A DNA stretch of 64,000 bases from Sideroxydans sp. (GTDB taxonomy: Bacteria; Pseudomonadota; Gammaproteobacteria; Burkholderiales; Gallionellaceae), in the NCBI GenBank assembly GCA_028710605.1, contig JAQTTU010000004.1, forward strand, positions 124,001 to 188,000, read 5' to 3'. Made by a program: the position numbers and the translations under genes. Below, piece by piece: positions 1-64,000 of this stretch (position 1 is its first letter; each line of letters opens with the position of its first letter). Below the pieces are notes generated by a model. That model did no database searches, was not told the origin of the DNA, and worked only from the letters and a program-made list of their open reading frames with translations.

Positions 1-1
1 G

Positions 2-508
2 AACGGCGTGCTGGATACTGCCGGAGCGATTGCCAAGACCAAGATTCCGTTGGCCGCCGTGCATTCCACCATCGGTCGTCACGCGGCACGTGCCGTGTCG
101 TGCGCGGTGCAAGTGGACGAATTGGCGAAACAATGGCAACTGCTGGTGGACAACATCGGCAAAGGCGACACCGCCACGTTCAACAAGCCGGTGTTCCCCA
201 AAGGCGAAGTCAGCGGTGTCGGTTTCCACGAAGCCCCGCGCGGCGTACTGTCGCACTGGGTGGTGCTGGACAACGGCAAGATCACCAACTATCAGGCCGT
301 GGTGCCGACCACCTGGAATGCAGCCCCGCGCAACGAAGGCGACGTGCCCGGACCTTACGAAGCATCGCTGTTGAACACCCCCGTGGCCGATGCGGAACGT
401 CCGCTGGAAGTGCTGCGCACCGTGCACTCGTTCGACCCGTGTCTGGCTTGCGCCGTGCATGTGCTCGATGCCGAAGGCAACCCCGTCGTGCAAGTGAAGG
501 CGCTCTAA
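2..508 (+). CDS. [NiFe]-hydrogenase large subunit, C-terminal part (5' end outside window)
   Basis: This is the last ~168 residues of a hydrogenase catalytic subunit; the reading frame is open from base 2, so the gene begins outside the window. The C-terminus carries the family signature DPCLACAVH, whose two Cys ligate the Ni-Fe centre. After that His comes a 15-residue tail (VLDAEGNPVVQVKAL), the peptide normally removed by a dedicated endopeptidase after nickel insertion. The gene for such a protease and hypC follow directly, so this is the end of a hydrogenase structural/maturation operon. The overall look suits an uptake-type membrane or cytosolic enzyme, but the hydrogenase group cannot be assigned from this fragment. 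Confidence 0.93.
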   Translation, partial: NGVLDTAGAIAKTKIPLAAVHSTIGRHAARAVSCAVQVDELAKQWQLLVDNIGKGDTATFNKPVFPKGEVSGVGFHEAPRGVLSHWVVLDNGKITNYQAVVPTTWNAAPRNEGDVPGPYEASLLNTPVADAERPLEVLRTVHSFDPCLACAVHVLDAEGNPVVQVKAL

Positions 509-515
509 CCTTTAT

Positions 516-615
516 TCCCTCCCCCTTGCAGGGGGAGGGCTAGGGAGGGGGTAGAATTTTTGTTGCGTCACAACTTCTACCCCCATCCTAACCTTCCCCC
601 TGCAAGGGGGAAGGA
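516..615. repeat. ORF-less inverted repeat, C-rich CCCTCCCCCTTGCAGGGGGAGGG family
   Basis: Two copies of a short palindrome (CCCTCCCCCTTGCAGGGGGAGGG and its approximate reverse complement) face each other about 40 bases apart, in the gap between the hydrogenase gene and its protease gene. Related arms occur at 3174-3246, 4340-4458 and around the DUF559 gene at 20167-20575. It could fold into a large stem-loop and affect expression of the downstream maturation genes. Confidence 0.75.
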
Positions 616-650
616 ACTGAAATAGTTGGCAGTCCGAAAGGGAAATGTTC

Positions 651-1142
651 ATGCGTATTGTTGTATTAGGTGTCGGCAACCTCCTGCTCACCGACGAAGG
701 TGTCGGCGTGCGCGCCATCGAAAAATTGCAGCGCGATTACGAATTGCCACCCGAGGTCGTAGTCATCGACGGCGGCACGACGGGCATGGAGATGCTGGAA
801 GATTTGTCCAACGCCGATCACATCATCATCATCGACGCGGTGCGTGCGGGCAAAGCGCCCGCCTCCATCGTCAAGCTGGTGGGCGATCAAGTGCCGGTGT
901 TCTTCAAAACCAAACTGTCGCCGCACCAGATCGGCCTGTCCGATGTGCTGGCCACGCTAGCCTTCATCGGCGAGCAACCCGGCGGAATCACGGTGATCGG
1001 AGTCGAACCGGTATCGCTGGAAACCGCGATGGAACTCACGCCGCAAGTGGAAGCGCGCTTGCCGGAAGTGGTGGAACTGGTGGTCGCGGAATTGCGGCAA
1101 CTGGGTGTTGATGTGCAAAGCGCGGTAGCGGAAGCGGCATAG
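651..1142 (+). CDS. hyaD: Hydrogenase maturation endopeptidase (HyaD/HupD/HoxM family)
   Basis: A nickel-dependent aspartic-type protease that trims the C-terminal tail of the hydrogenase large subunit after Ni insertion. The N-terminus has the family start (IVVLGVGNLLLTDEGVGV), with the metal-binding Glu in DEGVG and a later Asp in IDGGTTG; the length (~163 residues) is normal. ATG at 651 is preferred because AAAGGGA lies ~8 bases upstream; an in-frame ATG at 645 is also possible. It follows the large-subunit gene and precedes hypC by 2 bases, so the two are probably co-translated. The substrate is most likely the subunit encoded at the left edge. The exact symbol (hyaD, hupD or hoxM) depends on the hydrogenase group. 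Confidence 0.92.
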   Translation: MRIVVLGVGNLLLTDEGVGVRAIEKLQRDYELPPEVVVIDGGTTGMEMLEDLSNADHIIIIDAVRAGKAPASIVKLVGDQVPVFFKTKLSPHQIGLSDVLATLAFIGEQPGGITVIGVEPVSLETAMELTPQVEARLPEVVELVVAELRQLGVDVQSAVAEAA

Positions 1143-1144
1143 CG

Positions 1145-1378
1145 ATGTGCATGGCAATCCCCTCCCGCATCGTTGCGCTCACGGGCGAAATGGCTACCGT
1201 GGAATGCTTCGGCGAACAGCGCGATGTCAGTCTGATGCTGATCGACAGCCCGTTACAGCTGGGCGACTACCTGCTGGTGCAAGCGGGCGGTTTCGCCTAC
1301 GAACGCGTCGAACCTTCCCAGGCCATGGAAGCCCTACAGATTTTCAGTACCGTGATCGGACACACCACGGCTGCATAA
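1145..1378 (+). CDS. hypC: Hydrogenase assembly chaperone HypC/HybG
   Basis: Small chaperone (77 residues) that carries the Fe(CN)2CO unit with HypD and delivers it to the hydrogenase large subunit. It begins MCMAIPSRI, matching the family's essential Cys2 and the MC(L/M)(A/G)IP start. It lies 2 bases after the protease gene and is followed by a clear hairpin terminator, so it closes the hydrogenase operon in this window. No hypAB or hypDEF is visible here; they may lie elsewhere. Confidence 0.93.
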   Translation: MCMAIPSRIVALTGEMATVECFGEQRDVSLMLIDSPLQLGDYLLVQAGGFAYERVEPSQAMEALQIFSTVIGHTTAA

Positions 1379-1400
1379 AAGTTGTTTCCCCCTGAAACCC

Positions 1401-1425
1401 GCCGACCTTAGGGTCGGCTTTTTTT
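1401..1425 (+). terminator. Rho-independent terminator after hypC
   Basis: GCCGACC-tta-GGGTCGGC hairpin followed by seven T, 22 bases after the hypC stop. It ends the hydrogenase operon. Confidence 0.85.
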
Positions 1426-1472
1426 GCGCGTCATTCCGCCACGCCCAGCCGATTTATACACAACATCATGGA

Positions 1473-1534
1473 GATGCCCGCCAATAGGCGATCTGCGATG
1501 TGCCTAGTGTGCGGATCGCCTATTGACGGGCATC
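1473..1534. repeat. REP-like palindrome, copy 1 (GATGCCCGYCAATAGGCGATC family)
   Basis: A 62-base palindrome: GATGCCCGCCAATAGGCGAT ... ATCGCCTATTGACGGGCATC, with a short variable loop. Other whole or partial copies lie at 8638-8690, 13613-13639, 14239-14303, 26581-26644 and 30696-30764. All are intergenic. Here it sits between convergent hypC and the P-type ATPase gene. Confidence 0.85.
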
Positions 1535-1560
1535 TTCAGGCAGTTGCGCATTTTTCAAAC

Positions 1561-4320
1561 TCAATTTTGAGGCGCATTTTCTGCTACATCGTCGCGTCGC
1601 ACCCAACGGCGCACCAGCGCTTTGCGCATCTCTTCCAGCAGCCACATGCCCAAGCCGAACGGGGCTATGAACAGCCACACTTCGACCGCGAGCGGGGCGG
1701 TGCCGAACAGCGCATTGCCCCACGGCGTATAGACGATGAGCAACAGCAGCACCAGTTCGAAGATGATGCCGTAGGCGATCAGCGGATTGCGGCGGTGGCC
1801 ACGACTGAAGGCGGACAAGACGGGATGGCGACAGAGAAAGATATTGACGACTTGCATCATGACGATGGCCGCGAGGCAGGCTGCGGTGCCCAGTAAATAG
1901 AGCGTGTCGTGCGATGCCAGCGTTTGCCCGAACTGCCAGCCGCCGCCATGCAGCACGAAAAAGAACGCCGCCATGGCCGCTGTCGCTTCCAGCAAGCCGA
2001 GGAACAGGTAGGCACGCAGCAGCACTCCCCCATTGAGCAGCCGTTCGCTACGTGCGCGGGGCGGGCGTTGCATGATGTCCTGGTCGGGTTTCTCGGCCCC
2101 CAGCGCCAGCGCGGGCAGCATGTCGGTGCCGAGATCGACGGCGAGTATCTGGATGATGGTCAGCGGCAACGGAATCCTGAACAGCACAAACGCGAGATAC
2201 GGAACGATCTCGGGAATGTTTGAAGTGAGGATGTAGGTGAGGAATTTGCGCACGTTGTCATACACGGCGCGCCCTTCCTCGATAGCGGCGACGATGGTGG
2301 CGAAGTGGTCGTCGAGCAGAACAATGTCGGCGGATTCCTTGGCCACATCGGTGCCGCTGATGCCCATGGCGATGCCGATGTCGGCGCACTTCAGCGCGGG
2401 CGCGTCGTTCACGCCGTCGCCGGTCACCGCGACGATGTCGCCACGGCGCTGCAAGGCTTGCACGATGCGCATCTTCTGCTCGGCGCTGCTGCGCGCGAAG
2501 ATCAATTCCGGTTCGTCGAGCAGCAGATTCAAGTCGGTATCGGACATGCTGTGCAGCTTGTCGCCGATCACTGCCAGCGGATTTTTCGCCAGCCCGATCT
2601 CGCGCGCCAGCGCACTGGCGGTGTGCGGGTGGTCGCCGGTAATCATGATGACGCGGATACCGGCCAGATGGCAGGTGGCGATCGCCTCGGCCACGCCGGG
2701 ACGCGGCGGATCGACGAGGCCGACCAGCCCGGCGAAGACCAGTTCGCTTTCCGGTTGCGCGGCGTGTTGCGGCAACGCGCGATAGGCCAGCGCGATCACG
2801 CGCAACCCCTGCTCGGTCATTTGCTCCTGCGTTGCCAGCAAACTGCTGCGCCCCGCATCGTCTAACGGCAGGATATTTCCTTGTAGCAGCATGGCGCTGC
2901 ACAGCGGCAACACCATCTCCGGCGCGCCCTTGCAATACAGCATCTGCCCCTGCGGCGTAGCGCAGATCACCGACATGCGCCTGCGTTCGGCATCAAACGG
3001 AATTTCGTCCACACGCGGGAACAGCGCGCCGTCCGGCGCACCTTGCAGCAGCGCCATTTCCATCGGATCGCCCTGCCATTCTTCGAGCCCGTCGCGCTGC
3101 ACGCGGCGCAGGTCGTGGCAGTGACGCATGATGGCGTAGAGAGGGGCGGCAGCAGCCTCCATTTGCCCTGAAACAAACCCCTCCCCAGCCCTCCCCTTGT
3201 CAGGGGAGGGAGCCGAGCCGGCCCCTCCCCTGACAAGGGGAGGCTGGAAGGGCTTTGGGGTTGAGAGCATCTCACCCGAAAAATACACCTGCCGCACGCT
3301 CATGCGGTTCTGCGTCAGCGTGCCGGTTTTGTCGCTGCAAATCACGCTGGCCGCGCCTAGCGTCTCCACCGCAGGCAAGTGGCGCACCAGCGCATTTTTC
3401 TTCGCCATGCGCTGCGTCGCCATCGCCAGCGACAGGGTGACGGTGGGCAGCAAACCTTCGGGTACGTTGGCGACGATGATGCCGATGGCGAAGATCAAAT
3501 TCGCCCAGAACGACAAGCCGAGCAAATGACCGATGAGGAAGAACACAGCACCGAGCAGCATGGCAAATAGCGCCACCAGCCGCGACAGGCGCGCGATTTC
3601 TTTTTGCAGCGGCGATAAAGGCTCGCGTGTCGCTTGCGTGAGGCGCGCGATGTTGCCGAACTCGGTATGCATGCCGGTGGCATACACCATGGCTTTGGCT
3701 TCGCCCGAGATCAGCGAAGTCCCGGCGTGCAGAATGTCGCGCCGCATGGCGACTTGTTCTTCGTTGGTAATGCCGGTGTCGCGCGACTTGGGGCGCGACT
3801 CGCCGGTGAGGTTGGCGGTGTTGACGCGCACGCCGAAGGCTTCGATCAAGCGGCAATCGGCGGGCACATCGTCGCCAGCCGCCAGCAGCACCACATCGCC
3901 CGGCACCAACTCCGCCACCGGCAGTTGCACGGCATTGCCGTCGCGCAGTGCGGTGGTGTGGCGCGGCAGCAAATCGCGCAATGCGGCCAGCGCTTTTTCC
4001 GCGCGGTATTCCTGCCAGAACGAAAACAGGCCGTTGACCAAAATCACGCCGAGCACGGCATAGCCCAGCAGCGCCATGCCCTGCCCCGGTTCGCGCCATT
4101 CGGCAAAGAACGCCAGCCCGGCCGCCAGCCACAGGATCAGCGCGAAGAAGTGGGTGAATTCCTTGAGCAGCTTGCCGATTAAAGATTGCCCGCTGATTTT
4201 TTCGAGTTGGTTCGCTCCGTACTTCGTCAGCCGTTGCGCGGCTTCGACCTGCGACAAACCTTGCGCGCTGCTATGCAGATGCGCGTAGAGTTTTTCGATG
4301 TCGTGGCGGTGCGGGTGCAT
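1561..4320 (-). CDS. Cation-transporting P-type ATPase (type II, Na/K- or Ca-ATPase-like)
   Basis: A 919-residue P2-type ATPase of the inner membrane. Visible motifs: LTGES in the actuator domain (~172), PEGLLPTVTL in the ion-binding fourth membrane helix, DKTGT with the phosphorylated Asp at ~329, and TGDGVNDAPAL in the hinge. The helix-4 segment and the flanking MAKKNALVRHLPAVETLG resemble animal Na+/K+-type (IIC) pumps and their bacterial relatives, so the ion may be Na+, K+ or Ca2+; it cannot be fixed here. The nucleotide-binding domain holds an in-frame palindromic repeat (residues ~358-383). It is the only gene in its transcription unit apart from possible read-through from the 201-residue gene upstream. 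Cytoplasmic start MHPHRHDIEKLY at 4320. Confidence 0.9.
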   Translation of the reverse strand: MHPHRHDIEKLYAHLHSSAQGLSQVEAAQRLTKYGANQLEKISGQSLIGKLLKEFTHFFALILWLAAGLAFFAEWREPGQGMALLGYAVLGVILVNGLFSFWQEYRAEKALAALRDLLPRHTTALRDGNAVQLPVAELVPGDVVLLAAGDDVPADCRLIEAFGVRVNTANLTGESRPKSRDTGITNEEQVAMRRDILHAGTSLISGEAKAMVYATGMHTEFGNIARLTQATREPLSPLQKEIARLSRLVALFAMLLGAVFFLIGHLLGLSFWANLIFAIGIIVANVPEGLLPTVTLSLAMATQRMAKKNALVRHLPAVETLGAASVICSDKTGTLTQNRMSVRQVYFSGEMLSTPKPFQPPLVRGGAGSAPSPDKGRAGEGFVSGQMEAAAAPLYAIMRHCHDLRRVQRDGLEEWQGDPMEMALLQGAPDGALFPRVDEIPFDAERRRMSVICATPQGQMLYCKGAPEMVLPLCSAMLLQGNILPLDDAGRSSLLATQEQMTEQGLRVIALAYRALPQHAAQPESELVFAGLVGLVDPPRPGVAEAIATCHLAGIRVIMITGDHPHTASALAREIGLAKNPLAVIGDKLHSMSDTDLNLLLDEPELIFARSSAEQKMRIVQALQRRGDIVAVTGDGVNDAPALKCADIGIAMGISGTDVAKESADIVLLDDHFATIVAAIEEGRAVYDNVRKFLTYILTSNIPEIVPYLAFVLFRIPLPLTIIQILAVDLGTDMLPALALGAEKPDQDIMQRPPRARSERLLNGGVLLRAYLFLGLLEATAAMAAFFFVLHGGGWQFGQTLASHDTLYLLGTAACLAAIVMMQVVNIFLCRHPVLSAFSRGHRRNPLIAYGIIFELVLLLLIVYTPWGNALFGTAPLAVEVWLFIAPFGLGMWLLEEMRKALVRRWVRRDDVAENAPQN
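3174..3246. repeat. C-rich palindrome inserted in frame inside the P-type ATPase gene
   Basis: CCCCAGCCCTCCCCTTGTCA ... TGACAAGGGGAGGCTGG forms an inverted repeat of the same family as 516-615 and 4340-4458. It is translated as roughly 25 extra residues (including PPLVRGGAGSAPSPDKGRAG) just after the phosphorylation domain, without breaking the frame. Confidence 0.8.
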
Positions 4321-4339
4321 GCTGTTCAGTCAGGAATCT

Positions 4340-4458
4340 TGCTTCCTTCTCCCGCAGGTGGGAGAAGGGCTGGGGATGAGGGTCTGTGCGTCCCCGAAAA
4401 ATTCGGAATTACATTGCCAGCCCTCACCCCAACCCCTCTCCCGCCTGCGGGAGAGGGA
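4340..4458. repeat. ORF-less inverted repeat, CCTTCTCCCGCAGGTGGGAGAAGG family
   Basis: Two palindromic arms (CCTTCTCCCGCAGGTGGGAG at the left, CCTCTCCCGCCTGCGGGAGA at the right) flanked by AAGGGCTGGGGATGAGGG and its inverse, in the gap between the P-type ATPase and the 201-residue gene. Same architecture as the arms flanking the DUF559 gene at 20.2-20.6 kb, but with no ORF inside. Confidence 0.8.
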
Positions 4459-4459
4459 C

Positions 4460-5065
4460 TTAAAAATTGACATCCTGTCTCTCTTCCTCGCCCAGTTCGC
4501 TGCGGAACGCTTCCAGTTTGCCGTGGTAATTTTCGGCCTCGCCGTATTCCAGAAAGTGCTCGTAGCGCGCGTGCGTGCCGAGGATTTTTCCGGCATGTTT
4601 GATCGGGCAGAAATACTGCTCGGTGCGCGCGATGATTTCGTTCGCGTAAGCCAGCAAACCGACGGCATACGAGCAATACATGCAGTGGCCCTTCTCAAAG
4701 AAATTCAGATACGCCAGATGGCGGTGATCCATCACAAAATATTTCGCGCGCTTGACGCGGGCGATGCCGTAAATAGGAAAGCAGATTAACTGATACACAC
4801 TGACAAACAGGTCGAACGCCAGCAACGGAATTGCCATGCCGTAGATGACGGGCATGGTCAGAAAATTTTGCGGGCGGATAGAAATGAACCAGCGGAACAC
4901 ACCTTGCTTGACGCGCCGGTGCGCGTCCTTGATGGCTTGCTCGAACACCACGCGTTTGCCTTCGAGCTGGTAGCGCAAGTGGCTGCGCTGCTCCTGCACG
5001 GCCTGCTGCAATTCGTCTTCGAGCGCGCTGATCTGGTCGAGAATCTGGCGAATCCTGCTGTTCAT
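4460..5065 (-). CDS. Conserved hypothetical membrane protein with N-terminal coiled coil
   Basis: A 201-residue protein I cannot name. Residues 1-55 are charged and heptad-like (ILDQISALEDELQQAVQEQRS), suggesting a coiled coil. A hydrophobic stretch at ~70-105 (MPVIYGMAIPLLAFDLFVSVYQLICFPIYG) could form one or two membrane helices. A Cys pair in the second half (CMYCSYAVG) and another Cys (YFCPIKHAGK) suggest metal binding or redox sensitivity. The ATG is supported by AAAGG 5-6 bases upstream. The C-terminus ends just before an inverted repeat. It sits beside the Trx/CcdA-like gene but transcribed separately enough that a link is only a guess. Confidence 0.7.
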   Translation of the reverse strand: MNSRIRQILDQISALEDELQQAVQEQRSHLRYQLEGKRVVFEQAIKDAHRRVKQGVFRWFISIRPQNFLTMPVIYGMAIPLLAFDLFVSVYQLICFPIYGIARVKRAKYFVMDHRHLAYLNFFEKGHCMYCSYAVGLLAYANEIIARTEQYFCPIKHAGKILGTHARYEHFLEYGEAENYHGKLEAFRSELGEEERQDVNF

Positions 5066-5134
5066 GGCAACCTTTCAAGTGTGTGGATGCAGTATAAGTA
5101 CAATCGCTCAATTGCACCTGATTATCAGATTGCA

Positions 5135-5187
5135 TGTAGGAGCGGCTTTAGCCGCGAATGGTATTCGCCAGCAAGCTGGCTCCTACA
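5135..5187. repeat. Dispersed palindrome, GTAGGAGCGGCTTTAGCCGCGAAT family
   Basis: GTAGGAGCGGCTTTAGCCGC GAATGGTATTC GCCAGCAAGCTGGCTCCTAC: two different palindromes joined between GTAGGAG/CTCCTAC ends. The right end overlaps the last codons of the 404-residue gene. The same unit, inverted, lies inside sucB at ~15042-15093. Confidence 0.85.
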
Positions 5188-6397
5188 AAATCCAATGCGC
5201 ATCCAGCAACAGATAGATGCCCAGCCCCACCATCACCGCGCCGCTCATCAGCTTGAGCCAGCGTCCTTCGTTTTCCTGTAGGCGATGCTGGCTCAGCGTG
5301 ACAACCCCGATCGCCAGCACGAGCACGTCGTCCAGCATATAGGCCGCATCGTACAGCAGCAGGTAACCGTAATAACTGACGCTATCCAGATGGCGCAGCG
5401 TCAGGATGCGCGTGAACAGCGCGGGGAAACCCGAAGTGCAGAGCAGTTCGACGATCTGCACCAGCACCGCCAAAACCATAGCACCGATCAGCGCACCCGT
5501 CATATTCTCGGCATGCAGGATGCGCCGCAGGCGCGCGTAAATGCCGGGCTTGGCGGATGCCGGAATGGATAGCGAAACACCCCAGCCGAAGCGCCAGAAA
5601 TCCTTGAGGTTGAGCGCACCCGCCAGCAAAGCGATAACCGCGATGACGACTTCCGAAATGCGCGACAGGCCGATCAGCAAAAACAGATTGAGCCACGCCG
5701 CCATGAACAGAAAATAGGCGATGCCCTCCACCGCCACGAACGTGCCCGCGATGGCCAGCATGCGCGGGCGGTTGTTCAACGGCGCAAGCAGCGAGATCAT
5801 CAGGATCAGCACCCACATCGAACAGGGATTGAACCCGTCCAGCAGCCCCATCGCAATGGTGAACAGCGGCAAGCCGACCTGCTCCAGCGATACGGTATGG
5901 CCGAAAAAATCGACGCTGAAAGTTTCCGCCTTGGGCGCTGGCGTATCCGGCCCGCAACTCAGGCTGACTGCGGCCTCGCAACCCGTTGCCGCATTGTTTT
6001 GCCGACTGGCAGCTTGCGCGCTCGCCAGACTGTCGCGGACGAGTTGATCGGTCACTTTCTCGGTGTAGCCGACGACCAGTTGCCCGCCCAGCGCGAACGC
6101 GGGCACGCGCACCACGGCTTCGCCATGCTGCGCGGCGATGTGCTGCAAGCGCTGCAAAGCGGCTGGCTCGCGGCTCACATCGCGGATCACGATGCGCAAC
6201 GCCGGTTGTTCATGCTGAAGTTTTGCCAGAAATTCCTCGGCCTTGGCGCAATGCGGACAGCCCTCGCGCACGAAGACTTCGAGGTCGGCGGATTGGGTGG
6301 ATGAGTTTTGAATGGATGCGGAAGGCTGCGCTGCGGCCAATGGCGGAGCGCAAAGCACGAGCAACAAGGGCAACAATATTCTGGTGACAAAACACAT
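5183..6397 (-). CDS. Thioredoxin-like domain fused to a CcdA/DsbD-like membrane domain
   Basis: A 404-residue envelope protein. A signal peptide (residues 1-23, ending APPLAAA) is followed by a glutaredoxin/thioredoxin-like domain with CPHC (VREGCPHCAKAEEF, ~47-61). From ~170 there are six to seven membrane helices starting GLLDGFNPCSMWVLILM, where the NPC motif resembles the Cys-bearing helix of CcdA/DsbD-type electron carriers. A second Cys in LLCTSGFPALF could be its partner. The likely role is transfer of reducing equivalents across the inner membrane to a periplasmic Trx-like domain. Start at 6397 is supported by GGAGG 9 bases upstream. The substrate is unknown. Confidence 0.82.
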   Translation of the reverse strand: MCFVTRILLPLLLVLCAPPLAAAQPSASIQNSSTQSADLEVFVREGCPHCAKAEEFLAKLQHEQPALRIVIRDVSREPAALQRLQHIAAQHGEAVVRVPAFALGGQLVVGYTEKVTDQLVRDSLASAQAASRQNNAATGCEAAVSLSCGPDTPAPKAETFSVDFFGHTVSLEQVGLPLFTIAMGLLDGFNPCSMWVLILMISLLAPLNNRPRMLAIAGTFVAVEGIAYFLFMAAWLNLFLLIGLSRISEVVIAVIALLAGALNLKDFWRFGWGVSLSIPASAKPGIYARLRRILHAENMTGALIGAMVLAVLVQIVELLCTSGFPALFTRILTLRHLDSVSYYGYLLLYDAAYMLDDVLVLAIGVVTLSQHRLQENEGRWLKLMSGAVMVGLGIYLLLDAHWIL

Positions 6398-6610
6398 GGT
6401 GCTTCAGCCTCCGTTCATCAGCGATGACGCTGCGCGGAATTATAACGGCGTGACGATTTCGAGTTCCGAATCATGATGATCTGCGCAGAAAATGACGATT
6501 GCGCATCGGTCGCCGAGGTAAATTGCCAACATGCCAAAAAATCCCGCTGCCGGAAGATGAATTCCTTGGTAATCTTCGGAAAAAAAGTTTAGACGAGGAG
6601 AGGAATCAAA

Positions 6611-8500
6611 GTGAGCTACCGGGCTGAATATGACCATTCGATGAATGATCCAGAGGGCTTCTGGCGCAAGCAGGCAGAGGCGTTGGAGTGGTTCAAATTT
6701 CCGCAGCAGATCCTGACGCGCGATGCCGACGGCATCGGCACCTGGTTTGCCGACGGCGAGATGAACACCGCTTACATGGCGCTGGATCATCACGTGAACA
6801 ACGGTCGCGGCGGGCAGACGGCGCTGATTTACGATTCCCCCGTCACCGATACCAAAGCGCGCTACACCTACGCCGAACTGACCGATGCGGTGGCGCGCGC
6901 GGCGGGCATGCTGGCCGATCTGGGCGTGGTGAAAGGCGACCGCGTCATCATCTACATGCCGATGATTCCCGAAGCGGTGATCTCCATGCTGGCCGTGGCG
7001 CGGCTGGGTGCGATCCACTCGGTGGTATTCGGCGGTTTTGCGCCGCCGGAGTTGGCGTTGCGCATCGACGACGCGACACCCAAGGTCATCCTCACCGCGT
7101 CTTGCGGCATCGAGGTGAAGCGCGTCATCGAATACAAACCGCTGGTGGATCACGCGATTGAACTCGCCACACACAAACCGCAAAGTTGCGTGGTGTTTCA
7201 GCGCAAGCTGACGCAAGCCACACTGATCGCAGGGCGCGATCACGATTGGGCAACGTTGCTGGCAAAGGCAAAACCCGTCGGCTGCACGAAGGTCTTGGGC
7301 AGCGACCCGCTGTACATCCTCTACACCTCCGGCACCACCGGCAAACCCAAAGGCGTGGTGCGCGACAACGGCGGCCACGCGGTGGCGCTCAAATACAGCA
7401 TGAAGGCGATCTACAACGTCGATCCCGGCGATGTGTATTGGGCGGCCTCGGACGTGGGCTGGGTGGTCGGCCATTCCTACATCGTGTATGGCCCGCTGTT
7501 ACACGGCTGCGCCACCGTGCTGTACGAAGGCAAACCCATCATGACCCCGGACGCGGGCGCGTTGTGGCGCGTGATTGCGGAATACGGCGTGAAGTCGTTT
7601 TTCACCGCGCCCACCGCGTTCCGCGCGGTGAAAAAGGAAGACCCGGAAGCCAAGCTGATAGCGCAATACGACTTGTCTGAATTGCAGGTGATCTTCTCGG
7701 CGGGCGAGCGGCTGGACCCGCCGACGCAACAATGGCTGATCGAAAAAAGCGGCAAGACCGTGGTCGATCACTGGTGGCAAACCGAGACCGGCTGGGGCAT
7801 CACCGCCAACCTGTGGGGCGTGCAACCGTTGCCGGTGAAGTTCGGCTCATCCACCCTGCCCACCCCCGGCTTCGACGTGCGCATCCTGGACGAGAACGGC
7901 CATGAACTTGCGCGCAACGAACAAGGCTACATCGCGCTCAAGCTGCCGCTACCACCGTCCTGCATGAACCGTATCTGGGGCGACGACAACAAATTCCGCG
8001 AAGGCTATCTGCAATTTTTGCCCGGTTATTACACCACCGGCGACGGCGGCTACATCGACCAAGACGGTTACGTGTTCGTGATGGGGCGCGTGGACGATGT
8101 CATCAACGTGGCCGGACACCGGCTCTCCACCGGAGAGATCGAAGAAGTGGTGGCCGCACATCCGGCGGTGGCGGAATGCGCGGTCATCGCGCGCAACGAC
8201 GAACTCAAGGGGCAAGTGCCGATGGGGCTGGTGGTGCTCAAGTCCGGCATCAGCGTGGACGAGGCGGAACTGCAACAACAAATGGTCACCCGCATCCGCG
8301 ACAACATCGGCGGCATTGCCTGCTACAAAGACACCGTCATCCTCGCGCGCCTGCCCAAAACCCGCTCCGGAAAAACGCTGCGCAAAATCTTGAACCGGAT
8401 CGTCAACGGCCAGGAATACACCGTGCCTTCCACCATAGACGATACGGGCGTGATTCAGGAGATTATCGACACGTTGCGCAGGAAGGGGTTTGTGGTTTGA
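6611..8500 (+). CDS. prpE: Propionyl-CoA synthetase
   Basis: A 629-residue member of the acetyl/propionyl-CoA synthetase family (AMP-forming). It shows the adenylation P-loop YTSGTTGKPKGVVRDNGG, WWQTETGW for acyl/adenylate binding, TGDGGYIDQDGY, the hinge GRVDDVINVAGHRLSTGEIE, and the acetylatable lysine region RLPKTRSGKTLRK near the C-terminus. VVRDNGGHA after the P-loop is typical of PrpE rather than Acs. The start is GTG (MSYRAEYD), with GAGGAGAGGAA just upstream. It would activate propionate, or acetate less well. The acryloyl-CoA reductase AcuI at 12.4 kb could feed the same C3 pathway. The gene stands alone. Confidence 0.93.
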   Translation: MSYRAEYDHSMNDPEGFWRKQAEALEWFKFPQQILTRDADGIGTWFADGEMNTAYMALDHHVNNGRGGQTALIYDSPVTDTKARYTYAELTDAVARAAGMLADLGVVKGDRVIIYMPMIPEAVISMLAVARLGAIHSVVFGGFAPPELALRIDDATPKVILTASCGIEVKRVIEYKPLVDHAIELATHKPQSCVVFQRKLTQATLIAGRDHDWATLLAKAKPVGCTKVLGSDPLYILYTSGTTGKPKGVVRDNGGHAVALKYSMKAIYNVDPGDVYWAASDVGWVVGHSYIVYGPLLHGCATVLYEGKPIMTPDAGALWRVIAEYGVKSFFTAPTAFRAVKKEDPEAKLIAQYDLSELQVIFSAGERLDPPTQQWLIEKSGKTVVDHWWQTETGWGITANLWGVQPLPVKFGSSTLPTPGFDVRILDENGHELARNEQGYIALKLPLPPSCMNRIWGDDNKFREGYLQFLPGYYTTGDGGYIDQDGYVFVMGRVDDVINVAGHRLSTGEIEEVVAAHPAVAECAVIARNDELKGQVPMGLVVLKSGISVDEAELQQQMVTRIRDNIGGIACYKDTVILARLPKTRSGKTLRKILNRIVNGQEYTVPSTIDDTGVIQEIIDTLRRKGFVV

Positions 8501-8528
8501 TGATCTTCAACCTAAACTTCAATTGAGG

Positions 8529-8596
8529 TTTTTGTAGGTGCGAATTCATTCGCACATCAAACGTGATATGTGCGAATGAATTCGCACCTACAAAAT
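8529..8596. repeat. Dispersed palindrome, TTGTAGGTGCGAATTCATTCGCAC family, copy 1
   Basis: TGTAGGTGCGAATTCATTCG and its reverse complement face each other across ~14 bases downstream of prpE, giving a long hairpin. An almost identical copy lies at 14096-14163. It may act as a terminator or mRNA 3' stabiliser for prpE. Confidence 0.85.
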
Positions 8597-8637
8597 CAAA
8601 ATACAGCATTCAACTTGCCCGCAAGGCAGCAAATACG

Positions 8638-8690
8638 GGCATCTCCATCAATCGCATAATGTGGATCGCCTATTGACGGGCGTTCCCACG
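8638..8690. repeat. REP-like palindrome, copy 2 (left arm degraded)
   Basis: GGATCGCCTATTGACGGGCG matches the right arm of the 26.6 and 30.7 kb copies, and the loop (ATCTCCATCAATCGCATAAT) closely matches the 30.7 kb copy. The left arm is mutated. Confidence 0.7.
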
Positions 8691-8741
8691 TAGGGTGCGT
8701 TTACGCATCATCGCAAAATGGTGCGCAAGCTCACCCTACTT

Positions 8742-9203
8742 TCACACCATTCTGTCGCCCACACCCGCCACCGCATACCACGCATTCAATTCCGCCGCGC
8801 TTTTGCCTTTGCTCCACGCCGCGACATCCGCATCGGCAATCGGCGAATATGGACCATGTTTCACTTCAAAGATGACCGCGCCCACATCGCGCGACAGCAC
8901 GGCGTGCCAGCCGCCAATGGGTATCTCGACCACGCTGCAATCTTCGCCCAGCACCGCGCGTTCGATGACGGCTCCCGCGTCGTCGAACATCAGCACGGTG
9001 AAGCGTCCGCGCAAGGCGGTCAGCACTTCCCAGGTATGCGGGTGGCGGTGCGGCAGGATGAGGGTGTCGGGTTCCATGGCGATGGCGAGGCGCTGGATGG
9101 GGTCGGCGAGTTCGCGGTGCAGGTTGGTGTTGGCGCGCAGGCGCGGCGAATGCCGGGCTTGCTGGCCGAGGTTGGTCAGATCGGTGGCGGTGATTTTCTT
9201 CAA
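8742..9203 (-). CDS. WbuC-family cupin-fold protein
   Basis: About 153 residues. The core has the cupin-like pattern LILPHRHPHTWEVLTALRG with clustered His, then a second strand set (GWHAVLSRDVGAVIFEVKHGPY), typical of WbuC-type cupin metalloproteins found near polysaccharide genes and elsewhere. I place the start at TTG 9203 (LKKITATDLT), since CACAGGAG lies 7 bases upstream and homology should begin there. An ATG at 9263 would add an unlikely Arg-rich leader. Possible metal ligands are the His residues of HRHPH and the later Glu. No polysaccharide operon is adjacent, so its substrate is unknown. Confidence 0.75.
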   Translation of the reverse strand: MKKITATDLTNLGQQARHSPRLRANTNLHRELADPIQRLAIAMEPDTLILPHRHPHTWEVLTALRGRFTVLMFDDAGAVIERAVLGEDCSVVEIPIGGWHAVLSRDVGAVIFEVKHGPYSPIADADVAAWSKGKSAAELNAWYAVAGVGDRMV

Positions 9204-9306
9204 AATGGTTCTCCTGTGAGGGCGGCATTTTCTCACGGGATACCGCGCAATTTCTTTTTTCACTTTTGCTTTTTATGCAGGCGACATACGGATAGAATCC
9301 CGTCCC

Positions 9307-10257
9307 ATGCCCAGCTTGTCCTTCCAGGAGCGCGTGCGCCCTTTCCAGCTTGTTGCCATTGCGTGTGGCATGGCGCTGCTTCTCTCCGCTTCGGTTCATG
9401 CCCAGGAAGAAGTCACCGCCGCGAAGCCGGAAATGCTGCTCGAATGGGACCCTTACTATTCGGATGTGAGCTACAACATCCCGCTCACCCAAAAACCCGT
9501 GCCCACCATTACCTCGCGCAGCGAAAGCGTGTTCCTGCGCGAGCTGCTGCACGAATCGCTGATTCCGCAATATATGCTGCTCGAAGCCAGCGTGTATCCG
9601 ATGCCGGTTCTGGGAACGTATCTCAAAACGCACCGCACGGGTTTTTACAACAGCGGCGACATCGGCAACAATCTCAACATCATCGAATCGCTCACCGCCG
9701 GTTTTCAGGAACCGTGGGCGGTTTCGATGTTCTTCGGCAACGTGGCCAAGCTCAAACGCCCCGGCGACAAGGGGGAATCCAACAACTACGGCTATACCGG
9801 CTACCTGTTCAGCGCGGGTGCCAAGCACATCAAGAACAACACGCTGGTGGATGATAACTGGTGCGAGTTTGAATGGAAGATCAAGGGCAAGATCGACCGT
9901 CAGGACGAAAAGCTCGCGTGGAGTTTTCGCGTCGGGGGCAAGTTCAACGCGAACCACGAAGTGAATAACGTCACCTACATCAAACTGCACCGCAGCAACA
10001 CCGATTTTGCCGCGCACTATCTGGCCTGGCTGGAAAATTCCAACTTCGATTTCAGCCTGCATTTTTTGCAGCATACCGGCCAGTTGGTGCGCTCGGAGTT
10101 GATCGTAGGCAAAAAAATGCCGCTGCTGGGAAGGAGCTACATCCCGACGTTCAGCATCGGTTTTATCTGGAGCAGCCCGGATGAATATTCGGGCGCGCTG
10201 AGGAATGAAACGGCCAATAAAATGATGCTGGTGATCCGTCCGTCAATCGAATTTTAA
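9307..10257 (+). CDS. Exported protein, probable outer-membrane beta-barrel, function unknown
   Basis: A 316-residue protein with a signal peptide (MPSLSFQERVRPFQLVAIAC..., cleavage after SVHAQ ~34). The mature part alternates polar and aromatic residues in short strands (YTGYLFSAGAKHIKNN, AWSFRVGGKFNANHE, TFSIGFIWSS) and ends in a terminal Phe (PSIEF), a hallmark of outer-membrane barrels. I do not recognise a named family. It is followed 43 bases later by an acyl-CoA ligase gene with its own strong ribosome-binding site. A role in lipid or fatty-acid uptake is suggested only by that neighbour. Confidence 0.68.
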   Translation: MPSLSFQERVRPFQLVAIACGMALLLSASVHAQEEVTAAKPEMLLEWDPYYSDVSYNIPLTQKPVPTITSRSESVFLRELLHESLIPQYMLLEASVYPMPVLGTYLKTHRTGFYNSGDIGNNLNIIESLTAGFQEPWAVSMFFGNVAKLKRPGDKGESNNYGYTGYLFSAGAKHIKNNTLVDDNWCEFEWKIKGKIDRQDEKLAWSFRVGGKFNANHEVNNVTYIKLHRSNTDFAAHYLAWLENSNFDFSLHFLQHTGQLVRSELIVGKKMPLLGRSYIPTFSIGFIWSSPDEYSGALRNETANKMMLVIRPSIEF

Positions 10258-10300
10258 GTTTGCAAACCGCACCTGGGGGGGCGGGATACAGGGGGAAATA

Positions 10301-12106
10301 ATGAGTACCAAAATCGACCTCATTTCGCCGGAAATTGCCGTCACGCTGGACGGTTTGTTCCACGAGCGCGCGCGGCGCGCGCCGTCCGATAGCGCCTACC
10401 GCTATTTCGACGATCACCGCTGCGAATGGCGCGAGCTGAGCTGGCAGGAGATGGAGCATGAGATCGCGCGCTGGCAGGCGGCGATGACACGTGAGGGACT
10501 GCAACCCGGCGACCGCGTGGCGATCATGCTGAAGAACACGCCGCAATGGGTGGTGTTCGATCAGGCCGCGCTGGGTTTGGGCCTGGTTACCGTGCCGCTG
10601 TATGTGGCCGACCGCCCGGAGAACGTGGCGCATGTGTTGCAGGATTCCGGCGCGAAGATATTGCTGATCGACAACGCCTCGCACTGGCATCCGCTGCACG
10701 AGGCCTGCTCCGGCATCGACACGCTGGCGCGCATCGTCACTTTGCGCGCGCCGCCGGAAGGCGATACCGACGAGCGCCTGCGCAGCGTGGATGAATGGGT
10801 GCCGGAAGTTCACGACGGCTTCCGCCACGTGGTCAGCGATCCAGAGCGGCTCGCCACCATCGTCTATACCTCGGGCACCACCGGCAAATCCAAGGGCGTG
10901 ATGTTGAGCCACCGCAATCTGCTGAGCAACGCGGAAGGCGCACTGCAATGTTTCGAGGTTTATACCAGCGATGTGTTCCTTTCGTTCCTGCCGCTGTCGC
11001 ACGCGCTGGAACGCATGGCGGGCTATTACGTGCCGGTGATGGCCGGCGCGAAAGTGGCCTACGCCCGTTCGGTGCAGCAGTTGCAGGAGGATCTGGCGCT
11101 GGTGCGCCCCACCGTTCTCATCACCGTGCCGCGCATCTTCGAGCGCATCCAGTCCGGCATACGCAGCAAGCTGGACAAAGGCCCGGCCTCGACGCGCCGC
11201 CTGTTCGAGCTGGCGGTCAATGTCGGCAACCACCATTTCGAGCACATGCAAAAACGCGCCGCGTGGCATCCGAAATTGCTGCTGTGGCCGCTGCTCAAAA
11301 CGCTGGTCGCGGACAAATTGATCGCGCGTCTGGGCGGCCGGTTGCGCCTGGCCTTGTCCGGCGGCGCGGCGCTCTCGCCCGACAACGCGCGCACTTTCAT
11401 CGGTCTCGGCCTGCACATTCTGCAAGGTTACGGCCTGTCGGAAACCAGCCCGGTCATTGGCGTCAATCGCATAGCCAACAATCTGCCGAGCAGCATCGGC
11501 CAGCCGCTGCCGAATCTGGAAGTGCGTCTGGGCGAACACAATGCGCTGGAAGTGCGTGGCCCCAACGTGATGATGGGCTACTGGAACAACGAACTGGCCA
11601 CCCGAGCCATGTTTACCGCCGACGGCTGGCTCAACACCGGCGACGTGGCCAGTATCAACGCAACCGGGCACATCACCATCACCGGGCGCATCAAGGAAAT
11701 CATCGTGCTGTCCAACGGCGAGAAAGTACCGCCCAGCGACATGGAAGCCGCCATCCTCGCCGACCCTTTATTTGAACAAGTGATGGTGGTGGGCGAAGGT
11801 CGCGCCTATCTGGGGCTGCTGGCCGTGGTCAACCGCGAGCGCTGGAGCGCCGCCATGCAGGAACGCAACCTGCCCACCGACTGGCCGGAAAGCCTGCAAA
11901 ATTCGCAGGCCAAGGCCTATGCCTTGCAGCGCGTCACCCAGCAAATCCAGGCCTTCCCCGGCTACGCCCGCATCCGCCGCATCGCGCTGCTCAACGAAGC
12001 GTGGAGCACCGAAAACGGACTGCTCACGCCCACGCTGAAAGTCAAACGCGCCAAGGTGCTGGAGTATTACCAGAAGGATTTCGCGGGGCTGTACGACGGG
12101 TATTGA
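10301..12106 (+). CDS. Long-chain acyl-CoA synthetase / AMP-dependent ligase
   Basis: A 601-residue AMP-forming ligase of the FAA1-like branch (long-chain fatty-acid activation). Motifs: YTSGTTGKSKGVMLSHRN (P-loop), LQGYGLSETSPVIG, NTGDVASINATGHITITGR, and a C-terminal TPTLKVKRAKVLEYY. It would load fatty acids onto CoA at the inner membrane for lipid synthesis or turnover. ATG at 10301 is well supported by AGGGGGAAATA. No beta-oxidation genes are adjacent; the upstream exported protein is the only candidate partner. Confidence 0.9.
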   Translation: MSTKIDLISPEIAVTLDGLFHERARRAPSDSAYRYFDDHRCEWRELSWQEMEHEIARWQAAMTREGLQPGDRVAIMLKNTPQWVVFDQAALGLGLVTVPLYVADRPENVAHVLQDSGAKILLIDNASHWHPLHEACSGIDTLARIVTLRAPPEGDTDERLRSVDEWVPEVHDGFRHVVSDPERLATIVYTSGTTGKSKGVMLSHRNLLSNAEGALQCFEVYTSDVFLSFLPLSHALERMAGYYVPVMAGAKVAYARSVQQLQEDLALVRPTVLITVPRIFERIQSGIRSKLDKGPASTRRLFELAVNVGNHHFEHMQKRAAWHPKLLLWPLLKTLVADKLIARLGGRLRLALSGGAALSPDNARTFIGLGLHILQGYGLSETSPVIGVNRIANNLPSSIGQPLPNLEVRLGEHNALEVRGPNVMMGYWNNELATRAMFTADGWLNTGDVASINATGHITITGRIKEIIVLSNGEKVPPSDMEAAILADPLFEQVMVVGEGRAYLGLLAVVNRERWSAAMQERNLPTDWPESLQNSQAKAYALQRVTQQIQAFPGYARIRRIALLNEAWSTENGLLTPTLKVKRAKVLEYYQKDFAGLYDGY

Positions 12107-12111
12107 AAGAC

Positions 12112-12237
12112 AAAAAACACTTGCCCGCAGATTACACAGATTAAACAGATTTCCAAGCTACCACTTTCGTATGAGAGCCGTGGTTGTATGTTTTTTAATC
12201 TGCGTTAATCTGCGTAATCTGCGGGCAACGAGGTTTT
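12112..12237. repeat. ORF-less element with iteron-bearing inverted ends (GxxExxY-type family)
   Basis: Left end AAAAAACACTTGCCCGCAGATTACACAGATT; the right end, read inverted, starts AAAACCTCGTTGCCCGCAGA and continues TTACGCAGATTAACGCAGATTAAAA. Each end carries two or three direct copies of (C/A)GCAGATTAA-like units. The same ends flank the GxxExxY gene at 21292-21750. It lies between the acyl-CoA ligase stop and the tRNA-Leu 3' end (8 bases away) and holds no ORF. Confidence 0.85.
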
Positions 12238-12244
12238 ATCATTC

Positions 12245-12329
12245 TGGTGCGGAAGACAGGACTCGAACCTGCACACCTTGCGGCGCTGGAACCTAAATCC
12301 AGTGCGTCTACCAATTCCGCCACTTCCGC
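12245..12329 (-). tRNA. tRNA-Leu(UAG)
   Basis: An 85-base gene read on the minus strand, with acceptor GCGGAAG paired to CTTCCGC and followed by ACCA encoded in the DNA. D-arm contains GAATTGGTAGACGC; anticodon stem CTGGA/TCCAG encloses TTTAGGT (anticodon TAG). There is a long variable arm (CGCCGCAAGGTG), then GGTTCGAGTCC as the T-arm. All class II leucine tRNA features are present. Confidence 0.97.
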
Positions 12330-12378
12330 ATTCTGGACGTTGATCGTCCGAGAGGGCGCGCATTATAACCGAGCGATT

Positions 12379-13572
12379 TTATTCCGCTACAAATTCCACC
12401 ACCGAGCGACCGTGCGCCTCATTGCGAATCAGCTTGGCGCAAGCCTGCGGCAAATCAGCGAAGGCGATGCGGTGGCCGATTTGATCGAGATTGGAGATGC
12501 GCAAATCGCCTGCCAAGCGTTGCCATATTTCTGATCGCAACGGCTGCTGCGTCGCGGCGGAATCCACACCCAGCAATTTCACGCCACGCAAGATGAACGG
12601 GAACACCGAGGTGTGCAGTTCCACCCCGCCCGCGTTGCCGAAGCAGGCAATCGCGCCGTTCTGCTGCATGGTGCGCAGCAGCCACGGCAGCGTATCGCCG
12701 CCCACAGAATCCAGCGCGCCCGCCCACTGCGCGCTTTCCAGCGGACGTTTGCTGGCAAAGTCGATTTCACTGCGCAGCAGAATTTCGGTAGCACCCAGCG
12801 AGCGCAAATATTCCTGCTCTGTTGCTTTGCCGGTCAGCGCCACCACGTGATAGCCGAGCTGGGACAACATGCGCACCGCCAGACTGCCCACGCCACCGGT
12901 CGCGCCGGTGACGATCACTTTGCCTTTGTCGGGCGTTAATTCGTTTTGCTCCAGACGATGTATCGACAGCGCCGCCGTGAACCCGGCAGTGCCCAAGGCC
13001 ATCGCATCGAACAGCGTCAGCGCTTGCGGCAACAGCACCTCCGACACGTTACTGGCGAAGCCAGCCGTTTGCGGGAGGAGGTGCGATGCTGTTGCTCCCG
13101 CACCCGTCGGCTCCGCCGCACCGCGTCGCAACAGCACCTCCGACACGTTACTGGCGAAGCCAGCCGTTTGCGGGAGGAGGTGCGATGCTGTTGCTCCCGC
13201 ACCCGTCGGCTCCGCCGCACCGCGTCGCAACAGCACAACCCAATCAGCCGGTACACGCACAAATTCGGCAAAGCCGCCGTCATGCGCCACGCCCATGTCG
13301 TAGCCGGTGACCAGCACCTGATCGCCTGCCTTGAATCGCGCATCCTGCGACGACTCCACCACCCCCGCCGCATCCACCCCACCCACGCAAGGAAAGCGCC
13401 GGATGACTTTTCCCGCACCGGTCGCCGCCAGCGCGTCCTTGTAATTCACCCCGGAAAAATGCGTGCGAATCACCACCTCGCCCGCGTCGAGATCGGAAAG
13501 CTGCAACTCGACAAAACGCCCGGTGGACTTGCCGTTTTCTTCGATGATTTGGTAAGCGGAGAATTTGTTCAT
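12379..13572 (-). CDS. acuI: Acrylyl-CoA reductase / YhdH-family NADPH oxidoreductase with a 66-residue insertion
   Basis: A medium-chain dehydrogenase/reductase of the AcuI/YhdH branch that reduces acryloyl-CoA to propionyl-CoA with NADPH. Start MNKFSAYQIIEENG at 13572; the catalytic domain has FSGVNYKDALAATG and GVDAAGVVESS, and the nucleotide-binding fold has VTGATGGVGSLAVRML. The protein is ~397 residues against ~330 usual, because two identical 33-residue blocks (LLRRGAAEPTGAGATASHL...) interrupt the chain after PADWVV, residues ~116-182. The sequence resumes exactly at LPQALTLFDAMALGTAGF. Both halves of the fold are otherwise intact, so the enzyme may still work, with a loop. The opposite-direction tRNA-Leu end is 49 bases downstream. 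Confidence 0.88.
   Translation of the reverse strand: MNKFSAYQIIEENGKSTGRFVELQLSDLDAGEVVIRTHFSGVNYKDALAATGAGKVIRRFPCVGGVDAAGVVESSQDARFKAGDQVLVTGYDMGVAHDGGFAEFVRVPADWVVLLRRGAAEPTGAGATASHLLPQTAGFASNVSEVLLRRGAAEPTGAGATASHLLPQTAGFASNVSEVLLPQALTLFDAMALGTAGFTAALSIHRLEQNELTPDKGKVIVTGATGGVGSLAVRMLSQLGYHVVALTGKATEQEYLRSLGATEILLRSEIDFASKRPLESAQWAGALDSVGGDTLPWLLRTMQQNGAIACFGNAGGVELHTSVFPFILRGVKLLGVDSAATQQPLRSEIWQRLAGDLRISNLDQIGHRIAFADLPQACAKLIRNEAHGRSVVEFVAE
13029..13226 (-). repeat. Two tandem 99-bp units inserted in frame in acuI
   Basis: The unit starting GCAACAGCACCTCCGACACG at 13029 recurs identically at 13128, and its first bases recur at 13227. The period is exactly 99 bases (33 codons). The coding frame is kept and the flanking acuI sequence looks as if nothing else were lost. 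Confidence 0.92.
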
Positions 13573-13612
13573 AAAAAAGTCCTGAAAAAAATAATTCAAC
13601 AACCTCGCGAAA

Positions 13613-13639
13613 ATGCCCGTCAATAGACGATCTACGCAT
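13613..13639. repeat. REP-like palindrome, copy 3 (one arm)
   Basis: ATGCCCGTCAATAGACGATC matches the conserved arm; the inverse arm (GCGCATTGACG) is degraded. It lies between acuI and the divergently placed end of the 125-residue HTH gene. Confidence 0.6.
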
Positions 13640-13658
13640 TGATCGCGCGCATTGACGC

Positions 13659-14036
13659 TTACGCCGCCCGCGCCATCGGCAAACGCACATCCATCACGAT
13701 TTCCGAGAAAGGGGCAACGACACGGTTCTGTTCGTCCTTTTCGACAGCCTGCCATTCGGCCAGTTTTTCCACGTCGTTGTGGACATTTTTGTAATCGCGT
13801 TTCAAGCGTCTTGCGAGTGCGGCAATCGTCATCGGGCCGTCTTCGCGCAAGGCGGCGAGCAAGTCCCAGCGGCGCGGAGTGAATACTGCAAGGAGTTGTC
13901 CGATGTCGGAAAAACCAACGGCAAAATATGGGTCTGGTGTGTCGCCCCGCTCCAACGCTTCCATCGTTTGCGCGGCGCGCGCCAGGCTGGCTTCCAGCGG
14001 TTCGCCCACTTTTACATTCAGGATTCGTTCGGTCAT
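13659..14036 (-). CDS. Winged-helix DNA-binding protein, MarR/HVO_A0114-like
   Basis: 125 residues. The central part (WDLLAALREDGPMTIAALARRLKRDYKNVHNDVEKLAEWQ) is a clear winged helix-turn-helix: helix 2 MTIAALARRL, recognition helix YKNVHNDVEKL. Proteins of this size and pattern are often the DNA-binding antitoxin of a two-gene module, with the toxin encoded just upstream; none is seen upstream here, only a repeat. ATG at 14036 has AAAGGAG upstream at good spacing. It would probably bind its own promoter. It is transcribed in the same direction as acuI and may regulate it. Confidence 0.75.
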   Translation of the reverse strand: MTERILNVKVGEPLEASLARAAQTMEALERGDTPDPYFAVGFSDIGQLLAVFTPRRWDLLAALREDGPMTIAALARRLKRDYKNVHNDVEKLAEWQAVEKDEQNRVVAPFSEIVMDVRLPMARAA

Positions 14037-14095
14037 TTATTCACTCCTTTCACATCGATCAGCAACTGTTATGGGTTCTCGAAGCGCAGTTTAGT

Positions 14096-14163
14096 ATTTT
14101 TGTAGGTGCGAATTCATTCGCACGAACATCGAGTTATGTGCGAATGAATTCGCACCTACAAAG
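14096..14163. repeat. Dispersed palindrome, TTGTAGGTGCGAATTCATTCGCAC family, copy 2
   Basis: Near-identical to 8529-8596: TGTAGGTGCGAATTCATTCG ... CGAATGAATTCGCACCTACA with a ~17-base loop, upstream of the HTH gene. Conservation of the arms at two sites far apart suggests a dispersed family rather than two independent terminators. Confidence 0.85.
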
Positions 14164-14238
14164 ACCGCGTGAAACCATAAAGCAGGAAAGTCTTTCATCT
14201 ACTGCCGTTTCCAGAAAAAACACCACACACCTCTCGAA

Positions 14239-14303
14239 GATGCCCGCCAATAGGCGCTCTACACCATGCACCCGATGTGGATGCCCGTATCCATTGGCTT
14301 GCG
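14239..14303. repeat. REP-like palindrome, copy 4 (diverged)
   Basis: GATGCCCGCCAATAGGCGCT ... GATGTGGATGCCCGTATCCA, just downstream of sucB. The left arm is intact; the right arm is partly replaced. Confidence 0.6.
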
Positions 14304-14317
14304 ACCAAGGATAGGGG

Positions 14318-15562
14318 TTACAAATCCAGCAACACCCTGCCCGGAAACTCCAGCGCTTCCTTGATGGCGACCAGAAACTGCACGGCTTCGCGCCCGTCGA
14401 TGATGCGGTGGTCGTAGGACAGGGCGAGGTAGTTCATGGGGCGGATGACGACCTGACCGTTTTCGGCGACGGGGCGGTCTTTGGTGGCGTGGATGCCGAG
14501 GATGGCGCTTTGCGGCGGGTTGATGATGGGGGTGGAGAGCATGGAACCGAACACGCCGCCGTTGGTGATGGAGAACGTGCCGCCGGAAAGTTCTTCCATG
14601 GTGAGTTTGCCTTCCTTGGCGCGCGTGGCGAAATCGGCGATGCGTTTTTCGATGTCGGCAAGCGACAGTTTGTCCGCATCGCGCAGGATGGGCACGACCA
14701 GTCCGCGTTCGCTGCCGATGGCCATGCCGATGTCGAAGAAGCCGTGGTAGATGATGTCAGTGCCATCGACCGAGGCGTTGACGATGGGGAATTTCTGCAA
14801 GGCCAGCACGGCGGCTCTGACAAAAAAGGACGAGAAGCCGAGCTTCACGCCGTGCTTCTTCTCAAACGCGTCTTTATATTTGTTGCGCAGCTCGATCACC
14901 GGCTGCATGTTCACTTCGTTAAAGGTGGTGAGGATGGCGGAATTTTGTTGCGATTGCAGCAGGCGTTCGGCGATGCGCTGGCGGATGCGCGTCATCGGCA
15001 CGCGTTGTTCGGGGCGGTCGTCGCTTGGTGCTTGGGGGTTGTAGGAGCCAGCTTGCTGGCGAATGTTATTCGCGGCTAAAGCCGCTCCTACAGGAAGCGA
15101 AGCCGCTATTGGATTTGCCGGGGTCACCTGCACTGCGCCCAGCACATCCTCTTTGGTCACCAGACCTTTGCGTCCGCTGCCCTGCAAACTCGCGGCATCC
15201 ACGTCATGCGCGTGAGCCAGTTTGCGCGCAGAAGGTGAAACGGCAGCGGGCGCGGTAGGCACAGGTGCTTGGGCGACCGGAGCTACGACAGGTGCAGCGA
15301 CCGCAGCTTGCGCCACCGCCTCCGTATCAATCTGCGCGATCACTTCGCCGCTGCCCACTTGCGCGCCGTTGGCCTTGAGTATCTTCACCAGCACGCCGCT
15401 TTTGATCGCGGGCAGTTCCAGCACGACTTTATCGGTTTCGATGTCGATCAGATTTTCGCCTTCATTCACCGCGTCGCCGACTTGTTTGTTCCAGGTGAGC
15501 AGCGTCGCTTCGGACACGGATTCGGACAGTTGTGGAACTTTGACTTCGATGATATTAGCCAT
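14318..15562 (-). CDS. sucB: 2-Oxoglutarate dehydrogenase E2, dihydrolipoyl succinyltransferase
   Basis: E2 core of the 2-oxoglutarate dehydrogenase complex, 414 residues. Order: lipoyl domain ([12 protein letters not shown], lipoylated Lys ~44), Ala/Pro linker, E1/E3-binding domain ([20 protein letters not shown], ~112-145), catalytic domain with [15 protein letters not shown] near the end. Between the binding and catalytic domains (residues ~157-174) the reading frame runs through a dispersed DNA palindrome ([18 protein letters not shown]), lengthening the linker without breaking it. It overlaps the end of sucA by 8 bases; no lpd follows in this window. It belongs to the oxidative direction of the cycle, in contrast to korABCD. 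Confidence 0.96.
15042..15093. repeat. Dispersed palindrome inside sucB (GTAGGAG...CTCCTAC family)
   Basis: GTAGGAGCCAGCTTGCTGGC GAATGTTATTC GCGGCTAAAGCCGCTCCTAC is the inverse of the unit at 5135-5187. It is translated in frame as part of the interdomain linker of SucB. Confidence 0.9.
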
Positions 15563-18416
15563 GGTGTGCTCCCGGTGTGATTTTTACATTCAGGTTGGGA
15601 CGGAAGGCCGCCGCAACCACATCTTTTTGTTGTTCGTTGTGTACCGCCAAATATCCCGCCGCAGGCGAGGCCGAGGAAGGACGCAAGGCGTAGTCGAGGC
15701 GCATGTTGGGGCGCATGTGGCGCAACAGGTAATGCTGGATGCGGTGCCACGCGCCCTGGTTGCCGGGCTCTTCCTGACACCACACCACTTCTTTCGCGTT
15801 GGGATAAGCCACGATCTGCGCGGAGAACGCTTCGTGCGGGAACGGGTAGAGCTGCTCCAGCCGCACGATGGCCGTATTGGCGATACCTTTTTCGCGCCGG
15901 TGCTTGAGCAGGTCGAAATATACTTTGCCGCTGCACATGATGATGCGTTTCACTTTTTTGGCATCCATGGCTTCGACTTCCGGGATCACCGTCTGGAATC
16001 CGCCTTCCGCAAACTGCTCTATCGGCGAAGATGCTTCTTTGCTGCGCAACAAACTCTTGGGCGTGAACACGACCAGCGGCTTGCGATACGGGCGCAACAT
16101 CTGACGGCGCAACAGATGGAAAATCTGCGCGGCGGTGGATGGCACGCACACTTGAATGTTGTAGTCGGCGCACAGTTGCAAATAGCGTTCGATGCGCGCG
16201 GAGGAATGCTCCGGCCCCTGGCCTTCGTAGCCGTGCGGCAACAGCATGACCAGGCCGCACAGCCTGCCCCACTTGGCTTCGCCCGAGGCGATGAACTGGT
16301 CGATCACCACTTGCGCGCCGTTGGCGAAATCGCCGAACTGGCCTTCCCACAACGTCAGCGTATTCGGCTCGGCGGTGGCGTAGCCGTATTCAAAACCCAG
16401 CACGGCTTCTTCCGACAGGATGGAATCGATCACCGTGAAATCGGCCTGATCGGGCGCGATGTGTTGCAGCGGAATGTGGATGCCCTGATCCCATTGTTCG
16501 CGGTTCAAATCGTGCAGCACGGCATGGCGGTGGAAGAACGTGCCGCGCCCGCAATCCTCGCCGGACAGGCGCACCGGATACCCTTCCGCCACCAGACTGG
16601 CGTAGGCGAGACTTTCGGCCATGCCCCAATCCAGCGCCAGTTCGCCTTTGCCCATCGCGGTGCGGTCGGCCATGATTTTTTCCACGCGCGAATGCAGTTT
16701 GAAATTCTGCGGGAGCGCGACCAGTTGCGCGGCCAGTTGCTGCAAGCGCGCCAACGGCAAGCTGGTATCGGCGGGCGTATGCCATGAATTGCCGCCAAGG
16801 AACCGGGTCCAGCTCACCGCATGTTCCAGTTTGAAATCGGTCAGCACCGGCTGGATGGGATTGCGCCCTTCATCCATCGCCAAACGGTAAGCGGCGATTT
16901 TGGCCTCCGCTTCGCCCGCAGCCAGCACGCCCTGCTCCAGCAAACGCTGGGCGTACAAGGCGCGCGTGCCGGGATGCTGGTTGACCTTGCGATACATCAG
17001 CGGCTGGGTGACCAGCGGCTCGTCCTGTTCGTTGTGTCCCAGCTTGCGGAAACACACCATGTCGATCACTACGTCCTTGCCGAATTGCATGCGGAAATCG
17101 AGCGCGATTTCGGTGACGAACAACACCGCTTCCGGGTCATCTGCATTCACGTGGAAGATGGGCGCTTCAACCATTTTCGCCACGTCGGTGCAATACAGCG
17201 AAGAGCGCACATCGCGCGGATCGGAAGTGGTGAAACCGATCTGGTTGTTGATGACGATATGTACCGTGCCGCCCGTGCCGTAGCCGCGCGTTTGCGACAG
17301 GTTGAAGGTTTCCTGGTTCACGCCTTGACCGGAAAATGCCGCATCGCCGTGGATCAGGATGGGCATGACTTGTTTGCCGGTCAAATCGCGGCGGCGATGC
17401 TGGCGCGCGCGCACCGAACCTTCCACCACCGGATTGACGATTTCCAGATGCGAGGGATTGAACGCCAGCGTGAGGTGCATGGGGCCGCCGGGCGTGGCGA
17501 TGTCGGACGAAAACCCCTGATGGTATTTCACGTCGCCGGAAGACAAATGTTCGGTGTGGATGCCCTCGAACTCGGCGAACAAATCATGCGGCAATTTGCC
17601 CAGCGTATTGATGAGCACGTTCAGCCTGCCGCGATGCGCCATGCCGATCACAGACTCTTTCACGCCCTGCTCGCCCGCGCGTTGCAGCAGATGATCGAGC
17701 AGCGGAATCAGCGTTTCGCCGCCTTCCAGCGAAAAACGTTTCTGCCCCACGTATTTGGTGTGCAGGTAACGCTCCAGCCCCTCCGCCGCCGTCAGCCGTT
17801 CGAGGATGCGATTTTTAATCTCGGCGGGATAAGACTGTTCTCCCGCCACACCTTCCAGACGCGCTTGTATCCAGCGCTTGTAAGGCACGCTGTTGATGTA
17901 CATGTACTCGGCACCGACGCTGCTGCAATAGATGCGGCGCAGGCGCTGGTAGATTTCGCGCAAGGTCATGCGCACGCCGCCGACCAGCGAACCGGTGAAG
18001 AAGGTGACCTCCATATCCGCTTCGGTCAGCCCGTAATACGCGGGGTTCAACTCCGCAATTTCCGGTTTGAGCTGGCGCTTCAGCGGATCGAGATCGGCGA
18101 TGCGCGCACCGAGAAAACGGTGAGCGTTGATGAGTTGCAACACGGATGCTTGCTTGCGCGCTTCATCGGCATGCACCGAGGTCTCTGCGTGATGTGTGCC
18201 CAGTTCCAGAAAGCCGCGCTGAATCGGACTGTGCGCCACATCATGCTGGGCATTAGCCGTTTGCAGCTTGTCGAAATACGCGCGCCATTCGGCGGGAACG
18301 GCGGCGGGGTCGCGCAGATAGTCTTCGTACAACCCCTCGACAAAAGCGTTGTTGCCGCCGGATAACAGCGAGGTGTTTTTCATCCGTTGCAGGTAACTAG
18401 TTTCGGGCGCGTTCAT
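15555..18416 (-). CDS. sucA: 2-Oxoglutarate dehydrogenase E1 component
   Basis: A 953-residue thiamine-diphosphate decarboxylase that feeds succinyl groups to SucB. Motifs: [28 protein letters not shown], the ThDP/Mg-binding [10 protein letters not shown], and [20 protein letters not shown] near the C-terminus. The N-terminus ([20 protein letters not shown]) is the usual proteobacterial form. ATG 18416 follows GAGGTG at 7 bases. The first gene of a sucA-sucB pair; an inverted-repeat element separates it from gltA. Confidence 0.97.
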
Positions 18417-18447
18417 GGTTCACCTCGTGTCTTTCACACCTAAACCC

Positions 18448-18601
18448 AAATTCAGCCACAGAGAACACAGAGGACACAGAGAAAGTCGCGCAGATTCCAA
18501 ATGCTGAGGCCGTACCTTATTTAGAGCTATTTACGGAGAATCGCAAAATAAATCGCATCCTCCGGTCTTCTCTGTGATCTCTGTGTCCTCTGTGGCAAAT
18601 T
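18448..18601. repeat. ORF-less element with CACAGAG iteron ends, copy 1
   Basis: Left AAATTCAGCCACAGAGAACA followed by CAGAGGACACAGAGAAAG; the right end inverted reads AATTTGCCACAGAGGACACA followed by GAGATCACAGAGAAG. Each end has three direct CACAGAG-type units at 8-10 base spacing. It occupies the whole gltA-sucA gap. A relative lies at 23517-23667. Confidence 0.82.
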
Positions 18602-18620
18602 GTTTTTTTTTTTTGGAATT

Positions 18621-19907
18621 TCAGCGTTTCGCCAACTCGACAAAATCGCGCCGCGTTGCGCCTTGATACAACTGGCGCGGTCTGCCGATCTTGTGCTCGG
18701 AGTCCGCCAGCATTTCGTTCCATTGCGAAATCCAGCCGACGGTGCGCGCCACCGCAAAGATCACGGTGAACATATTGACCGGGATACCCAGCGCGCGCAG
18801 CACGATGCCGGAGTAGAAGTCCACATTCGGATACAGCTTGTGGTCGATGAAATATTGGTCGCTCAAGGCGACGCGCTCCAGCTCCATCGCCAGTTCGAAC
18901 AGTTTGTGGTTCTCCAGTTTCAATTCCTTGAGCACTTCGTAACAGGTTTCGCGCATCACCGCCGCGCGCGGGTCCATGTTTTTATACACGCGGTGACCGA
19001 AACCCATCAGGCGGTATTTCTTGTCCTTCACGCCCTGCACGTATTCTTTCACGCGCGAAATGTCGCCGACTTCTTCCAGCATTTTCAGCGCGGCCTCGTT
19101 CGCCCCGCCGTGCGCCGGCCCCCACAACGCGGCGATGCCGGAAGCGATGCAGGCGAACGGGTTCGCGCCGCTGGAACCGGCCAGACGCACGGTGGAAGTG
19201 GAAGCGTTCTGCTCGTGGTCGGCATGCAGAATCAGGATGCGGTCCAGCGCGCGCACCAGCACCGGGTTCGGTTTGTATTCCTCGGTGGGCGTGGCGAACA
19301 TCATGTACATCAGGTTTTCCGCATAGCTGAATCGGTTCTGCGGGTACATGAACGGCTGGCCGGTGTAATACTTGTGCGCCATGGCCGCGATGGTCGGCAC
19401 TTTCGCCAGCATGCGCATCGCCGACAGTTCGCGGTGCGCGGGATTTTCGATGTCCAGCGAGTCGTGATAGAAAGCCGACAGCGCGCCCACCACGCCGACC
19501 ATCACCGCCATCGGGTGCGCGTCGCGGCGGAAACCGTTATAGAAGCGCGCCAACTGTTCGTGCACCATGGTGTGGCGCGTCATGCGTTTGGAGAACGCGT
19601 CATATTGCCCGGCATCGGGCAATTCGCCGTTCAGCAGCAGGTAGCTGACTTCGAGAAAGTCGGAGCTTTTCGCCAGTTGCTCGATGGGATAGCCACGGTA
19701 GTACAACAAGCCCGCATCGCCGTCGATGAAGGTGATGCGCGAGGTACAGCTCGACGTGGAAAAGAAAGCGGGGTCGTAAGTAAATATGCCCAGCTTGCCC
19801 AAGCCCCGGATGTCAACCACATCCGATCCCAGCGTGCCGGACAGGATAGGCAATTCGAGAGTGCGGCCATCATCCAGCGTTAGTGTTGCGACACGTTTGT
19901 TTTCCAT
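18621..19907 (-). CDS. gltA: Citrate synthase (type II)
   Basis: 428 residues; condenses acetyl-CoA and oxaloacetate. Motifs: [20 protein letters not shown] with catalytic His, [15 protein letters not shown] with the second His, and the N-terminal [13 protein letters not shown] segment of proteobacterial hexameric enzymes (NADH-sensitive type). ATG 19907 follows GAGGTGAG. This is the oxidative counterpart of the ATP-citrate lyase encoded at 35-39 kb; both together would allow a switchable cycle. Confidence 0.97.
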
Positions 19908-19935
19908 TTTCTCACCTCGTTTTTTTATGCTTTTG

Positions 19936-20535
19936 TTAAGCTTCTTTCAGCCATTCCAGCACCACGCGTTGATGCGCATGCGCCGTTTCTTTCTTGCCGG
20001 TAATCACATCCCACAGTTCGGTGTCCGGCATATCCAGCAATTCGTCGAAAATCACACGCTGCTCGTGATCCATCGTCCGGTAGCGCTGCTCAACAAACCG
20101 CCCCAACACAATATCCAGCTCCAGCAAACCGCGCCGACAGCGCCAGCGCACGCGCTCCAACGACTTAGCCCCTCGCCCCTCGTGGGAGAGGGGTTGGGGA
20201 GAGGGGGTGATCTCTTGAAGTATTTTTTCCAAAACAGCTTCCGTTTCACCAAGCACTTCGTTATTCCAAAAACGCAGCATCCGAAAACCCTGCCCTTGTA
20301 GCCATGCGTCGCGTCGCGTATCAGATTGACTGTCCACATGTTGGCCTCCGTCAACCTCAATCACCAGCTTCTTTTCAAAAGAAACGAAGTCAACTATGAA
20401 ATCTCCCAATGGCTGCTGGCGTTTGAATTTCATTCCACACAAACGATGCCCCCTCAGGTGATACCAAAGCAGTAACTCTGCCTCAGTCATGTTGCGACGG
20501 AGTCGCTTGGCAAAATCCTGTTGAGATAACTGCAT
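19936..20535 (-). CDS. sdhE: Chimera: DUF559 nuclease-like domain joined to SdhE (FAD assembly factor)
   Basis: One open frame of 199 residues. Residues 1-~110 are a DUF559 (Vsr/PD-(D/E)XK-like) domain: [40 protein letters not shown] with Asp/Glu-x-Asp catalytic pattern, RFWNNEVL. Then [14 protein letters not shown] is translated repeat DNA. Residues ~126-199 are a full Sdh[21 protein letters not shown] with the RGxxE motif needed for flavinylation of SdhA, and [11 protein letters not shown]. SdhE lies where expected, between gltA and sdhB. An internal TTG at 20160 has GAGGGG 8 bases upstream, donated by the repeat, and would give a normal 74-residue SdhE. So SdhE may be made alone, as a fusion, or both. 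Confidence 0.85.
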
Positions 20536-20575
20536 CCCCTCTCCCTACCCCTCTCCCACAAGGGGAGAGGGAATG
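20167..20575. mobile_element. DUF559 gene bracketed by inverted C-rich repeats
   Basis: Right end (20536-20575) CCCCTCTCCCTACCCCTCTC followed by CCACAAGGGGAGAGGG; left end (20167-20208), read inverted, CCCCCTCTCCCCAACCCCTC followed by TCCCACGAGGGGCGAGGGG. The DUF559 ATG abuts the right end, which supplies a GAGAGGGG ribosome-binding site, and the frame exits through the left end into sdhE. The arms resemble the ORF-less inverted repeats at 516-615, 3174-3246 and 4340-4458. Mobility is inferred, not seen. Confidence 0.6.
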
Positions 20576-20579
20576 GAAA

Positions 20580-21275
20580 TCATACGGTGCGTTTCACCAT
20601 CATGTCTTTGATCTTGCCGATAGCTTCCGTCGGGTTCAGTTCCTTGGGACACACATCGACGCAATTCATGATGGTGTGGCAGCGGAACAGACGGTACGGG
20701 TCTTCCAGATTATCCAGGCGCGCCGCCGTGTCCTGATCGCGCGTATCGGCGATGAAACGATAGGCTTGCAACAGCCCGGCGGGACCGACGAATTTGTCCG
20801 GGTTCCACCAGAACGACGGGCAGGCCGTAGTGCAGCAACCGCACAGGATGCACTCGTACAACCCGTCCAACTCCTCGCGGTCTTGCGGCGATTGCAGGCG
20901 CTCGGTCTCGGGCGGCGGATCGTTGTTCACCAGATACGGTTTGATCGAGTGGTATTGCTTGAAAAACTGCGTCATATCCACAATCAAATCGCGAATGATG
21001 GGCAATCCCGGCAGCGGGCGGATCTCGATCGGCTGCTTGAGCGAAGACAGCGCCGTGATACAAGCCAGACCGTTGCGACCGTTGATATTCATCGCATCCG
21101 AACCGCACACGCCTTCGCGGCAGGATTTGCGGAAGCCGAGGCTGTCGTCCTGCTGCTTCAACAGCATTAGCGCATCCAGCAACATGGCATCGCCCGCCTG
21201 CAAGTCCAGATCAAAATCCTGCATGTACGGCGCGTTATCCGTGTCGGGGTTGTAGCGGTAGATTTTAAATTTCAT
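20580..21275 (-). CDS. sdhB: Succinate dehydrogenase iron-sulfur subunit
   Basis: 231 residues with the three canonical clusters: [2Fe-2S] CREGVCGSDAMNINGRNGLAC, then CILCGCCTTACP and CHTIMNCVDVCPKELNP for the [4Fe-4S] and [3Fe-4S] centres. Electron path from SdhA to the quinone site formed with SdhCD at the inner membrane. Normally sdhA and sdhB are adjacent; here a 459-base GxxExxY element separates them. The ATG at 21275 has only a weak upstream purine run. Confidence 0.96.
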   Translation of the reverse strand: MKFKIYRYNPDTDNAPYMQDFDLDLQAGDAMLLDALMLLKQQDDSLGFRKSCREGVCGSDAMNINGRNGLACITALSSLKQPIEIRPLPGLPIIRDLIVDMTQFFKQYHSIKPYLVNNDPPPETERLQSPQDREELDGLYECILCGCCTTACPSFWWNPDKFVGPAGLLQAYRFIADTRDQDTAARLDNLEDPYRLFRCHTIMNCVDVCPKELNPTEAIGKIKDMMVKRTV

Positions 21276-21291
21276 CTGATTTCAAACCTTA

Positions 21292-21750
21292 AAAACATTT
21301 GCCCGCAGATTACACAGATTCACGCAGATTAAAAGCACGAACCATTCGTTTGCATTCAAGGCTGCGGCTTCCGAAGTTCAACAGCAAACCTTTTTGTTTA
21401 CTACTGGCGTTCAAATAATTCAGCAACTGCGATTCTTCACGTGCAGTCATACACTCAATTGCTTTCAACTCAACAATAACTGTTTCGTAACACAAAAAGT
21501 CAGCCCGGTAACAAGTCGCTAACTGCTTGCCTCGATAATGAATCGGCAATTCAACTTCTCTCGCAAATGGAATTCCTACATGCTTGAACTCCACTTCCAA
21601 TGCCTCTTGATACACAGCCTCCAGAAAACCACTCCCAAGCTCTCTATGCACTGTCATTGCCGCACCAATAATGGAATATGTCTGCTCGTCCCGTTCCATG
21701 TTTTGGTTCTTAATCTGCGTCAATCTGCGTAATCTGCGGGAAAAGGTTTT
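21292..21750. mobile_element. GxxExxY element with ~43-bp inverted ends carrying iterons
   Basis: Left AAAACATTTGCCCGCAGATT then ACACAGATTCACGCAGATTA; right, inverted, AAAACCTTTTCCCGCAGATT then ACGCAGATTGACGCAGATTA. About five mismatches in 43 bases. Three direct (C/A)(G/A)CAGATT units per end at ~10-base spacing. The right end overlaps the sdhA stop codon. ORF-less relatives occur at 12112-12237, and a related CACAGAG-type pair at 18448-18601 and 23517-23667; 12112 and 23517 share the AAAACCT outer sequence. Transposition is inferred. Confidence 0.7.
21310..21699 (-). CDS. GxxExxY protein (PD-(D/E)XK nuclease-like)
   Basis: 129 residues from ATG 21699 (MERDEQTYSIIGAAM). It carries GFLEAVY, the GxxExxY signature, and a nuclease-like core RADFLCYETVIVELKAIE, where Asp and E-x-K fit the PD-(D/E)XK pattern, plus LLNYLNAS and a C-terminal LLLNFGS. 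Family function is unknown. The gene lies wholly between the two inverted ends of the element at 21292-21750; the upstream end runs right up to the ATG, and a TTG inside that end (21723) would also be in frame. It splits sdhA from sdhB, with both sdh frames left intact. Confidence 0.88.
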   Translation of the reverse strand: MERDEQTYSIIGAAMTVHRELGSGFLEAVYQEALEVEFKHVGIPFAREVELPIHYRGKQLATCYRADFLCYETVIVELKAIECMTAREESQLLNYLNASSKQKGLLLNFGSRSLECKRMVRAFNLRESV

Positions 21751-23512
21751 AATACACGCGCGGCTTGAGCGGGAACGATTCGACCGTGAGCGGTTTCAGG
21801 CGCACGGGTTTGTAATCGAGGCGATGGCCTTCGCTGTAGTACAGCGAATGCTTGAGCCAGTTTTTGTCGTCGCGCTCGGGAAAGTCTTCGCGCGCGTGCG
21901 CGCCACGGCTTTCCTTGCGTGCGGCGGCGGCGGTCATGGTGGCTTGGGCGACTTCGATCAGGTTATCCAGTTCCAGCGCCTCGACGCGCGCGGTGTTGAA
22001 CACTTTGCTTTTGTCTTTGATCTCGGTGTGGCGCGCACGCTCCGCCACTTCGCGGATTTTTGTGACCCCTTCAGCCAGTAAATCGGGAAAGCGGAACACG
22101 CCGCAATGCGCCTGCATGGTTTTGCGCATGGCATCGCCGACTTCGGAAACGCGCTCGCCATTCTTTTGATTCTCCAAACGTGCCAAACGCGCCAGCGGAC
22201 GCTCCGCCGCATCGGCGGGCAAGTGTTTGGGATTCGGATTGTTTTTCAGGTCTTCGATAATCTGGCGCGCGGCGGAACGGCCGAACACGATCAGATCGAG
22301 CAGCGAGTTGCAGCCCAGACGGTTAGCACCATGCACCGATACGCAGGCGCATTCGCCCACCGCGTAGAAACCCTGCACCACGTCTTCCGGTCCGGTACCG
22401 TGCGGCGCAACCACTTGCCCGTGATAGTTGGTGGGGATGCCGCCCATCATGTAATGCGCGGTCGGCACTACGGGGATGGGCGCTTTGGCCGGGTCAACAT
22501 GCGCGAACTTGAGCGCGATGTCGCGGATACCGGGCAGACGATGGCGTATCACTTCGTCGCCCAAGTGGTCGAGCTTAAGCATAACGTGATCGCCGTGCGG
22601 CCCGCAGCCGCGTCCTTCCTTGATCTCGGTGGCCATGGCGCGCGACACCACGTCGCGGCTGGCCAAATCCTTGGCGTTGGGCGCGTAGCGCGGCATGAAG
22701 CGCTCGCCGTCCTTGTTCACCAGATAGCCGCCTTCGCCGCGCACGCCTTCGGTAATCAGCACGCCCGAGCCGTGCACGCCGGTCGGGTGAAACTGGAAGA
22801 ATTCCATGTCTTCCAGCGGAATGCCCGCGCGCGCCGCCATGCCCAAGCCGTCGCCGGTATTGATATAAGCATTGGTGCTGGCCGAGAAGATGCGCCCCGC
22901 TCCGCCCGTGGCAAACAAGGTAGCACGCGCTTGCAGAATCATCACTTCGTTGGTTTCGATCTCCATCGCCACCACGCCCAGCACGTCGCCTTCTTCGTCG
23001 CGGATCAAATCGAGCGCCATCCATTCGACAAAGAAATTGGTATTGGCTTTGACGTTTTGCTGGTACAGCGTGTGCAGCAGCGCATGTCCGGTGCGGTCGG
23101 CGGCGGCGCAGGCGCGCGGCACGGGATTCTTGCCGTAATCCTGCATGTGTCCGCCGAACGGGCGCTGATAAATCTTGCCGCTGTCCAGCCTGTCGAACGG
23201 CATGCCGAAATGTTCCAGCTCATAAACAACTTCCGGCGCGGCGCGGCACATGTATTCGATGGCATCCTGGTCGCCCAAGTAGTCCGAACCTTTCACCGTG
23301 TCGTACATGTGCCAGTGCCAGTTGTCTTCGTTGACGTTGCCCAGCGAAGCGGCAATGCCGCCCTGCGCAGCCACGGTATGCGAGCGCGTCGGAAACACCT
23401 TGGACAGCACCGCAACTTTGAGACCCGCATGCGACAACGTCAGCGCCGCGCGCATCCCTGCTCCGCCTGCGCCCACCACCACCACATCGAAAGTTCGTTT
23501 GTTCGTTTTCAT
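21749..23512 (-). CDS. sdhA: Succinate dehydrogenase flavoprotein subunit
   Basis: 587 residues; oxidises succinate to fumarate in the cytoplasmic face of complex II. N-terminal FAD fold [17 protein letters not shown], the covalent-FAD His in SHTVAAQGG, the substrate region [20 protein letters not shown], catalytic Arg region [11 protein letters not shown], and [17 protein letters not shown] at 23512 ([10 protein letters not shown]) is the normal start; the frame extends upstream through repeat DNA to 23587, which I reject. Interrupted from sdhB by the GxxExxY element and from sdhD by an ORF-less relative. Confidence 0.96.
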
Positions 23513-23516
23513 AATT

Positions 23517-23667
23517 AAAAACCCACCACAGAGACACAGAGGCACTGAGACAAACAAAAACCATGAGCCGATTGCATAACAGAGCAACTTTCCACATCGA
23601 ATTCATGCTCATTTATTTCGCTTCCGGCTTTTCTCTGTGCCTCTGTGTCTCTGTGGTGAAAGGTTTT
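23517..23667. repeat. ORF-less element with CACAGAG iteron ends, copy 2
   Basis: Left AAAACCCACCACAGAGACAC then AGAGGCACTGAGACA; right, inverted, AAAACCTTTCACCACAGAGA then CACAGAGGCACAGAGAAAA. Three 8-base CACAGAGN units per end. It fills the gap between sdhD and sdhA within what would otherwise be a tight operon. Confidence 0.85.
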
Positions 23668-23678
23668 ATGTATTTTCA

Positions 23679-24026
23679 TCACATTCCCCACAAAATTTGC
23701 ACCGACCAGATCACATACACAAGCAGCGCGAGAATGACCAAGACGTGTATCAACAAACGAATGCCCGCCGGCTTCACATAATCCATCACGATGTCGCGCA
23801 CGCCTATCCATGCGTGATAGAACAGACTCAGCAGGAACAGCATGGTAAAGGTGCGCATCACATTGCTGGTGAACAGCTCCAGCCAAGTGTCATAACCGAA
23901 GGATGGCTGCATCAACAAATAGCCGACGACCACCAAAACGTAGATCGCCATCACCGCAGCAGTGACGCGCTGCGCCAGCCAATCGCGCAGACCGTAGTGC
24001 GCGCCGGTCACCGTCCGGTTCACCAT
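23679..24026 (-). CDS. sdhD: Succinate dehydrogenase membrane anchor subunit D
   Basis: 115 residues with three membrane helices (AAVMAIYVLVVVGYLL, MRTFTMLFLLSLFYHAWIGVRDIV, LIHVLVILALLVYVIW). The haem-ligand His and quinone-site Tyr/Asp context FYHAWIGVRDIVMDY is typical. ATG at 24026 (MVNRTVTGAHYGLRDW) is chosen because homology starts there; the upstream frame extension lies inside sdhC. It overlaps sdhC by 7 bases. Confidence 0.93.
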   Translation of the reverse strand: MVNRTVTGAHYGLRDWLAQRVTAAVMAIYVLVVVGYLLMQPSFGYDTWLELFTSNVMRTFTMLFLLSLFYHAWIGVRDIVMDYVKPAGIRLLIHVLVILALLVYVIWSVQILWGM

Positions 24027-24409
24027 AGCTTCACTCCCAAAACAACCGTCAATGTCAGACTGACCGCCATCACCCATTTGCTGGCAGCGCGCGCCGCATC
24101 CAGATTGGGCAGCAAATGCAAGTCGATAGCGAGGTAGCGCAACCCGGCGCAGAAGTGATGCAGGAAAGCCCACAGCAAACCGAGCAAAGCCAGCTTCAAC
24201 AGCGGATGCGCCAGATATTCGGTCAGGTTGGTATAGGTTTCGATGGAACGCAGGCTTTGGTCGAGCAACAGCAGCAACAAAGGTAGAGCCAAAAAAAGAA
24301 CTGCACCGCTGACGCGGTGCAGGATGGAAACGTAGCCGGAAAGGGGCAAATAAATTTTATGGAGGGCGAGGTGTTTGGGGCGGGTTTTTATCGGTTTATT
24401 TATAGTCAT
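24020..24409 (-). CDS. sdhC: Succinate dehydrogenase cytochrome b556 subunit C
   Basis: 129 residues, three helices. The family motif SILHRVSGAVLFLALP (quinone-site Ser/Arg) and the haem-b ligand region FLHHFCAGLRYLAID are both present. ATG 24409 (MTINKPIKTRPKHLAL) starts it; a longer frame to 24442 adds an unlikely leader. It is the first gene of sdhCDAB, divergent from mdh across a ~170-base regulatory gap. Confidence 0.94.
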   Translation of the reverse strand: MTINKPIKTRPKHLALHKIYLPLSGYVSILHRVSGAVLFLALPLLLLLLDQSLRSIETYTNLTEYLAHPLLKLALLGLLWAFLHHFCAGLRYLAIDLHLLPNLDAARAASKWVMAVSLTLTVVLGVKLW

Positions 24410-24456
24410 TTTTTTTATAAAACCCGAAATACGATGAGTCAATCGTACTCCTAGAC

Positions 24457-24507
24457 TTGGCGAGTTAAAAGCAAAAGACTATGATGCGTCCGAAATTTTA
24501 TATTTCG
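24457..24507 (+). promoter_or_regulatory. Likely mdh promoter with an overlapping palindrome
   Basis: TTGGCG (24457-24462), 17 bases, TATGAT (24480-24485) fits a sigma-70 promoter reading toward mdh. Immediately after it lies CGAAATTTTATATTTCG (24491-24507), a 17-base inverted repeat at about the start of transcription, which could be an operator shared with divergent sdhC. Confidence 0.45.
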
Positions 24508-24579
24508 CTCAGGGAAAATTAATAATCAAATTTTTAATCCAAAAGAGATTACTCATCTCAATAATTAAGAGAGGGAAGC

Positions 24580-25563
24580 ATGAAAGCACCGATCCGCGTA
24601 GCAATCACCGGAGCAGCAGGACAAATCGGATATAACCTATTGTTCCGTATCGCCAAAGGCGATATGTTGGGCGCTGATCAACCGATTATTTTGCAATTGC
24701 TCGATATTACTCCGGCGCAGCAAGTGTTACGCGGCGTGGCGATGGAACTGGAAGATTGTGTATTCCCCTTGTTGCAGCAAATCATCACCACCGACGATGC
24801 GCGCGTCGCTTTCCGCGATGCCGAAGTCGCCCTGCTGGTCGGCGCACGTCCGCGCAGCAAAGGCATGGAACGCAAAGACCTGCTCGAAGCCAACGGCGCG
24901 ATTTTCTCCGAACAAGGCCGCATCCTGAATGAAGTCGCCTCGCGCAACGTCAAAGTGCTGGTCGTCGGCAACCCGGCCAACACCAACGCGCTCATCACCA
25001 TGCGCAACGCCCCCGACATCGACCCGCTGAATTTTACCTCCATGATGCGCCTCGACCACAACCGCGCCATCGCCCAAGTCGCACAAAAGCTTTCCGTACC
25101 AACTGCCGACATCAAACACATGGTGGTATGGGGCAACCATTCCGGCTCGCAATATCCCGACCTTACTCATGCCATCATAAACAAGACCAAAGTATCTGAC
25201 ATGCTGCAAGACCAGGACTGGATTGAATCCACCTTCATCCCCACCGTGCAAAAACGCGGCGCGGCCGTGATCGAAGCGCGCGGATTGAGCAGCGCCGCCA
25301 GCGCCGCCAACTCCGCCATCGCCCACGTCCACGACTGGCTGCTGAATTCCCCGCACAACGACTGGGTCACCATGGGCATCCCATCCGACGGCAGCTACGG
25401 CATCCCCAAGGGCGTGATGTACGGCTTCCCCGTCACCTGCCTCAACGGCCAATACTGCATCGTCAAAGACCTGCCCATCACCGAACTCAACCGCAAACAC
25501 ATGATGGACAGCTACAACGAACTGCTGGGCGAGCGCGACATGGTGAAGCATTTGCTGGGGTAA
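24580..25563 (+). CDS. mdh: Malate dehydrogenase
   Basis: 327 residues of the LDH-like malate dehydrogenase group usual in betaproteobacteria. NAD-binding [20 protein letters not shown], substrate-site arginines in [27 protein letters not shown], and catalytic His in [14 protein letters not shown]. Start [11 protein letters not shown] follows GAGAGGGAAGC. Works in both directions of the TCA cycle (in the reductive direction it makes malate from oxaloacetate). A hairpin terminator follows. Confidence 0.96.
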
Positions 25564-25609
25564 ATTACTTTGCTTGGATGCCGTCTGAACCGGATGGCAT
25601 CACATAAAA

Positions 25610-25642
25610 AATGGCCGAGTTTCTCGGCCATTTTTGTGGGAC
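25610..25642. terminator. Bidirectional terminator between mdh and hicB
   Basis: AAAAAATGGCCGAG-tttct-CGGCCATTTTTGTG: an 8-base stem with A-run on one side and T-run on the other, serving convergent mdh (+) and hicB (-). Confidence 0.82.
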
Positions 25643-25685
25643 TTTGCTAATGGTACAAAGCAGACTTCACCCAGAGACTCTGATG

Positions 25686-26081
25686 CTAGCGCATAGCTGC
25701 ACGAGCAGCTTCTGCCAGAAAGCCGGAACGTGTTTCGCCGTGTGCACGCGTGTATTCGTCAATCTTGGCTAGCAATAAACGCGGCAAAGTAATGTTGAGC
25801 TTTTCTGCTGGGCCAAAATAACGCTCAACCGGAACTTCAACCACCGCCCACACCCAGCCCTCAAATTCAGGGTTGCTGCGGTGCTCTGTCAAACTCTTGG
25901 CAACAGGAACATCCCCGCCGTCTTCAATTACGGTTTCGCACCATAGATCAATCGCCTCGCGCGCATTATCTACGGCCTTGTCCAAGGTATCCCCGGCAGA
26001 AAAGCAGCCGGGCAAATCAGGCACAACAACCCCAAACGCAGTTGTATTTGTGCCTGGTTCAATCGCAATAATAAATTTCAT
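25686..26081 (-). CDS. hicB: HicB-family antitoxin
   Basis: 131 residues. The N-terminal half is the HicB fold (IIAIEPGTNTTAFGVVVPDL, PGCFSAGDTLDKAVDNAREA), the C-terminal half a ribbon-helix-helix (LNITLPRLLLAKIDEYTRAH) for DNA binding. It would neutralise HicA, an mRNA-cleaving toxin. The expected upstream hicA is reduced to a C-terminal stub (26091-26153), so this looks like an orphan antitoxin. ATG at 26081, nine bases after the stub's stop. Confidence 0.88.
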   Translation of the reverse strand: MKFIIAIEPGTNTTAFGVVVPDLPGCFSAGDTLDKAVDNAREAIDLWCETVIEDGGDVPVAKSLTEHRSNPEFEGWVWAVVEVPVERYFGPAEKLNITLPRLLLAKIDEYTRAHGETRSGFLAEAARAAMR

Positions 26082-26090
26082 GTTTATCTC

Positions 26091-26153
26091 TCATTTAAGC
26101 CCAGCCTGCTTCAGCAATTTATGCACCAAGCCCACGAACGGGGATACCGCGAA
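26091..26153 (-). pseudogene. C-terminal remnant of a hicA-like toxin gene
   Basis: Directly upstream of hicB, a short open stretch ends GLVHKLLKQAGLK-stop, matching the usual HicA C-terminus (a Gly-rich turn then ILKQAG). A neighbouring frame reads ISIRGIPVRG just before it, which also resembles HicA, implying a frameshift. There is no room for the RNA-binding N-terminus, because the next gene begins at 26172. Too short for certainty. Confidence 0.45.
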
Positions 26154-26171
26154 TAGAAATATCGAGCAGAA

Positions 26172-26426
26172 TCAATTGGCATCACCAAAGTTTGGTGACT
26201 GACGCGGCAATGAACGATTGGGTTGAGGAAGCTCGATTCCGCCTAGCTCAGTAAAGCGTTGGGAAATTTTGCTGCCGAGTTTGTTTGTGTTGCGCGATGC
26301 CTCGAAGAAAGCCGAACGAAGAATCTGTCGCACTTCCTCTTCCACCGAATGCCCATGTTGTTGAGCTAACGCACGCAGATTTTGGGTAACCGAATCTTCA
26401 AGGTTGTGAATGGTTAGATTAGACAT
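26172..26426 (-). CDS. FitA-like ribbon-helix-helix antitoxin, toxin missing
   Basis: 84 residues. The N-terminus MSNLTIHNLEDSVTQNLRAL followed by AQQHGHSVEEEVRQILRSAF is the FitA/StbC-type RHH antitoxin pattern. Such genes are followed by a PIN-domain ribonuclease (FitB/VapC); here only a hicA stub follows. ATG 26426 is supported by AAAGGAG 7 bases upstream. The C-terminal half (KISQRFTELGGIELPQPNRS) fits the toxin-binding tail. Confidence 0.8.
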   Translation of the reverse strand: MSNLTIHNLEDSVTQNLRALAQQHGHSVEEEVRQILRSAFFEASRNTNKLGSKISQRFTELGGIELPQPNRSLPRQSPNFGDAN

Positions 26427-26797
26427 GTTCAACTCCTTTCATTTTTCATTGCCCGGCTGCGCTAAAACACGACTCTTTCGCCAGAAAATTCATCTTACAC
26501 CAACCCAAAACCAGATAGGTCAACACCCACGACAACATCACCGCGCGTTTTTTTATCTGAAGGACATGCCAAACTTCATGGGAACGCCCGTCAATAGGCG
26601 ATCTGCATCAAGCACATGATGCAGATCGCCTATCGACGGGCATCTTAACGTGGTGTCGAGAGAAAATGGGATGCAAATGAATCTAGCTTCCTTCCCCCCC
26701 TTTAACCAGAGAAGCAATTCTGCACGCTTGCATATACACCCACCTCATGCAAGGATGCTCCATTACTCAAAAGTCAAATAACAACAAGGACAAGGGA
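26427..26797. other. Gene-free stretch upstream of the glycosyltransferase-STAND gene
   Basis: 371 bases without a convincing ORF. It holds the divergent control regions of the FitA-like gene and the large plus-strand gene, and one REP-like palindrome (26581-26644). AAGGACAAGGGA before 26798 is the ribosome-binding site of the large gene. I see no clear -35/-10 pair. Confidence 0.6.
26581..26644. repeat. REP-like palindrome, copy 5
   Basis: GGAACGCCCGTCAATAGGCG ATCTGCATCA...TGATGCAGAT CGCCTATCGACGGGCATC: the most complete copy in the window, upstream of the glycosyltransferase-STAND gene. Confidence 0.88.
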
Positions 26798-29700
26798 ATG
26801 CATTCGCTCATCACTTTTGCTACACAATGGGGAAGCAAGCACGGCGGCATTAACAGTTTCAACACCGATTTCCTGAAGGCATTCGGCATCGCATTTCACA
26901 ACAATGCCCAAGTGATATGCATTGTGGCCGATGCCACTTCCGATGAAATTGAAGAAGCCAAGAACTCGTATGTGAACTTGGTAAAGCTGCCGTATCCGCC
27001 AAAAGAAAAAATATTTTCCAAAGACCAGGCACAGCCAGCAATTGACCAAATGAAACAGCTTGGCATCAGCTTTGAACCAGAACACACCATCTGGCTGGGG
27101 CATGACCGCATCACCGGTGCAGCCGCTATCGAAGCGGCAAGAATTGCCGGTGGCCGCTCGGCCTTGATCCACCACATGAGTTATAGCCACTACGAGTCGT
27201 TTGCCGAAAATTCTCAAACTGCCGACCAGAAGTACCAGGAACAACTCAAGCTTTTCAAGCAAGCTGACGAGGCATTAGCAGTTGGTCCATTGCTGCGCGA
27301 TGCCGCACAGGATATGGTCAAAGCTTCGCAAACCGTCCACATGCTCGTGCCGGGGCTGACGGAAGAAATTGAAGTTCGCACCTCGCCAAATACATTCGTC
27401 GCCTTCCTTAGCGGTCGATTAAGCAAGGATGCCGCCCGCATCAAGCAAGGTCATCTCGGCATCGCTGCGTTTGCACAAGCGCACAAAAAAGCCTGCCAGA
27501 ACAAAATGCCGGATGGTTTGTGCAACCAGCCGAAGCTGATGTTGCGCGGCGTGGACTTTGAAGCCGAGGTGTCGGCAAACCCCGAGGCAAAACCGGAAGC
27601 CGAGTTAAAGGAATTTGCCGAAAAATACGCAGAACGCGCCATCAATCTGCAAGCTCTGCCCTATACCCATAATCGTGAGGAGTTGTATGACAACATCAGC
27701 AGGGCAAGCGTGGTGTTGATGCCTTCGTGGCACGAGGGTTTCGGGCTGACAGCATGGGAAGCAATTGCGGCTGGCGTGCCGCTGATCGTCAGCCAGCAAA
27801 GTGGCGTATATCGTCTGCTGGATGATAAATTTCCGGGTACTGGAACCGGATGTGTTTATCCGGTAGATGTACGCGGCTCCAACATTGATCCGTTTTTCAG
27901 AGCGGAAGATTTGGAGTCTGTAGCCGAAATGCTCAAGGTTATTGCACACCAGCCGGAAAAAGCTCGCCAAAAAGCTGCCTCCTTGCGGAGCTTGCTTCTC
28001 AACGAATACACATGGGCTTCCTGTGCAGAACAAGCTGCAAAGGCTTTCGCATGGGATATGCAAAAAGGCAGCATCACTTCCACAGTCCAGCAACCGATAA
28101 CGCCTATTTCGGATAATGCAGTCACCTCGCATACAAGCAACGATTTACCCGTCAGCATGCCGCAAAGGCGCTGGAAGGCTGGCAATGGTATTGCCGATAG
28201 CCAACTGTTACGCGCCGAAGAAGCATTAGTCCCATTCGACCCCGCGCGCCAACCCGAACTCGACAAGCTGAATACATGGCTTGATGATGTCCAATATCCG
28301 CAAGCCGTGCGGCTGATCACGGGCGCTGGCGGACTGGGCAAAACTCGGCTGGCACTACATCTTTGCCAGCAACGTATTTCTTCAGGCTGGTACGCGGGAT
28401 TTCTGGAGAGCGACCTCTCAGGCAATGAACTGGCCTCTGGCTGGAAAGCATTGAAGGCGCTCAACCAGCCACTGCTAATCGTTATTGACTACGCCGAAAC
28501 CCGCCAAGACAGCCTGCTCGCATTGCTCAGAGCCATGCTGCAATCTCCAGCCGACCAGCCTGTGCGACTACTCTTGCTCGCGCGTAATGGCGGTGAGTGG
28601 TGGGACAACTTGCCAGGCAAGGATAAAACTTGCGAGTCCCTACTAGGGGGGTATGCCACTTCCGGCCCCTATCACTTACCTCCCTTACACAGCGAAATTC
28701 AAGATCGCCGTATTGCCTACCAGCTCGCGCTGAATACCTTTGCCAAGGCGTTGAATGTCCCCGCGCCCGATGTCATCCCGGAACTGGTTGGAGAACATTT
28801 TGGCCGCCCGCTGTATCTGCAAATGGCCGCCCTACTCGCGCTGCATGGCGAACGACCAACCACGGCACAAGGACTCACCCGCGCCTTGTTGAACCACGAG
28901 CGACGCTACTGGCGAGGCTTGTTTGTCGGACACGATTTACCCGAAGCAGAACACAACGCCGAACAATTACTGGCGCTGACCACACTGGCAGGTGGTTTCC
29001 CCACCCCGCGCGCCGCGCTTCCTTATTGGGAGCTGACCAACGGAAAAGCAATTCTCACCGCACAGTTCAACCACTTGTTCAATGCCCTGATCCCGCTATA
29101 CCCTGGCAAACAAGGCTTACAAGCGGTTCGTCCAGACTTGCTTGGCGAAGCTTTGGTCGCCCAAGCACTGCTACGCCCAACGGCGATTGATCTGCTGAAA
29201 GCCGTGCTGGGGAAAGATGCCAGCCAGCCCATAAAATCGAATGCGCTAACGGCGTTAGCCCGTTTGTCCGACCATTACCCTGAACTCAATGAAACCCTGA
29301 TCGAAGCATTGGTGCGCAACTTTACGCATTGCTGGCAAGAATTCCTGATTGTTGCCACCGAAACACCGAGCAATTTGCCTGTATTGGCTGAAGCTTCTTG
29401 GGTACGACTACCTTCCAATACCAAGGATCAGCTTGCCGGATTGCTGGAAACTCAGGTGACTGAAAATTCCGTGCAACTGGCTCAGTTCAACTGTTTGGTA
29501 ACCCATTGCCTGATGGAGAAATTACGCAATAAGCATCTGAAAAATATTAACAATATTCAAGCGTTGTCCGAATATGCCAACGCACTAAATAAATACGCCA
29601 ATAGCCTAAACAATGCAGGGCGCGGTAATGAGGCATTGCCTTTCACTTGTAAATCTTTGAAAATTTATCAAGGATTGGCAGAGAAACAATCCAAGAATTT

Positions 29701-30679
29701 TATGCGGGATTTTGCAGGATTGCTGAGTAATTATGCGAACGGCTTGGCTAGTGCTGGTCGCAATAATGAAGCTCTAAATTATTCAGAGCAATCGCTAATT
29801 ATCTCGAAGAAGCTGGCGCAGAAAAATCCTGAACAATTCGATCCATTACTCGCATTGTCTTTGAATAACTATGCGAACCGCTTAAGCGACGCAGGCCACG
29901 ACGACGAAGTTCTGGCTCATACTCTGCAGGCGTTATTGATTCGTAAGCGGCTAGCTCATAAAAAACCGGATCGTTTCGAGCCTGATCTTGCATTGTCATT
30001 GGATAACTACGCGATTCATTTAAGTTACGCAGGTCACGACGACGAGGCTCTGTCACATTCCCAACAGGGATTGGACATTAATCAGTGGCTGGCACAGAAA
30101 AACTTAGATCGCTTCGAGCCTAATCTTGCAGTGTCATTGAATAACTACGCGGGGCGCTTAAGTGATGTTGGTAGAAACGAGGACGCATTGAGATACTCCC
30201 AAAAGGCACTGGAGATTCGGCAACGGCTGGCTCAAAAAAATCCAGCACGTTTTGCTGAAGATCAGTTCTCATCCGTTTGCCAACTATATTTTATGGAATG
30301 GCTCGCTGGCAAAATCGATGGCAATTGCGACTTGGCGGAATTGAAGTTCATTCCCGAAGCAATCTCCTTGCACCGTCGCCCGCTGCTGCAACTTTTTTCC
30401 AGTGCCGTGCAAGGCTGTTGCACACCGAACCAAGCTCCACGCTCTGATGCTTTCAAACAAGTCGTTGCGCTCTGGAGCGATCTCTCACGCGCAAATAGAA
30501 CCATCGCGCTGGAATACTGGCTGTGCGCAACTGCATGGTGCGCCACGCACGAACCGTCAGCGGTGAGCAATGTGGATTGGCAAACAGAGTGGCGGCAATT
30601 TGTGAAACGACGACAAGGGCGTGTGCCCTGTTGGATGCAGACAGTGGCACAACGTCTGGAATTCAAGTGGCCGGAATGA
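26798..30679 (+). CDS. Glycosyltransferase-STAND NTPase-TPR fusion (NLR-like)
   Basis: 1,293 residues from ATG 26798 (MHSLITFATQWGSKHGGINSF). Residues 1-~420: GT-B glycosyltransferase, GT4-like, with GGINSFNTDFL at the N-terminus and the EX7E motif in HEGFGLTAWEAIAAGVPLI (Glu ~313 and ~321). Residues ~485-900: STAND/NB-ARC-type NTPase with P-loop GAGGLGKTRLA (~509), Walker B LLIVIDYAETR (Asp ~564) and LLLLARNGGEWW. Residues ~920-1165: five TPRs of ~45 residues (SLNNYANRLSDAGHDDEVLA pattern). The layout, effector-NTPase-sensor repeats, is that of bacterial NLR-like immune or signalling ATPases, but with a sugar-transferring effector. An upstream in-frame ATG at 26747 is less likely. It stands alone, between REP-like palindromes, inside the TCA region. 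Its function is not known to me. Confidence 0.85.
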   Translation: MHSLITFATQWGSKHGGINSFNTDFLKAFGIAFHNNAQVICIVADATSDEIEEAKNSYVNLVKLPYPPKEKIFSKDQAQPAIDQMKQLGISFEPEHTIWLGHDRITGAAAIEAARIAGGRSALIHHMSYSHYESFAENSQTADQKYQEQLKLFKQADEALAVGPLLRDAAQDMVKASQTVHMLVPGLTEEIEVRTSPNTFVAFLSGRLSKDAARIKQGHLGIAAFAQAHKKACQNKMPDGLCNQPKLMLRGVDFEAEVSANPEAKPEAELKEFAEKYAERAINLQALPYTHNREELYDNISRASVVLMPSWHEGFGLTAWEAIAAGVPLIVSQQSGVYRLLDDKFPGTGTGCVYPVDVRGSNIDPFFRAEDLESVAEMLKVIAHQPEKARQKAASLRSLLLNEYTWASCAEQAAKAFAWDMQKGSITSTVQQPITPISDNAVTSHTSNDLPVSMPQRRWKAGNGIADSQLLRAEEALVPFDPARQPELDKLNTWLDDVQYPQAVRLITGAGGLGKTRLALHLCQQRISSGWYAGFLESDLSGNELASGWKALKALNQPLLIVIDYAETRQDSLLALLRAMLQSPADQPVRLLLLARNGGEWWDNLPGKDKTCESLLGGYATSGPYHLPPLHSEIQDRRIAYQLALNTFAKALNVPAPDVIPELVGEHFGRPLYLQMAALLALHGERPTTAQGLTRALLNHERRYWRGLFVGHDLPEAEHNAEQLLALTTLAGGFPTPRAALPYWELTNGKAILTAQFNHLFNALIPLYPGKQGLQAVRPDLLGEALVAQALLRPTAIDLLKAVLGKDASQPIKSNALTALARLSDHYPELNETLIEALVRNFTHCWQEFLIVATETPSNLPVLAEASWVRLPSNTKDQLAGLLETQVTENSVQLAQFNCLVTHCLMEKLRNKHLKNINNIQALSEYANALNKYANSLNNAGRGNEALPFTCKSLKIYQGLAEKQSKNFMRDFAGLLSNYANGLASAGRNNEALNYSEQSLIISKKLAQKNPEQFDPLLALSLNNYANRLSDAGHDDEVLAHTLQALLIRKRLAHKKPDRFEPDLALSLDNYAIHLSYAGHDDEALSHSQQGLDINQWLAQKNLDRFEPNLAVSLNNYAGRLSDVGRNEDALRYSQKALEIRQRLAQKNPARFAEDQFSSVCQLYFMEWLAGKIDGNCDLAELKFIPEAISLHRRPLLQLFSSAVQGCCTPNQAPRSDAFKQVVALWSDLSRANRTIALEYWLCATAWCATHEPSAVSNVDWQTEWRQFVKRRQGRVPCWMQTVAQRLEFKWPE

Positions 30680-30695
30680 GATCGCGCCATCTCAT

Positions 30696-30764
30696 GGAAA
30701 CGCCCGTCAATAGCCGATCTCCATCAACCGCATAACGTAGATCGCCTATTGACGGGCGTTCCCA
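30696..30764. repeat. REP-like palindrome, copy 6
   Basis: GGAAACGCCCGTCAATAGCC ... ATCGCCTATTGACGGGCGTT, 17 bases after the glycosyltransferase-STAND stop codon. With copy 5 it brackets that gene. Confidence 0.88.
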
Positions 30765-30777
30765 CGAAGTTCGCATA

Positions 30778-30817
30778 AAAAAATGGCCGGGTTTCCCCGG
30801 CCATTAGTTTTTTTATT
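30778..30817. terminator. Bidirectional terminator between the STAND gene and icd
   Basis: AAAAAAATGGCCGGGTTTCC CCGGCCATTAGTTTTTTTAT: a GC-rich stem flanked by A and T runs, suited to the convergent plus-strand gene and the long minus-strand operon. Confidence 0.85.
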
Positions 30818-30860
30818 TTGTCCCGATCTAGCGTCGGTGTTTCTCCTCCCCAGGTGTTTC

Positions 30861-33156
<2,296 letters not shown>

Positions 33157-33179
33157 GTCAATCGATTATCCGAGTTTAG

Positions 33180-35126
33180 TTACGCCTTTTGCTGGCTGGC
33201 AAACAGGGACAACGCGCCACCGGCACGGATCATCGGGATGTCTTCCTTGCCTTGTGCGAGCTTGACCGGAATATCGCCCAAGCCTTCGACGACCAGCTTG
33301 AGATTGCCGCTATCCAGTGTGGCCATATCGAGCGATACCTTGGCACCTTGCTGGATGCGATCCAGGTCAGCCGGGTTCTCGAAAGTCAGGCCTAGAATGC
33401 CAAAGTTGGCCAAGTTGGCGAGGTGAATACGCTCGAAGCCCTTGGCCACGATGGCGCGGATGCCCAGGATGCGCGGGCACAGACCGGCGTGTTCGCGCGA
33501 ACTGCCCATGCCGTAACCATCGCCCGCCACGATGAAGCCGTGACCGCCCGCATCGCGCACGGCTGCTGCGCGTGCGCTGAAAGTCTTATCGACTTGCACG
33601 AAGGTGGCTTGCTTCGCGTATTCGTCCGCATTGGAACGCAGAGAAAGATATTTGCCTGCGGGCTGGATGTGGTCGGTGGTGATTTCGTTGCCCAACTTGA
33701 GCATGACTTCACCGGACAGCTTGGCTGGCAACGGATCGAGCGTCGGCAACGGCGCGATGTCCGGGCCGTAAACCATCGTCACTTTGGCGGCTTCTGCGGG
33801 TGGCAGCGGTGAAACGTAGGAGTCCATATCCACTACGGGCGGAACCAGCTTGATGGTGAGTTCTGCATTGTTGCCGAGCAGATCGCGCGGGTCGGTGATG
33901 CAACCCATCACGGCGCTGGCAGCAGCAGTGGCTGGGCTGACCAGATGCACGGATGCAGTTTCTGTACCGGAGCGGCCTTCGAAGTTGCGGTTGGCGGTGG
34001 AAAGCATCACGCCTTTGCTGGCCGGGCTGAAGCCTTGGCCGATACAGGCGGAACAGGCATTTTCCATGACGCGCACACCGGCGGCGTAGAAAATTTCCAG
34101 ATAACCGGCAGCGGCCAGTTGGCGCGCGATGGCTTGCGAACCGGGAGCGATGGCGGTGTCCACTTTGACTTTCTTGCCGCGCAGGATTTCGCCGACGCGA
34201 GCCAGATTTTCGTAGTTGGCGTTGGTGCAGCTACCGATGAACACAGCGTCAATCGGTTCGCCCGCGTGATCCTTCACCTTGTCCATGGATTTCAGGCGCG
34301 GATACAGGGCGATGGTCGGTTGCAGGTCGGACAGGTTGATCTCAATCGTGCGCGAATAAGTTGCGCCCGCATCGGCGACCAGCGGCTGGAAGTCTTTGGC
34401 GCGCTGACGGCCTTCGAGGTAAGTCTTGGTGACATCGTCCGACGGGAAGATGGAGAACGCCACGCCGCCTTCGGTGCCCATGTTGCAGATGGTGGCACGG
34501 TCGGAAACGTTCAGGCTCTTCAAGCCGGGGCCGGTGTATTCCAGGCAGATGCCTTTGTTGCCCTTGATGCCGATGACCTTGAGCACGTTCAGGATCACGT
34601 CCTTGGCCAGCACGCCGGGGTGCAATTCGCCGGTGAGATTGATCTGCACCACTTTTGGCATTTCGATCTTGTACGAAGTGCCCGCCATGGCGAAGCTCAC
34701 GTCGGTACCGCCCGCGCCCATCGCCAGCATGCCCATGCCGCCCGCGTTGGTGGTGTGCGAGTCGGAGCCGATGACCGATTTGCCCGGTGCGGCGAAGTCT
34801 TGCAGGAACACGCTGTGGCAAATACCGTTGCCGCAACGCGAGAAGTAGCAGCCGAACCGCTTGCTGAAGCTTTCCAGATAATGGTGGTCGTCGCTGTCGA
34901 TGTAGCCGACTTGCAGCGTCTTGTGGTCAACCACGATGACGGAAGTGGTCTTCACGCGATCCACGCCCATCTTCTCGAATGCCAGCGCGGCAGCCGTGCC
35001 GGTAGCATCCTGATACAGGGTATGGGTGAACTGGATTTCCAGCGGCTGTCCCGCTTCGGGGAGCTGCTTCAATCCTCCGGCAGCATTGGCCAGCAGGATT
35101 TTTTGTGCGACGTTGAGTGCGGTCAT
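33180..35126 (-). CDS. acn: Aconitate hydratase (short, Aquifex-type aconitase family)
   Basis: About 648 residues, shorter than AcnA/AcnB of typical proteobacteria (~850-890) and close to the Aquifex-type putative aconitases. [4Fe-4S] ligands are in FIGSCTNANYENLARVG and NACSACIGQG; SDSHTTNAGGMGMLAMGAGG and the swivel-domain GDGYGMGSSREHAGLCPR are also present. Converts citrate and isocitrate. Start at 35126 (MTALNVAQKILLANA) with GGAGAG upstream. Placed between aclA and icd, so all three act in sequence from acetyl-CoA/oxaloacetate/citrate to 2-oxoglutarate, probably in the reductive direction. Confidence 0.9.
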   Translation of the reverse strand: MTALNVAQKILLANAAGGLKQLPEAGQPLEIQFTHTLYQDATGTAAALAFEKMGVDRVKTTSVIVVDHKTLQVGYIDSDDHHYLESFSKRFGCYFSRCGNGICHSVFLQDFAAPGKSVIGSDSHTTNAGGMGMLAMGAGGTDVSFAMAGTSYKIEMPKVVQINLTGELHPGVLAKDVILNVLKVIGIKGNKGICLEYTGPGLKSLNVSDRATICNMGTEGGVAFSIFPSDDVTKTYLEGRQRAKDFQPLVADAGATYSRTIEINLSDLQPTIALYPRLKSMDKVKDHAGEPIDAVFIGSCTNANYENLARVGEILRGKKVKVDTAIAPGSQAIARQLAAAGYLEIFYAAGVRVMENACSACIGQGFSPASKGVMLSTANRNFEGRSGTETASVHLVSPATAAASAVMGCITDPRDLLGNNAELTIKLVPPVVDMDSYVSPLPPAEAAKVTMVYGPDIAPLPTLDPLPAKLSGEVMLKLGNEITTDHIQPAGKYLSLRSNADEYAKQATFVQVDKTFSARAAAVRDAGGHGFIVAGDGYGMGSSREHAGLCPRILGIRAIVAKGFERIHLANLANFGILGLTFENPADLDRIQQGAKVSLDMATLDSGNLKLVVEGLGDIPVKLAQGKEDIPMIRAGGALSLFASQQKA

Positions 35127-35276
35127 AAAACTCTCCAATAAAGTCGATAAATGTTAAGTCTAAAGCTACGCAATGCTGCCGGAATTGATGAACTGTCTAT
35201 AGGGTTACGCCCTTGGCTCCACCCATGTTGCGTTCTGCCCCGGAATCATCGCGTTGAAAAATCAAGGAATAAATTG

Positions 35277-35323
35277 CGGAGGGGAAAGGAAAAAAGTTGA
35301 ACTTCCTTCCCTCCCCCTCCGGT
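35277..35323. terminator. Stem-loop after aclA
   Basis: GGAGGGGAAAGGAA-aaaagttgaa-CTTCCTTCCCTCCCCCTCC forms a long G/C- and purine-rich hairpin 20-60 bases past the aclA stop codon on the minus strand. No T-run follows, so it may attenuate or stabilise rather than fully terminate before acn. Confidence 0.5.
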
Positions 35324-35339
35324 TATTGCCTTCCTTCTG

Positions 35340-38042
35340 TTACGAAACGTGGTTGCACTGCGATGCAGGCGTGCGCGTATCCATGTTGCGGCCACGATTG
35401 ATGTGGTCGTCGATCTCGCCCGCGCATCCGGCCATGCGGCCAAACAGGAAGGCAGTAAATGCGGCCATCTCCATCAGGTTCTCGCTGAACTGTCCGTTGC
35501 GATAACGCGGCCACAGCAGCTTGAGCAGCGAAGCGGCAATCACGGCATCAATATTCACACAGAACACGTTCGCGGTCACGCCGTTGTCGTACAGCGACTG
35601 CACCAGCGTTTTGTAGAACTCGTGGAACACGTTCTTCTCGCCGCGCTCGGCGAACAGCTCGGTGATATAAACTTCGCGCGGATCGGTGTTGACCGGGTGA
35701 CCCTTGAACACGGGGTGGTTCACGCCGGGAATGTTGCGCACGCCGATGCCCAGTGCCTTGGCAGTCTTCTTTTCTTTATTGAAGGCAAGGGCGAAGTCGG
35801 TAGTGATCTTCTTCAGGTCGATGCCATGGGTTGGATTACCCGCATCGGCCAGTGAAGTGTCCTTAAAGTTTTCGATCAGGAACTGGATGCCTTCGTAGCC
35901 GTTGCCGCCGTGGGCGAAACCGGTGTGGGTCAGGAAGCCGATCATGCCCTTGTTGATCTGCACGCGCTCGGGAGATTCCGGGCCGTCGGCAGATACCGCA
36001 CCTTTACAGCCTTGCGCCGAGATAGTTCCCACGCCGTTCGAGATGATGAGACCCAAAATGACTTGTAGCGGGAACAGGCTGGCTGCGGTCGGACGCTCGC
36101 CCAGCAACGAGATGTAGGCCAGTTGCGTGACAGTCCATGAGTCCAGAATTTCCTGATTGCTTACGCCGCAGAAGCTGTCAGCCGCGTGATGCTTGCCTTC
36201 GGTGGATGCGCCGATGATGACCCCGAACAGCTTGGCATACCAAGGGAAGTTACGCACGGTCAGCTTGGAGATGCGCTTGCGCATCAGCGGCTCCCACGCG
36301 ACGGTGGTGGTCAGCGCGGCCAGCACGGCATCTGCCGTGGGATGGCCTTTGAGCGAGCGCAGATATTTCACGAATACCGATTTCGCGCCGCGTTTGTCGT
36401 AGGCCTTGAGCATGGCTTCGGCCTTGGCATCCGGGGCTGCGCCCACCAGCGTGGCGAGTTGCTCGGCAGTCGCTGCGGCGGGAGTCACGTTGGCTTGTTC
36501 GTCGTCACCTTTCAACAGGTTGGAATGCGCAAAGATTTCGGTCAGCGAATCGGCGGCGTTGCGTGCGCCATCCACGCGCTTCGGTCCGATCAGCGCAACC
36601 GCTGCGGTGATCGCGGTATTGGGTGCGTTGCCCGCTTCGCGCGATGCTTCGGCAGCAGCCAGCGCGGCATCGTTGTACAGATTGACGTTTGCGGCCACAG
36701 CCAAATTGAACAACGCATTGTCGTTCTCGTCGTTGAGTTCGCGTGTGATAGACAGGCACAGGTTGGATTCCAGCGGCTGCTTGGAGCAGTCGAGGATGGA
36801 AATGCCGTTAACCTTGGTGACTTGGGTCTTGGCATCCATGATGGAGCTGCCGGAGCAATCCTTCATGGACTGGCGCGGGAAGATCGCGCCGACGTTCTTC
36901 ATCAATTCGGCGATCTGCACATCGTAAGGAGCCAAGGCCTTGACCACAGGGATGTCGAGCGAAGCTGGCAGTTTGATGCCCTGGGAATCGCCGAACCATG
37001 GCTTCAGTTCCAGCGTGCCTTCCGGCTCGAAGTCCTTCTGCACACCGTTGAGTTCCATGACTTTGGTCAGGGCCAGCGGGATATGGGCAATGTTGGTAAC
37101 CACAGCGCCCTTCTTCGAGCACACAGGGTTTTCCGGGGTGAAGATGTCATTCACACCGAACTTGTCCATGAACCATTTTTCCTTGGCGCGCGCATCGTCG
37201 CCCGAACCGGCGATCGCGCCGGCATGGCCGACCGCACGGGTCAGGTTGGCTTTCCAGCGTCCCACCACGCAGGCCACCACGGGCTTATCGAATACAACCG
37301 ATTCTTCGTAATATCCGCCCGGCTCCGAATACAACACCGCCGCTTTGGTGCGCGAGTCGTTGGACATGGCAAAAGCAAATTCCGGCACTGCGAAATTGAT
37401 GTACACATCCTTGCCGCTGGAGATCAGCGTGGTCGTACCCCAGCCGCCGATGGACAGGTAGTTGGCGATGGTGGTGGTGAAGTTGCCGGAGTTGGAATAG
37501 ATGGCAACAGAACCTTTGCGCAAAGTCTCTTCCGGCTTGTCGCCGCCAAGCGCACCGCCGATACGCACGTGATTCCAGGAGTCCGCTACACCCAGACAAT
37601 TGGCACCGAAAATATCCACACCGCGTTGCTGGCCCAGTGCGCGGATTTCGCGCGCATCGTGCACCGAAGTTTTTTCGGTGAGGATGATGACTTTTTCGAC
37701 ATCGGGATTGATGCGGATCAACTCGGCCACGCCGTCGCGCACGGCGGAAGGCGGCAAATAGACCACGCCGACGTTGAATTTGTGTCCGGCCTCCAGGCCT
37801 TCGCGCACGTTGTTATAGACGGGGATATTGCCGGCAGGCGTTTCGACGAACTGCCCGCGTCGTCCCGGCGAAGTGCCGAACACGATGTTGCCACCGGAAT
37901 AGGCATGGCTGACCGGTGTCACGGAACGCGACTCATTGCCGGTAATGTTCAGCACGCAGATGCGGTCGTCTTTGGTCGCAATATCTGCCAACGATTTGAT
38001 GCCCACGTAATATTTAAATTTTTCGATACCAGGCTGTCTCAT
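35340..38042 (-). CDS. aclA: ATP-citrate lyase large subunit, synthetase-alpha plus citrate-synthase-like domain (type II-like)
   Basis: 900 residues. The N-terminal ~480 residues resemble the alpha side of succinyl-CoA synthetase/ACL: CoA-binding Rossmann fold, GANCLGVAD, SGNFTTTIANYLS, and the phospho-His motif RAVGHAGAIAGSG (His ~273). From ~580 there is a citrate-synthase-like domain (FGVIIGASTEGKHHAADSFC, GFLTHTGFAHGGNGYEG, IPGVNHPVFKGHPVNTDPRE) that would cleave citryl-CoA. It cleaves citrate to acetyl-CoA and oxaloacetate with ATP and CoA, the key step of the reductive TCA cycle. It is far longer than the ~610-residue Chlorobium AclA and looks like the type II ACL of Magnetococcus and Nitrospira. 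aclB is 106 bases upstream. Confidence 0.83.
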   Translation of the reverse strand: MRQPGIEKFKYYVGIKSLADIATKDDRICVLNITGNESRSVTPVSHAYSGGNIVFGTSPGRRGQFVETPAGNIPVYNNVREGLEAGHKFNVGVVYLPPSAVRDGVAELIRINPDVEKVIILTEKTSVHDAREIRALGQQRGVDIFGANCLGVADSWNHVRIGGALGGDKPEETLRKGSVAIYSNSGNFTTTIANYLSIGGWGTTTLISSGKDVYINFAVPEFAFAMSNDSRTKAAVLYSEPGGYYEESVVFDKPVVACVVGRWKANLTRAVGHAGAIAGSGDDARAKEKWFMDKFGVNDIFTPENPVCSKKGAVVTNIAHIPLALTKVMELNGVQKDFEPEGTLELKPWFGDSQGIKLPASLDIPVVKALAPYDVQIAELMKNVGAIFPRQSMKDCSGSSIMDAKTQVTKVNGISILDCSKQPLESNLCLSITRELNDENDNALFNLAVAANVNLYNDAALAAAEASREAGNAPNTAITAAVALIGPKRVDGARNAADSLTEIFAHSNLLKGDDEQANVTPAAATAEQLATLVGAAPDAKAEAMLKAYDKRGAKSVFVKYLRSLKGHPTADAVLAALTTTVAWEPLMRKRISKLTVRNFPWYAKLFGVIIGASTEGKHHAADSFCGVSNQEILDSWTVTQLAYISLLGERPTAASLFPLQVILGLIISNGVGTISAQGCKGAVSADGPESPERVQINKGMIGFLTHTGFAHGGNGYEGIQFLIENFKDTSLADAGNPTHGIDLKKITTDFALAFNKEKKTAKALGIGVRNIPGVNHPVFKGHPVNTDPREVYITELFAERGEKNVFHEFYKTLVQSLYDNGVTANVFCVNIDAVIAASLLKLLWPRYRNGQFSENLMEMAAFTAFLFGRMAGCAGEIDDHINRGRNMDTRTPASQCNHVS

Positions 38043-38070
38043 AGCTTGTCACCTTTGTTCATTGTTCAGT

Positions 38071-38143
38071 TGTAGCCGGGCACTGTGCCCGCGCGACAAA
38101 GTTAAATTTTGGCTAACGCGTGGGCACAAAAATCGTGCCCCCC
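38071..38143. repeat. TTGTAGCCGGGCACTGTGCCCGCG inverted repeat between aclB and aclA
   Basis: GTAGCCGGGCACTGTGCCCG CGCGACAAA ... CGTGGGCACAAAAATCGTGC CCCCC. It carries internal GGGCAC/GTGCCC palindromes at both ends and fills most of the gap between the two ACL genes. Confidence 0.75.
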
Positions 38144-38148
38144 CTATT

Positions 38149-39429
38149 TCACGCGTCCGGGGGCAGTCCCAATACCTTCGCCACTTCGGCACGACCGCCT
38201 TCTTTCATCCAGCGATTCGCTTCCTGCGCGTAGTTCACCACGTCGGTCATCGCGGAATCGAAACCGAAGATGCGGTACGGAATGCGCAGCGAATCGAGCA
38301 CGTCCTTGAACACGCCCATGCCGCGTATCACCTGCGGGCCACCGCGACCGATCACCACGTACAGCGGTGTCGGGCCGTGTTCGCTGAAGTAATCGCGCAA
38401 CGCATCGGCCATCGCGCGGAACGTGACAAAAATGTCGGTGTTGTTGGCCTTGCCGCCGATCACGAATAGCACGTTCGATTGCTTGAGGTAATACTTCAGG
38501 CATATACGCATCACTTCGTACATCTTCTCGTAAGGCGGGTTACCGCCGAAGTCGGAGGAGATAATCGCATCGTTGCCCAGCACTTCGGTGACCAAGGAGT
38601 TCGCGCCGCCGCCAAACGTCGGCGCGAGGATGGTGCCATTCTCGTTAATCACATACACGTCGCTCTGCCCCTGATAGGTGCGCAGTTCGTTGATCTCTTG
38701 CTCGAAGTCGTTGGACTCGGTGGTGAACAAGTCAACCGGCAGGTTCAGGCGGCTCACGCGCGGATCATCGCGATCAAAGCCGCACTTGAAGTCGCACGCG
38801 ACCGGAATCAGCGAGCCGTTACGGCCTTCCATCATGCGGATCGGGTTGAGCTCCAGCGTTGACATGCCGTAGTGATGGAACAGTTCCCACAGCTTGGGCA
38901 AGTGCTGCACCAGCGGAGAAATGATCTCCTTGGGCGCGCCCAAATCGGTCAGCGCGTTGGAAATGACGAACGACTTGAGACCGGTCAACGGATCGAACGG
39001 GACTTCGATGATCTGGGTTTTATCCAGTTCTTCGATGTCCATGCCGCCGTGATGCGTGAGTGTCATCACCGGCGCGCGATAGCGGGTCGAATCGGTCAGC
39101 GAGAAATAAATTTCGTGTTCGGCGGGAACCGCGCCTTCAAAGGTAACTCCGCGCGATTTGTAAACCGCGTTGCCGGACTTATGCTCGGCGAAATACAGGC
39201 GCTCTTTTTCGGCCAATGCCGACTTCAAGTCCTTGGCACGTCCGAGCAAACCGGACTTGCCTTTTTTGCCAACGCCACCTTTGAAAATCGGCTTGATAAA
39301 GACCGAACCGCATCGCTCTATCATGCTGTGTATTTCGTGATCGCTGGCTTCTGGCCCCAGCACTTCGGAAGTCGGAAAATCAACAATCTTAAGCAACTTC
39401 GATCCGTAAAGCATTCCACTTATATTCAT
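38149..39429 (-). CDS. aclB: ATP-citrate lyase small subunit (ATP-grasp/synthetase-beta type)
   Basis: 426 residues. ATP-grasp N-terminal half with FIKPIFKGGVGKKGKSGLLG and LELNPIRMMEG; a CoA-ligase C-terminal half with APTFGGGANSLVTEVLGND, VIGGKANNTDIFVTFRAM and VIGRGGPQVIRGMGVFKDVL. It forms the ACL with AclA, supplying the phosphoryl from ATP. Ordered aclB-aclA as in other two-subunit ACLs. ATG 39429 follows GAGGTAAG. A gap of 126 bases separates it from flxA, with no clear terminator. It could in principle be a citryl-CoA synthetase subunit; the CS-like domain in its partner favours ACL. Confidence 0.85.
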   Translation of the reverse strand: MNISGMLYGSKLLKIVDFPTSEVLGPEASDHEIHSMIERCGSVFIKPIFKGGVGKKGKSGLLGRAKDLKSALAEKERLYFAEHKSGNAVYKSRGVTFEGAVPAEHEIYFSLTDSTRYRAPVMTLTHHGGMDIEELDKTQIIEVPFDPLTGLKSFVISNALTDLGAPKEIISPLVQHLPKLWELFHHYGMSTLELNPIRMMEGRNGSLIPVACDFKCGFDRDDPRVSRLNLPVDLFTTESNDFEQEINELRTYQGQSDVYVINENGTILAPTFGGGANSLVTEVLGNDAIISSDFGGNPPYEKMYEVMRICLKYYLKQSNVLFVIGGKANNTDIFVTFRAMADALRDYFSEHGPTPLYVVIGRGGPQVIRGMGVFKDVLDSLRIPYRIFGFDSAMTDVVNYAQEANRWMKEGGRAEVAKVLGLPPDA

Positions 39430-39555
39430 GAATTACTTACCTCTTCATTATCAAATTCTGCACAACCGGTCGCGCAGGAAAGGCGATTACTTTTGCCCAC
39501 TCCAACAGCGTCGTTATTTTCTTGCGGGCAAAAAAAAACTACCCACCCTCCCTTG

Positions 39556-40380
39556 TTAATATTCTTCCGGCAACTCTTTCAACTGCGCCCAGGAATACAC
39601 CGGACCTTTGGTACACACATAATCCTTGCCGACGTTGCAGCGCCCGCATTTGCCCAGACCGCACTTCATCTTGTTCTCGATGGTCGTGTATATCTGCTCG
39701 TCCTTGAACCCGAGTTTGCTCAAGTTCTCGATCACAAACTTGATCATGATGGGCGGGCCGCAGGTAATAGCGATGGTGTTATCCGGCGAGGGTTTTTTGT
39801 CCAACACATTGGCCGGAACAAATCCACAGAACTCTTTCCAGCCATCTTCTGCCTTGTCCACCGACAGTTGAATATTGGCATCGCCGCGCATTCTTTCCAG
39901 TTCCGCCCTGTACATGAGGTCGCGCGGGGAACGGGCACCGTAAAACACGGTGATGTTCTTGAAATCGGCGCGTTGTGCCAGTGCGGTGGTAATCAGCGGC
40001 CAGATCGGCGCAAGACCGACACCGCCGCCGATGAACACCAGGTTTTTGCCTTTCCAGTCATCCAGCGGAAAGCTGTTGCCGTAAGGGCCGCGAATGCCGA
40101 TGACATCGCCGACTTCCAGTTCGTGGAAAGTCGCGCTCACACGCCCCACGCGCATGATGCTGAATTGTTTGTACTCTTTGATCAGCGGCGAAGAAGCGAT
40201 GGAGATCATCATTTCACCGCGACCAAATACCGACAGCATGGCGCATTGACCGCATTCGTGCTTGAAGGTGTCGCCCTCCACCGGTTCGACGCGGAAGGTT
40301 TTGATGGCGCGCTCGCCGCCAATTTCTTCCTTGATGTGAGCGATGCGCGCCAGTTCTGGAAGATAAATGTTATCCGACAT
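39556..40380 (-). CDS. flxA: FlxA-like FAD/NAD(P)-binding oxidoreductase subunit
   Basis: 274 residues of the sulfhydrogenase-gamma/AsrB/FlxA group: FAD domain (HECGQCAMLSVFGRGEMMIS), NAD-binding domain (FIGGGVGLAPIWPLI), and a C-terminal [2Fe-2S] site (KMKCGLGKCGRCNVGKDYVC). It should accept electrons from NAD(P)H and pass them through FlxB to HdrA, or the reverse. It overlaps flxB by 11 bases. The order flxA-flxB-flxC-flxD-hdrA is a recognised module in anaerobes; finding it in a betaproteobacterial TCA operon is unusual. Confidence 0.88.
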   Translation of the reverse strand: MSDNIYLPELARIAHIKEEIGGERAIKTFRVEPVEGDTFKHECGQCAMLSVFGRGEMMISIASSPLIKEYKQFSIMRVGRVSATFHELEVGDVIGIRGPYGNSFPLDDWKGKNLVFIGGGVGLAPIWPLITTALAQRADFKNITVFYGARSPRDLMYRAELERMRGDANIQLSVDKAEDGWKEFCGFVPANVLDKKPSPDNTIAITCGPPIMIKFVIENLSKLGFKDEQIYTTIENKMKCGLGKCGRCNVGKDYVCTKGPVYSWAQLKELPEEY

Positions 40381-41404
40381 GTCCGGTTACCTTGTTTACT
40401 GTATTAATAATATCAATCCCGACCGAGCATTCGGAGATGCAGCGACCGCAGCCGGTGCATTGAGGCATGCCGAAGTTCTCGGGGAAATATTGAAACTTGT
40501 GGCTTACCCGCTGGCGCAATCTGGCTCCCAAGCTTTCGCGCGGGTTGTGGCCGGAAGTGTGCATGGTGAAATCCGGGAACTGGCAATTGTCCCAAGTGCG
40601 CACCCGGTTACCCTTGATCGGCGATGAACCTGTGGACTCGTCGTTGATATCGAAACAGTGGCAAGTCGGGCACAGGAAGGTGCAGACACCGCAGCCGATA
40701 CAAGCACGCGCCAACTCTTCCCACAGCGGCGAATCAAAACTCGCTTTCAGTTTGGCTGGCGCCGCATCCACATCGTTAACCGCGCGTTGCGGCTGTGCCA
40801 CCGCATCGGCGTGGGTTTTCTCCACCAGTTTTTTATCGGCAGCGGTCGGCGCGGTAAATACTTTTGCCGCAGCGGACATCAATGCCTTGCCGGTCTCGGT
40901 AACAGCCGTCACGAAATAGCGATCACCCAGATCGGTCATCAGCACGTCCATGCCCTCGGTGGCAACCGGCGAGCCGCCAACCGACAGACAGAAACAGTTG
41001 CTGCCTTGCGGTTTGTTGCAGGCCAGCCCGACATAAGCCAGATTCTTCCTGCGGTTCTGGTAATACGGATCAGCCACGTGATCGCTGAACACCTTGTCCA
41101 TGCGCACTGCACCCGCGCCGTCGCAAGGACGGACACCGAATACGGCGCGACGGGTAGCCGCCGGCATTTTCTGCGTCAAACGCGGCGGCTCGCCCTTGAT
41201 CTGCTCGAACGAGAAAAACACTTCGCGCTGCGGAAAGGACAATCCCTTGGGCGGCTGCGTGGTGTTGCTGTGATCGAGGCGGACAGCGCCGTCAAGCGGG
41301 TGGTATCCCCAGATGCCGTCTTCCATTGCGGGGGCAAGAATCTCCCACTCGCCTAACGCGGCAATCCAAGCGTCTAACTGAATTTTTTCAAGAATCTTTT
41401 GCAT
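40370..41404 (-). CDS. flxB: FlxB-like 4Fe-4S ferredoxin-type subunit (AsrA/HydB family)
   Basis: 344 residues. After an N-terminal domain (VFFSFEQIKGEPPRLTQKMP, RAVFGVRPCDGAGAVRMDKV) come two clusters, ACIGCGVCTFLCPTCHCFDI and CTGCGRCISECSVGIDI. Relatives are the beta subunit of sulfhydrogenases and AsrA. It relays electrons between FlxA's flavin and the FlxC/FlxD-HdrA side. Co-translated with flxA (11-base overlap) and 4 bases after flxC. Confidence 0.87.
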   Translation of the reverse strand: MQKILEKIQLDAWIAALGEWEILAPAMEDGIWGYHPLDGAVRLDHSNTTQPPKGLSFPQREVFFSFEQIKGEPPRLTQKMPAATRRAVFGVRPCDGAGAVRMDKVFSDHVADPYYQNRRKNLAYVGLACNKPQGSNCFCLSVGGSPVATEGMDVLMTDLGDRYFVTAVTETGKALMSAAAKVFTAPTAADKKLVEKTHADAVAQPQRAVNDVDAAPAKLKASFDSPLWEELARACIGCGVCTFLCPTCHCFDINDESTGSSPIKGNRVRTWDNCQFPDFTMHTSGHNPRESLGARLRQRVSHKFQYFPENFGMPQCTGCGRCISECSVGIDIINTVNKVTGHVG

Positions 41405-41408
41405 GCCG

Positions 41409-42434
41409 TTACCTAATGAATTTTTCGGGATCGTTGTCGAGGAAAGATGCCACCAGCGCAGGCGCTCCGATGCTCGCCCCGGGTTCGTAACCGAACTGTT
41501 CGCGCGCTTCCCGCTCCATCTTGTTGTTGAGCAGACGCAGCGGAATATTCACCGGACACACGCGCTCGCATTCGTTGCAATCCACACAGCGACCGGCCAA
41601 GTGCATGGCGCGGGTCATGTGATAAGTGATGTTTTCCGAACGCACTGCCGAACGTTCGATCCAGCGCACGCGGTTGGCTTTTTCTTCAGCCGTGGTTTGC
41701 GCTGTAACCGGGAAGCTGATGCTGTCCACCACACACTCGTCGCAGAAGCACATCGGACAGACCGAACGGCAGGCAAAACAACGGATGCAACGGTCAAACT
41801 GGCGCTCCCAATAGATCCAGCGTTCTGCGGCATCGCGTTCTTCAAAACGTTTGAGCGCCGCGAACGGCTCGGCCAGTACGCGGCCTGTCTTGTCTTCGCC
41901 CAATACCACGTTGTGTTCTCGCGGATAAGGAATGCGGCATTCCAGGCAACGGTCAGCCATCACCTCGCGCGCTGCGATGCGCTTCTCGCCTTGCGCCGTA
42001 GTAAACACGTAATCGTCGCCGTCGAACGCGGCATTGCTTGCCTGAATTCCCTGGCTGGCGAGCTTGCGTTCATCCAGCACACCCGTGCCCTCGCACGACA
42101 TACCGATGATGTAAACCTCTTCGCGCTTGAAGTAGTGTTCCTGCATCAGCACGACAATGGCGCGGGCATCGCAGCCCTTGGCTACAATGGCGATAGGCAG
42201 GCCGGGCTTGGCACGCGTGTGTGCCAAAAATTTGCGATCTTCGACCAGATACAACGCAAGGTTGTGGAAACAGGTTGGATCCCATACCAGTTCATCGGCC
42301 TGAGCCGCGTCGGTAATCACAACCGGTTCTGCATTCATGCCACTGCTGCCACGGCGGTAACCGATAACGGCGCGCACTTCATTTTTTGCGAGCAAGTCGC
42401 GCGCGGTGTCGCGCATATCTTGAATATTAATCAT
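41409..42434 (-). CDS. flxC: FlxC-like iron-sulfur subunit (FrhB-like N-terminus plus ferredoxin domain)
   Basis: 341 residues. N-terminal half resembles coenzyme F420 hydrogenase beta-type proteins (IAIVAKGCDARAIVVLMQEH, IIGMSCEGTGV). The second half has Cys sets CLECRIPYP, CIRCFACRSVCPMCFCDEC and CVDCNECERVCPVNIP. It links FlxB and FlxD. Overlaps flxD by 4 bases (ATGA). It is the least certain of the Flx set by name, but the gene order supports it. Confidence 0.82.
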   Translation of the reverse strand: MINIQDMRDTARDLLAKNEVRAVIGYRRGSSGMNAEPVVITDAAQADELVWDPTCFHNLALYLVEDRKFLAHTRAKPGLPIAIVAKGCDARAIVVLMQEHYFKREEVYIIGMSCEGTGVLDERKLASQGIQASNAAFDGDDYVFTTAQGEKRIAAREVMADRCLECRIPYPREHNVVLGEDKTGRVLAEPFAALKRFEERDAAERWIYWERQFDRCIRCFACRSVCPMCFCDECVVDSISFPVTAQTTAEEKANRVRWIERSAVRSENITYHMTRAMHLAGRCVDCNECERVCPVNIPLRLLNNKMEREAREQFGYEPGASIGAPALVASFLDNDPEKFIR

Positions 42435-42877
42435 GAACGATCCGCCTTCAATTTAGTCTGCGGTCCGAGCGGTCTCAAATCTTCGACAAAGTCCTTGATG
42501 ACCTGCGAATACTTCGCTCCCTCCGCCGCCGATACCCAGGACATGCGGAAACGATCCTGCTCAACGCCGACAAATCCCAGCAATTCCTTGACCAGATGAA
42601 TCTTGCGCCGTGCCAGATAATTGCCCTCGATGTAATGGCAATCGCCGATATGGCAGCCGGATACCAGAACGCCGTCAGCACCTTTCTTCAACGCGGACAG
42701 GATATACATCGGCGACACGCTGCCCGAACAGGGAACAGTGATCGGTGTCGCATTGGACGGATACTGGATACGCGAAACCCCTGCCAAATCGCTGCCCGCC
42801 GACGAGCACCACTTGCACAGGAAAGCCACGATCCTGGGTTCGTAATCAGTAGTTACTTCAGCTTGTTGTTCCGACAT
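42431..42877 (-). CDS. flxD: FlxD/MvhD-like adaptor subunit
   Basis: 148 residues of the MvhD family, the [2Fe-2S] adaptor that docks an electron-input module onto HdrA. Cys are in AFLCKWCSSAGSDLAG, VPCSGSVSPMYIL and VSGCHIGDCHYIEGN. It sits between hdrA and flxC, just where the adaptor is needed. Start MSEQQAEVTTDYEP with GGAAAGCAG upstream. Confidence 0.9.
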   Translation of the reverse strand: MSEQQAEVTTDYEPRIVAFLCKWCSSAGSDLAGVSRIQYPSNATPITVPCSGSVSPMYILSALKKGADGVLVSGCHIGDCHYIEGNYLARRKIHLVKELLGFVGVEQDRFRMSWVSAAEGAKYSQVIKDFVEDLRPLGPQTKLKADRS

Positions 42878-42894
42878 CTGCTTTCCTTAATTAT

Positions 42895-44844
42895 TTAAGC
42901 CAGGCAGGCTTCGATCATTTCGTGAATCTGCAACGGCGTGGCGTTCTTGACCTCGATGGCGGCGCGCAAACACGTGGCGGAACAACTGCCGCAACCTTCG
43001 CACAACACTTCATTGACCAATGCCTTGCCGTTCTCCAGACTGATCGCATTGTAGGGACACGCGCTCACGCACATTTCGCAGCCGGTGCAGTGCGAATTGC
43101 GCACGCGAGCCACCGTCGGCGCATGACTCAAGGTAGGCTGCGACAACAAGCCGATTACCTTGGAAGCCGCCGCCCCTGCTTGAGCGACTGTTTCTGGAAT
43201 ATCCTTTGGCCCTTGCGCGCAACCGGCGAGGAAGATACCTGCGGTGACGCTCTCTACCGGTTTCAATTTGGGGTGAGCTTCCGCCAGGAAACCGTCCTTG
43301 TCGCGACCGATCTTGAGAGTCTTGGCGATTTCCTCTGTGCCTTTCGACGGCTCCATGGCCAGTGCCAGCACCACCATGTCGGCATCGATCTCCACATTCT
43401 GTCCGGTCAGCGTATCGGTGCCGAGCACCCTGACTTTGCCGCCTTTGCGATAGAGCTTGGATACGCGACCGCGCAAGTAAATCGCCTCGTCATCTTCCAT
43501 GATGCGCTGCACGAATTCTTCGTAGCCTTTGCCGCCGGAACGGATGTCGATGTAGAACACGTAAGCACGGCCATCAGGAACATGGTGCTTGTACAAGCTG
43601 GCGTGCTTGGCGGTGTACATGCAGCAAATCTTGGAGCAGTAAGCGCAGTGGTTGGCAGGATCGCGCGAGCCGACGCACTGGATGAACACCACATCCTTGG
43701 GCACGGTGCGGTCGGACGGTCTCAGCACATGTCCTTTGGTTGCGCCGGAAGCCGAGCACAGACGTTCGAACTGGAGACCATCGAGCACGTCGTCAATCTG
43801 TCCGCCTCCCAACTCGTTCATGTGTTCCTGACCATAGAGGTCGTAACCGGTTGCCACCACGATGGCTCCCACGTCCTCGATCAATGTCTGGGGCCGCATG
43901 TCGTAATTGATCGCGCCGACTTCGCACACGTCCTTACACTTGCCGCAGCGAATCGGATTCAGCCCCAGACAGGCGCTTTCATCCAGCGTGTAGCTGGCCG
44001 GAATGGCTTGCGCGAACGGGATATGGATGGCGCGGCGCGCGGTCAGGCCGAGATCGAATTCGTTCGGTACAACAACCGGACACACGTTGGCGCAATCGTC
44101 GCAAATCTTGCACAGTTCGGGATCAACGTAAGTGGGTTTCTTCAGGATATTGACGCGGAAGTTACCCACCGAACCGCTGACTTCTTTCACTTCGCTGTAA
44201 GTCAGCAACGTGATGTTGGGATGGCGTGAAACATCCACCATCTTGGGCGACAAGATGCACTGCGAGCAGTCCAGCGTTGGAAAGGTTTCGGAGAGTTGCA
44301 GCATGTGTCCGCCGATGGTGGCCTGCTTTTCTACCAGAATCACTTGCAGTCCGGCATTGGCAATATCGAGCGCGGCTTGAATACCGGCGATGCCGCCGCC
44401 TATCACCAGCACCTTGCGCGTAACCGGAACTGCGATTGGCTCCAACGCTTGATCGCGTCCTGCACGGCGCACGGCGCTGCGCGAGATCTTGATCGCCTTT
44501 TCGGTCGCACGCTCCTTATCCTTATGCACCCAAGCGCACTGTTCGCGGATGTTGGCGATCTCGCAAGTGAAGCTGTTCAGCCCTGCTCGTTTGGCATTGT
44601 CGCGGAACGTTTTTTCGTGCAAATTCGGCGAACAACAGGAGATTACCACGCTGTCCAGATTGTTGTCCTTGATGGACTGAATTACTGCGTTCTGCCCCGG
44701 ATCGGAGCACATGTAAACGTAGTCCTGAGAGTAGGCGACACCTTCCTCGGTGCCCATCACTTCGGCCACCTTTTTCACGTCAACAGTGGCTGCGATGTTG
44801 TTACCGCAGTGGCAGACGAAAACGCCTGTGCGTTTTTTCGTCAT
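42895..44844 (-). CDS. hdrA: Heterodisulfide reductase subunit A-like flavoprotein
   Basis: 649 residues. N-terminal VFVCHCGNNIAATVDV, then FAD domain (VLVIGGGIAGIQAALDIANAG, ~147), and four cysteine clusters: CKICDDCANVCP, CGKCKDVCEVGAINYD, CTGCEMCVSACPYNAI and CEGCGSCSATCLRAAIE. In methanogens and in FlxABCD-HdrABC, HdrA holds the bifurcating flavin, splitting a pair of electrons between ferredoxin and a high-potential acceptor. It overlaps korC by 4 bases, so it is translated with the 2-oxoglutarate:ferredoxin oxidoreductase, a direct ferredoxin consumer. I infer bifurcation; the flavin chemistry cannot be read from sequence. Confidence 0.93.
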   Translation of the reverse strand: MTKKRTGVFVCHCGNNIAATVDVKKVAEVMGTEEGVAYSQDYVYMCSDPGQNAVIQSIKDNNLDSVVISCCSPNLHEKTFRDNAKRAGLNSFTCEIANIREQCAWVHKDKERATEKAIKISRSAVRRAGRDQALEPIAVPVTRKVLVIGGGIAGIQAALDIANAGLQVILVEKQATIGGHMLQLSETFPTLDCSQCILSPKMVDVSRHPNITLLTYSEVKEVSGSVGNFRVNILKKPTYVDPELCKICDDCANVCPVVVPNEFDLGLTARRAIHIPFAQAIPASYTLDESACLGLNPIRCGKCKDVCEVGAINYDMRPQTLIEDVGAIVVATGYDLYGQEHMNELGGGQIDDVLDGLQFERLCSASGATKGHVLRPSDRTVPKDVVFIQCVGSRDPANHCAYCSKICCMYTAKHASLYKHHVPDGRAYVFYIDIRSGGKGYEEFVQRIMEDDEAIYLRGRVSKLYRKGGKVRVLGTDTLTGQNVEIDADMVVLALAMEPSKGTEEIAKTLKIGRDKDGFLAEAHPKLKPVESVTAGIFLAGCAQGPKDIPETVAQAGAAASKVIGLLSQPTLSHAPTVARVRNSHCTGCEMCVSACPYNAISLENGKALVNEVLCEGCGSCSATCLRAAIEVKNATPLQIHEMIEACLA

Positions 44845-45404
44845 GATGCTGCTCCAGCCGCGTTAATGGCTTCGAGACCATGGTTATAGCCTTTCTCGAA
44901 TGCCTTGATGTTGATTTTCAGGAATCGGTCTGGAACCAGTCCTGGCAACGCTTTTTTCATAGCATCGTCAGTCACCACTTTGGTCACTGCGGTAAGGAAA
45001 CCCAGCGCCACAAGGTTGGTAAACAGGCGGTTGCCCAATTCCTCAGCGAAGCGGGTTGCCGGTACGCGATACAACTTGAGATTGGTATGCTCGGACTGCA
45101 ACTTCACCAAGTCATTTTCGACAATCAGTACTCCGCCGTCGGGCAGTTCGCTGTAATACTTGTCATAGGCTTCCTGCGACAGAGCCATGAGAATGCCGGG
45201 ATGGGTGATATAAGGATAGAGGATACGGCTGTCCGACACCACGAGCTGGGCGGCGCAGGCACTGCCGCGTGCCTCCGGGCCGAAGCTCTGGGTCATGGTG
45301 GCGAACTTGTCGTCATACAACGACAGCGCCTTACCCGTGATCAGGGCACAGCGAATGATGCCCTGTCCGCCGAATCCTGAAAATCTGATTTCTTGCGTGC
45401 TCAT
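44841..45404 (-). CDS. korC: 2-Oxoglutarate:ferredoxin oxidoreductase gamma subunit
   Basis: 187 residues of the POR/KOR gamma family: IRFSGFGGQGIIRCALITGK at the N-terminus and TQSFGPEARGSACAAQLVVS in the middle. CoA-binding subunit of the enzyme that carboxylates succinyl-CoA with reduced ferredoxin. Ends in a 4-base overlap with hdrA and begins 11 bases after korB. Confidence 0.92.
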   Translation of the reverse strand: MSTQEIRFSGFGGQGIIRCALITGKALSLYDDKFATMTQSFGPEARGSACAAQLVVSDSRILYPYITHPGILMALSQEAYDKYYSELPDGGVLIVENDLVKLQSEHTNLKLYRVPATRFAEELGNRLFTNLVALGFLTAVTKVVTDDAMKKALPGLVPDRFLKINIKAFEKGYNHGLEAINAAGAAS

Positions 45405-45415
45405 GCGCTCGTTTC

Positions 45416-46654
45416 CTACTTACGGGTTTTCTTGACGGAAGGCTTGGCTGTCGCTTTCTTTGCAGCAGCTTTGACAACAGTTTTAGTTGCGGCTTTTTTT
45501 GCCACAGCTTTAACAGCCATCTTGGGTGCAGCCTTTTTTGCAGTCGCAGTTGCAGCCTTCTTCGCTGTTTTTGCCGGTACTTTGGCCGCCGTTTTCTTGG
45601 CAGGAGTTGCTTCCTTGACTGCAGTTTTCTTCACAACCTTGGCAGCAACTTTCTTGGCTGCTGTCTTGACCGGAATCTTGGCTGAGACCTTGGTCACGGC
45701 TGGCTTGTTTTCTTCCGCAAGAACAGCTGCACGGCGAGCAGCAATCCGCTCTTTCTCTGCTTTGGCTTCGGCTTCACGCTCGGGAATAGTCTTGCCATAA
45801 AGCTGGTAATCATCGCCCACTAATTTGACGCAGCACTTGTCCACTGCTTCCAGATACGTTGGCTTTTGTTTATCGACAAACTTGCCGATGACAATTTTGC
45901 CCTGGAAGTCAATCGCTGTTTCGCGGGTGTCCGCGCCATGCTTAAGAATGGTTTTTTCCTGATAGTCCTGAAGCATGTCAACGCCGTCGCCCAGACGGTT
46001 GCGGCGCAGGTAGAGCGTGGTGCAAGGCGAAACAATTTCAATGAACGAGAAACCTTTGCGCTGCAACGCCTCTTCGATGGATTGGGTTACGTTGCGAGCG
46101 TGCATTGATGTCCAGCGCGCAATGTAAGTACCACCGGCGGCATCGACCAGGAACGGCAAACTGAACGGATATTCGTAGTTGCCGTAAGGCGTGGTCGAGG
46201 CGATGGCTGAATTGGGAGTGGTCGGTGTGACCTGACCGCCTGTCATGCCGTAAGTAAAGTTGTTGTTGCAAATAACGATCAAATCCATGTTGCGTCGTGC
46301 AGCATGAATCAGATGGTTGCCGCCGATACCGGTCAGGTCACCCTCTCCGCTGAACACCACCACGGTCAATTCCGGGTTGGCCAGCTTGACACCGGTGGCC
46401 ACAGGAATGGCGCGACCATGTGTAGTGTGAATCGAGTCGAAATCGACATAACCCGCCACGCGGCCGGTACAGCCGATACCCGACACCACCACCAGTTTCT
46501 TGGGGTCGATACCGCTGCGTTTGACGGCCTCGGCAAATGCATTCACCTCGGATCCGATACCGCAGCCGGGACACCAGATATGCGGCATGCGATCCATGCG
46601 CAGCACGCCGGACATGGGGCTTTCCGACTTAAATTTTTTAATATCAGTACTCAT
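45416..46654 (-). CDS. korB: 2-Oxoglutarate:ferredoxin oxidoreductase beta subunit with histone-H1-like tail
   Basis: 412 residues. The first ~290 are a normal KorB: MPHIWCPGCGIGSEVNAFAE, VFSGEGDLTGIGGNHLIHAA and CNNNFTYGMTGGQVTPT (ThDP/Mg site), CGIG cluster Cys. Residues ~300-412 are a Lys/Ala-rich tail (KTAAKKVAAKVVKKTAVKEA and similar to the end, VKKTRK) of the kind seen in bacterial histone-H1-like proteins. KorB usually ends near 290. The frame is continuous and korC follows 11 bases later, so the tail is not a sequencing artefact of read-through into a neighbour. Its job could be DNA, RNA or acidic-partner binding. Confidence 0.93.
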   Translation of the reverse strand: MSTDIKKFKSESPMSGVLRMDRMPHIWCPGCGIGSEVNAFAEAVKRSGIDPKKLVVVSGIGCTGRVAGYVDFDSIHTTHGRAIPVATGVKLANPELTVVVFSGEGDLTGIGGNHLIHAARRNMDLIVICNNNFTYGMTGGQVTPTTPNSAIASTTPYGNYEYPFSLPFLVDAAGGTYIARWTSMHARNVTQSIEEALQRKGFSFIEIVSPCTTLYLRRNRLGDGVDMLQDYQEKTILKHGADTRETAIDFQGKIVIGKFVDKQKPTYLEAVDKCCVKLVGDDYQLYGKTIPEREAEAKAEKERIAARRAAVLAEENKPAVTKVSAKIPVKTAAKKVAAKVVKKTAVKEATPAKKTAAKVPAKTAKKAATATAKKAAPKMAVKAVAKKAATKTVVKAAAKKATAKPSVKKTRK

Positions 46655-47820
46655 TATTTATTTGCCTTTCTGATCGCGTCCAGAATGACTTCGGGATCGT
46701 GCACGGCACCACCGCAGTGATTGACGCTGATGACTTCGCTGCGTCCATGCGCGCAACGCTCAACCTCGCGCACCATCTGTCCATAGTTGATTTCTGGAAC
46801 CACAAATGCCTTCACCTTGCCCGACAATTCGTTGATGCGTTTTTCGCAGAACGGCCAGATGGTAATCAGGCGCAGCGAACCGACTTTGATGCCTTCCTTG
46901 CGCGCATCCTGAATCGCCTTGACCGCAATGCGGGACGTTATGCCGTAGGAAACCACCACAATATCTGCACCTTCAACCTGATCCTCTTCGAGGCGAATGA
47001 TGTCGTCGGCATTGCTGTTGATCTTTTCCATCAGATGCGTCACAACGATCTTGCCCTGATCGGCTGTCATCACCGGATAGCCCATTTCGTTGTGTACCAA
47101 ACCTGTGATATGGAAATTGTATCCATCACCGGCGCGCACCATGGGATGACCGCCCTTGCTGTCGAACTTGTAGGGACGGCAATCCTCTTTGGGGCCGCTG
47201 TAGTTGTTGCGCGGAACAACTTTGATCTTGTCGGCTGGCGGTATTACCACCTTCTCGTGCATGTGCCCGACGGTTTCGTCGGTCAGAATAATGACGGGAA
47301 CGCGGTAGTATTCAGACAGGTTGAATGCTTCAACAGTAAGGTCGAAACATTCCTGCGGGCTGTCCGGGCACAAGGCAATGATTGCGTTGTCGCCGTGCGG
47401 GCCGTATTTAGCCTGCATCATGTCCTGTTGCGCCGTCAACGTAGGCAAGCCTGTTGATGGACCGCCGCGCTGCACGTTGGCGATCACCAGCGGGGTCTCG
47501 GTCATGGCTGCCAACCCGAGGTTTTCCGTCATCAACGAGAAGCCCGGGCCGCAAGTTACAGTCATACATTTTTGTCCGGCCCATGCCGCGCCAATCAGGG
47601 CAGCGATTGAAGCGAGTTCATCCTCCATTTGAATGAACAAGGCACCCACTTCAGGAGCACGCTCGGCAAAACGCTCGGCGGTTTCGGTCGATGGCGTGAT
47701 GGGATAACCGGCAAAGAAGCGGCAGCCGGCTGCAAGCGCGCCTTCGGCGAGCGCATGGTCGCCGTCCATGAAATGTGGGCCTGAATCTACGCCCTTAGGA
47801 TCTGCGGATACTGTCTTCAC
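46654..47820 (-). CDS. korA: 2-Oxoglutarate:ferredoxin oxidoreductase alpha subunit
   Basis: 388 residues: GDHALAEGALAAGCRFFAGY (YPITPSTE follows), QMEDELASIAALIGAAWAGQ, TCGPGFSLMTENLG, VNVQRGGPST-type region, and the C-terminal INYGQMVREVERCAHG. Holds half the ThDP site with KorB. Overlaps korD by 4 bases and korB by 1, so the subunits are translationally coupled. Runs the reductive carboxylation of succinyl-CoA when ferredoxin is reduced; the oxidative direction is served by SucAB at 14-18 kb. Confidence 0.94.
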   Translation of the reverse strand: MKTVSADPKGVDSGPHFMDGDHALAEGALAAGCRFFAGYPITPSTETAERFAERAPEVGALFIQMEDELASIAALIGAAWAGQKCMTVTCGPGFSLMTENLGLAAMTETPLVIANVQRGGPSTGLPTLTAQQDMMQAKYGPHGDNAIIALCPDSPQECFDLTVEAFNLSEYYRVPVIILTDETVGHMHEKVVIPPADKIKVVPRNNYSGPKEDCRPYKFDSKGGHPMVRAGDGYNFHITGLVHNEMGYPVMTADQGKIVVTHLMEKINSNADDIIRLEEDQVEGADIVVVSYGITSRIAVKAIQDARKEGIKVGSLRLITIWPFCEKRINELSGKVKAFVVPEINYGQMVREVERCAHGRSEVISVNHCGGAVHDPEVILDAIRKANK

Positions 47821-48080
47821 TTTTCTGTTTCCCCTTTCTTACTTTCGTCATCTCGTGTCACGAAGATAGAAAACTCCGGACAAATCATTTGGCAATATCT
47901 GCAATCGTGGCATTTCTCAGGATTCTTGGCGTAGGGCGGGTGATAGCCCTTGGCGTTGTATTCGGGAGAAATGTCCAGCACGTTGGTCGGACAGAACTGC
48001 ACGCAGAAACCGCAGCCCTTGCACCAGTTTTCGTTGACATATACATTGCCGTGAAGCTGTTTTAGTTCATTGAAAAACAT
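47817..48080 (-). CDS. korD: 2-Oxoglutarate:ferredoxin oxidoreductase delta subunit (two 4Fe-4S ferredoxin)
   Basis: 87 residues from ATG 48080 (MFFNELKQLHGNVYV), preceded by GAGGGAGGCTGC. Two clusters: CKGCGFCVQFCPTNVL and CHDCRYCQMICPEFSI. A dedicated ferredoxin-like subunit carrying electrons to the KorB cluster. The frame extends upstream to 48131 inside hdrB; rejected for lack of homology. Confidence 0.92.
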   Translation of the reverse strand: MFFNELKQLHGNVYVNENWCKGCGFCVQFCPTNVLDISPEYNAKGYHPPYAKNPEKCHDCRYCQMICPEFSIFVTRDDESKKGETEK

Positions 48081-48090
48081 GCAGCCTCCC

Positions 48091-48969
48091 TCAGTCCAGT
48101 CCGCGCGCCGCCAAGGCGGGGATTGGATCAATGTGATTTAGTTCGAACCCGAGTGCTTCTTCGCCACAATCGAGAGCCAGAGCCATCAACTGGGTGAAGT
48201 ACAGCACCGGTAAATGCTTGAAATCGGGATTGAGGCGCTTCGCATCGTCCTGACGGAAATCCAGGTTGTATGCACACATCGGGCAGCTCACCACCACCAT
48301 ATCCACATCCCCTTCGCTGGCCGAACCCATTATTTTGTCGGTGCGATCAGCGATGATTTCAGGGGAAGCGACAGCATGATACGCACCACAACACTCGGTC
48401 TTGAGCGGGAAATTTACTGGCGTTGCACCGAGTGCGGCAACCAGATTTTCCATAATCATGGGATTCTCGACATCATCAAAGGCGACCTCTTTCGGGCGCA
48501 CCAGCAAACAACCGTAGTAGCAGGCCACACGCAATCCCTTGAGCGGCTTTTTCACCTTTTCTGCGAGTTTGTCGAAACCGACACGGTCGCGCACATATTC
48601 GAGCAAATGCAGCACATCCACATCGCCCTCGTATTTCGTGGTTTCGAGGTTCAGGAATTCATTGATGGTTGACAGCTTTTCTGGATTCTTTTTTACGTCG
48701 TTATTGGCACGCTTGAGCGTGTTGTAACACATGGCGCAGGAAGTCATGAACTCGTTGGACTGTGCTTCCTTGACACGAATCAAATTGGTTACCGGCGCAA
48801 CGCGGTTCATTACATTTTCTGCACCAAGCGCATGCACCGTGCCGCAGCAATTCCAGCGCTCAAGTTCTTCAACTTCCACGTCCAAGCGCGCCATGGACGA
48901 AACCGTGGAAACGTCAAAATTTCTGGCGCTATTCTTCAGCGTGCATCCGGGATAGTAAATTAGTTTCAT
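48091..48969 (-). CDS. hdrB: HdrB-like subunit with two CCG domains
   Basis: 292 residues from MKLIYYPGCTLKNSARN (an overlapping ATG at 48990 adds seven residues). The two CCG cysteine sets, YPGC/NCCG/SCAMC and CYYGC/ECCG/SCPMC, bind noncubane [4Fe-4S] clusters in heterodisulfide reductase. Here the substrate need not be a heterodisulfide: the gene pair hdrCB lies 0.6 kb from frdAB, the arrangement of HdrB/C-like subunits in thiol:fumarate reductase and in soluble fumarate reductases of Aquificales. It may therefore be the last carrier to FrdB, with HdrA upstream. Upstream gene hdrC ends 20 bases away. Confidence 0.9.
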   Translation of the reverse strand: MKLIYYPGCTLKNSARNFDVSTVSSMARLDVEVEELERWNCCGTVHALGAENVMNRVAPVTNLIRVKEAQSNEFMTSCAMCYNTLKRANNDVKKNPEKLSTINEFLNLETTKYEGDVDVLHLLEYVRDRVGFDKLAEKVKKPLKGLRVACYYGCLLVRPKEVAFDDVENPMIMENLVAALGATPVNFPLKTECCGAYHAVASPEIIADRTDKIMGSASEGDVDMVVVSCPMCAYNLDFRQDDAKRLNPDFKHLPVLYFTQLMALALDCGEEALGFELNHIDPIPALAARGLD

Positions 48970-48989
48970 CGGTATGTTTTCGCTTCCCA

Positions 48990-49406
48990 TCAAGAGGTCA
49001 GTTTGCGCATGGCGCTGATCGTGGCGATCGGCGGCAAATCGCTGCGCACTTCAGGGGAAATCTCCCATATTTTGAGGCGGTCATCGCGCTGCCCATTGCG
49101 CAAGGCTGTCTCGCGCAGCGACTCGATAACCTCGGCAATGTGAATATTCTTCGGGCAACGCGAGTTGCAAGTCAGGCAGGACACGCAAGTCCAGATCGTG
49201 CGCGAAGCCAGCAACTGCTTCTGCATGCCCAGTTGTGCCATACGGATAATCTGGTTTGGCAATATATCCATGTAAGCCGCCATCGGGCAACCGGCCGAAC
49301 ATTTGCCGCACTGGTAACAAGCCAGCAATTTTTGGCCGCTGATCTTTTCGATTTTGGCCACAAAAGATCTGCTGACGCTGGAGGAGAGACGCATGGTCGT
49401 ATTCAT
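48990..49406 (-). CDS. hdrC: HdrC-like iron-sulfur subunit
   Basis: 138 residues; two [4Fe-4S] motifs ACYQCGKCSAGCP and CVSCLTCNSRCPKNI. HdrC relays electrons from HdrA to HdrB. ATG 49406 is supported by GAAAGG 5 bases upstream; an in-frame ATG at 49394 is possible. In FrdABCDE-type enzymes the counterpart is FrdC. Spacing of 10 bases from the rubrerythrin-like gene upstream puts it firmly in the operon. Confidence 0.9.
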   Translation of the reverse strand: MNTTMRLSSSVSRSFVAKIEKISGQKLLACYQCGKCSAGCPMAAYMDILPNQIIRMAQLGMQKQLLASRTIWTCVSCLTCNSRCPKNIHIAEVIESLRETALRNGQRDDRLKIWEISPEVRSDLPPIATISAMRKLTS

Positions 49407-49416
49407 GGCTGGCCTT

Positions 49417-49950
49417 TCAGAACTTCGCGTCCATGCGGAACTCGGGACTGTCCAGCCACAGGCCGGTATTAATCACACTGTCCAGTTGCGCTTGAAGGTT
49501 GTCATACTGATAGCATTCCCCTTCAATCATCTTGCCCACCAATTTAATGATGTCCGAATCGCTGGTATGCGAAGCAAGCTCTTTGAACAGATGAATCAGC
49601 CGCCGCTCCATTTCCATGGCAAGGCGCAACGCTTGGGTATCGTCGGCAACGACGCTATGGCCGCGACGGGCAACTTCCGCTTCCATCGCGTCAATCACCA
49701 CTGACGGATGAGTATTTGCCGATTCTTCTGCAACCAACCGCTGCCACTCTTCCTTGCCCATCAGGTTGCCGAATAAACTGTGCAAATCTTCCATGCGATC
49801 AGTTTCTTCTTCAGCCAAGCGCAGGAACATTTTTTTCCCGTTCGCATTTCGCGTCATTTCAGCAGCATGGCGGTAAAAATGCTCACCGCCGAATTCGAAG
49901 CTGAGCGCGGTGCGCGCCAGCTCGATCACTTTGTCATCAGTATGGCTCAT
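49417..49950 (-). CDS. Rubrerythrin/ferritin-like di-iron protein
   Basis: 177 residues, a four-helix-bundle pattern with EFGGEHFYRHAAE, RLAEEETDRMEDLHSL and LAMEMERRLIHLFKEL plus EGECYQYD, giving E...E..H motifs of a di-iron site. No rubredoxin domain is present. Placed between frdA and hdrC with 5- and 10-base gaps. The likely role is removing peroxide or oxygen near oxygen-sensitive iron-sulfur enzymes, or buffering iron for them. Function inferred from fold only. Confidence 0.8.
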   Translation of the reverse strand: MSHTDDKVIELARTALSFEFGGEHFYRHAAEMTRNANGKKMFLRLAEEETDRMEDLHSLFGNLMGKEEWQRLVAEESANTHPSVVIDAMEAEVARRGHSVVADDTQALRLAMEMERRLIHLFKELASHTSDSDIIKLVGKMIEGECYQYDNLQAQLDSVINTGLWLDSPEFRMDAKF

Positions 49951-49955
49951 CGGAT

Positions 49956-51683
49956 TTACTTCGCTCCTGCTGGACTGAACGCATCGTCATGCAGTCGGTT
50001 TTGCAACACCGACGTACCCGGCAGCGTGTTTCCTCCGCGCACCAACTGGCGTTTTTTGACATCTTTTGGGGCGTAAGACGGCAACAGGATGGGAGTAACC
50101 AGATCGGTTTGCACATTGGCATCAGCCAATTGTTTTTCGTACGCATCGAGATGCGCCACGCTGAGCTTGCCGAGTTTGACCGACTTGGCGTATTCGCTGG
50201 CGTATTTGCCCGCGCGACGACCAAACACGTTGTAGTCGAGCACCGAATTACCCATCAGACGATTACGGCCATGCAAACCACCGGATGCTTCTCCTGCCAC
50301 ATACAAGCCTGGCAAGTCGGTTTCGCAACGCTCGTTAATTTCGATACCGCCATTCTGATAATGCAGCGACGGGTAGATCAACATCGGCAGCTTGGTAATA
50401 TCGATGCCGTAGCGGATGAACTGGCGATACATTGCCGGGAAGTGTCTTTCGGTGTAGCCCTCGCCGTGCAGCATGTCAATCAGCGGAGAATCCAGCCAGA
50501 CACCAACACGCCCCGACGGGGTTGGGACACCGCCGCCGTTTTGTACGCACTCGCGGATGATGGCTGAAGCTTCGATGTCGCGCGGCTCGCGCGGGAAGAC
50601 AAACAGTTCGCCATCCTTATTCAGCGGCTGTCCACCAGCACCGCGAATTGCCTCAGTAACCAAGAAGCCCGCAATTTGCTCGGGGAACGATACCCCGGTT
50701 GGGTGATACTGAACGGAGTCCATGTACATCAACTTCGCGCCAGCGCGGTAGGCCATCACCAGTCCGTCGCCAGTTGCACCATAGTGATTGGTAGTGTCAT
50801 AACCGCGAATATGCAAGCGACCATACCCACCAGTTGCAACAATAGTGGACTTTGCCTTGACTGTAATGAACTCCTCGCTGTCCATGTTATACAGAACAGC
50901 GCCAGCGCATTGGCCTTTGTCGTCCATAATCAATTCAACGGCCGGCATGAATTCCTTGACTTCAATCATGTCAGGATGGTTTCGCACCTCGTCCATCAGG
51001 GTGCGCATAATCATGGCTCCCGTATAGTCACGGCACGAAACCATGCGCTTGCGAGATGTACCGCCACCGTGCATGACCTTCATCGAACCGTCTTCTTCCT
51101 TGTCCCACACTACGCCAAGGTCTTCCAGCCATTTGACTACACCAGGGCCATCCTCTGTAAGGGCTTTAACCAGTTCCGGCTTATTCTCGAAGTGTCCGCC
51201 GCCAATGGCATCCAGATAGTGGCGGGTCGGCGAATCGGTACGCGAGACCGCAGCCTGCATGCCCCCTTGGGACATCATCGTGTTGGCATCACCCATGCGC
51301 AGTTTGGTGGCAATCACGGAACGTACGCCATGTTCGCGCATTGCGACCAGAGCGGCATTGCATCCGGCACCGCCGCCACCAATAATCAAAACATCCGTCT
51401 CGATGTCCGGCTTGGTCAAGTCAACCTGTTCACTGCGCAACCAGGAGTGGGATTCAAGCAAATCAGCCACTTCGGTGGTCAGCGTCTCCCCTTTATTCGG
51501 GCCGACGCATACGGCACGGCGAGCGCTGGGCTCATAATCTGGGTGAAAACCTTCCAGCACCTTTTGGCGCTCTTCCGCATCCATCGGCGGATAAACCGGA
51601 CCGGATTTTCTTGCCAATTCCAAACGCTTGGGTCGAGTCTCGACCACCTTGCGCAACGATTCTGCCATGTAATCTGGATACAT
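49956..51683 (-). CDS. frdA: Fumarate reductase/succinate dehydrogenase-type flavoprotein
   Basis: 575 residues. The N-terminal ~95 residues are a leader not seen in SdhA; then FAD binding VLIIGGGGAGCNAALVAMRE, the MMSQGGMQAAV region, VQYHPTGVSFPEQIAGFLVT, and HGRNRLMGNSVLDYNVFG. It differs clearly from SdhA at 21.7-23.5 kb and lacks nearby membrane anchors, so the enzyme is likely soluble or peripheral. The His that binds FAD covalently in SdhA (SHT) is not at the equivalent place (DANTMMSQGG), in keeping with soluble fumarate reductases. It ends 5 bases before the rubrerythrin-like gene. Confidence 0.9.
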   Translation of the reverse strand: MYPDYMAESLRKVVETRPKRLELARKSGPVYPPMDAEERQKVLEGFHPDYEPSARRAVCVGPNKGETLTTEVADLLESHSWLRSEQVDLTKPDIETDVLIIGGGGAGCNAALVAMREHGVRSVIATKLRMGDANTMMSQGGMQAAVSRTDSPTRHYLDAIGGGHFENKPELVKALTEDGPGVVKWLEDLGVVWDKEEDGSMKVMHGGGTSRKRMVSCRDYTGAMIMRTLMDEVRNHPDMIEVKEFMPAVELIMDDKGQCAGAVLYNMDSEEFITVKAKSTIVATGGYGRLHIRGYDTTNHYGATGDGLVMAYRAGAKLMYMDSVQYHPTGVSFPEQIAGFLVTEAIRGAGGQPLNKDGELFVFPREPRDIEASAIIRECVQNGGGVPTPSGRVGVWLDSPLIDMLHGEGYTERHFPAMYRQFIRYGIDITKLPMLIYPSLHYQNGGIEINERCETDLPGLYVAGEASGGLHGRNRLMGNSVLDYNVFGRRAGKYASEYAKSVKLGKLSVAHLDAYEKQLADANVQTDLVTPILLPSYAPKDVKKRQLVRGGNTLPGTSVLQNRLHDDAFSPAGAK

Positions 51684-51694
51684 CTAATTCCCCT

Positions 51695-52438
51695 TTATTC
51701 CGAATCTCGGGCGTAGTAACGTTTCGATAAAGCTTCGCGGTTCATCGACATCATTTCGGCGTATTCCGCCTCATAAACGCCATCATTGACAGCCTTGACG
51801 CGCTCCACCAATTCGTGGCTTTCCTTGCGCAGGTAACGACCATAGAGGCGTTTTGCCATAATCCCCATCAGAGGCTGCGTGATTTCCGCCGGACAGCGCA
51901 GCATGCACAGCCCACAAACGACGCAGTCGAAGGACAAATCCATGACTTCAGCAATATCGCCGCGTTTGGCAGCCTGAACATAGTCCATGACTTGAAGACC
52001 TTGCGGGCAGGATTTGGTGCAAGTGTTGCACGCCACACAGCGAAACACCGTGGGGTACATTTCCTGAATAGCCGTTACGTTTGGTTTGAGCTTCTCGATG
52101 TCGTAGATCGCTTTTTCGGCAGGAACCGAGGGAATCTGAGCCAGAGTCATACCCTCTTCAACCATGGTCATGCAGGCTAAACCGGTACGAATCTTGTAGT
52201 CGCCAGGAAGGCGATAGATAGTGGCGCAGGCTCCGCAATATCCTTCGCGACAACCTGCCCCACGAATAATCTGATGACCAGCATATTCGATGGCACCCAT
52301 AATGGTTGCCTCGGCCGGCACCTCATAGGCTTTGCCCATAATGTAAACCGTAATCAAGCGACCCAAGGCCTGATCTTGCTGCCCATCCAACTGCGAAGGC
52401 GACAAACTCTCCTTCGCCCCTGCCGGTGCGTTCACCAT
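51695..52438 (-). CDS. frdB: Fumarate reductase iron-sulfur subunit
   Basis: 247 residues; [2Fe-2S] site in GAGCREGYCGACATIYRL, then CVACNTCTKSCPQGL and CVVCGLCMLRCPAEIT. Transfers electrons from HdrBC-type partners (inferred) to FrdA. First gene of the minus-strand reductive TCA operon, 11 bases before frdA. ATG follows AGGGGAGACAG. No sdhC/D- or frdC/D-type membrane anchor gene is adjacent. Confidence 0.9.
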   Translation of the reverse strand: MVNAPAGAKESLSPSQLDGQQDQALGRLITVYIMGKAYEVPAEATIMGAIEYAGHQIIRGAGCREGYCGACATIYRLPGDYKIRTGLACMTMVEEGMTLAQIPSVPAEKAIYDIEKLKPNVTAIQEMYPTVFRCVACNTCTKSCPQGLQVMDYVQAAKRGDIAEVMDLSFDCVVCGLCMLRCPAEITQPLMGIMAKRLYGRYLRKESHELVERVKAVNDGVYEAEYAEMMSMNREALSKRYYARDSE

Positions 52439-52886
52439 ATCTTCTGTCTCCCCTGAACCTAACCTTTTTGCCGCACAGCGGCCTGAGTTTAGGTTTACGT
52501 TTTGCGATTACAACAAATCGGCCGCCAGACACTTAATAACATATGCGATCAATTATAAATTTTCTCGCAACCGATTATGAATTTTTGTTGGCGGCGATTA
52601 TAAAGAAGTTTGCGAGATTGACAAGGGGGTTTTAATAATGGGGTATTAAAAAATGCAATAGATCAAATTTCAGGACTTTAAGACAAACAGTAATTGTCGT
52701 TTTTAAATTCTAATAGTGGTTAATATTGCTCAATATTTTATTATTTACTTCATTTTCATTAGTTGATAATTTCACTCCATCACTCATTTTCGGTCTATTT
52801 TGAGGGCTCAATGACATAGAATTCTCAAATCGCCAAGCATACTTAAATCGAGAAAATTTTTATACCGACTTCAAGGAATTCAACGC
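52439..52886. other. AT-rich divergent regulatory region between frdB and citE-like gene
   Basis: 448 bases without an ORF of note, far richer in A+T than its flanks. It should hold the control sites for the rightward CitE-like gene and the leftward 21.6-kb operon. Apart from the promoter at 52597-52624 I see nothing I can assign. Confidence 0.65.
52597..52624 (-). promoter_or_regulatory. Likely promoter of the reductive TCA operon
   Basis: On the minus strand TTGTCA (52619-52624), 16-base spacer, TATAAT (52597-52602): five of six and six of six matches to the sigma-70 consensus. It would start ~150 bases before the frdB ATG, leaving a long untranslated leader. A search by eye for an FNR-type TTGAT-N4-ATCAA site gave none. 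Confidence 0.55.
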
Positions 52887-53888
52887 ATGAATAACTCTTT
52901 GCACCCTAGCAAAATACTCTACGCAGGAAGTCGCCCGTTCCCTCAGCTTGCCGCCTGCGAACATTTCGCCGGAAGCGAAAAGATGTTGAATAAAGCACTC
53001 CAGATTCAAACAGAGCTGTCGGGCAACGGGCCGGCCCTCTTCGACATCACCGCAGACTGCGAAGACGGCGCACCCGCAGGCAAAGAACTGGAACATGCCA
53101 ACATGATTGCCGGGATGCTGCTATCTGACGAGAATCGCTTCAGTCGAATCGGAGTCCGCATCCACGATGTCAGGCATCCGATCTGGCGAGTTGAATTGGA
53201 AATCATCGTCAGCCGCGCCGGGCAACGCGTGGCTTACATCGTCTTGCCAAAACCGGAATTTGCCGATGATGTTCTGGAGCAGATCACGGTGCTTGACGAA
53301 CTCAGGAAGCGGCATGGCATCGCCCGTGAAATCCCGGTTCATGTATTGATCGAAACTCCAGGCGCACTACACCAAGCATGGGAAATTGCCGGTTTGCCTC
53401 ATGTTGAAACTCTGGACTTTGGCCTTATGGACTTCGTCTCAGCACATCATGGTGCCATTCCCGCCACTGCCATGCGCTCGCCCGGTCAATTCAGCCACAC
53501 ACTGGTCGCACGCGCCAAGTGCGAGATCGCCGCCGCTGCACTGGGCAACGGCATCGTCCCCAGCCACAACGTCACCACCGAAATTCGCGATGCCGCCACG
53601 GTCAGGGAGGATGCACGCCGCGCACGGCTTGAGTTTGGCTTTCTGCGCATGTGGAGCATCCACCCCAACCAGATTCTGCCTATCGTCGAATCCATGCGCC
53701 CAGACTTCACCGAGGTCAGCGAAGCCGCCAACCTGCTGATCGCCGCTCAAGATGCGGCCTGGGGGCCGATCCAATACGAAGGCAAGCTGCATGATCGCGC
53801 CTCCTACCGCTATTTCTGGGAATTGCTGCAACGCGCACATTCAACCGGAATGAACATACCGGACGAAGCACGTCTGCGATTTTTCTGA
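52887..53888 (+). CDS. CitE-like HpcH/HpaI-family lyase
   Basis: 333 residues of the CitE/malyl-CoA lyase superfamily: FDITADCEDGAPAGKE, RIHDVRHPIW, VLPKPEFADDV, VLIETPGALHQAWEI (metal-ligand Glu) and LDFGLMDF (metal-ligand Asp). Members cleave or form citryl-, citramalyl- or malyl-CoA/ACP. It is transcribed divergently from the ATP-citrate lyase-bearing operon, so a citryl- or malyl-CoA link is attractive but unproven. ATG 52887 has AAGGA 9 bases upstream. No ACP (citD) or citF partner is adjacent, which argues against a classic citrate lyase. Confidence 0.75.
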   Translation: MNNSLHPSKILYAGSRPFPQLAACEHFAGSEKMLNKALQIQTELSGNGPALFDITADCEDGAPAGKELEHANMIAGMLLSDENRFSRIGVRIHDVRHPIWRVELEIIVSRAGQRVAYIVLPKPEFADDVLEQITVLDELRKRHGIAREIPVHVLIETPGALHQAWEIAGLPHVETLDFGLMDFVSAHHGAIPATAMRSPGQFSHTLVARAKCEIAAAALGNGIVPSHNVTTEIRDAATVREDARRARLEFGFLRMWSIHPNQILPIVESMRPDFTEVSEAANLLIAAQDAAWGPIQYEGKLHDRASYRYFWELLQRAHSTGMNIPDEARLRFF

Positions 53889-54028
53889 AATATTTCTGCC
53901 AACACGGATCGTAGTATTGTGCTGCAATCTTCGTGTCGGGTTATGATACCGATCAATTGATGCCGGGAGGGATCAGGGAAGCAAACAGCACCATGTCAAA
54001 ATGAATTATCAAGCGAAAGGAAAGTGAA

Positions 54029-54517
54029 ATGTCATTAGTAAGCGATACTCTGCGCATCTCAACGATTAACGAAGAATTGACCGATGCTGAAATTGAGATT
54101 TTCGAGGAATTGTTTGATGTCCAGAGCTTTAAAAACGGTGACTTGATCATACGTCCCGGCGACAAAAAACACTCGGACAACTTGTACATTCTTGCACAAG
54201 GCGAAATACAGGTGAAGATTCAAAGCGGGGATGGAGAGACTGTCATTCACACGATGAAACCCGGCGATCTGGCCGGCATCATTACTTTCGTCGGCGGAGC
54301 CCCTTCACAACACAGCGCAGCACTCTACTCGATAGGAGAAACCAAAGTGCTGGTCATGCCTAGCGCCAAGTTTGACGAACTGGTTTGCTCGCGACCGATG
54401 ACAGCTCACAAAATCATGCGCGGCATCGTGCGTTATGTGCATGGCATTGTGCGGAACATGAATGCAAAATCTTCCGAGTTGAGCAATTACATCTACCGCA
54501 CTAGCGGCGGATACTAA
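54029..54517 (+). CDS. Stand-alone cyclic-nucleotide-binding-like protein
   Basis: 162 residues. A single cNMP-binding beta-roll: VQSFKNGDLIIRPGDKKHSD, LYILAQGEIQVKI, MKPGDLAGIITFVGG, then a helical C-terminus (RGIVRYVHGIVRNMNAK) and no HTH. So it is not a CRP-type transcription factor; it may be a sensor or regulator of another protein. The phosphate-binding GE.A...R pattern is weak (GDLAGIITFVGGAPSQHSA), so it may bind another ligand. ATG follows GAAAGGAAAG. The next genes are the MEMO set, but 330 bases away. Confidence 0.8.
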   Translation: MSLVSDTLRISTINEELTDAEIEIFEELFDVQSFKNGDLIIRPGDKKHSDNLYILAQGEIQVKIQSGDGETVIHTMKPGDLAGIITFVGGAPSQHSAALYSIGETKVLVMPSAKFDELVCSRPMTAHKIMRGIVRYVHGIVRNMNAKSSELSNYIYRTSGGY

Positions 54518-54553
54518 GCACCGCTGCAATACTCCGACCTGGCACTCCATATC

Positions 54554-54763
54554 ATGCCAGCGCCCGAAACAGAAAAAGCCGGCATTCCCCTTCCAGATTC
54601 GCAACACAAGAATACTGGCAAGGGGAATCCCCCCACCAAAACAGATCAGTACCCCTCTCAACCCCTGACACGCAAAGGGTCGCGCAAAACCAAATCGCCT
54701 GAAGACATAGACTCCGACTATGCCGAAGAAGCAGAAGATTTTTTCTATGGCGAAGGGATGTAA
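54554..54763 (+). CDS. Possible small disordered protein
   Basis: 69 residues, polar and Pro/Lys/Asp rich (TGKGNPPTKTDQYPSQPL), with acidic end DSDYAEEAEDFFYGEGM. No family recognised. No clear ribosome-binding site. The composition is not typical of a random frame in this GC range, so I list it with low confidence. Confidence 0.3.
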   Translation: MPAPETEKAGIPLPDSQHKNTGKGNPPTKTDQYPSQPLTRKGSRKTKSPEDIDSDYAEEAEDFFYGEGM

Positions 54764-54851
54764 CGGATACAAGTAATATCACCGTTCGAATCAGGACTTG
54801 ATTCTTTGTCGCCAGCCGCTATATCCTGAATAGCATTAACGGGAGATTGCC

Positions 54852-55658
54852 ATGTCTGCTGTTCGCCCCCCAGCTGTTGCCGGAATGTTCTACCCCGCCG
54901 AGCCGAAGCAACTTGCGCATGATGTGCAGGCCTATCTTGCCGAATCGCACGCGTACACATTAAATCCCAAAGCGCTGATCGCACCGCATGCGGGCTACAT
55001 CTATTCCGGCGCAATCGCCGCCAGCGCTTATGCCGCGCTGAAGAATATCGCCCCACATATTCGCCGTGTAGTTCTGCTTGGCCCGACCCATCGTGTGGCA
55101 GTGCGCGGGCTGGCTCTGCCGGAAGCGGAGGCATTTGCCACGCCGCTGGGGCGAATAAAACTGGATGTGGAGGCAATGCGCAGCATTGCGAATTTCGCGC
55201 AAATTGTCGTCAGCAATGATGTACATGCACAAGAACATTCGCTGGAAGTACAGCTGCCTTTTCTGCAAAGCGTGCTGGGCGAATTCACCTTGCTACCGCT
55301 GGCGGTAGGCATGGCAACCGCCGAAGAAGTAGCGCAAGTGCTGGAGGCGGTTTGGGGGGAGGAGGAAACGCTGTTTGTCATCAGTTCCGACTTGTCGCAT
55401 TACCTGCCCTACGCTACCGCGCGGATCGTGGATAACAACACCTGCAACGACATCCTGCATTTGAAACAACCCATCGCCCACGAACAAGCATGCGGCGGCA
55501 CACCGATCAACGGTTTGATTATTGCGGCACGCAAACACCATCTCACACCGCATCTGCTCGACCTGCGCAATTCGGGCGATACGGCGGGTTCACGTGACAG
55601 GGTGGTTGGCTATGCCGCATTCGCCTTTACCGGGGAGAACAATCATGCTCGACACTGA
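54852..55658 (+). CDS. amrB: MEMO1-family protein (AmmeMemoRadiSam system protein B)
   Basis: 268 residues: PAVAGMFYPAEPKQLAHDVQ, IAPHAGYIYSGAIAASAYAA with metal-ligand His, LLGPTHRVAVRGLALP, DVHAQEHSLEVQLPFLQ, ISSDLSHYLPYATA. The His/Cys set (HAGYIYS, EHS, DLSH) is that of Memo proteins, related to catechol-type dioxygenases and reported to bind redox metals. First of three genes: B, A, radical SAM. It overlaps the next gene by 14 bases. The triad's biochemical function is not known to me. Confidence 0.93.
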   Translation: MSAVRPPAVAGMFYPAEPKQLAHDVQAYLAESHAYTLNPKALIAPHAGYIYSGAIAASAYAALKNIAPHIRRVVLLGPTHRVAVRGLALPEAEAFATPLGRIKLDVEAMRSIANFAQIVVSNDVHAQEHSLEVQLPFLQSVLGEFTLLPLAVGMATAEEVAQVLEAVWGEEETLFVISSDLSHYLPYATARIVDNNTCNDILHLKQPIAHEQACGGTPINGLIIAARKHHLTPHLLDLRNSGDTAGSRDRVVGYAAFAFTGENNHARH

Positions 55659-56205
55659 CAAAGGACAAATCCTCCTGCATTTGGCTCGTGCGGCCATCGC
55701 CAAAGAACTCGGATTCATATCGCACGACCTGCCGCGCACCGCCTGGCTGGAAGAACCCGGCGCGACCTTTGTCACGCTGACCTTGCGCGGACAATTGCGC
55801 GGCTGCATCGGCAGTCTTGAAGCGTATCGCCCGCTCATTGAGGATGTGAAATACAACGCCATCGCCGCCGCATTTCGGGATCCGCGTTTCCAGCCTCTCA
55901 CCAAAGAAGAATTCGCTGAAGTAGTCATCGAAGTGTCGCAACTCAGCGCACCGAAACCCATCCAATTCACCAGCGAGCAAAACGCTCTGGAACAACTGAT
56001 TCCCGGCATTGACGGTGTGATTCTCGAACTTGGCCGCTACCGTGCCACATTCCTGCCGCAAGTGTGGGCGCAGTTGCCGCAAGCGAAAGAGTTCATTGCC
56101 CATCTAAAACACAAAGCCGGATTACCGCAAGACTACTGGTCGGACGACATCCGCCTTTCCCGTTACAGCGTACAAAAATGGAGCGAGGCAAAACAGCATG
56201 AGTGA
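55645..56205 (+). CDS. amrA: AMMECR1-domain protein (AmmeMemoRadiSam system protein A)
   Basis: About 186 residues from ATG 55645 (MLDTDKGQILLHLARAAIAK). The family motif LRGCIGSLEAYRPLIEDVKY is present, with FVTLTLRGQLRGC and VEVSQLSAPKPI-like strand pattern. Member of the AMMECR1 family fused or linked to Memo and a radical SAM enzyme throughout prokaryotes. Overlaps amrB by 14 bases and amrS by 8. A frame upstream (to 55522) lies inside amrB and is rejected. Confidence 0.92.
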   Translation: MLDTDKGQILLHLARAAIAKELGFISHDLPRTAWLEEPGATFVTLTLRGQLRGCIGSLEAYRPLIEDVKYNAIAAAFRDPRFQPLTKEEFAEVVIEVSQLSAPKPIQFTSEQNALEQLIPGIDGVILELGRYRATFLPQVWAQLPQAKEFIAHLKHKAGLPQDYWSDDIRLSRYSVQKWSEAKQHE

Positions 56206-57292
56206 ACCGATCAGCATTGCCGAGCAATATCCGGCGAAGTATTGGCACAAGTTGAACGATGGACGCATCCAATGCGACTTGTGCCCGCGCGACTGCAAAT
56301 TGAACGAAGGGCAGCGAGGAGCCTGCTTCGTGCGCGGCCGCATCAACGACATGATGGTGCTCACCACTTACGGGCGCAGTTCCGGCTTCTGCGTCGATCC
56401 CATCGAAAAGAAACCGCTCAATCATTTCTATCCCGGCAGCAGCATCCTGTCGTTCGGCACGGCGGGCTGCAACCTCGCCTGCAAATTCTGCCAGAATTGG
56501 GACATCTCGAAATCGCGCAGCTTCGACAAACTCGCCGATCAGGCCACACCCGAAGCCATCGCGCGCAGTGCCGCCGATCTGGAATGCAAAAGCGTGGCTT
56601 TCACCTACAACGACCCGGTGGTATTTGCCGAATATGCGATGGATGTGGCCGATGCCTGCCACGAGCGCGGCATCAAAACAGTGGCCGTTACGGCTGGCTA
56701 TATCCACGATCAACCGCGCCGCGAGTTTTACGCCAAAATGGACGCGGCGAACGTGGACTTGAAATCCTTCACCGACGAGTTCTATTTCAAACAGACCGGG
56801 GCACATCTGCAACCCGTGCTGGACACACTGAAATACCTGCGCCAGGAAACCCGAGTGTGGGTCGAACTGACCACGCTGCTGATTCCCGGCCTCAATGATT
56901 CAGCGCATGAAATTGGAAAGATGTGTGAATGGATCGCCAAGGAATTGGGGGCTGATGTGCCGCTGCACTTCACGGCGTTTCACCCCGATTACAAGATGAC
57001 CGCCATCCCCGCCACGCCCTCGGCAAAACTTGCCGAAGCGCGGCAGATCGCCCACTCTGCCGGACTGCTGCATGTATATACCGGCAACGTGCACGACCTC
57101 ACCGGCGGCACAACCTATTGCGCGCAATGCAAACAACCGCTCATCGAGCGCGACTGGTATTTGATCCGCGAATACTCGGTAACTGAAAATGGGGATTGTT
57201 CGCACTGCGGCGCAAAGCTGGCGGGGCACTTCGGCAAATTCGAGGGACAATTCGGCAGGAAGCGCATCCCGGTGATGATTCGAACAAGTTAA
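56198..57292 (+). CDS. amrS: AmmeMemoRadiSam system radical SAM enzyme
   Basis: 364 residues. CxxxCxxC motif CNLACKFCQNWDISKSR is the radical SAM [4Fe-4S] site; there is an N-terminal Cys pair CDLCPRDCKLNEGQRGACF and C-terminal CAQCKQPLI/CSHCGAKL that may bind a second metal. It resembles pyruvate-formate-lyase-activating-type enzymes (PflA group). Works with AmrA and AmrB in a modification of unknown target. 8-base overlap with amrA ensures co-translation. Confidence 0.94.
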   Translation: MSEPISIAEQYPAKYWHKLNDGRIQCDLCPRDCKLNEGQRGACFVRGRINDMMVLTTYGRSSGFCVDPIEKKPLNHFYPGSSILSFGTAGCNLACKFCQNWDISKSRSFDKLADQATPEAIARSAADLECKSVAFTYNDPVVFAEYAMDVADACHERGIKTVAVTAGYIHDQPRREFYAKMDAANVDLKSFTDEFYFKQTGAHLQPVLDTLKYLRQETRVWVELTTLLIPGLNDSAHEIGKMCEWIAKELGADVPLHFTAFHPDYKMTAIPATPSAKLAEARQIAHSAGLLHVYTGNVHDLTGGTTYCAQCKQPLIERDWYLIREYSVTENGDCSHCGAKLAGHFGKFEGQFGRKRIPVMIRTS

Positions 57293-57302
57293 TCTGGTTC
57301 GC

Positions 57303-57677
57303 CTACACTCTGGACTCCCTCAATCCCGTGCAACTTCTGTCCCACAGCACCAGATTATGCAGAAACTCGTCCGATGAATCGATAAACACCTCGCCCTGGC
57401 GCAAAGAATTTTTTGCCAACTCCAACTCACCCATCTTCGCAAGCAATAACACTTGCGCTGCGGCTTCGCGAAACTCTTCGCAACTGCTGCACAATGAATC
57501 AAGCAGGCAAACATCGGTGCAATTCTTTTCACCCTCGCTGTGCAGCCAACTGCCCAGCAGACAATCCGCACGACAAGCCTCAGGCACGTCGGGCAACTCC
57601 AAAGACTCTCCAAACACATAGTCTTCAACCTGAGTCCTCTGCTCAAGATGGGCTCTCATCACTTGTTCTTTTATCAT
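57303..57677 (-). CDS. CZB-like (chemoreceptor zinc-binding) small protein
   Basis: 124 residues of mostly helical sequence with six Cys (ACRADCLLGSWLHSEGEKNC, CLLDSLCSSCEEF). The CRADCLLGSWLH stretch resembles the C-x-G-x-W-L-(Y/H) core of CZB domains, which bind zinc and sense hypochlorous acid or control diguanylate cyclases; the usual His ligands are partly replaced by Cys here. Its neighbour downstream is an HD-GYP phosphodiesterase, which supports a c-di-GMP role. Family assignment is tentative. Confidence 0.5.
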   Translation of the reverse strand: MIKEQVMRAHLEQRTQVEDYVFGESLELPDVPEACRADCLLGSWLHSEGEKNCTDVCLLDSLCSSCEEFREAAAQVLLLAKMGELELAKNSLRQGEVFIDSSDEFLHNLVLWDRSCTGLRESRV

Positions 57678-57730
57678 GGTACTCCCCTTAAATTTTCACC
57701 TTGATGGCACAAACTATAAACCTTTTCATC

Positions 57731-59170
57731 TCAATCACTATATTTACCTGAAATTTCCACAAATTGCGGCTGAATGGACATAAATGAATCGACCACATCA
57801 GGATCGAAATGCTTTCCGCGCCCGTCAAAAATTATCTCCGCAACTTCTTCATGCGCAATCGCCGGTTTATAAACGCGGCGACAAGACAAGGCATCGTAAA
57901 CATCGGCCAATGCCATCAAGCGAGCGGGGAGAGGAATATTATCGCCGCGCAACCCCTGGGGATAACCGCTTCCGTCCCATTTTTCGTGATGACTCATCGC
58001 GATCTGTCGCGCCGCTTCCAAAAACGGGCTGAAAAAATCCAAGCCGATCACCGCAGCGGCAATGGCGTTCCCGCCCAGCGCGGCATGCGTCTTCATGATT
58101 TCGAATTCGTACTTGGTCAACTTGCCCGGCTTGTGCAGTATGCGGTCGGGAATTCCCACTTTTCCCACGTCGTGCAACGGCGCGATCTTGTAAAGCAGCG
58201 TGATGTTTTCATCCGTCAGAAAATGATTGAAGCGCGGATGACCCCTAAGATTCTCCGCGAGTGCCCGGATGTAATTCTGCGTCCTGCGAATGTGGTTGCC
58301 CGTCTCGTTGTCGCGTATCTCCGCCAGTGACGACAACGCCATGATCGTGGTGTCTTTAATCAGCTCGATCTCGCGCGTTCTTTGCCAAAGCTCTGCGGTT
58401 CGCTCCTGCACCATCTGCTCCAACTTCGACTCGTGATCGCGCAACACATTGTTAGCCGATTCGAGTTCTCTTCTGGCATCTTCGGTTTGCGCTTCCTGAA
58501 TGGTCAGTTGCTGCAACAACGAAAGATTTTCGAAACGCTGCTGTAGCGAGAGGAGAAATGTTCTGCTCAATCCGCGTCCGGTTTCCAATACTACGCCCAG
58601 AAACAAGACCAGCATCAGCGCCATAATCCAGTGAAACTCATCGTTTATAAACGCAGCACGAGCGATGAGCGGAAGCATGATGCCGAGCGTATAGCCATAC
58701 AATGCGGGAGGATGTACCAGATTCATGGTGACAGCCCCGGCCACCAGCCCCAGCATCACGCAGATCAACACGCTTTGATACGCTATATCGTCCGGGAAAA
58801 ACCAATACGCGGCTCCCCCCCACAGCATCCCGGCTGCAATCGCAAAAATCGAAAAATGGATGTGCCAGCTCCGACATTCCTGAATGGTATTCAACTCGTG
58901 CCGATGCATGGCCCACATGGCCATCTCCGCCGCATGCAACGCGTAAACAGCAGCCAGCCACATCAGCAACTGATCGTGGGGAGCTTGCCCCCAAAACAAC
59001 CAAACGAACAGAAGCTGTAAAACGACTTGACTCAAAACGAGCCATGGAAGCATCTCCATGCGAGTGCGGAGCTGTTCGGTTCGGACACGCAGGTTTTGCT
59101 GGTCTATATGGAAACCTAAATCGCCCCGGCTGATACCGGAAAAATACCGACTGGGAAATGAGATATTCAT
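57731..59170 (-). CDS. HD-GYP-domain c-di-GMP phosphodiesterase with membrane sensor
   Basis: 479 residues from ATG 59170 (MNISFPSRYFSG), supported by GAGGGAGAAG. Six or so N-terminal membrane helices (WLVLSQVVLQLLFVWLFWG, VLICVMLGLVAGAVTMNLV, MALMLVLFLGVVLETG), a coiled-coil linker (QEAQTEDARRELESANNVLR), then HD-GYP with HDVGKVGIPDRILHKPGKL, HHEKWDGSGYPQGLRG and LADVYDALSCRRVYK. It would hydrolyse c-di-GMP. The frame upstream to 59245 is rejected. Faces the small CZB-like gene. Confidence 0.9.
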   Translation of the reverse strand: MNISFPSRYFSGISRGDLGFHIDQQNLRVRTEQLRTRMEMLPWLVLSQVVLQLLFVWLFWGQAPHDQLLMWLAAVYALHAAEMAMWAMHRHELNTIQECRSWHIHFSIFAIAAGMLWGGAAYWFFPDDIAYQSVLICVMLGLVAGAVTMNLVHPPALYGYTLGIMLPLIARAAFINDEFHWIMALMLVLFLGVVLETGRGLSRTFLLSLQQRFENLSLLQQLTIQEAQTEDARRELESANNVLRDHESKLEQMVQERTAELWQRTREIELIKDTTIMALSSLAEIRDNETGNHIRRTQNYIRALAENLRGHPRFNHFLTDENITLLYKIAPLHDVGKVGIPDRILHKPGKLTKYEFEIMKTHAALGGNAIAAAVIGLDFFSPFLEAARQIAMSHHEKWDGSGYPQGLRGDNIPLPARLMALADVYDALSCRRVYKPAIAHEEVAEIIFDGRGKHFDPDVVDSFMSIQPQFVEISGKYSD

Positions 59171-59297
59171 GGCCTTCTCCCTCAACGGTCGAAAGGCAAG
59201 TACGGCGACCGGGTGCAAATTCTGCGACGAAGCCTTTGCCTGCACAATATGCCGAACGACCTATATATCGGCCTATATACTTCGTTCAAACCATAGC

Positions 59298-60551
59298 TCA
59301 ATCCACCAGCCGCACCAAGCCAAAGCCGCCGCCCGGGGTGCGGAAATTAGTGGTTTGGCCTTGGTAAAGACGTGCTGCAATGAGCTGGATGTCGCCATCA
59401 TACACGTAGCAGCGCACATCGAATTTGAGCGATTGCGGCTCGCTGCCCGCCGCGCACACTTTGCGCTCGCCCGGCAACGCCAGCCGTTGCGCCACGTAAT
59501 CCGCCTGCATGATCTCCTCGAACACACGCTTGGTCACTTTGTCGCCGCGATACGCGCCCTTGCTGCCGTAGCCGCTCACCGGCTTGAAGAACCACTGCTT
59601 GCGCTCTGCCCACCATTGCTCCGCATCTTCCGCGCGCACCACCTTCGTTTGGGGGATCCCTTGCAGAAGCCCGTCAATACTGGCTTGCGACACACCCGCA
59701 GCGCGCAGCCAATCGGCATCGGAGAGCATGACCAGCTTGCGTTTGTCCGCATAGCGCTGAAAATGCGCGGGACTCGGTGTCAGCACCACCTGCCGCTGTT
59801 CCCAGGCGGTGCGGATGTGCGAGTGTTGTTGCAGATCAAAATCGGTGAGGCGGTTGTAGATCAGATCGACGCGCTGCCCCATGCAATACAAACCGTCATC
59901 GCGCGTTTGCAGCGCTGAAGGATCGACGATGTGCGCCGCGATACCGGCGCGCTCGAACATCTGTTGCGCCAGCAGAAATTCGGGATAGAGAAATTGCGTT
60001 TCCGGTTGCTCATCCACAATCGCTATCGTCTTGAGCGGCACGTCGCCGTGCACCAGATGCCATTCATTGCGGAACATCTCGATGAAAACCTGTTCGAGCG
60101 ACAAGTCTTCATCTTGAACGGGGGCCGATCCATACAACTTTACTTCGCGCTGGCTCTCGATCAGCAACGCATTCAGAAACGCGCCGCCCGCATTGCTGTT
60201 GATCTCGATCAGATGCGCGCCCAACTCGTTCAGGTGAAAATCGAAGCCGTAAAATACGCCCAGCGCCGCATGCGGTTCAGGCTCGCCGACCATCTCCTCC
60301 ACCGCAGCAATCACCGCCTGCATCTGCTGCAACTGCAACTCGGTGATGAACACCGGCGCGGCGGCAAACAGATGCGGGCAGCGTTCCTTCACCAAACCGT
60401 GCCAAGCTTCACCTTGCGCCTGCAACGCGCGTTGCAGCGCGGCATCGTCCATCCCCGCCCACGCGATGCACTCGCCGTTCAGGTGCGCGATGAAATCGTA
60501 ATCGACATCGAAGTGATCTTTTTCTTCTACCAACGTATCCGAATCAGCCAC
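59298..60551 (-). CDS. ATP-grasp-like protein, substrate unknown
   Basis: 417 residues. Features of a peptide-ligase-type ATP-grasp: LIEINSNAGGAFLNALL, FFKPVSGYGSKGAYRGDKVT, KFDVRCYVYDGDIQLIAARL, and a Gly-rich end FRTPGGGFGLVRL. The order of the NP-like part (LIEINSNAGG) before the Lys-rich ATP part is unlike the usual order and may indicate a permuted fold. Starts at GTG 60551, overlapping the chalcone-isomerase-like gene by 8 bases, so the two are co-translated. Product not assigned. Confidence 0.7.
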   Translation of the reverse strand: MADSDTLVEEKDHFDVDYDFIAHLNGECIAWAGMDDAALQRALQAQGEAWHGLVKERCPHLFAAAPVFITELQLQQMQAVIAAVEEMVGEPEPHAALGVFYGFDFHLNELGAHLIEINSNAGGAFLNALLIESQREVKLYGSAPVQDEDLSLEQVFIEMFRNEWHLVHGDVPLKTIAIVDEQPETQFLYPEFLLAQQMFERAGIAAHIVDPSALQTRDDGLYCMGQRVDLIYNRLTDFDLQQHSHIRTAWEQRQVVLTPSPAHFQRYADKRKLVMLSDADWLRAAGVSQASIDGLLQGIPQTKVVRAEDAEQWWAERKQWFFKPVSGYGSKGAYRGDKVTKRVFEEIMQADYVAQRLALPGERKVCAAGSEPQSLKFDVRCYVYDGDIQLIAARLYQGQTTNFRTPGGGFGLVRLVD

Positions 60552-61107
60552 CCAGCATTCCCTTCTTCAAATCATCCTGCACCGGCTTGCTGCCCAGCCA
60601 GATTTTGAGCACCCCGCGATTGAACGCCGCGCCCGCTATCGTGCCGCGCGACGCGCCGTTCACACTGATCTGCGTGCCGCTGGCGGGCAGATAATCGAGC
60701 GTGATGACATCGCCCGGCTTCACTTCTTTCACCGCATCGAAAATCTGCGCCAACTGCTTGATCTGCGCACTCAGCGCCGCCAACTCTGCAGGCGTATGGT
60801 TCGCCTCGATCGCCTCGTTAAACGCGTTGAACAATTTCCCGCTGCTCAATTCGTGTTTGATATGCAACGCCACGCGATGCTCGCGCTCCTCCGCGATGAC
60901 CGCCTCTGCCGAGGTTTGCTTTTGCGGCAAATACAATGCGGCGACATAAATCTTGAAGAAAAATTTGGTGCGGATGCCCGCGCCGTTCAACTGCAAATTC
61001 ACATTGTTCACCTGCACCGTGTCGGCCAGTTTCACACCCGCCACCTCCAGCGCAAACGCATTCCAGCTCAACAACACACCACCGACCAGCAACAATATTT
61101 TTTTCAT
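60544..61107 (-). CDS. Exported chalcone-isomerase-like protein
   Basis: 187 residues from ATG 61107 (MKKILLLVGGVLLSWNAFA, signal peptide), with AGAGG 6 bases upstream. The mature part has VAGVKLADTVQVNNVNLQLN, FFKIYVAALYLP and YLPASGTQISVNGASRGTIA, the fold of bacterial chalcone-isomerase-like (Chalcone_3-type) proteins, which bind fatty acids or have unknown roles. Its translation is coupled to the ATP-grasp gene. Confidence 0.82.
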   Translation of the reverse strand: MKKILLLVGGVLLSWNAFALEVAGVKLADTVQVNNVNLQLNGAGIRTKFFFKIYVAALYLPQKQTSAEAVIAEEREHRVALHIKHELSSGKLFNAFNEAIEANHTPAELAALSAQIKQLAQIFDAVKEVKPGDVITLDYLPASGTQISVNGASRGTIAGAAFNRGVLKIWLGSKPVQDDLKKGMLGG

Positions 61108-61208
61108 CTTCATCCTCTCGTTTATGAATTCACCTGCCATGCGCCGCACCATAACATACCCGGATAAGCCCATCCAGCCGCCGCAACCCTCAGGCCGTCA
61201 TCCCATTC

Positions 61209-62528
61209 TCACCATCCTCCCGATGCACCGCCACCGCCAAACCCACCACCGCCGCCCGAGAAACCACCCCCTCCGCCACCGGATGAGCCAGCACCGAACC
61301 CCATCGCGAGCCAGTTCATGATACCCACCAACACAAAAAGGAATCCCACAGCGGCAGAGGCAAAAGCAATTTCTATCGTCTCCGAGATGAACCACGCGCC
61401 GCCGCCCGTAATGCCGCCCATCACCAAACCACCACCGAGCGGCCCCAAGAACCAGCGCAAGACAGTGCCGAATGCAGCCATCACCAGCAGAAACCACAGC
61501 GGAAGTTGGCTGATCTCGTCTATCGTGCGCTCGCTGAAAGTCATGTTTTGCGCGGCATCATCGAGTATCTTTTCGACATCGCGCACACCGGTCTGAACGG
61601 CTCCGATGAGTTCGCCCTTCCCCAGTTGCGGCTCGATGGAATCGGCAATGGCGCTTTCAATCGCCCCGGCCTTGATGCGCTGCCGCAACGCCGGTCCGGG
61701 CAGAATATGCGCAACGCCCACGTCCTTGGCGACAAGCAACAACACACTCCTGTCCACATCCAGATTCCCCGCAACCTCCCAATGTTTCATAAGACGCTGC
61801 GCATATTGTTCTGCGGTTTCAGGTTGCGTGGTGGGCACGACCAGCACGAAGATATGCTTGCCATTCTTCACCTCGTAGTCGGTCAGTTCACCCGTCAGCG
61901 CGCTGCGTTGCTCGTCGGAAAAAGAACCCGTTTCATCGGTGAATAATTCTGGAATGGATTGCGCTGAACTCGCATCGGAAGGAGACTCCTCCGAGTCAGT
62001 CTGCGCATCGGTAACGGCTTGCGACTTGCCCGCAATCAGCCCGGCCAGCCGCATCGCACCGGACTGGATGCCGCCCGCAAAATCGCCCTGCTTGAAGCGT
62101 GGCGTAATCGTCTCATCAATCACCCGCCACGCCAGCGCATCCGGAATAACGCCTTCCAGCCCGTAGCCCACTTCGATGCGCACCTTGCGCTCGTTCTTCG
62201 CCACCAGCAGCAACAGACCTTTATCCTCGCCCTTCTTGCCGAGCTTCCATTGATCCACCACGCGAATCGAATATTGCTCGATAGTTTCCGGCTGCGTGCT
62301 CGGCACGATCAACACCGCCATCTGGCTGCCGTACTCCTCCTCGATACTCTTCAGCGTCCCCTCCAGCGTGGCTCGCTGAGCATCGGAAATCGTCCCGGTC
62401 AGATCGGTAACGCGCGAAGACAATGCCGGAACAGAAACTTCCGCCATGACCGGCGAAACGACGAGACAGACAAGCAGCACCCACATCCAGATAAAAAACG
62501 TTTTTGATTGTGTGAGCTTCGGGGACAT
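61209..62528 (-). CDS. TPM-domain (YgcG-like) membrane protein with duplicated TPM domain
   Basis: 439 residues from ATG 62528 with an N-terminal signal helix (FFIWMWVLLVCLVVSPVMA). Two TPM domains in tandem: VPALSSRVTDLTGTISDAQR...LLLVAKNERKVRIEVGYGLE and a second IPELFTDETGSFSDEQRSAL...VLLLVAKDVGVAHILPGPAL. Then two helices and a Gly-rich tail (GGGGGGFSGG). YgcG-like proteins usually have one TPM domain; the second copy lacks the GYGLEGVIPD element. Presumed periplasmic, function unknown. Start uncertain, since no clear ribosome-binding site is seen. Confidence 0.85.
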   Translation of the reverse strand: MSPKLTQSKTFFIWMWVLLVCLVVSPVMAEVSVPALSSRVTDLTGTISDAQRATLEGTLKSIEEEYGSQMAVLIVPSTQPETIEQYSIRVVDQWKLGKKGEDKGLLLLVAKNERKVRIEVGYGLEGVIPDALAWRVIDETITPRFKQGDFAGGIQSGAMRLAGLIAGKSQAVTDAQTDSEESPSDASSAQSIPELFTDETGSFSDEQRSALTGELTDYEVKNGKHIFVLVVPTTQPETAEQYAQRLMKHWEVAGNLDVDRSVLLLVAKDVGVAHILPGPALRQRIKAGAIESAIADSIEPQLGKGELIGAVQTGVRDVEKILDDAAQNMTFSERTIDEISQLPLWFLLVMAAFGTVLRWFLGPLGGGLVMGGITGGGAWFISETIEIAFASAAVGFLFVLVGIMNWLAMGFGAGSSGGGGGGFSGGGGGFGGGGASGGW

Positions 62529-62596
62529 TGATGGCGATAAATACTTTGCGTTTTGATGATGCACGAATGGAAAATCAAACCGTGACGCGGCTCTGC

Positions 62597-63301
62597 TCAG
62601 TTACAAAATTGCGAGATCTCTCTAAACTTCTCAACCAGCATCTGCACCCGTACCGCAAGCGATTCATCCGGGAACACCATTCCCTGCAAAGCATCCATAA
62701 AGTTTGGCATCGCCAACAATACACCGCACCTATCCGCCAAGTAGCGCCGCAATTCCAGCGAACTCGCAGCGATTTCCGCAACGATCTCCGGCCTGCCATC
62801 CAGCACATTGACGATATCTTCCAAATCGTGACTACCCAGCAAATCACCGTTACCGCGATCCGCAAATGCCTCGAATTTTGTCGCCAGAAATACGGGGGCG
62901 GCAATCAAGCGTATCGTCGTTCCGCTCGGCAGCGCAATCCGTTGCGCCGTTTGCATCGCCAGCGGATACCACCTGTTGGCAAAGCCCAAAATATTGGTAT
63001 CCGTCGGCATCAAGTCCACCTCCAGATTGCCAAGCCGCCAGCGGCAGATCGGAGCGTCCCTGGAAATATCCCGCTTAAATCCCAGCCTGACAAAATCCTC
63101 TTCCAACTGGTGATAACCGGACAACGCAGCAACCTGCGCCACCAAGTCCACATCGTAAGTTACACGCGAAGGTGCGGCAGCCATATCGGTCAACAATAAA
63201 TCCACCGCGCACCCGCCCACAAAAACCAGCCGCTCACGCAAATTACCCAGTGCCTGCGCAACAAGCTCCACCTTGGGCACATTCGGATGCTGCGGCTTCA
63301 T
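62597..63301 (-). CDS. Nucleotidyltransferase-like protein (AbiEii/MNT-like)
   Basis: 234 residues: RLVFVGGCAVDLLLTDMAAA then TYDVDLVAQVA, the G(G/S)-x-D-x-D-like metal site of the polymerase-beta nucleotidyltransferase fold, followed by CRWRLGNLEVDLMPTD (third acidic) and LATKFEAFADRGNGDLLGSH with DLEDIVNVL. This order is that of AbiEii-type toxins. It overlaps its partner HTH gene by 4 bases (ATGA), as in toxin-antitoxin modules. The upstream partner is most likely its repressor. Confidence 0.75.
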   Translation of the reverse strand: MKPQHPNVPKVELVAQALGNLRERLVFVGGCAVDLLLTDMAAAPSRVTYDVDLVAQVAALSGYHQLEEDFVRLGFKRDISRDAPICRWRLGNLEVDLMPTDTNILGFANRWYPLAMQTAQRIALPSGTTIRLIAAPVFLATKFEAFADRGNGDLLGSHDLEDIVNVLDGRPEIVAEIAASSLELRRYLADRCGVLLAMPNFMDALQGMVFPDESLAVRVQMLVEKFREISQFCN

Positions 63302-63834
63302 TGGAAAAACTCATCCAATAATTTTTGCGCGGCATTGCGTTCGCGCGCTTGCCCGCTACGCAGCGCATCGAACAACGCCAGAATGGCATACAAACGCTCA
63401 TCCTTGAGCACCGCCGCCGGAACGGAAGGATACAACGGAGCCAAACTCACCCCGCGCACCGAGCCCTTGGGATGCGGCCACACCGGCACCGGATCGGCAG
63501 ATGGCGCAATCACCGCATTCAACGGCGCAGCCGCATATCCTGTTGGCACCCCGCGCGTGAGCGAACCCCACACCGGAGGAAATACATACTTTGCACCATG
63601 CAGCAAAAATTCCCGCAACTGCGTCTTCAACACCACCGGGCGACGCTCCTGAAACGTCACCAACTGCGCCACCGCCGCGCGCTTCAACGCCCCATGCACC
63701 GCCGACACCGCCAAACCCGTCTGCTCCGCCAACTCTGGATAACCGACACTCCCGCCACCACGGCTCAACAATGCCAGCAAGACATACAAATCTTGCGGCT
63801 TGAGTACCGGCTGCTTATTGCTAATCTTCGCCAT
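63298..63834 (-). CDS. HTH protein, probable antitoxin of the nucleotidyltransferase pair
   Basis: 178 residues. N-terminal winged HTH (DLYVLLALLSRGGGSVGYPE, LAEQTGLAVSAVHGALKRAA), then a loop with conserved-looking GAKYVFPPVWGSLTRGVPTG. Translationally coupled to the nucleotidyltransferase gene (ATGA overlap). The promoter region holds two copies of an 18-base inverted site (63842-63859, 63899-63916), consistent with autorepression. Confidence 0.75.
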   Translation of the reverse strand: MAKISNKQPVLKPQDLYVLLALLSRGGGSVGYPELAEQTGLAVSAVHGALKRAAVAQLVTFQERRPVVLKTQLREFLLHGAKYVFPPVWGSLTRGVPTGYAAAPLNAVIAPSADPVPVWPHPKGSVRGVSLAPLYPSVPAAVLKDERLYAILALFDALRSGQARERNAAQKLLDEFFQ

Positions 63835-63841
63835 ATTCTTA

Positions 63842-63916
63842 ATTCTTGAAATGAGAATGAATGGATGGATACTAATGACAGCGTGGCTAATAAGTCAACA
63901 TTCTTATTTCAAGAAT
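63842..63916. promoter_or_regulatory. Paired operator-like sites upstream of the HTH/nucleotidyltransferase pair
   Basis: ATTCTTGAAATGAGAATG (63842-63859) and, inverted, CATTCTTATTTCAAGAAT (63899-63916) are near-identical sites 57 bases apart, each itself an ATTCT...AGAAT palindrome. The first lies 8 bases before the ATG. They are likely binding sites for the HTH protein. To the right of 63917 I see no gene up to the window end. Confidence 0.6.
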
Positions 63917-64000
63917 GGAGAAACACTCCCTCCCGATCTACACGGTTTTCTCAACTCTCATCCGGCGCATTCTGCAAATAAAACTCGTGCAGCTTGGCTT

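What the first reader, a model, noticed from the sequence alone, without database searches (positions are those of the whole stretch)
39556..52438. Possible bifurcating complex coupling fumarate reduction to ferredoxin-driven 2-oxoglutarate synthesis
Fourteen tightly packed genes (no gap above 20 bases) encode, in order, FrdB, FrdA, a rubrerythrin-like protein, HdrC, HdrB, KorDABC, HdrA, FlxD, FlxC, FlxB and FlxA. In known Flx-Hdr systems, NADH oxidised by FlxA reaches the HdrA flavin, which sends one electron to ferredoxin and one to HdrBC. In those systems the high-potential acceptor is a disulfide; here HdrBC sits next to FrdAB. If HdrBC passes electrons to FrdAB, then 2 NADH + fumarate + Fd(ox) would give succinate + Fd(red), and Fd(red) is used by KorABCD, whose genes lie inside the same operon. 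Two reductive TCA steps would power each other. I know of no described case of this exact operon.
Basis: partly seen in the sequence, partly recalled or inferred. Interest (0 to 1): 0.93.

Follow-up and report, generated by a model that had tools for sequence, protein, structure and literature searches.

The report
NADH-driven fumarate reductase carbon-fixation operon
A run of sixteen genes in an iron-oxidiser-like bacterium probably uses NADH to reduce fumarate and, in the same act, to make the high-energy ferredoxin that the cell needs to fix CO2; the gene set and the idea have been published for other bacteria, so this is a new example and not a discovery.

Summary

The claim that no such operon is described is wrong. 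Rubin-Blum et al. 2019 (PMC6315080) describe the same cluster in tubeworm symbionts, Thioflavicoccus and a MAG that I recovered (L044, identical 14-gene order), and propose direct electron delivery from Flx-Hdr to OGOR and the Tfr-type fumarate reductase. Mitchell 2024 shows co-expression (tfrAB excepted). A Kor-free clostridial version is also in print (PMC7282089).

New here is a comparative test. The Frd-Hdr link survives at least five gene orders. In Clostridia, 37 of 38 loci with enough flank carry hdrBCA-flxDCBA-frdBA; Kor is in none of the 38, fumarase in 21. FrdA has Asn in place of the flavin-binding His in 80 of 80 rows; all ten HdrB cluster cysteines are kept in 41 of 41 aligned.

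There is no biochemistry, and in this organism a DsrC disulfide cannot be excluded. New member of a known kind.

The parts
51695..52438 (-). frdB (TfrB N-part-like): 2Fe-2S plus two 4Fe-4S motifs, 247 aa
   Evidence: Cys 63,68,71,89 / 134,137,140,144 / 172,175,178,182 invariant in the 47 sequences aligned; AlphaFold2 model of pLDDT 80 gave no convincing full-length PDB match
49956..51683 (-). frdA (TfrA-like fumarate reductase flavoprotein), 575 aa
   Evidence: TfrA 349 bits, cut-off 718; HPT, HY and NR motif columns kept, flavinylation His replaced by Asn in 80 of 80 rows
49417..49950 (-). rubrerythrin-like protein
   Evidence: PF02915; found in 32 of 80 loci, all proteobacterial
48990..49406 (-). 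hdrC, two 4Fe-4S clusters
48091..48978 (-). hdrB, two CCG stretches (two non-cubane clusters expected)
   Evidence: ten CCG cysteines invariant in the 41 sequences aligned; model pLDDT 92 matches HdrB 7bkb_B with TM 0.88
47817..48092 (-). korD
46654..47820 (-). korA (2-oxoacid:ferredoxin oxidoreductase alpha)
   Evidence: 541 bits, cut-off 411; 1yd7 2-keto acid:ferredoxin oxidoreductase alpha 372 bits, 8ys5 2-oxoglutarate synthase alpha 283 bits
45416..46654 (-). korB with Ala/Lys-rich C-terminal tail
44841..45404 (-). korC
42895..44844 (-). hdrA flavoprotein, 649 aa
   Evidence: 8rvu_a HdrA, 651 bits over residues 3-648
42431..42877 (-). flxD / mvhD
   Evidence: PF02662
41409..42434 (-). flxC
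   Evidence: Fe-S motifs only
40370..41404 (-). flxB
39556..40380 (-). flxA (NAD-binding, DHODB-type Fe-S)
38149..39429 (-). aclA: ATP-grasp plus citrate-binding subunit of ATP-citrate lyase
   Evidence: citryl-CoA synthetase large subunit 128 bits; PF16114
35340..38042 (-). aclB: N-part like citryl-CoA synthetase small subunit, C-part weakly like citryl-CoA lyase
   Evidence: 120 bits; citryl-CoA lyase model 19 bits, cut-off 193; no Pfam match at 1e-8
52597..52624 (-). promoter-like site upstream of frdB
   Evidence: 11 of 12 matches; a consensus match only
35277..35321 (-). terminator-like 20-pair stem after aclB
   Evidence: a consensus match only
33180..35138 (-). aconitase (rTCA neighbour)
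30861..33089 (-). monomeric isocitrate dehydrogenase (rTCA neighbour)

Best explanation
The operon encodes a soluble, flavin-based electron-bifurcating NADH:fumarate/ferredoxin oxidoreductase (FlxABCD-HdrABC-FrdAB) together with its low-potential consumer, 2-oxoglutarate:ferredoxin oxidoreductase (KorABCD), and ATP-citrate lyase. NADH is oxidised at FlxA. Electrons pass through FlxBC and FlxD to the HdrA flavin. One of each pair goes through HdrC-HdrB to the Fe-S chain of FrdB and the non-covalent FAD of FrdA, which reduces fumarate. The other goes to ferredoxin (or directly to KorD), which drives succinyl-CoA + CO2 to 2-oxoglutarate. The net 2 NADH + fumarate + 2 Fd(ox) to succinate + 2 Fd(red) gives one fumarate reduction per OGOR turnover, exactly the ratio of one turn of the reductive TCA cycle. 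Shown by sequence: the genes, their families, cofactor ligands, operon layout, the recurrent Frd-Hdr linkage and its Kor-free form. Inferred: the complex, bifurcation, direct HdrB-to-FrdB transfer, direction.
For: Of 31 loci with at least 9 kb on both sides of frdA, 28 have hdrA, 28 hdrB and 27 hdrC; 7 of the 28 with hdrA lack Kor. Gene order differs while the partners stay together: frdBA-rbr-hdrCB-kor-hdrA-flx (window, L044; L053 without rbr), hdrCB-kor-hdrA-flx-frdBA (L037; L047 and L064 from hdrB on, at the locus edge), kor-hdrCB-hdrA-mvhD-frdBA (L057, L078), hdrCBA-mvhD-frdBA (L063), hdrB-kor-hdrA-flx-acl...frdBA-hdrC (L055/L206, one contig). In 391 genomes of the class of L068 (Clostridia) 54 have the FrdB; of the 38 loci with at least 9 kb upstream, 37 read hdrB-hdrC-hdrA-flxDCBA-frdB-frdA, Kor 0 of 38, class II fumarase 21 of 38 (the query fumarase passes its model's cut-off). 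DsrC over the cut-off in 0 of 15 of these 54 genomes tested, with one match below it in G333. FrdA: flavinylation His replaced by Asn in 80 of 80 rows, while the genome's own SdhA has His. HdrB: all ten cluster cysteines in 41 of 41 aligned. TfrB is a natural FrdB+HdrB fusion: the window's FrdB and HdrB map to its two halves. Co-expression of the cluster, tfrAB excepted, in Endoriftia (PMC11636981, passages). Energetics by hand with +33 and -320 mV (passages) and -500 mV for ferredoxin (recalled): about -33 kJ/mol.
Against: No biochemistry or complex structure for this arrangement appears in the passages I read. In Endoriftia tfrAB was the exception to the shared expression pattern. FrdB is only a weak TfrB/SdhB match (37.5 bits) and its model has no good PDB match. 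HdrB keeps its cluster cysteines, so it could still act on a disulfide, and the window's genome has three DsrC-family genes over the cut-off. Two loci with full flanks have frdBA without any hdr gene nearby (L045, which keeps flxCBA and whose genome I did not search, and L070, an archaeon). Three proteobacterial MAGs with frdBA-hdrC show no close HdrA (G546, G548, G551; possibly incomplete). The genome also has a covalent-type SdhA with SdhB in the window and three RnfC, alternative routes to succinate/fumarate chemistry and to ferredoxin.
Confidence: 0.6

Rival explanations
1. Thiol-mediated version: Flx-HdrABC bifurcates NADH to ferredoxin and a protein disulfide (DsrC-like), and the dithiol then reduces fumarate through FrdAB, or the disulfide has its own use. 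HdrBC and FrdAB would not form one electron path.
For: Known Flx-Hdr systems are proposed to use DsrC (passage of PMC4215793); Mitchell 2024 keeps a DsrC-like route as an alternative. All HdrB cluster cysteines are kept. The window's genome has three DsrC-family genes over the cut-off, and 5 of 5 family members with the module that were tested (own genome included) have DsrC.
Against: No DsrC match lies in the operon. DsrC is over the cut-off in 0 of 15 tested Clostridia genomes with the same module.
Confidence: 0.17
2. Plain NADH-dependent fumarate reductase: the Flx-Hdr chain carries both electrons to FrdAB without bifurcation, like the soluble five-subunit enzyme of Hydrogenobacter thermophilus; ferredoxin for Kor comes from Rnf or another source.
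For: The genome has three RnfC over the cut-off. A soluble NADH-dependent fumarate reductase serves the rTCA cycle of H. thermophilus (recalled, Miura 2008, not read; FrdA-E are listed for Aquifex in PMC10052474, passage).
Against: HdrA aligns over residues 3-648 of 649 with solved methanogen HdrA (651 bits), which bifurcate (recalled). KorA lies in the same locus in 38 of 80 loci, which asks for a local ferredoxin source.
Confidence: 0.12
3. Quinone-linked type-E (SdhABE/MfrABE-like) enzyme: FrdBA with HdrB as CCG membrane anchor, unrelated to HdrA-Flx.
For: HdrB also matches the MfrE/SdhE model (171 bits).
Against: That model's cut-off of 500 is not reached; the match to HdrB is equally strong (174 bits, cut-off 345 also not reached), and the model has TM 0.88 to HdrB structures. 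An hdrC is present. FrdA lacks the covalent-flavin His. HdrA and Flx or MvhD travel with frdBA across phyla.
Confidence: 0.06
4. Reverse direction: the complex works as a confurcating succinate oxidiser or 2-oxoglutarate oxidiser in a heterotrophic or mixotrophic mode.
For: All single steps are reversible in principle; the window also has oxidative TCA genes.
Against: Loss of the flavinylation His favours fumarate reduction (recalled from E. coli FrdA work). Separate SdhAB, SucAB and GltA genes in the same window can serve oxidation. ACL lies next on the same strand.
Confidence: 0.05

Closest known systems
rTCA gene cluster of tubeworm symbionts, Thioflavicoccus mobilis and MAG RIFOXYD12_FULL_61_37 (Rubin-Blum 2019, PMC6315080; text parts 1 and 2 of 3 read, supplements not)
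   Same: tfrAB, rbr, hdrABC, korABCD, flxABCD and aclAB in one cluster; identical 14-gene order in the RIFOXYD12 MAG (L044). The authors already propose a complex that sends electrons to OGOR and thiol:fumarate reductase.
   Different: Host lineage: the window is a Gallionellaceae-type betaproteobacterium. RuBisCO is also present here, as in the tubeworm symbionts and Thioflavicoccus.
'Succinate operon' of Pseudoclostridium thermosuccinogenes (PMC7282089, passages; [quoted passage not shown]
   Same: Flx-Hdr genes with frdAB; proposed ferredoxin reduction coupled to fumarate reduction.
   Different: Has a fumarate hydratase gene; no Kor or ACL is named in that operon; fermentative.
FlxABCD-HdrABC of Desulfovibrio (Ramos 2015, recalled; cited in PMC7282089 and PMC5861303)
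   Same: Same seven kinds of subunit.
   Different: Acceptor held to be a disulfide (DsrC); no frd or kor in the operon (recalled).
Thiol:fumarate reductase TfrAB of Methanothermobacter (Heim 1998, recalled)
   Same: FrdA type, and FrdB linked to an HdrB-like part.
   Different: There FrdB and HdrB are fused (TfrB model) and the donor is CoM-SH/CoB-SH (recalled); here they are split and joined by hdrC, hdrA and flx. Cut-offs not reached.
Cloacimonadota (Ca. Celaenobacter) TFR-OGOR-Mvh-Hdr cluster (PMC8542988, passage)
   Same: Tfr, Kor and Hdr genes together.
   Different: Hydrogenase (Mvh) instead of Flx as donor module.
Fdh-HdrABC-formylmethanofuran dehydrogenase complex 7bkb (PDB title)
   Same: Bifurcating Hdr physically joined to the enzyme that consumes the low-potential electrons.
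   Different: That consumer is formylmethanofuran dehydrogenase, not Kor; a precedent only.

Membership tests
rTCA flx-hdr-kor-tfr cluster (Rubin-Blum 2019) | same genes in the same order as a published member | tested here: met
   L044 is the MAG named in the paper and has the window's 14-gene order
rTCA flx-hdr-kor-tfr cluster (Rubin-Blum 2019) | ATP-citrate lyase in the cluster | tested here: met
   aclA and aclB at 35340-39429; 'type II' is recalled and from the paper, no call tests it
FlxABCD-HdrABC | HdrA, HdrB with two CCG stretches, HdrC, MvhD-like FlxD, FlxBC, NAD-binding FlxA | tested here: met
FlxABCD-HdrABC | NADH oxidation with ferredoxin reduction | not testable with these tools
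   needs enzyme assay
FlxABCD-HdrABC | DsrC-type disulfide as acceptor | tested here: inconclusive
   three DsrC genes in the window's genome, none in the operon; DsrC over the cut-off in 0 of 15 tested Clostridia with the module
CoB-CoM heterodisulfide reductase (NCBIfam equivalogs) | curated cut-offs for HdrA, HdrB and HdrC | tested here: not met
   HdrA 626 against 1400 (HdrA2 810 against 1100), HdrB 174 against 345, HdrC 78 against 160 bits: Hdr-like, not the methanogen enzyme
Thiol:fumarate reductase TfrAB | NCBIfam equivalog cut-offs for TfrA and TfrB | tested here: not met
   349 against 718 and 37.5 against 385 bits
Thiol:fumarate reductase TfrAB | FrdB and HdrB parts fused in one protein | tested here: not met
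   separate genes, with frdA, rbr and hdrC between them
Thiol:fumarate reductase TfrAB | non-covalent FAD | tested here: met
   Asn at the flavinylation column in 80 of 80 FrdA rows; inferred from sequence
Type-E SdhABE/MfrABE | MfrE/SdhE equivalog cut-off | tested here: not met
   171 against 500 bits
Four-subunit OGOR (KorABCD) | all four subunits present, alpha over its model cut-off | tested here: met
   KorA 541 over 411 bits (2-oxoacid:acceptor oxidoreductase alpha); the other three match below their cut-offs
Four-subunit OGOR (KorABCD) | 2-oxoglutarate rather than another 2-oxoacid as substrate | not testable with these tools
   inferred from ACL next to it and from published clusters

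The most novel reading that the evidence does not exclude
FlxABCD (or MvhD-linked) HdrABC-FrdAB is a general, widely shared class of electron-bifurcating fumarate reductase, the fumarate counterpart of butyryl-CoA dehydrogenase-Etf. In reductive-TCA autotrophs KorABCD has been recruited into the same complex, so that fumarate reduction and 2-oxoglutarate synthesis are locked 1:1 in one machine: 2 NADH + fumarate + succinyl-CoA + CO2 to succinate + 2-oxoglutarate + CoA.
Probability: 0.35. Interest if true: 0.75.

Novelty: new member of a known kind. Interest (0 to 1): 0.42.

Why it matters
How reductive-TCA bacteria supply low-potential ferredoxin is called unresolved in a 2023 paper (PMC10052474, passage). 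If fumarate reduction pays for the ferredoxin that OGOR uses, the cycle's two reductive steps balance each other without a membrane potential, which would change its energy budget. The kor-free clostridial module (54 of 391 genomes of that class) makes the fumarate half testable in cultured fermenters, and the same logic would explain extra ferredoxin in succinate fermentation.

Tried and rejected
Rejected: 'categorically new', because the cluster and the hypothesis are in print. Rejected: that proteobacterial loci with frdBA-hdrC but no hdrB beside it (L038, L046, L054, L055, L056, L061; L051 lacks a found hdrC too) are all counter-examples: L055 is a permuted cluster on one contig, and the genomes of L051, L056 and L061 hold pieces of kor-hdrA-flx-acl on other contigs; L046, L038 and L054 stay unexplained (L054 ends 570 bases after frdA). 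Led nowhere: the mirror-tree style correlation of identities (only 12 loci without missing values); the FrdB fold search (weak matches only); promoter and terminator counts, which do not exceed shuffles. The quick FrdA tree (66 rows, near-copies thinned by me) needs only 2 changes of the Kor label over 46 labelled rows, but cannot say gain or loss; L051 and L056 were labelled kor-plus from pieces on other contigs.

Rows dropped before counts: FrdA residue counts use the window and 79 of 80 loci (one locus under 75% coverage); HdrB uses 41 of 56 available sequences; FrdB uses 47 of 77, L037 left out for an internal stop. My first ORF caller took antisense ORFs in GC-rich loci; I used the tblastn maps instead. 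The clostridial gene I call Mdh (29 of 38) is named L-lactate dehydrogenase by NCBIfam, over that model's cut-off; an Arg at the specificity position would favour malate (recalled rule), so it is given no weight. The L185 hydratase pair is named L-tartrate dehydratase and is likewise not counted as fumarase. Literature: all 10 searches of the library were used. None of the 15 papers listed (of 36) names Gallionellaceae, which is no proof of absence.
Full report
What is there. The 14 genes are intact, in the order FrdB, FrdA, rubrerythrin-like, HdrC, HdrB, KorD, KorA, KorB, KorC, HdrA, FlxD, FlxC, FlxB, FlxA, on the minus strand, with distances of -11 to +17 bases. Family searches agree, though most matches lie under the curated cut-offs of the named equivalogs. 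The same strand continues with aclA and aclB after 126 and 106 bases: aclA carries the citrate-binding domain and aclB begins like the small subunit of citryl-CoA synthetase. Aconitase and monomeric isocitrate dehydrogenase follow. The best promoter-like site lies before frdB and the strongest terminator-like stem after aclB, although such sites are not more frequent than in shuffled sequence. The natural unit is therefore probably 16 genes, not 14.

Whose genome. The nearest named relatives of FrdA are Gallionellaceae/Sideroxydans MAGs at 98%. In 150 genomes of the window's family, 21 (the own genome included) have a close FrdB (E at most 2.1e-129, at least 82% identity), so the trait is patchy. 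The own genome has one RuBisCO large subunit, no second KorA-like match except one in a 1665-aa frame of pyruvate:ferredoxin oxidoreductase size, three RnfC over the cut-off, three DsrC-family matches over the cut-off, and oxidative TCA genes (sdhAB, gltA, sucAB) in the same window. It is thus a likely dual CBB/rTCA organism that also has oxidative TCA genes.

Prior art. Rubin-Blum et al. 2019 (PMC6315080; text parts 1 and 2 of 3 read) describe conserved clusters with aclAB, korABCD, tfrAB, rbr and flxABCD-hdrABC in tubeworm symbionts, T. [quoted passage not shown] That MAG is among my loci (L044) with the window's 14-gene order. Mitchell et al. 2024 (PMC11636981, outline and passages) report co-expression of the cluster, tfrAB excepted, and note KorABCD between HdrA and HdrBC. 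Winkel et al. 2016 (PMC4914600, passages) saw a frdA/sdhA gene beside hdr genes in Thiomargarita. PMC8542988 (passages) reports a Tfr-OGOR-Mvh-Hdr cluster in Cloacimonadota. PMC7282089 (passages) treats a clostridial operon of fumarate hydratase, Flx-Hdr and FrdAB as bifurcating and cites a 2019 preprint for it.

A comparative test of the idea. One scan of the genome collection gave 239 relatives of FrdA, of which 80 were kept. At least one hdr gene lies in 69 of 80 loci, many of them cut by contig ends. Of the 31 with at least 9 kb on both sides, hdrA is present in 28 and KorA in 21. The three without hdrA are L045 (which keeps flxCBA), L055 (a permuted cluster whose hdrB-kor-hdrA-flx lies further along the same contig, L206) and L070, an archaeon. 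Gene order differs between phyla: frd before hdr-kor-hdrA-flx in proteobacteria; frd at the end in Aminicenantes and Coatesbacteria; kor first and no flxABC in two Cloacimonadota loci; no kor found in the Zixibacteria locus (4.7 kb upstream seen). Linkage that survives so many rearrangements argues for a functional unit.

The Kor-free form is the sharpest test, because it removes the second ferredoxin enzyme and leaves Frd with Hdr-Flx. In 391 genomes of the class of L068 (a Lachnospiraceae MAG), 54 have a clostridial-type FrdB, all at E 1.9e-81 or lower with no match between that and the 1e-20 limit. I had the surroundings of all 54 (L068 plus 53 fetched regions). Of 38 with at least 9 kb upstream of frdB, 37 read hdrB-hdrC-hdrA-flxD-flxC-flxB-flxA-frdB-frdA; one (L185) has frdBA-hdrBCA without flx. 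Kor is in 0 of 38, class II fumarase in 21 of 38, an LDH/MDH-family dehydrogenase in 29 of 38 (names). DsrC is over the cut-off in 0 of 15 such genomes tested (one weaker match, in G333), and RnfC in 10 of 15. So HdrBC goes with FrdAB where no Kor lies beside it and, in those tested, no DsrC is at hand.

Residue evidence. The His and Thr of the HPT motif, the His of the HY motif and the Arg of the NR motif (roles in catalysis recalled) are kept in 79-80 of 80 FrdA rows, but the His that binds FAD covalently in SdhA is Asn in 80 of 80, whereas the genome's own SdhA has His. This is expected of a soluble enzyme that works towards succinate (inference; the E. coli work behind it is recalled). HdrB keeps all ten CCG cysteines in the 41 sequences aligned, and its model (pLDDT 92) matches HdrB of 7bkb at TM 0.88. 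FrdB has four 2Fe-2S cysteines and two complete 4Fe-4S sets invariant in the 47 aligned, so its third cluster is probably 4Fe-4S and not the 3Fe-4S of quinone-linked enzymes (inference). FrdB is weakly similar to known proteins and its name rests on TfrB (37.5 bits), cofactor order and its place beside frdA.

Mechanism. NADH to FlxA, through FlxBC and FlxD to HdrA; one electron to ferredoxin and Kor, one through HdrC-HdrB to FrdB-FrdA. The FrdB-HdrB fusion in TfrB suggests that such an electron path exists in nature. The stoichiometry fits the cycle: one fumarate and one succinyl-CoA are reduced per turn, and a bifurcating enzyme delivers exactly two ferredoxin electrons per fumarate. With +33 mV for fumarate and -320 mV for NADH (passages) and -500 mV for ferredoxin (recalled), the coupled reaction yields about -33 kJ/mol (computed by hand). 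None of the steps from NADH to fumarate is shown for this complex.

Verdict. The mechanistic idea is the best reading and is better supported after the comparison than before. The system and the proposal are known, so this is a new member of a known kind, of moderate interest as a betaproteobacterial case and for the modular evidence.

Noticed in passing
window 26747-30676 (+): 1310 aa protein with a GT4-conflict glycosyltransferase-like domain, weaker STAND NTPase and TPR matches: a likely conflict or defence protein between idh and mdh.
   Followed up: no
window 52887-53885 (+): HpcH/HpaI aldolase-family (CitE-like) gene divergent from frdB; a possible citryl- or malyl-CoA lyase relative beside the rTCA operon.
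   Followed up: no
window 14318-23587 (-) and 24580-25560 (+): Oxidative TCA genes (sucA, sucB, gltA, sdhB, sdhA) and mdh lie in the same window as the reductive TCA operon.
   Followed up: partly
L044 9178-21695: Mosaic cluster: HdrCB-Kor-HdrA 75-85% identical to the window, but FrdBA 66-72% and FlxCBA 57-69%, as if the core had been swapped by recombination.
   Followed up: no
window 45416-46654 (-): KorB has an Ala/Lys-rich C-terminal extension of about 100 residues (412 aa; against 289 aa in L037 and 321 in L044).
   Followed up: no
G010, G044, G062, G064 (no close FrdB) and G011, G019, G027 (with it): A second FrdB-like protein, about 28-33% identical to the window's, occurs in family members with and without the operon.
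   Followed up: no
L060, L058; genome of L070: The Cloacimonadota frdBA locus L060 sits among several hdrA/mvhD copies, L058 beside one; the genome of L070 has 55 matches to HdrA.
   Followed up: no
L048: Acidobacteria locus with hdrCB-kor-hdrA-flxD running straight into frdBA without flxCBA, another donor-module variant.
   Followed up: no
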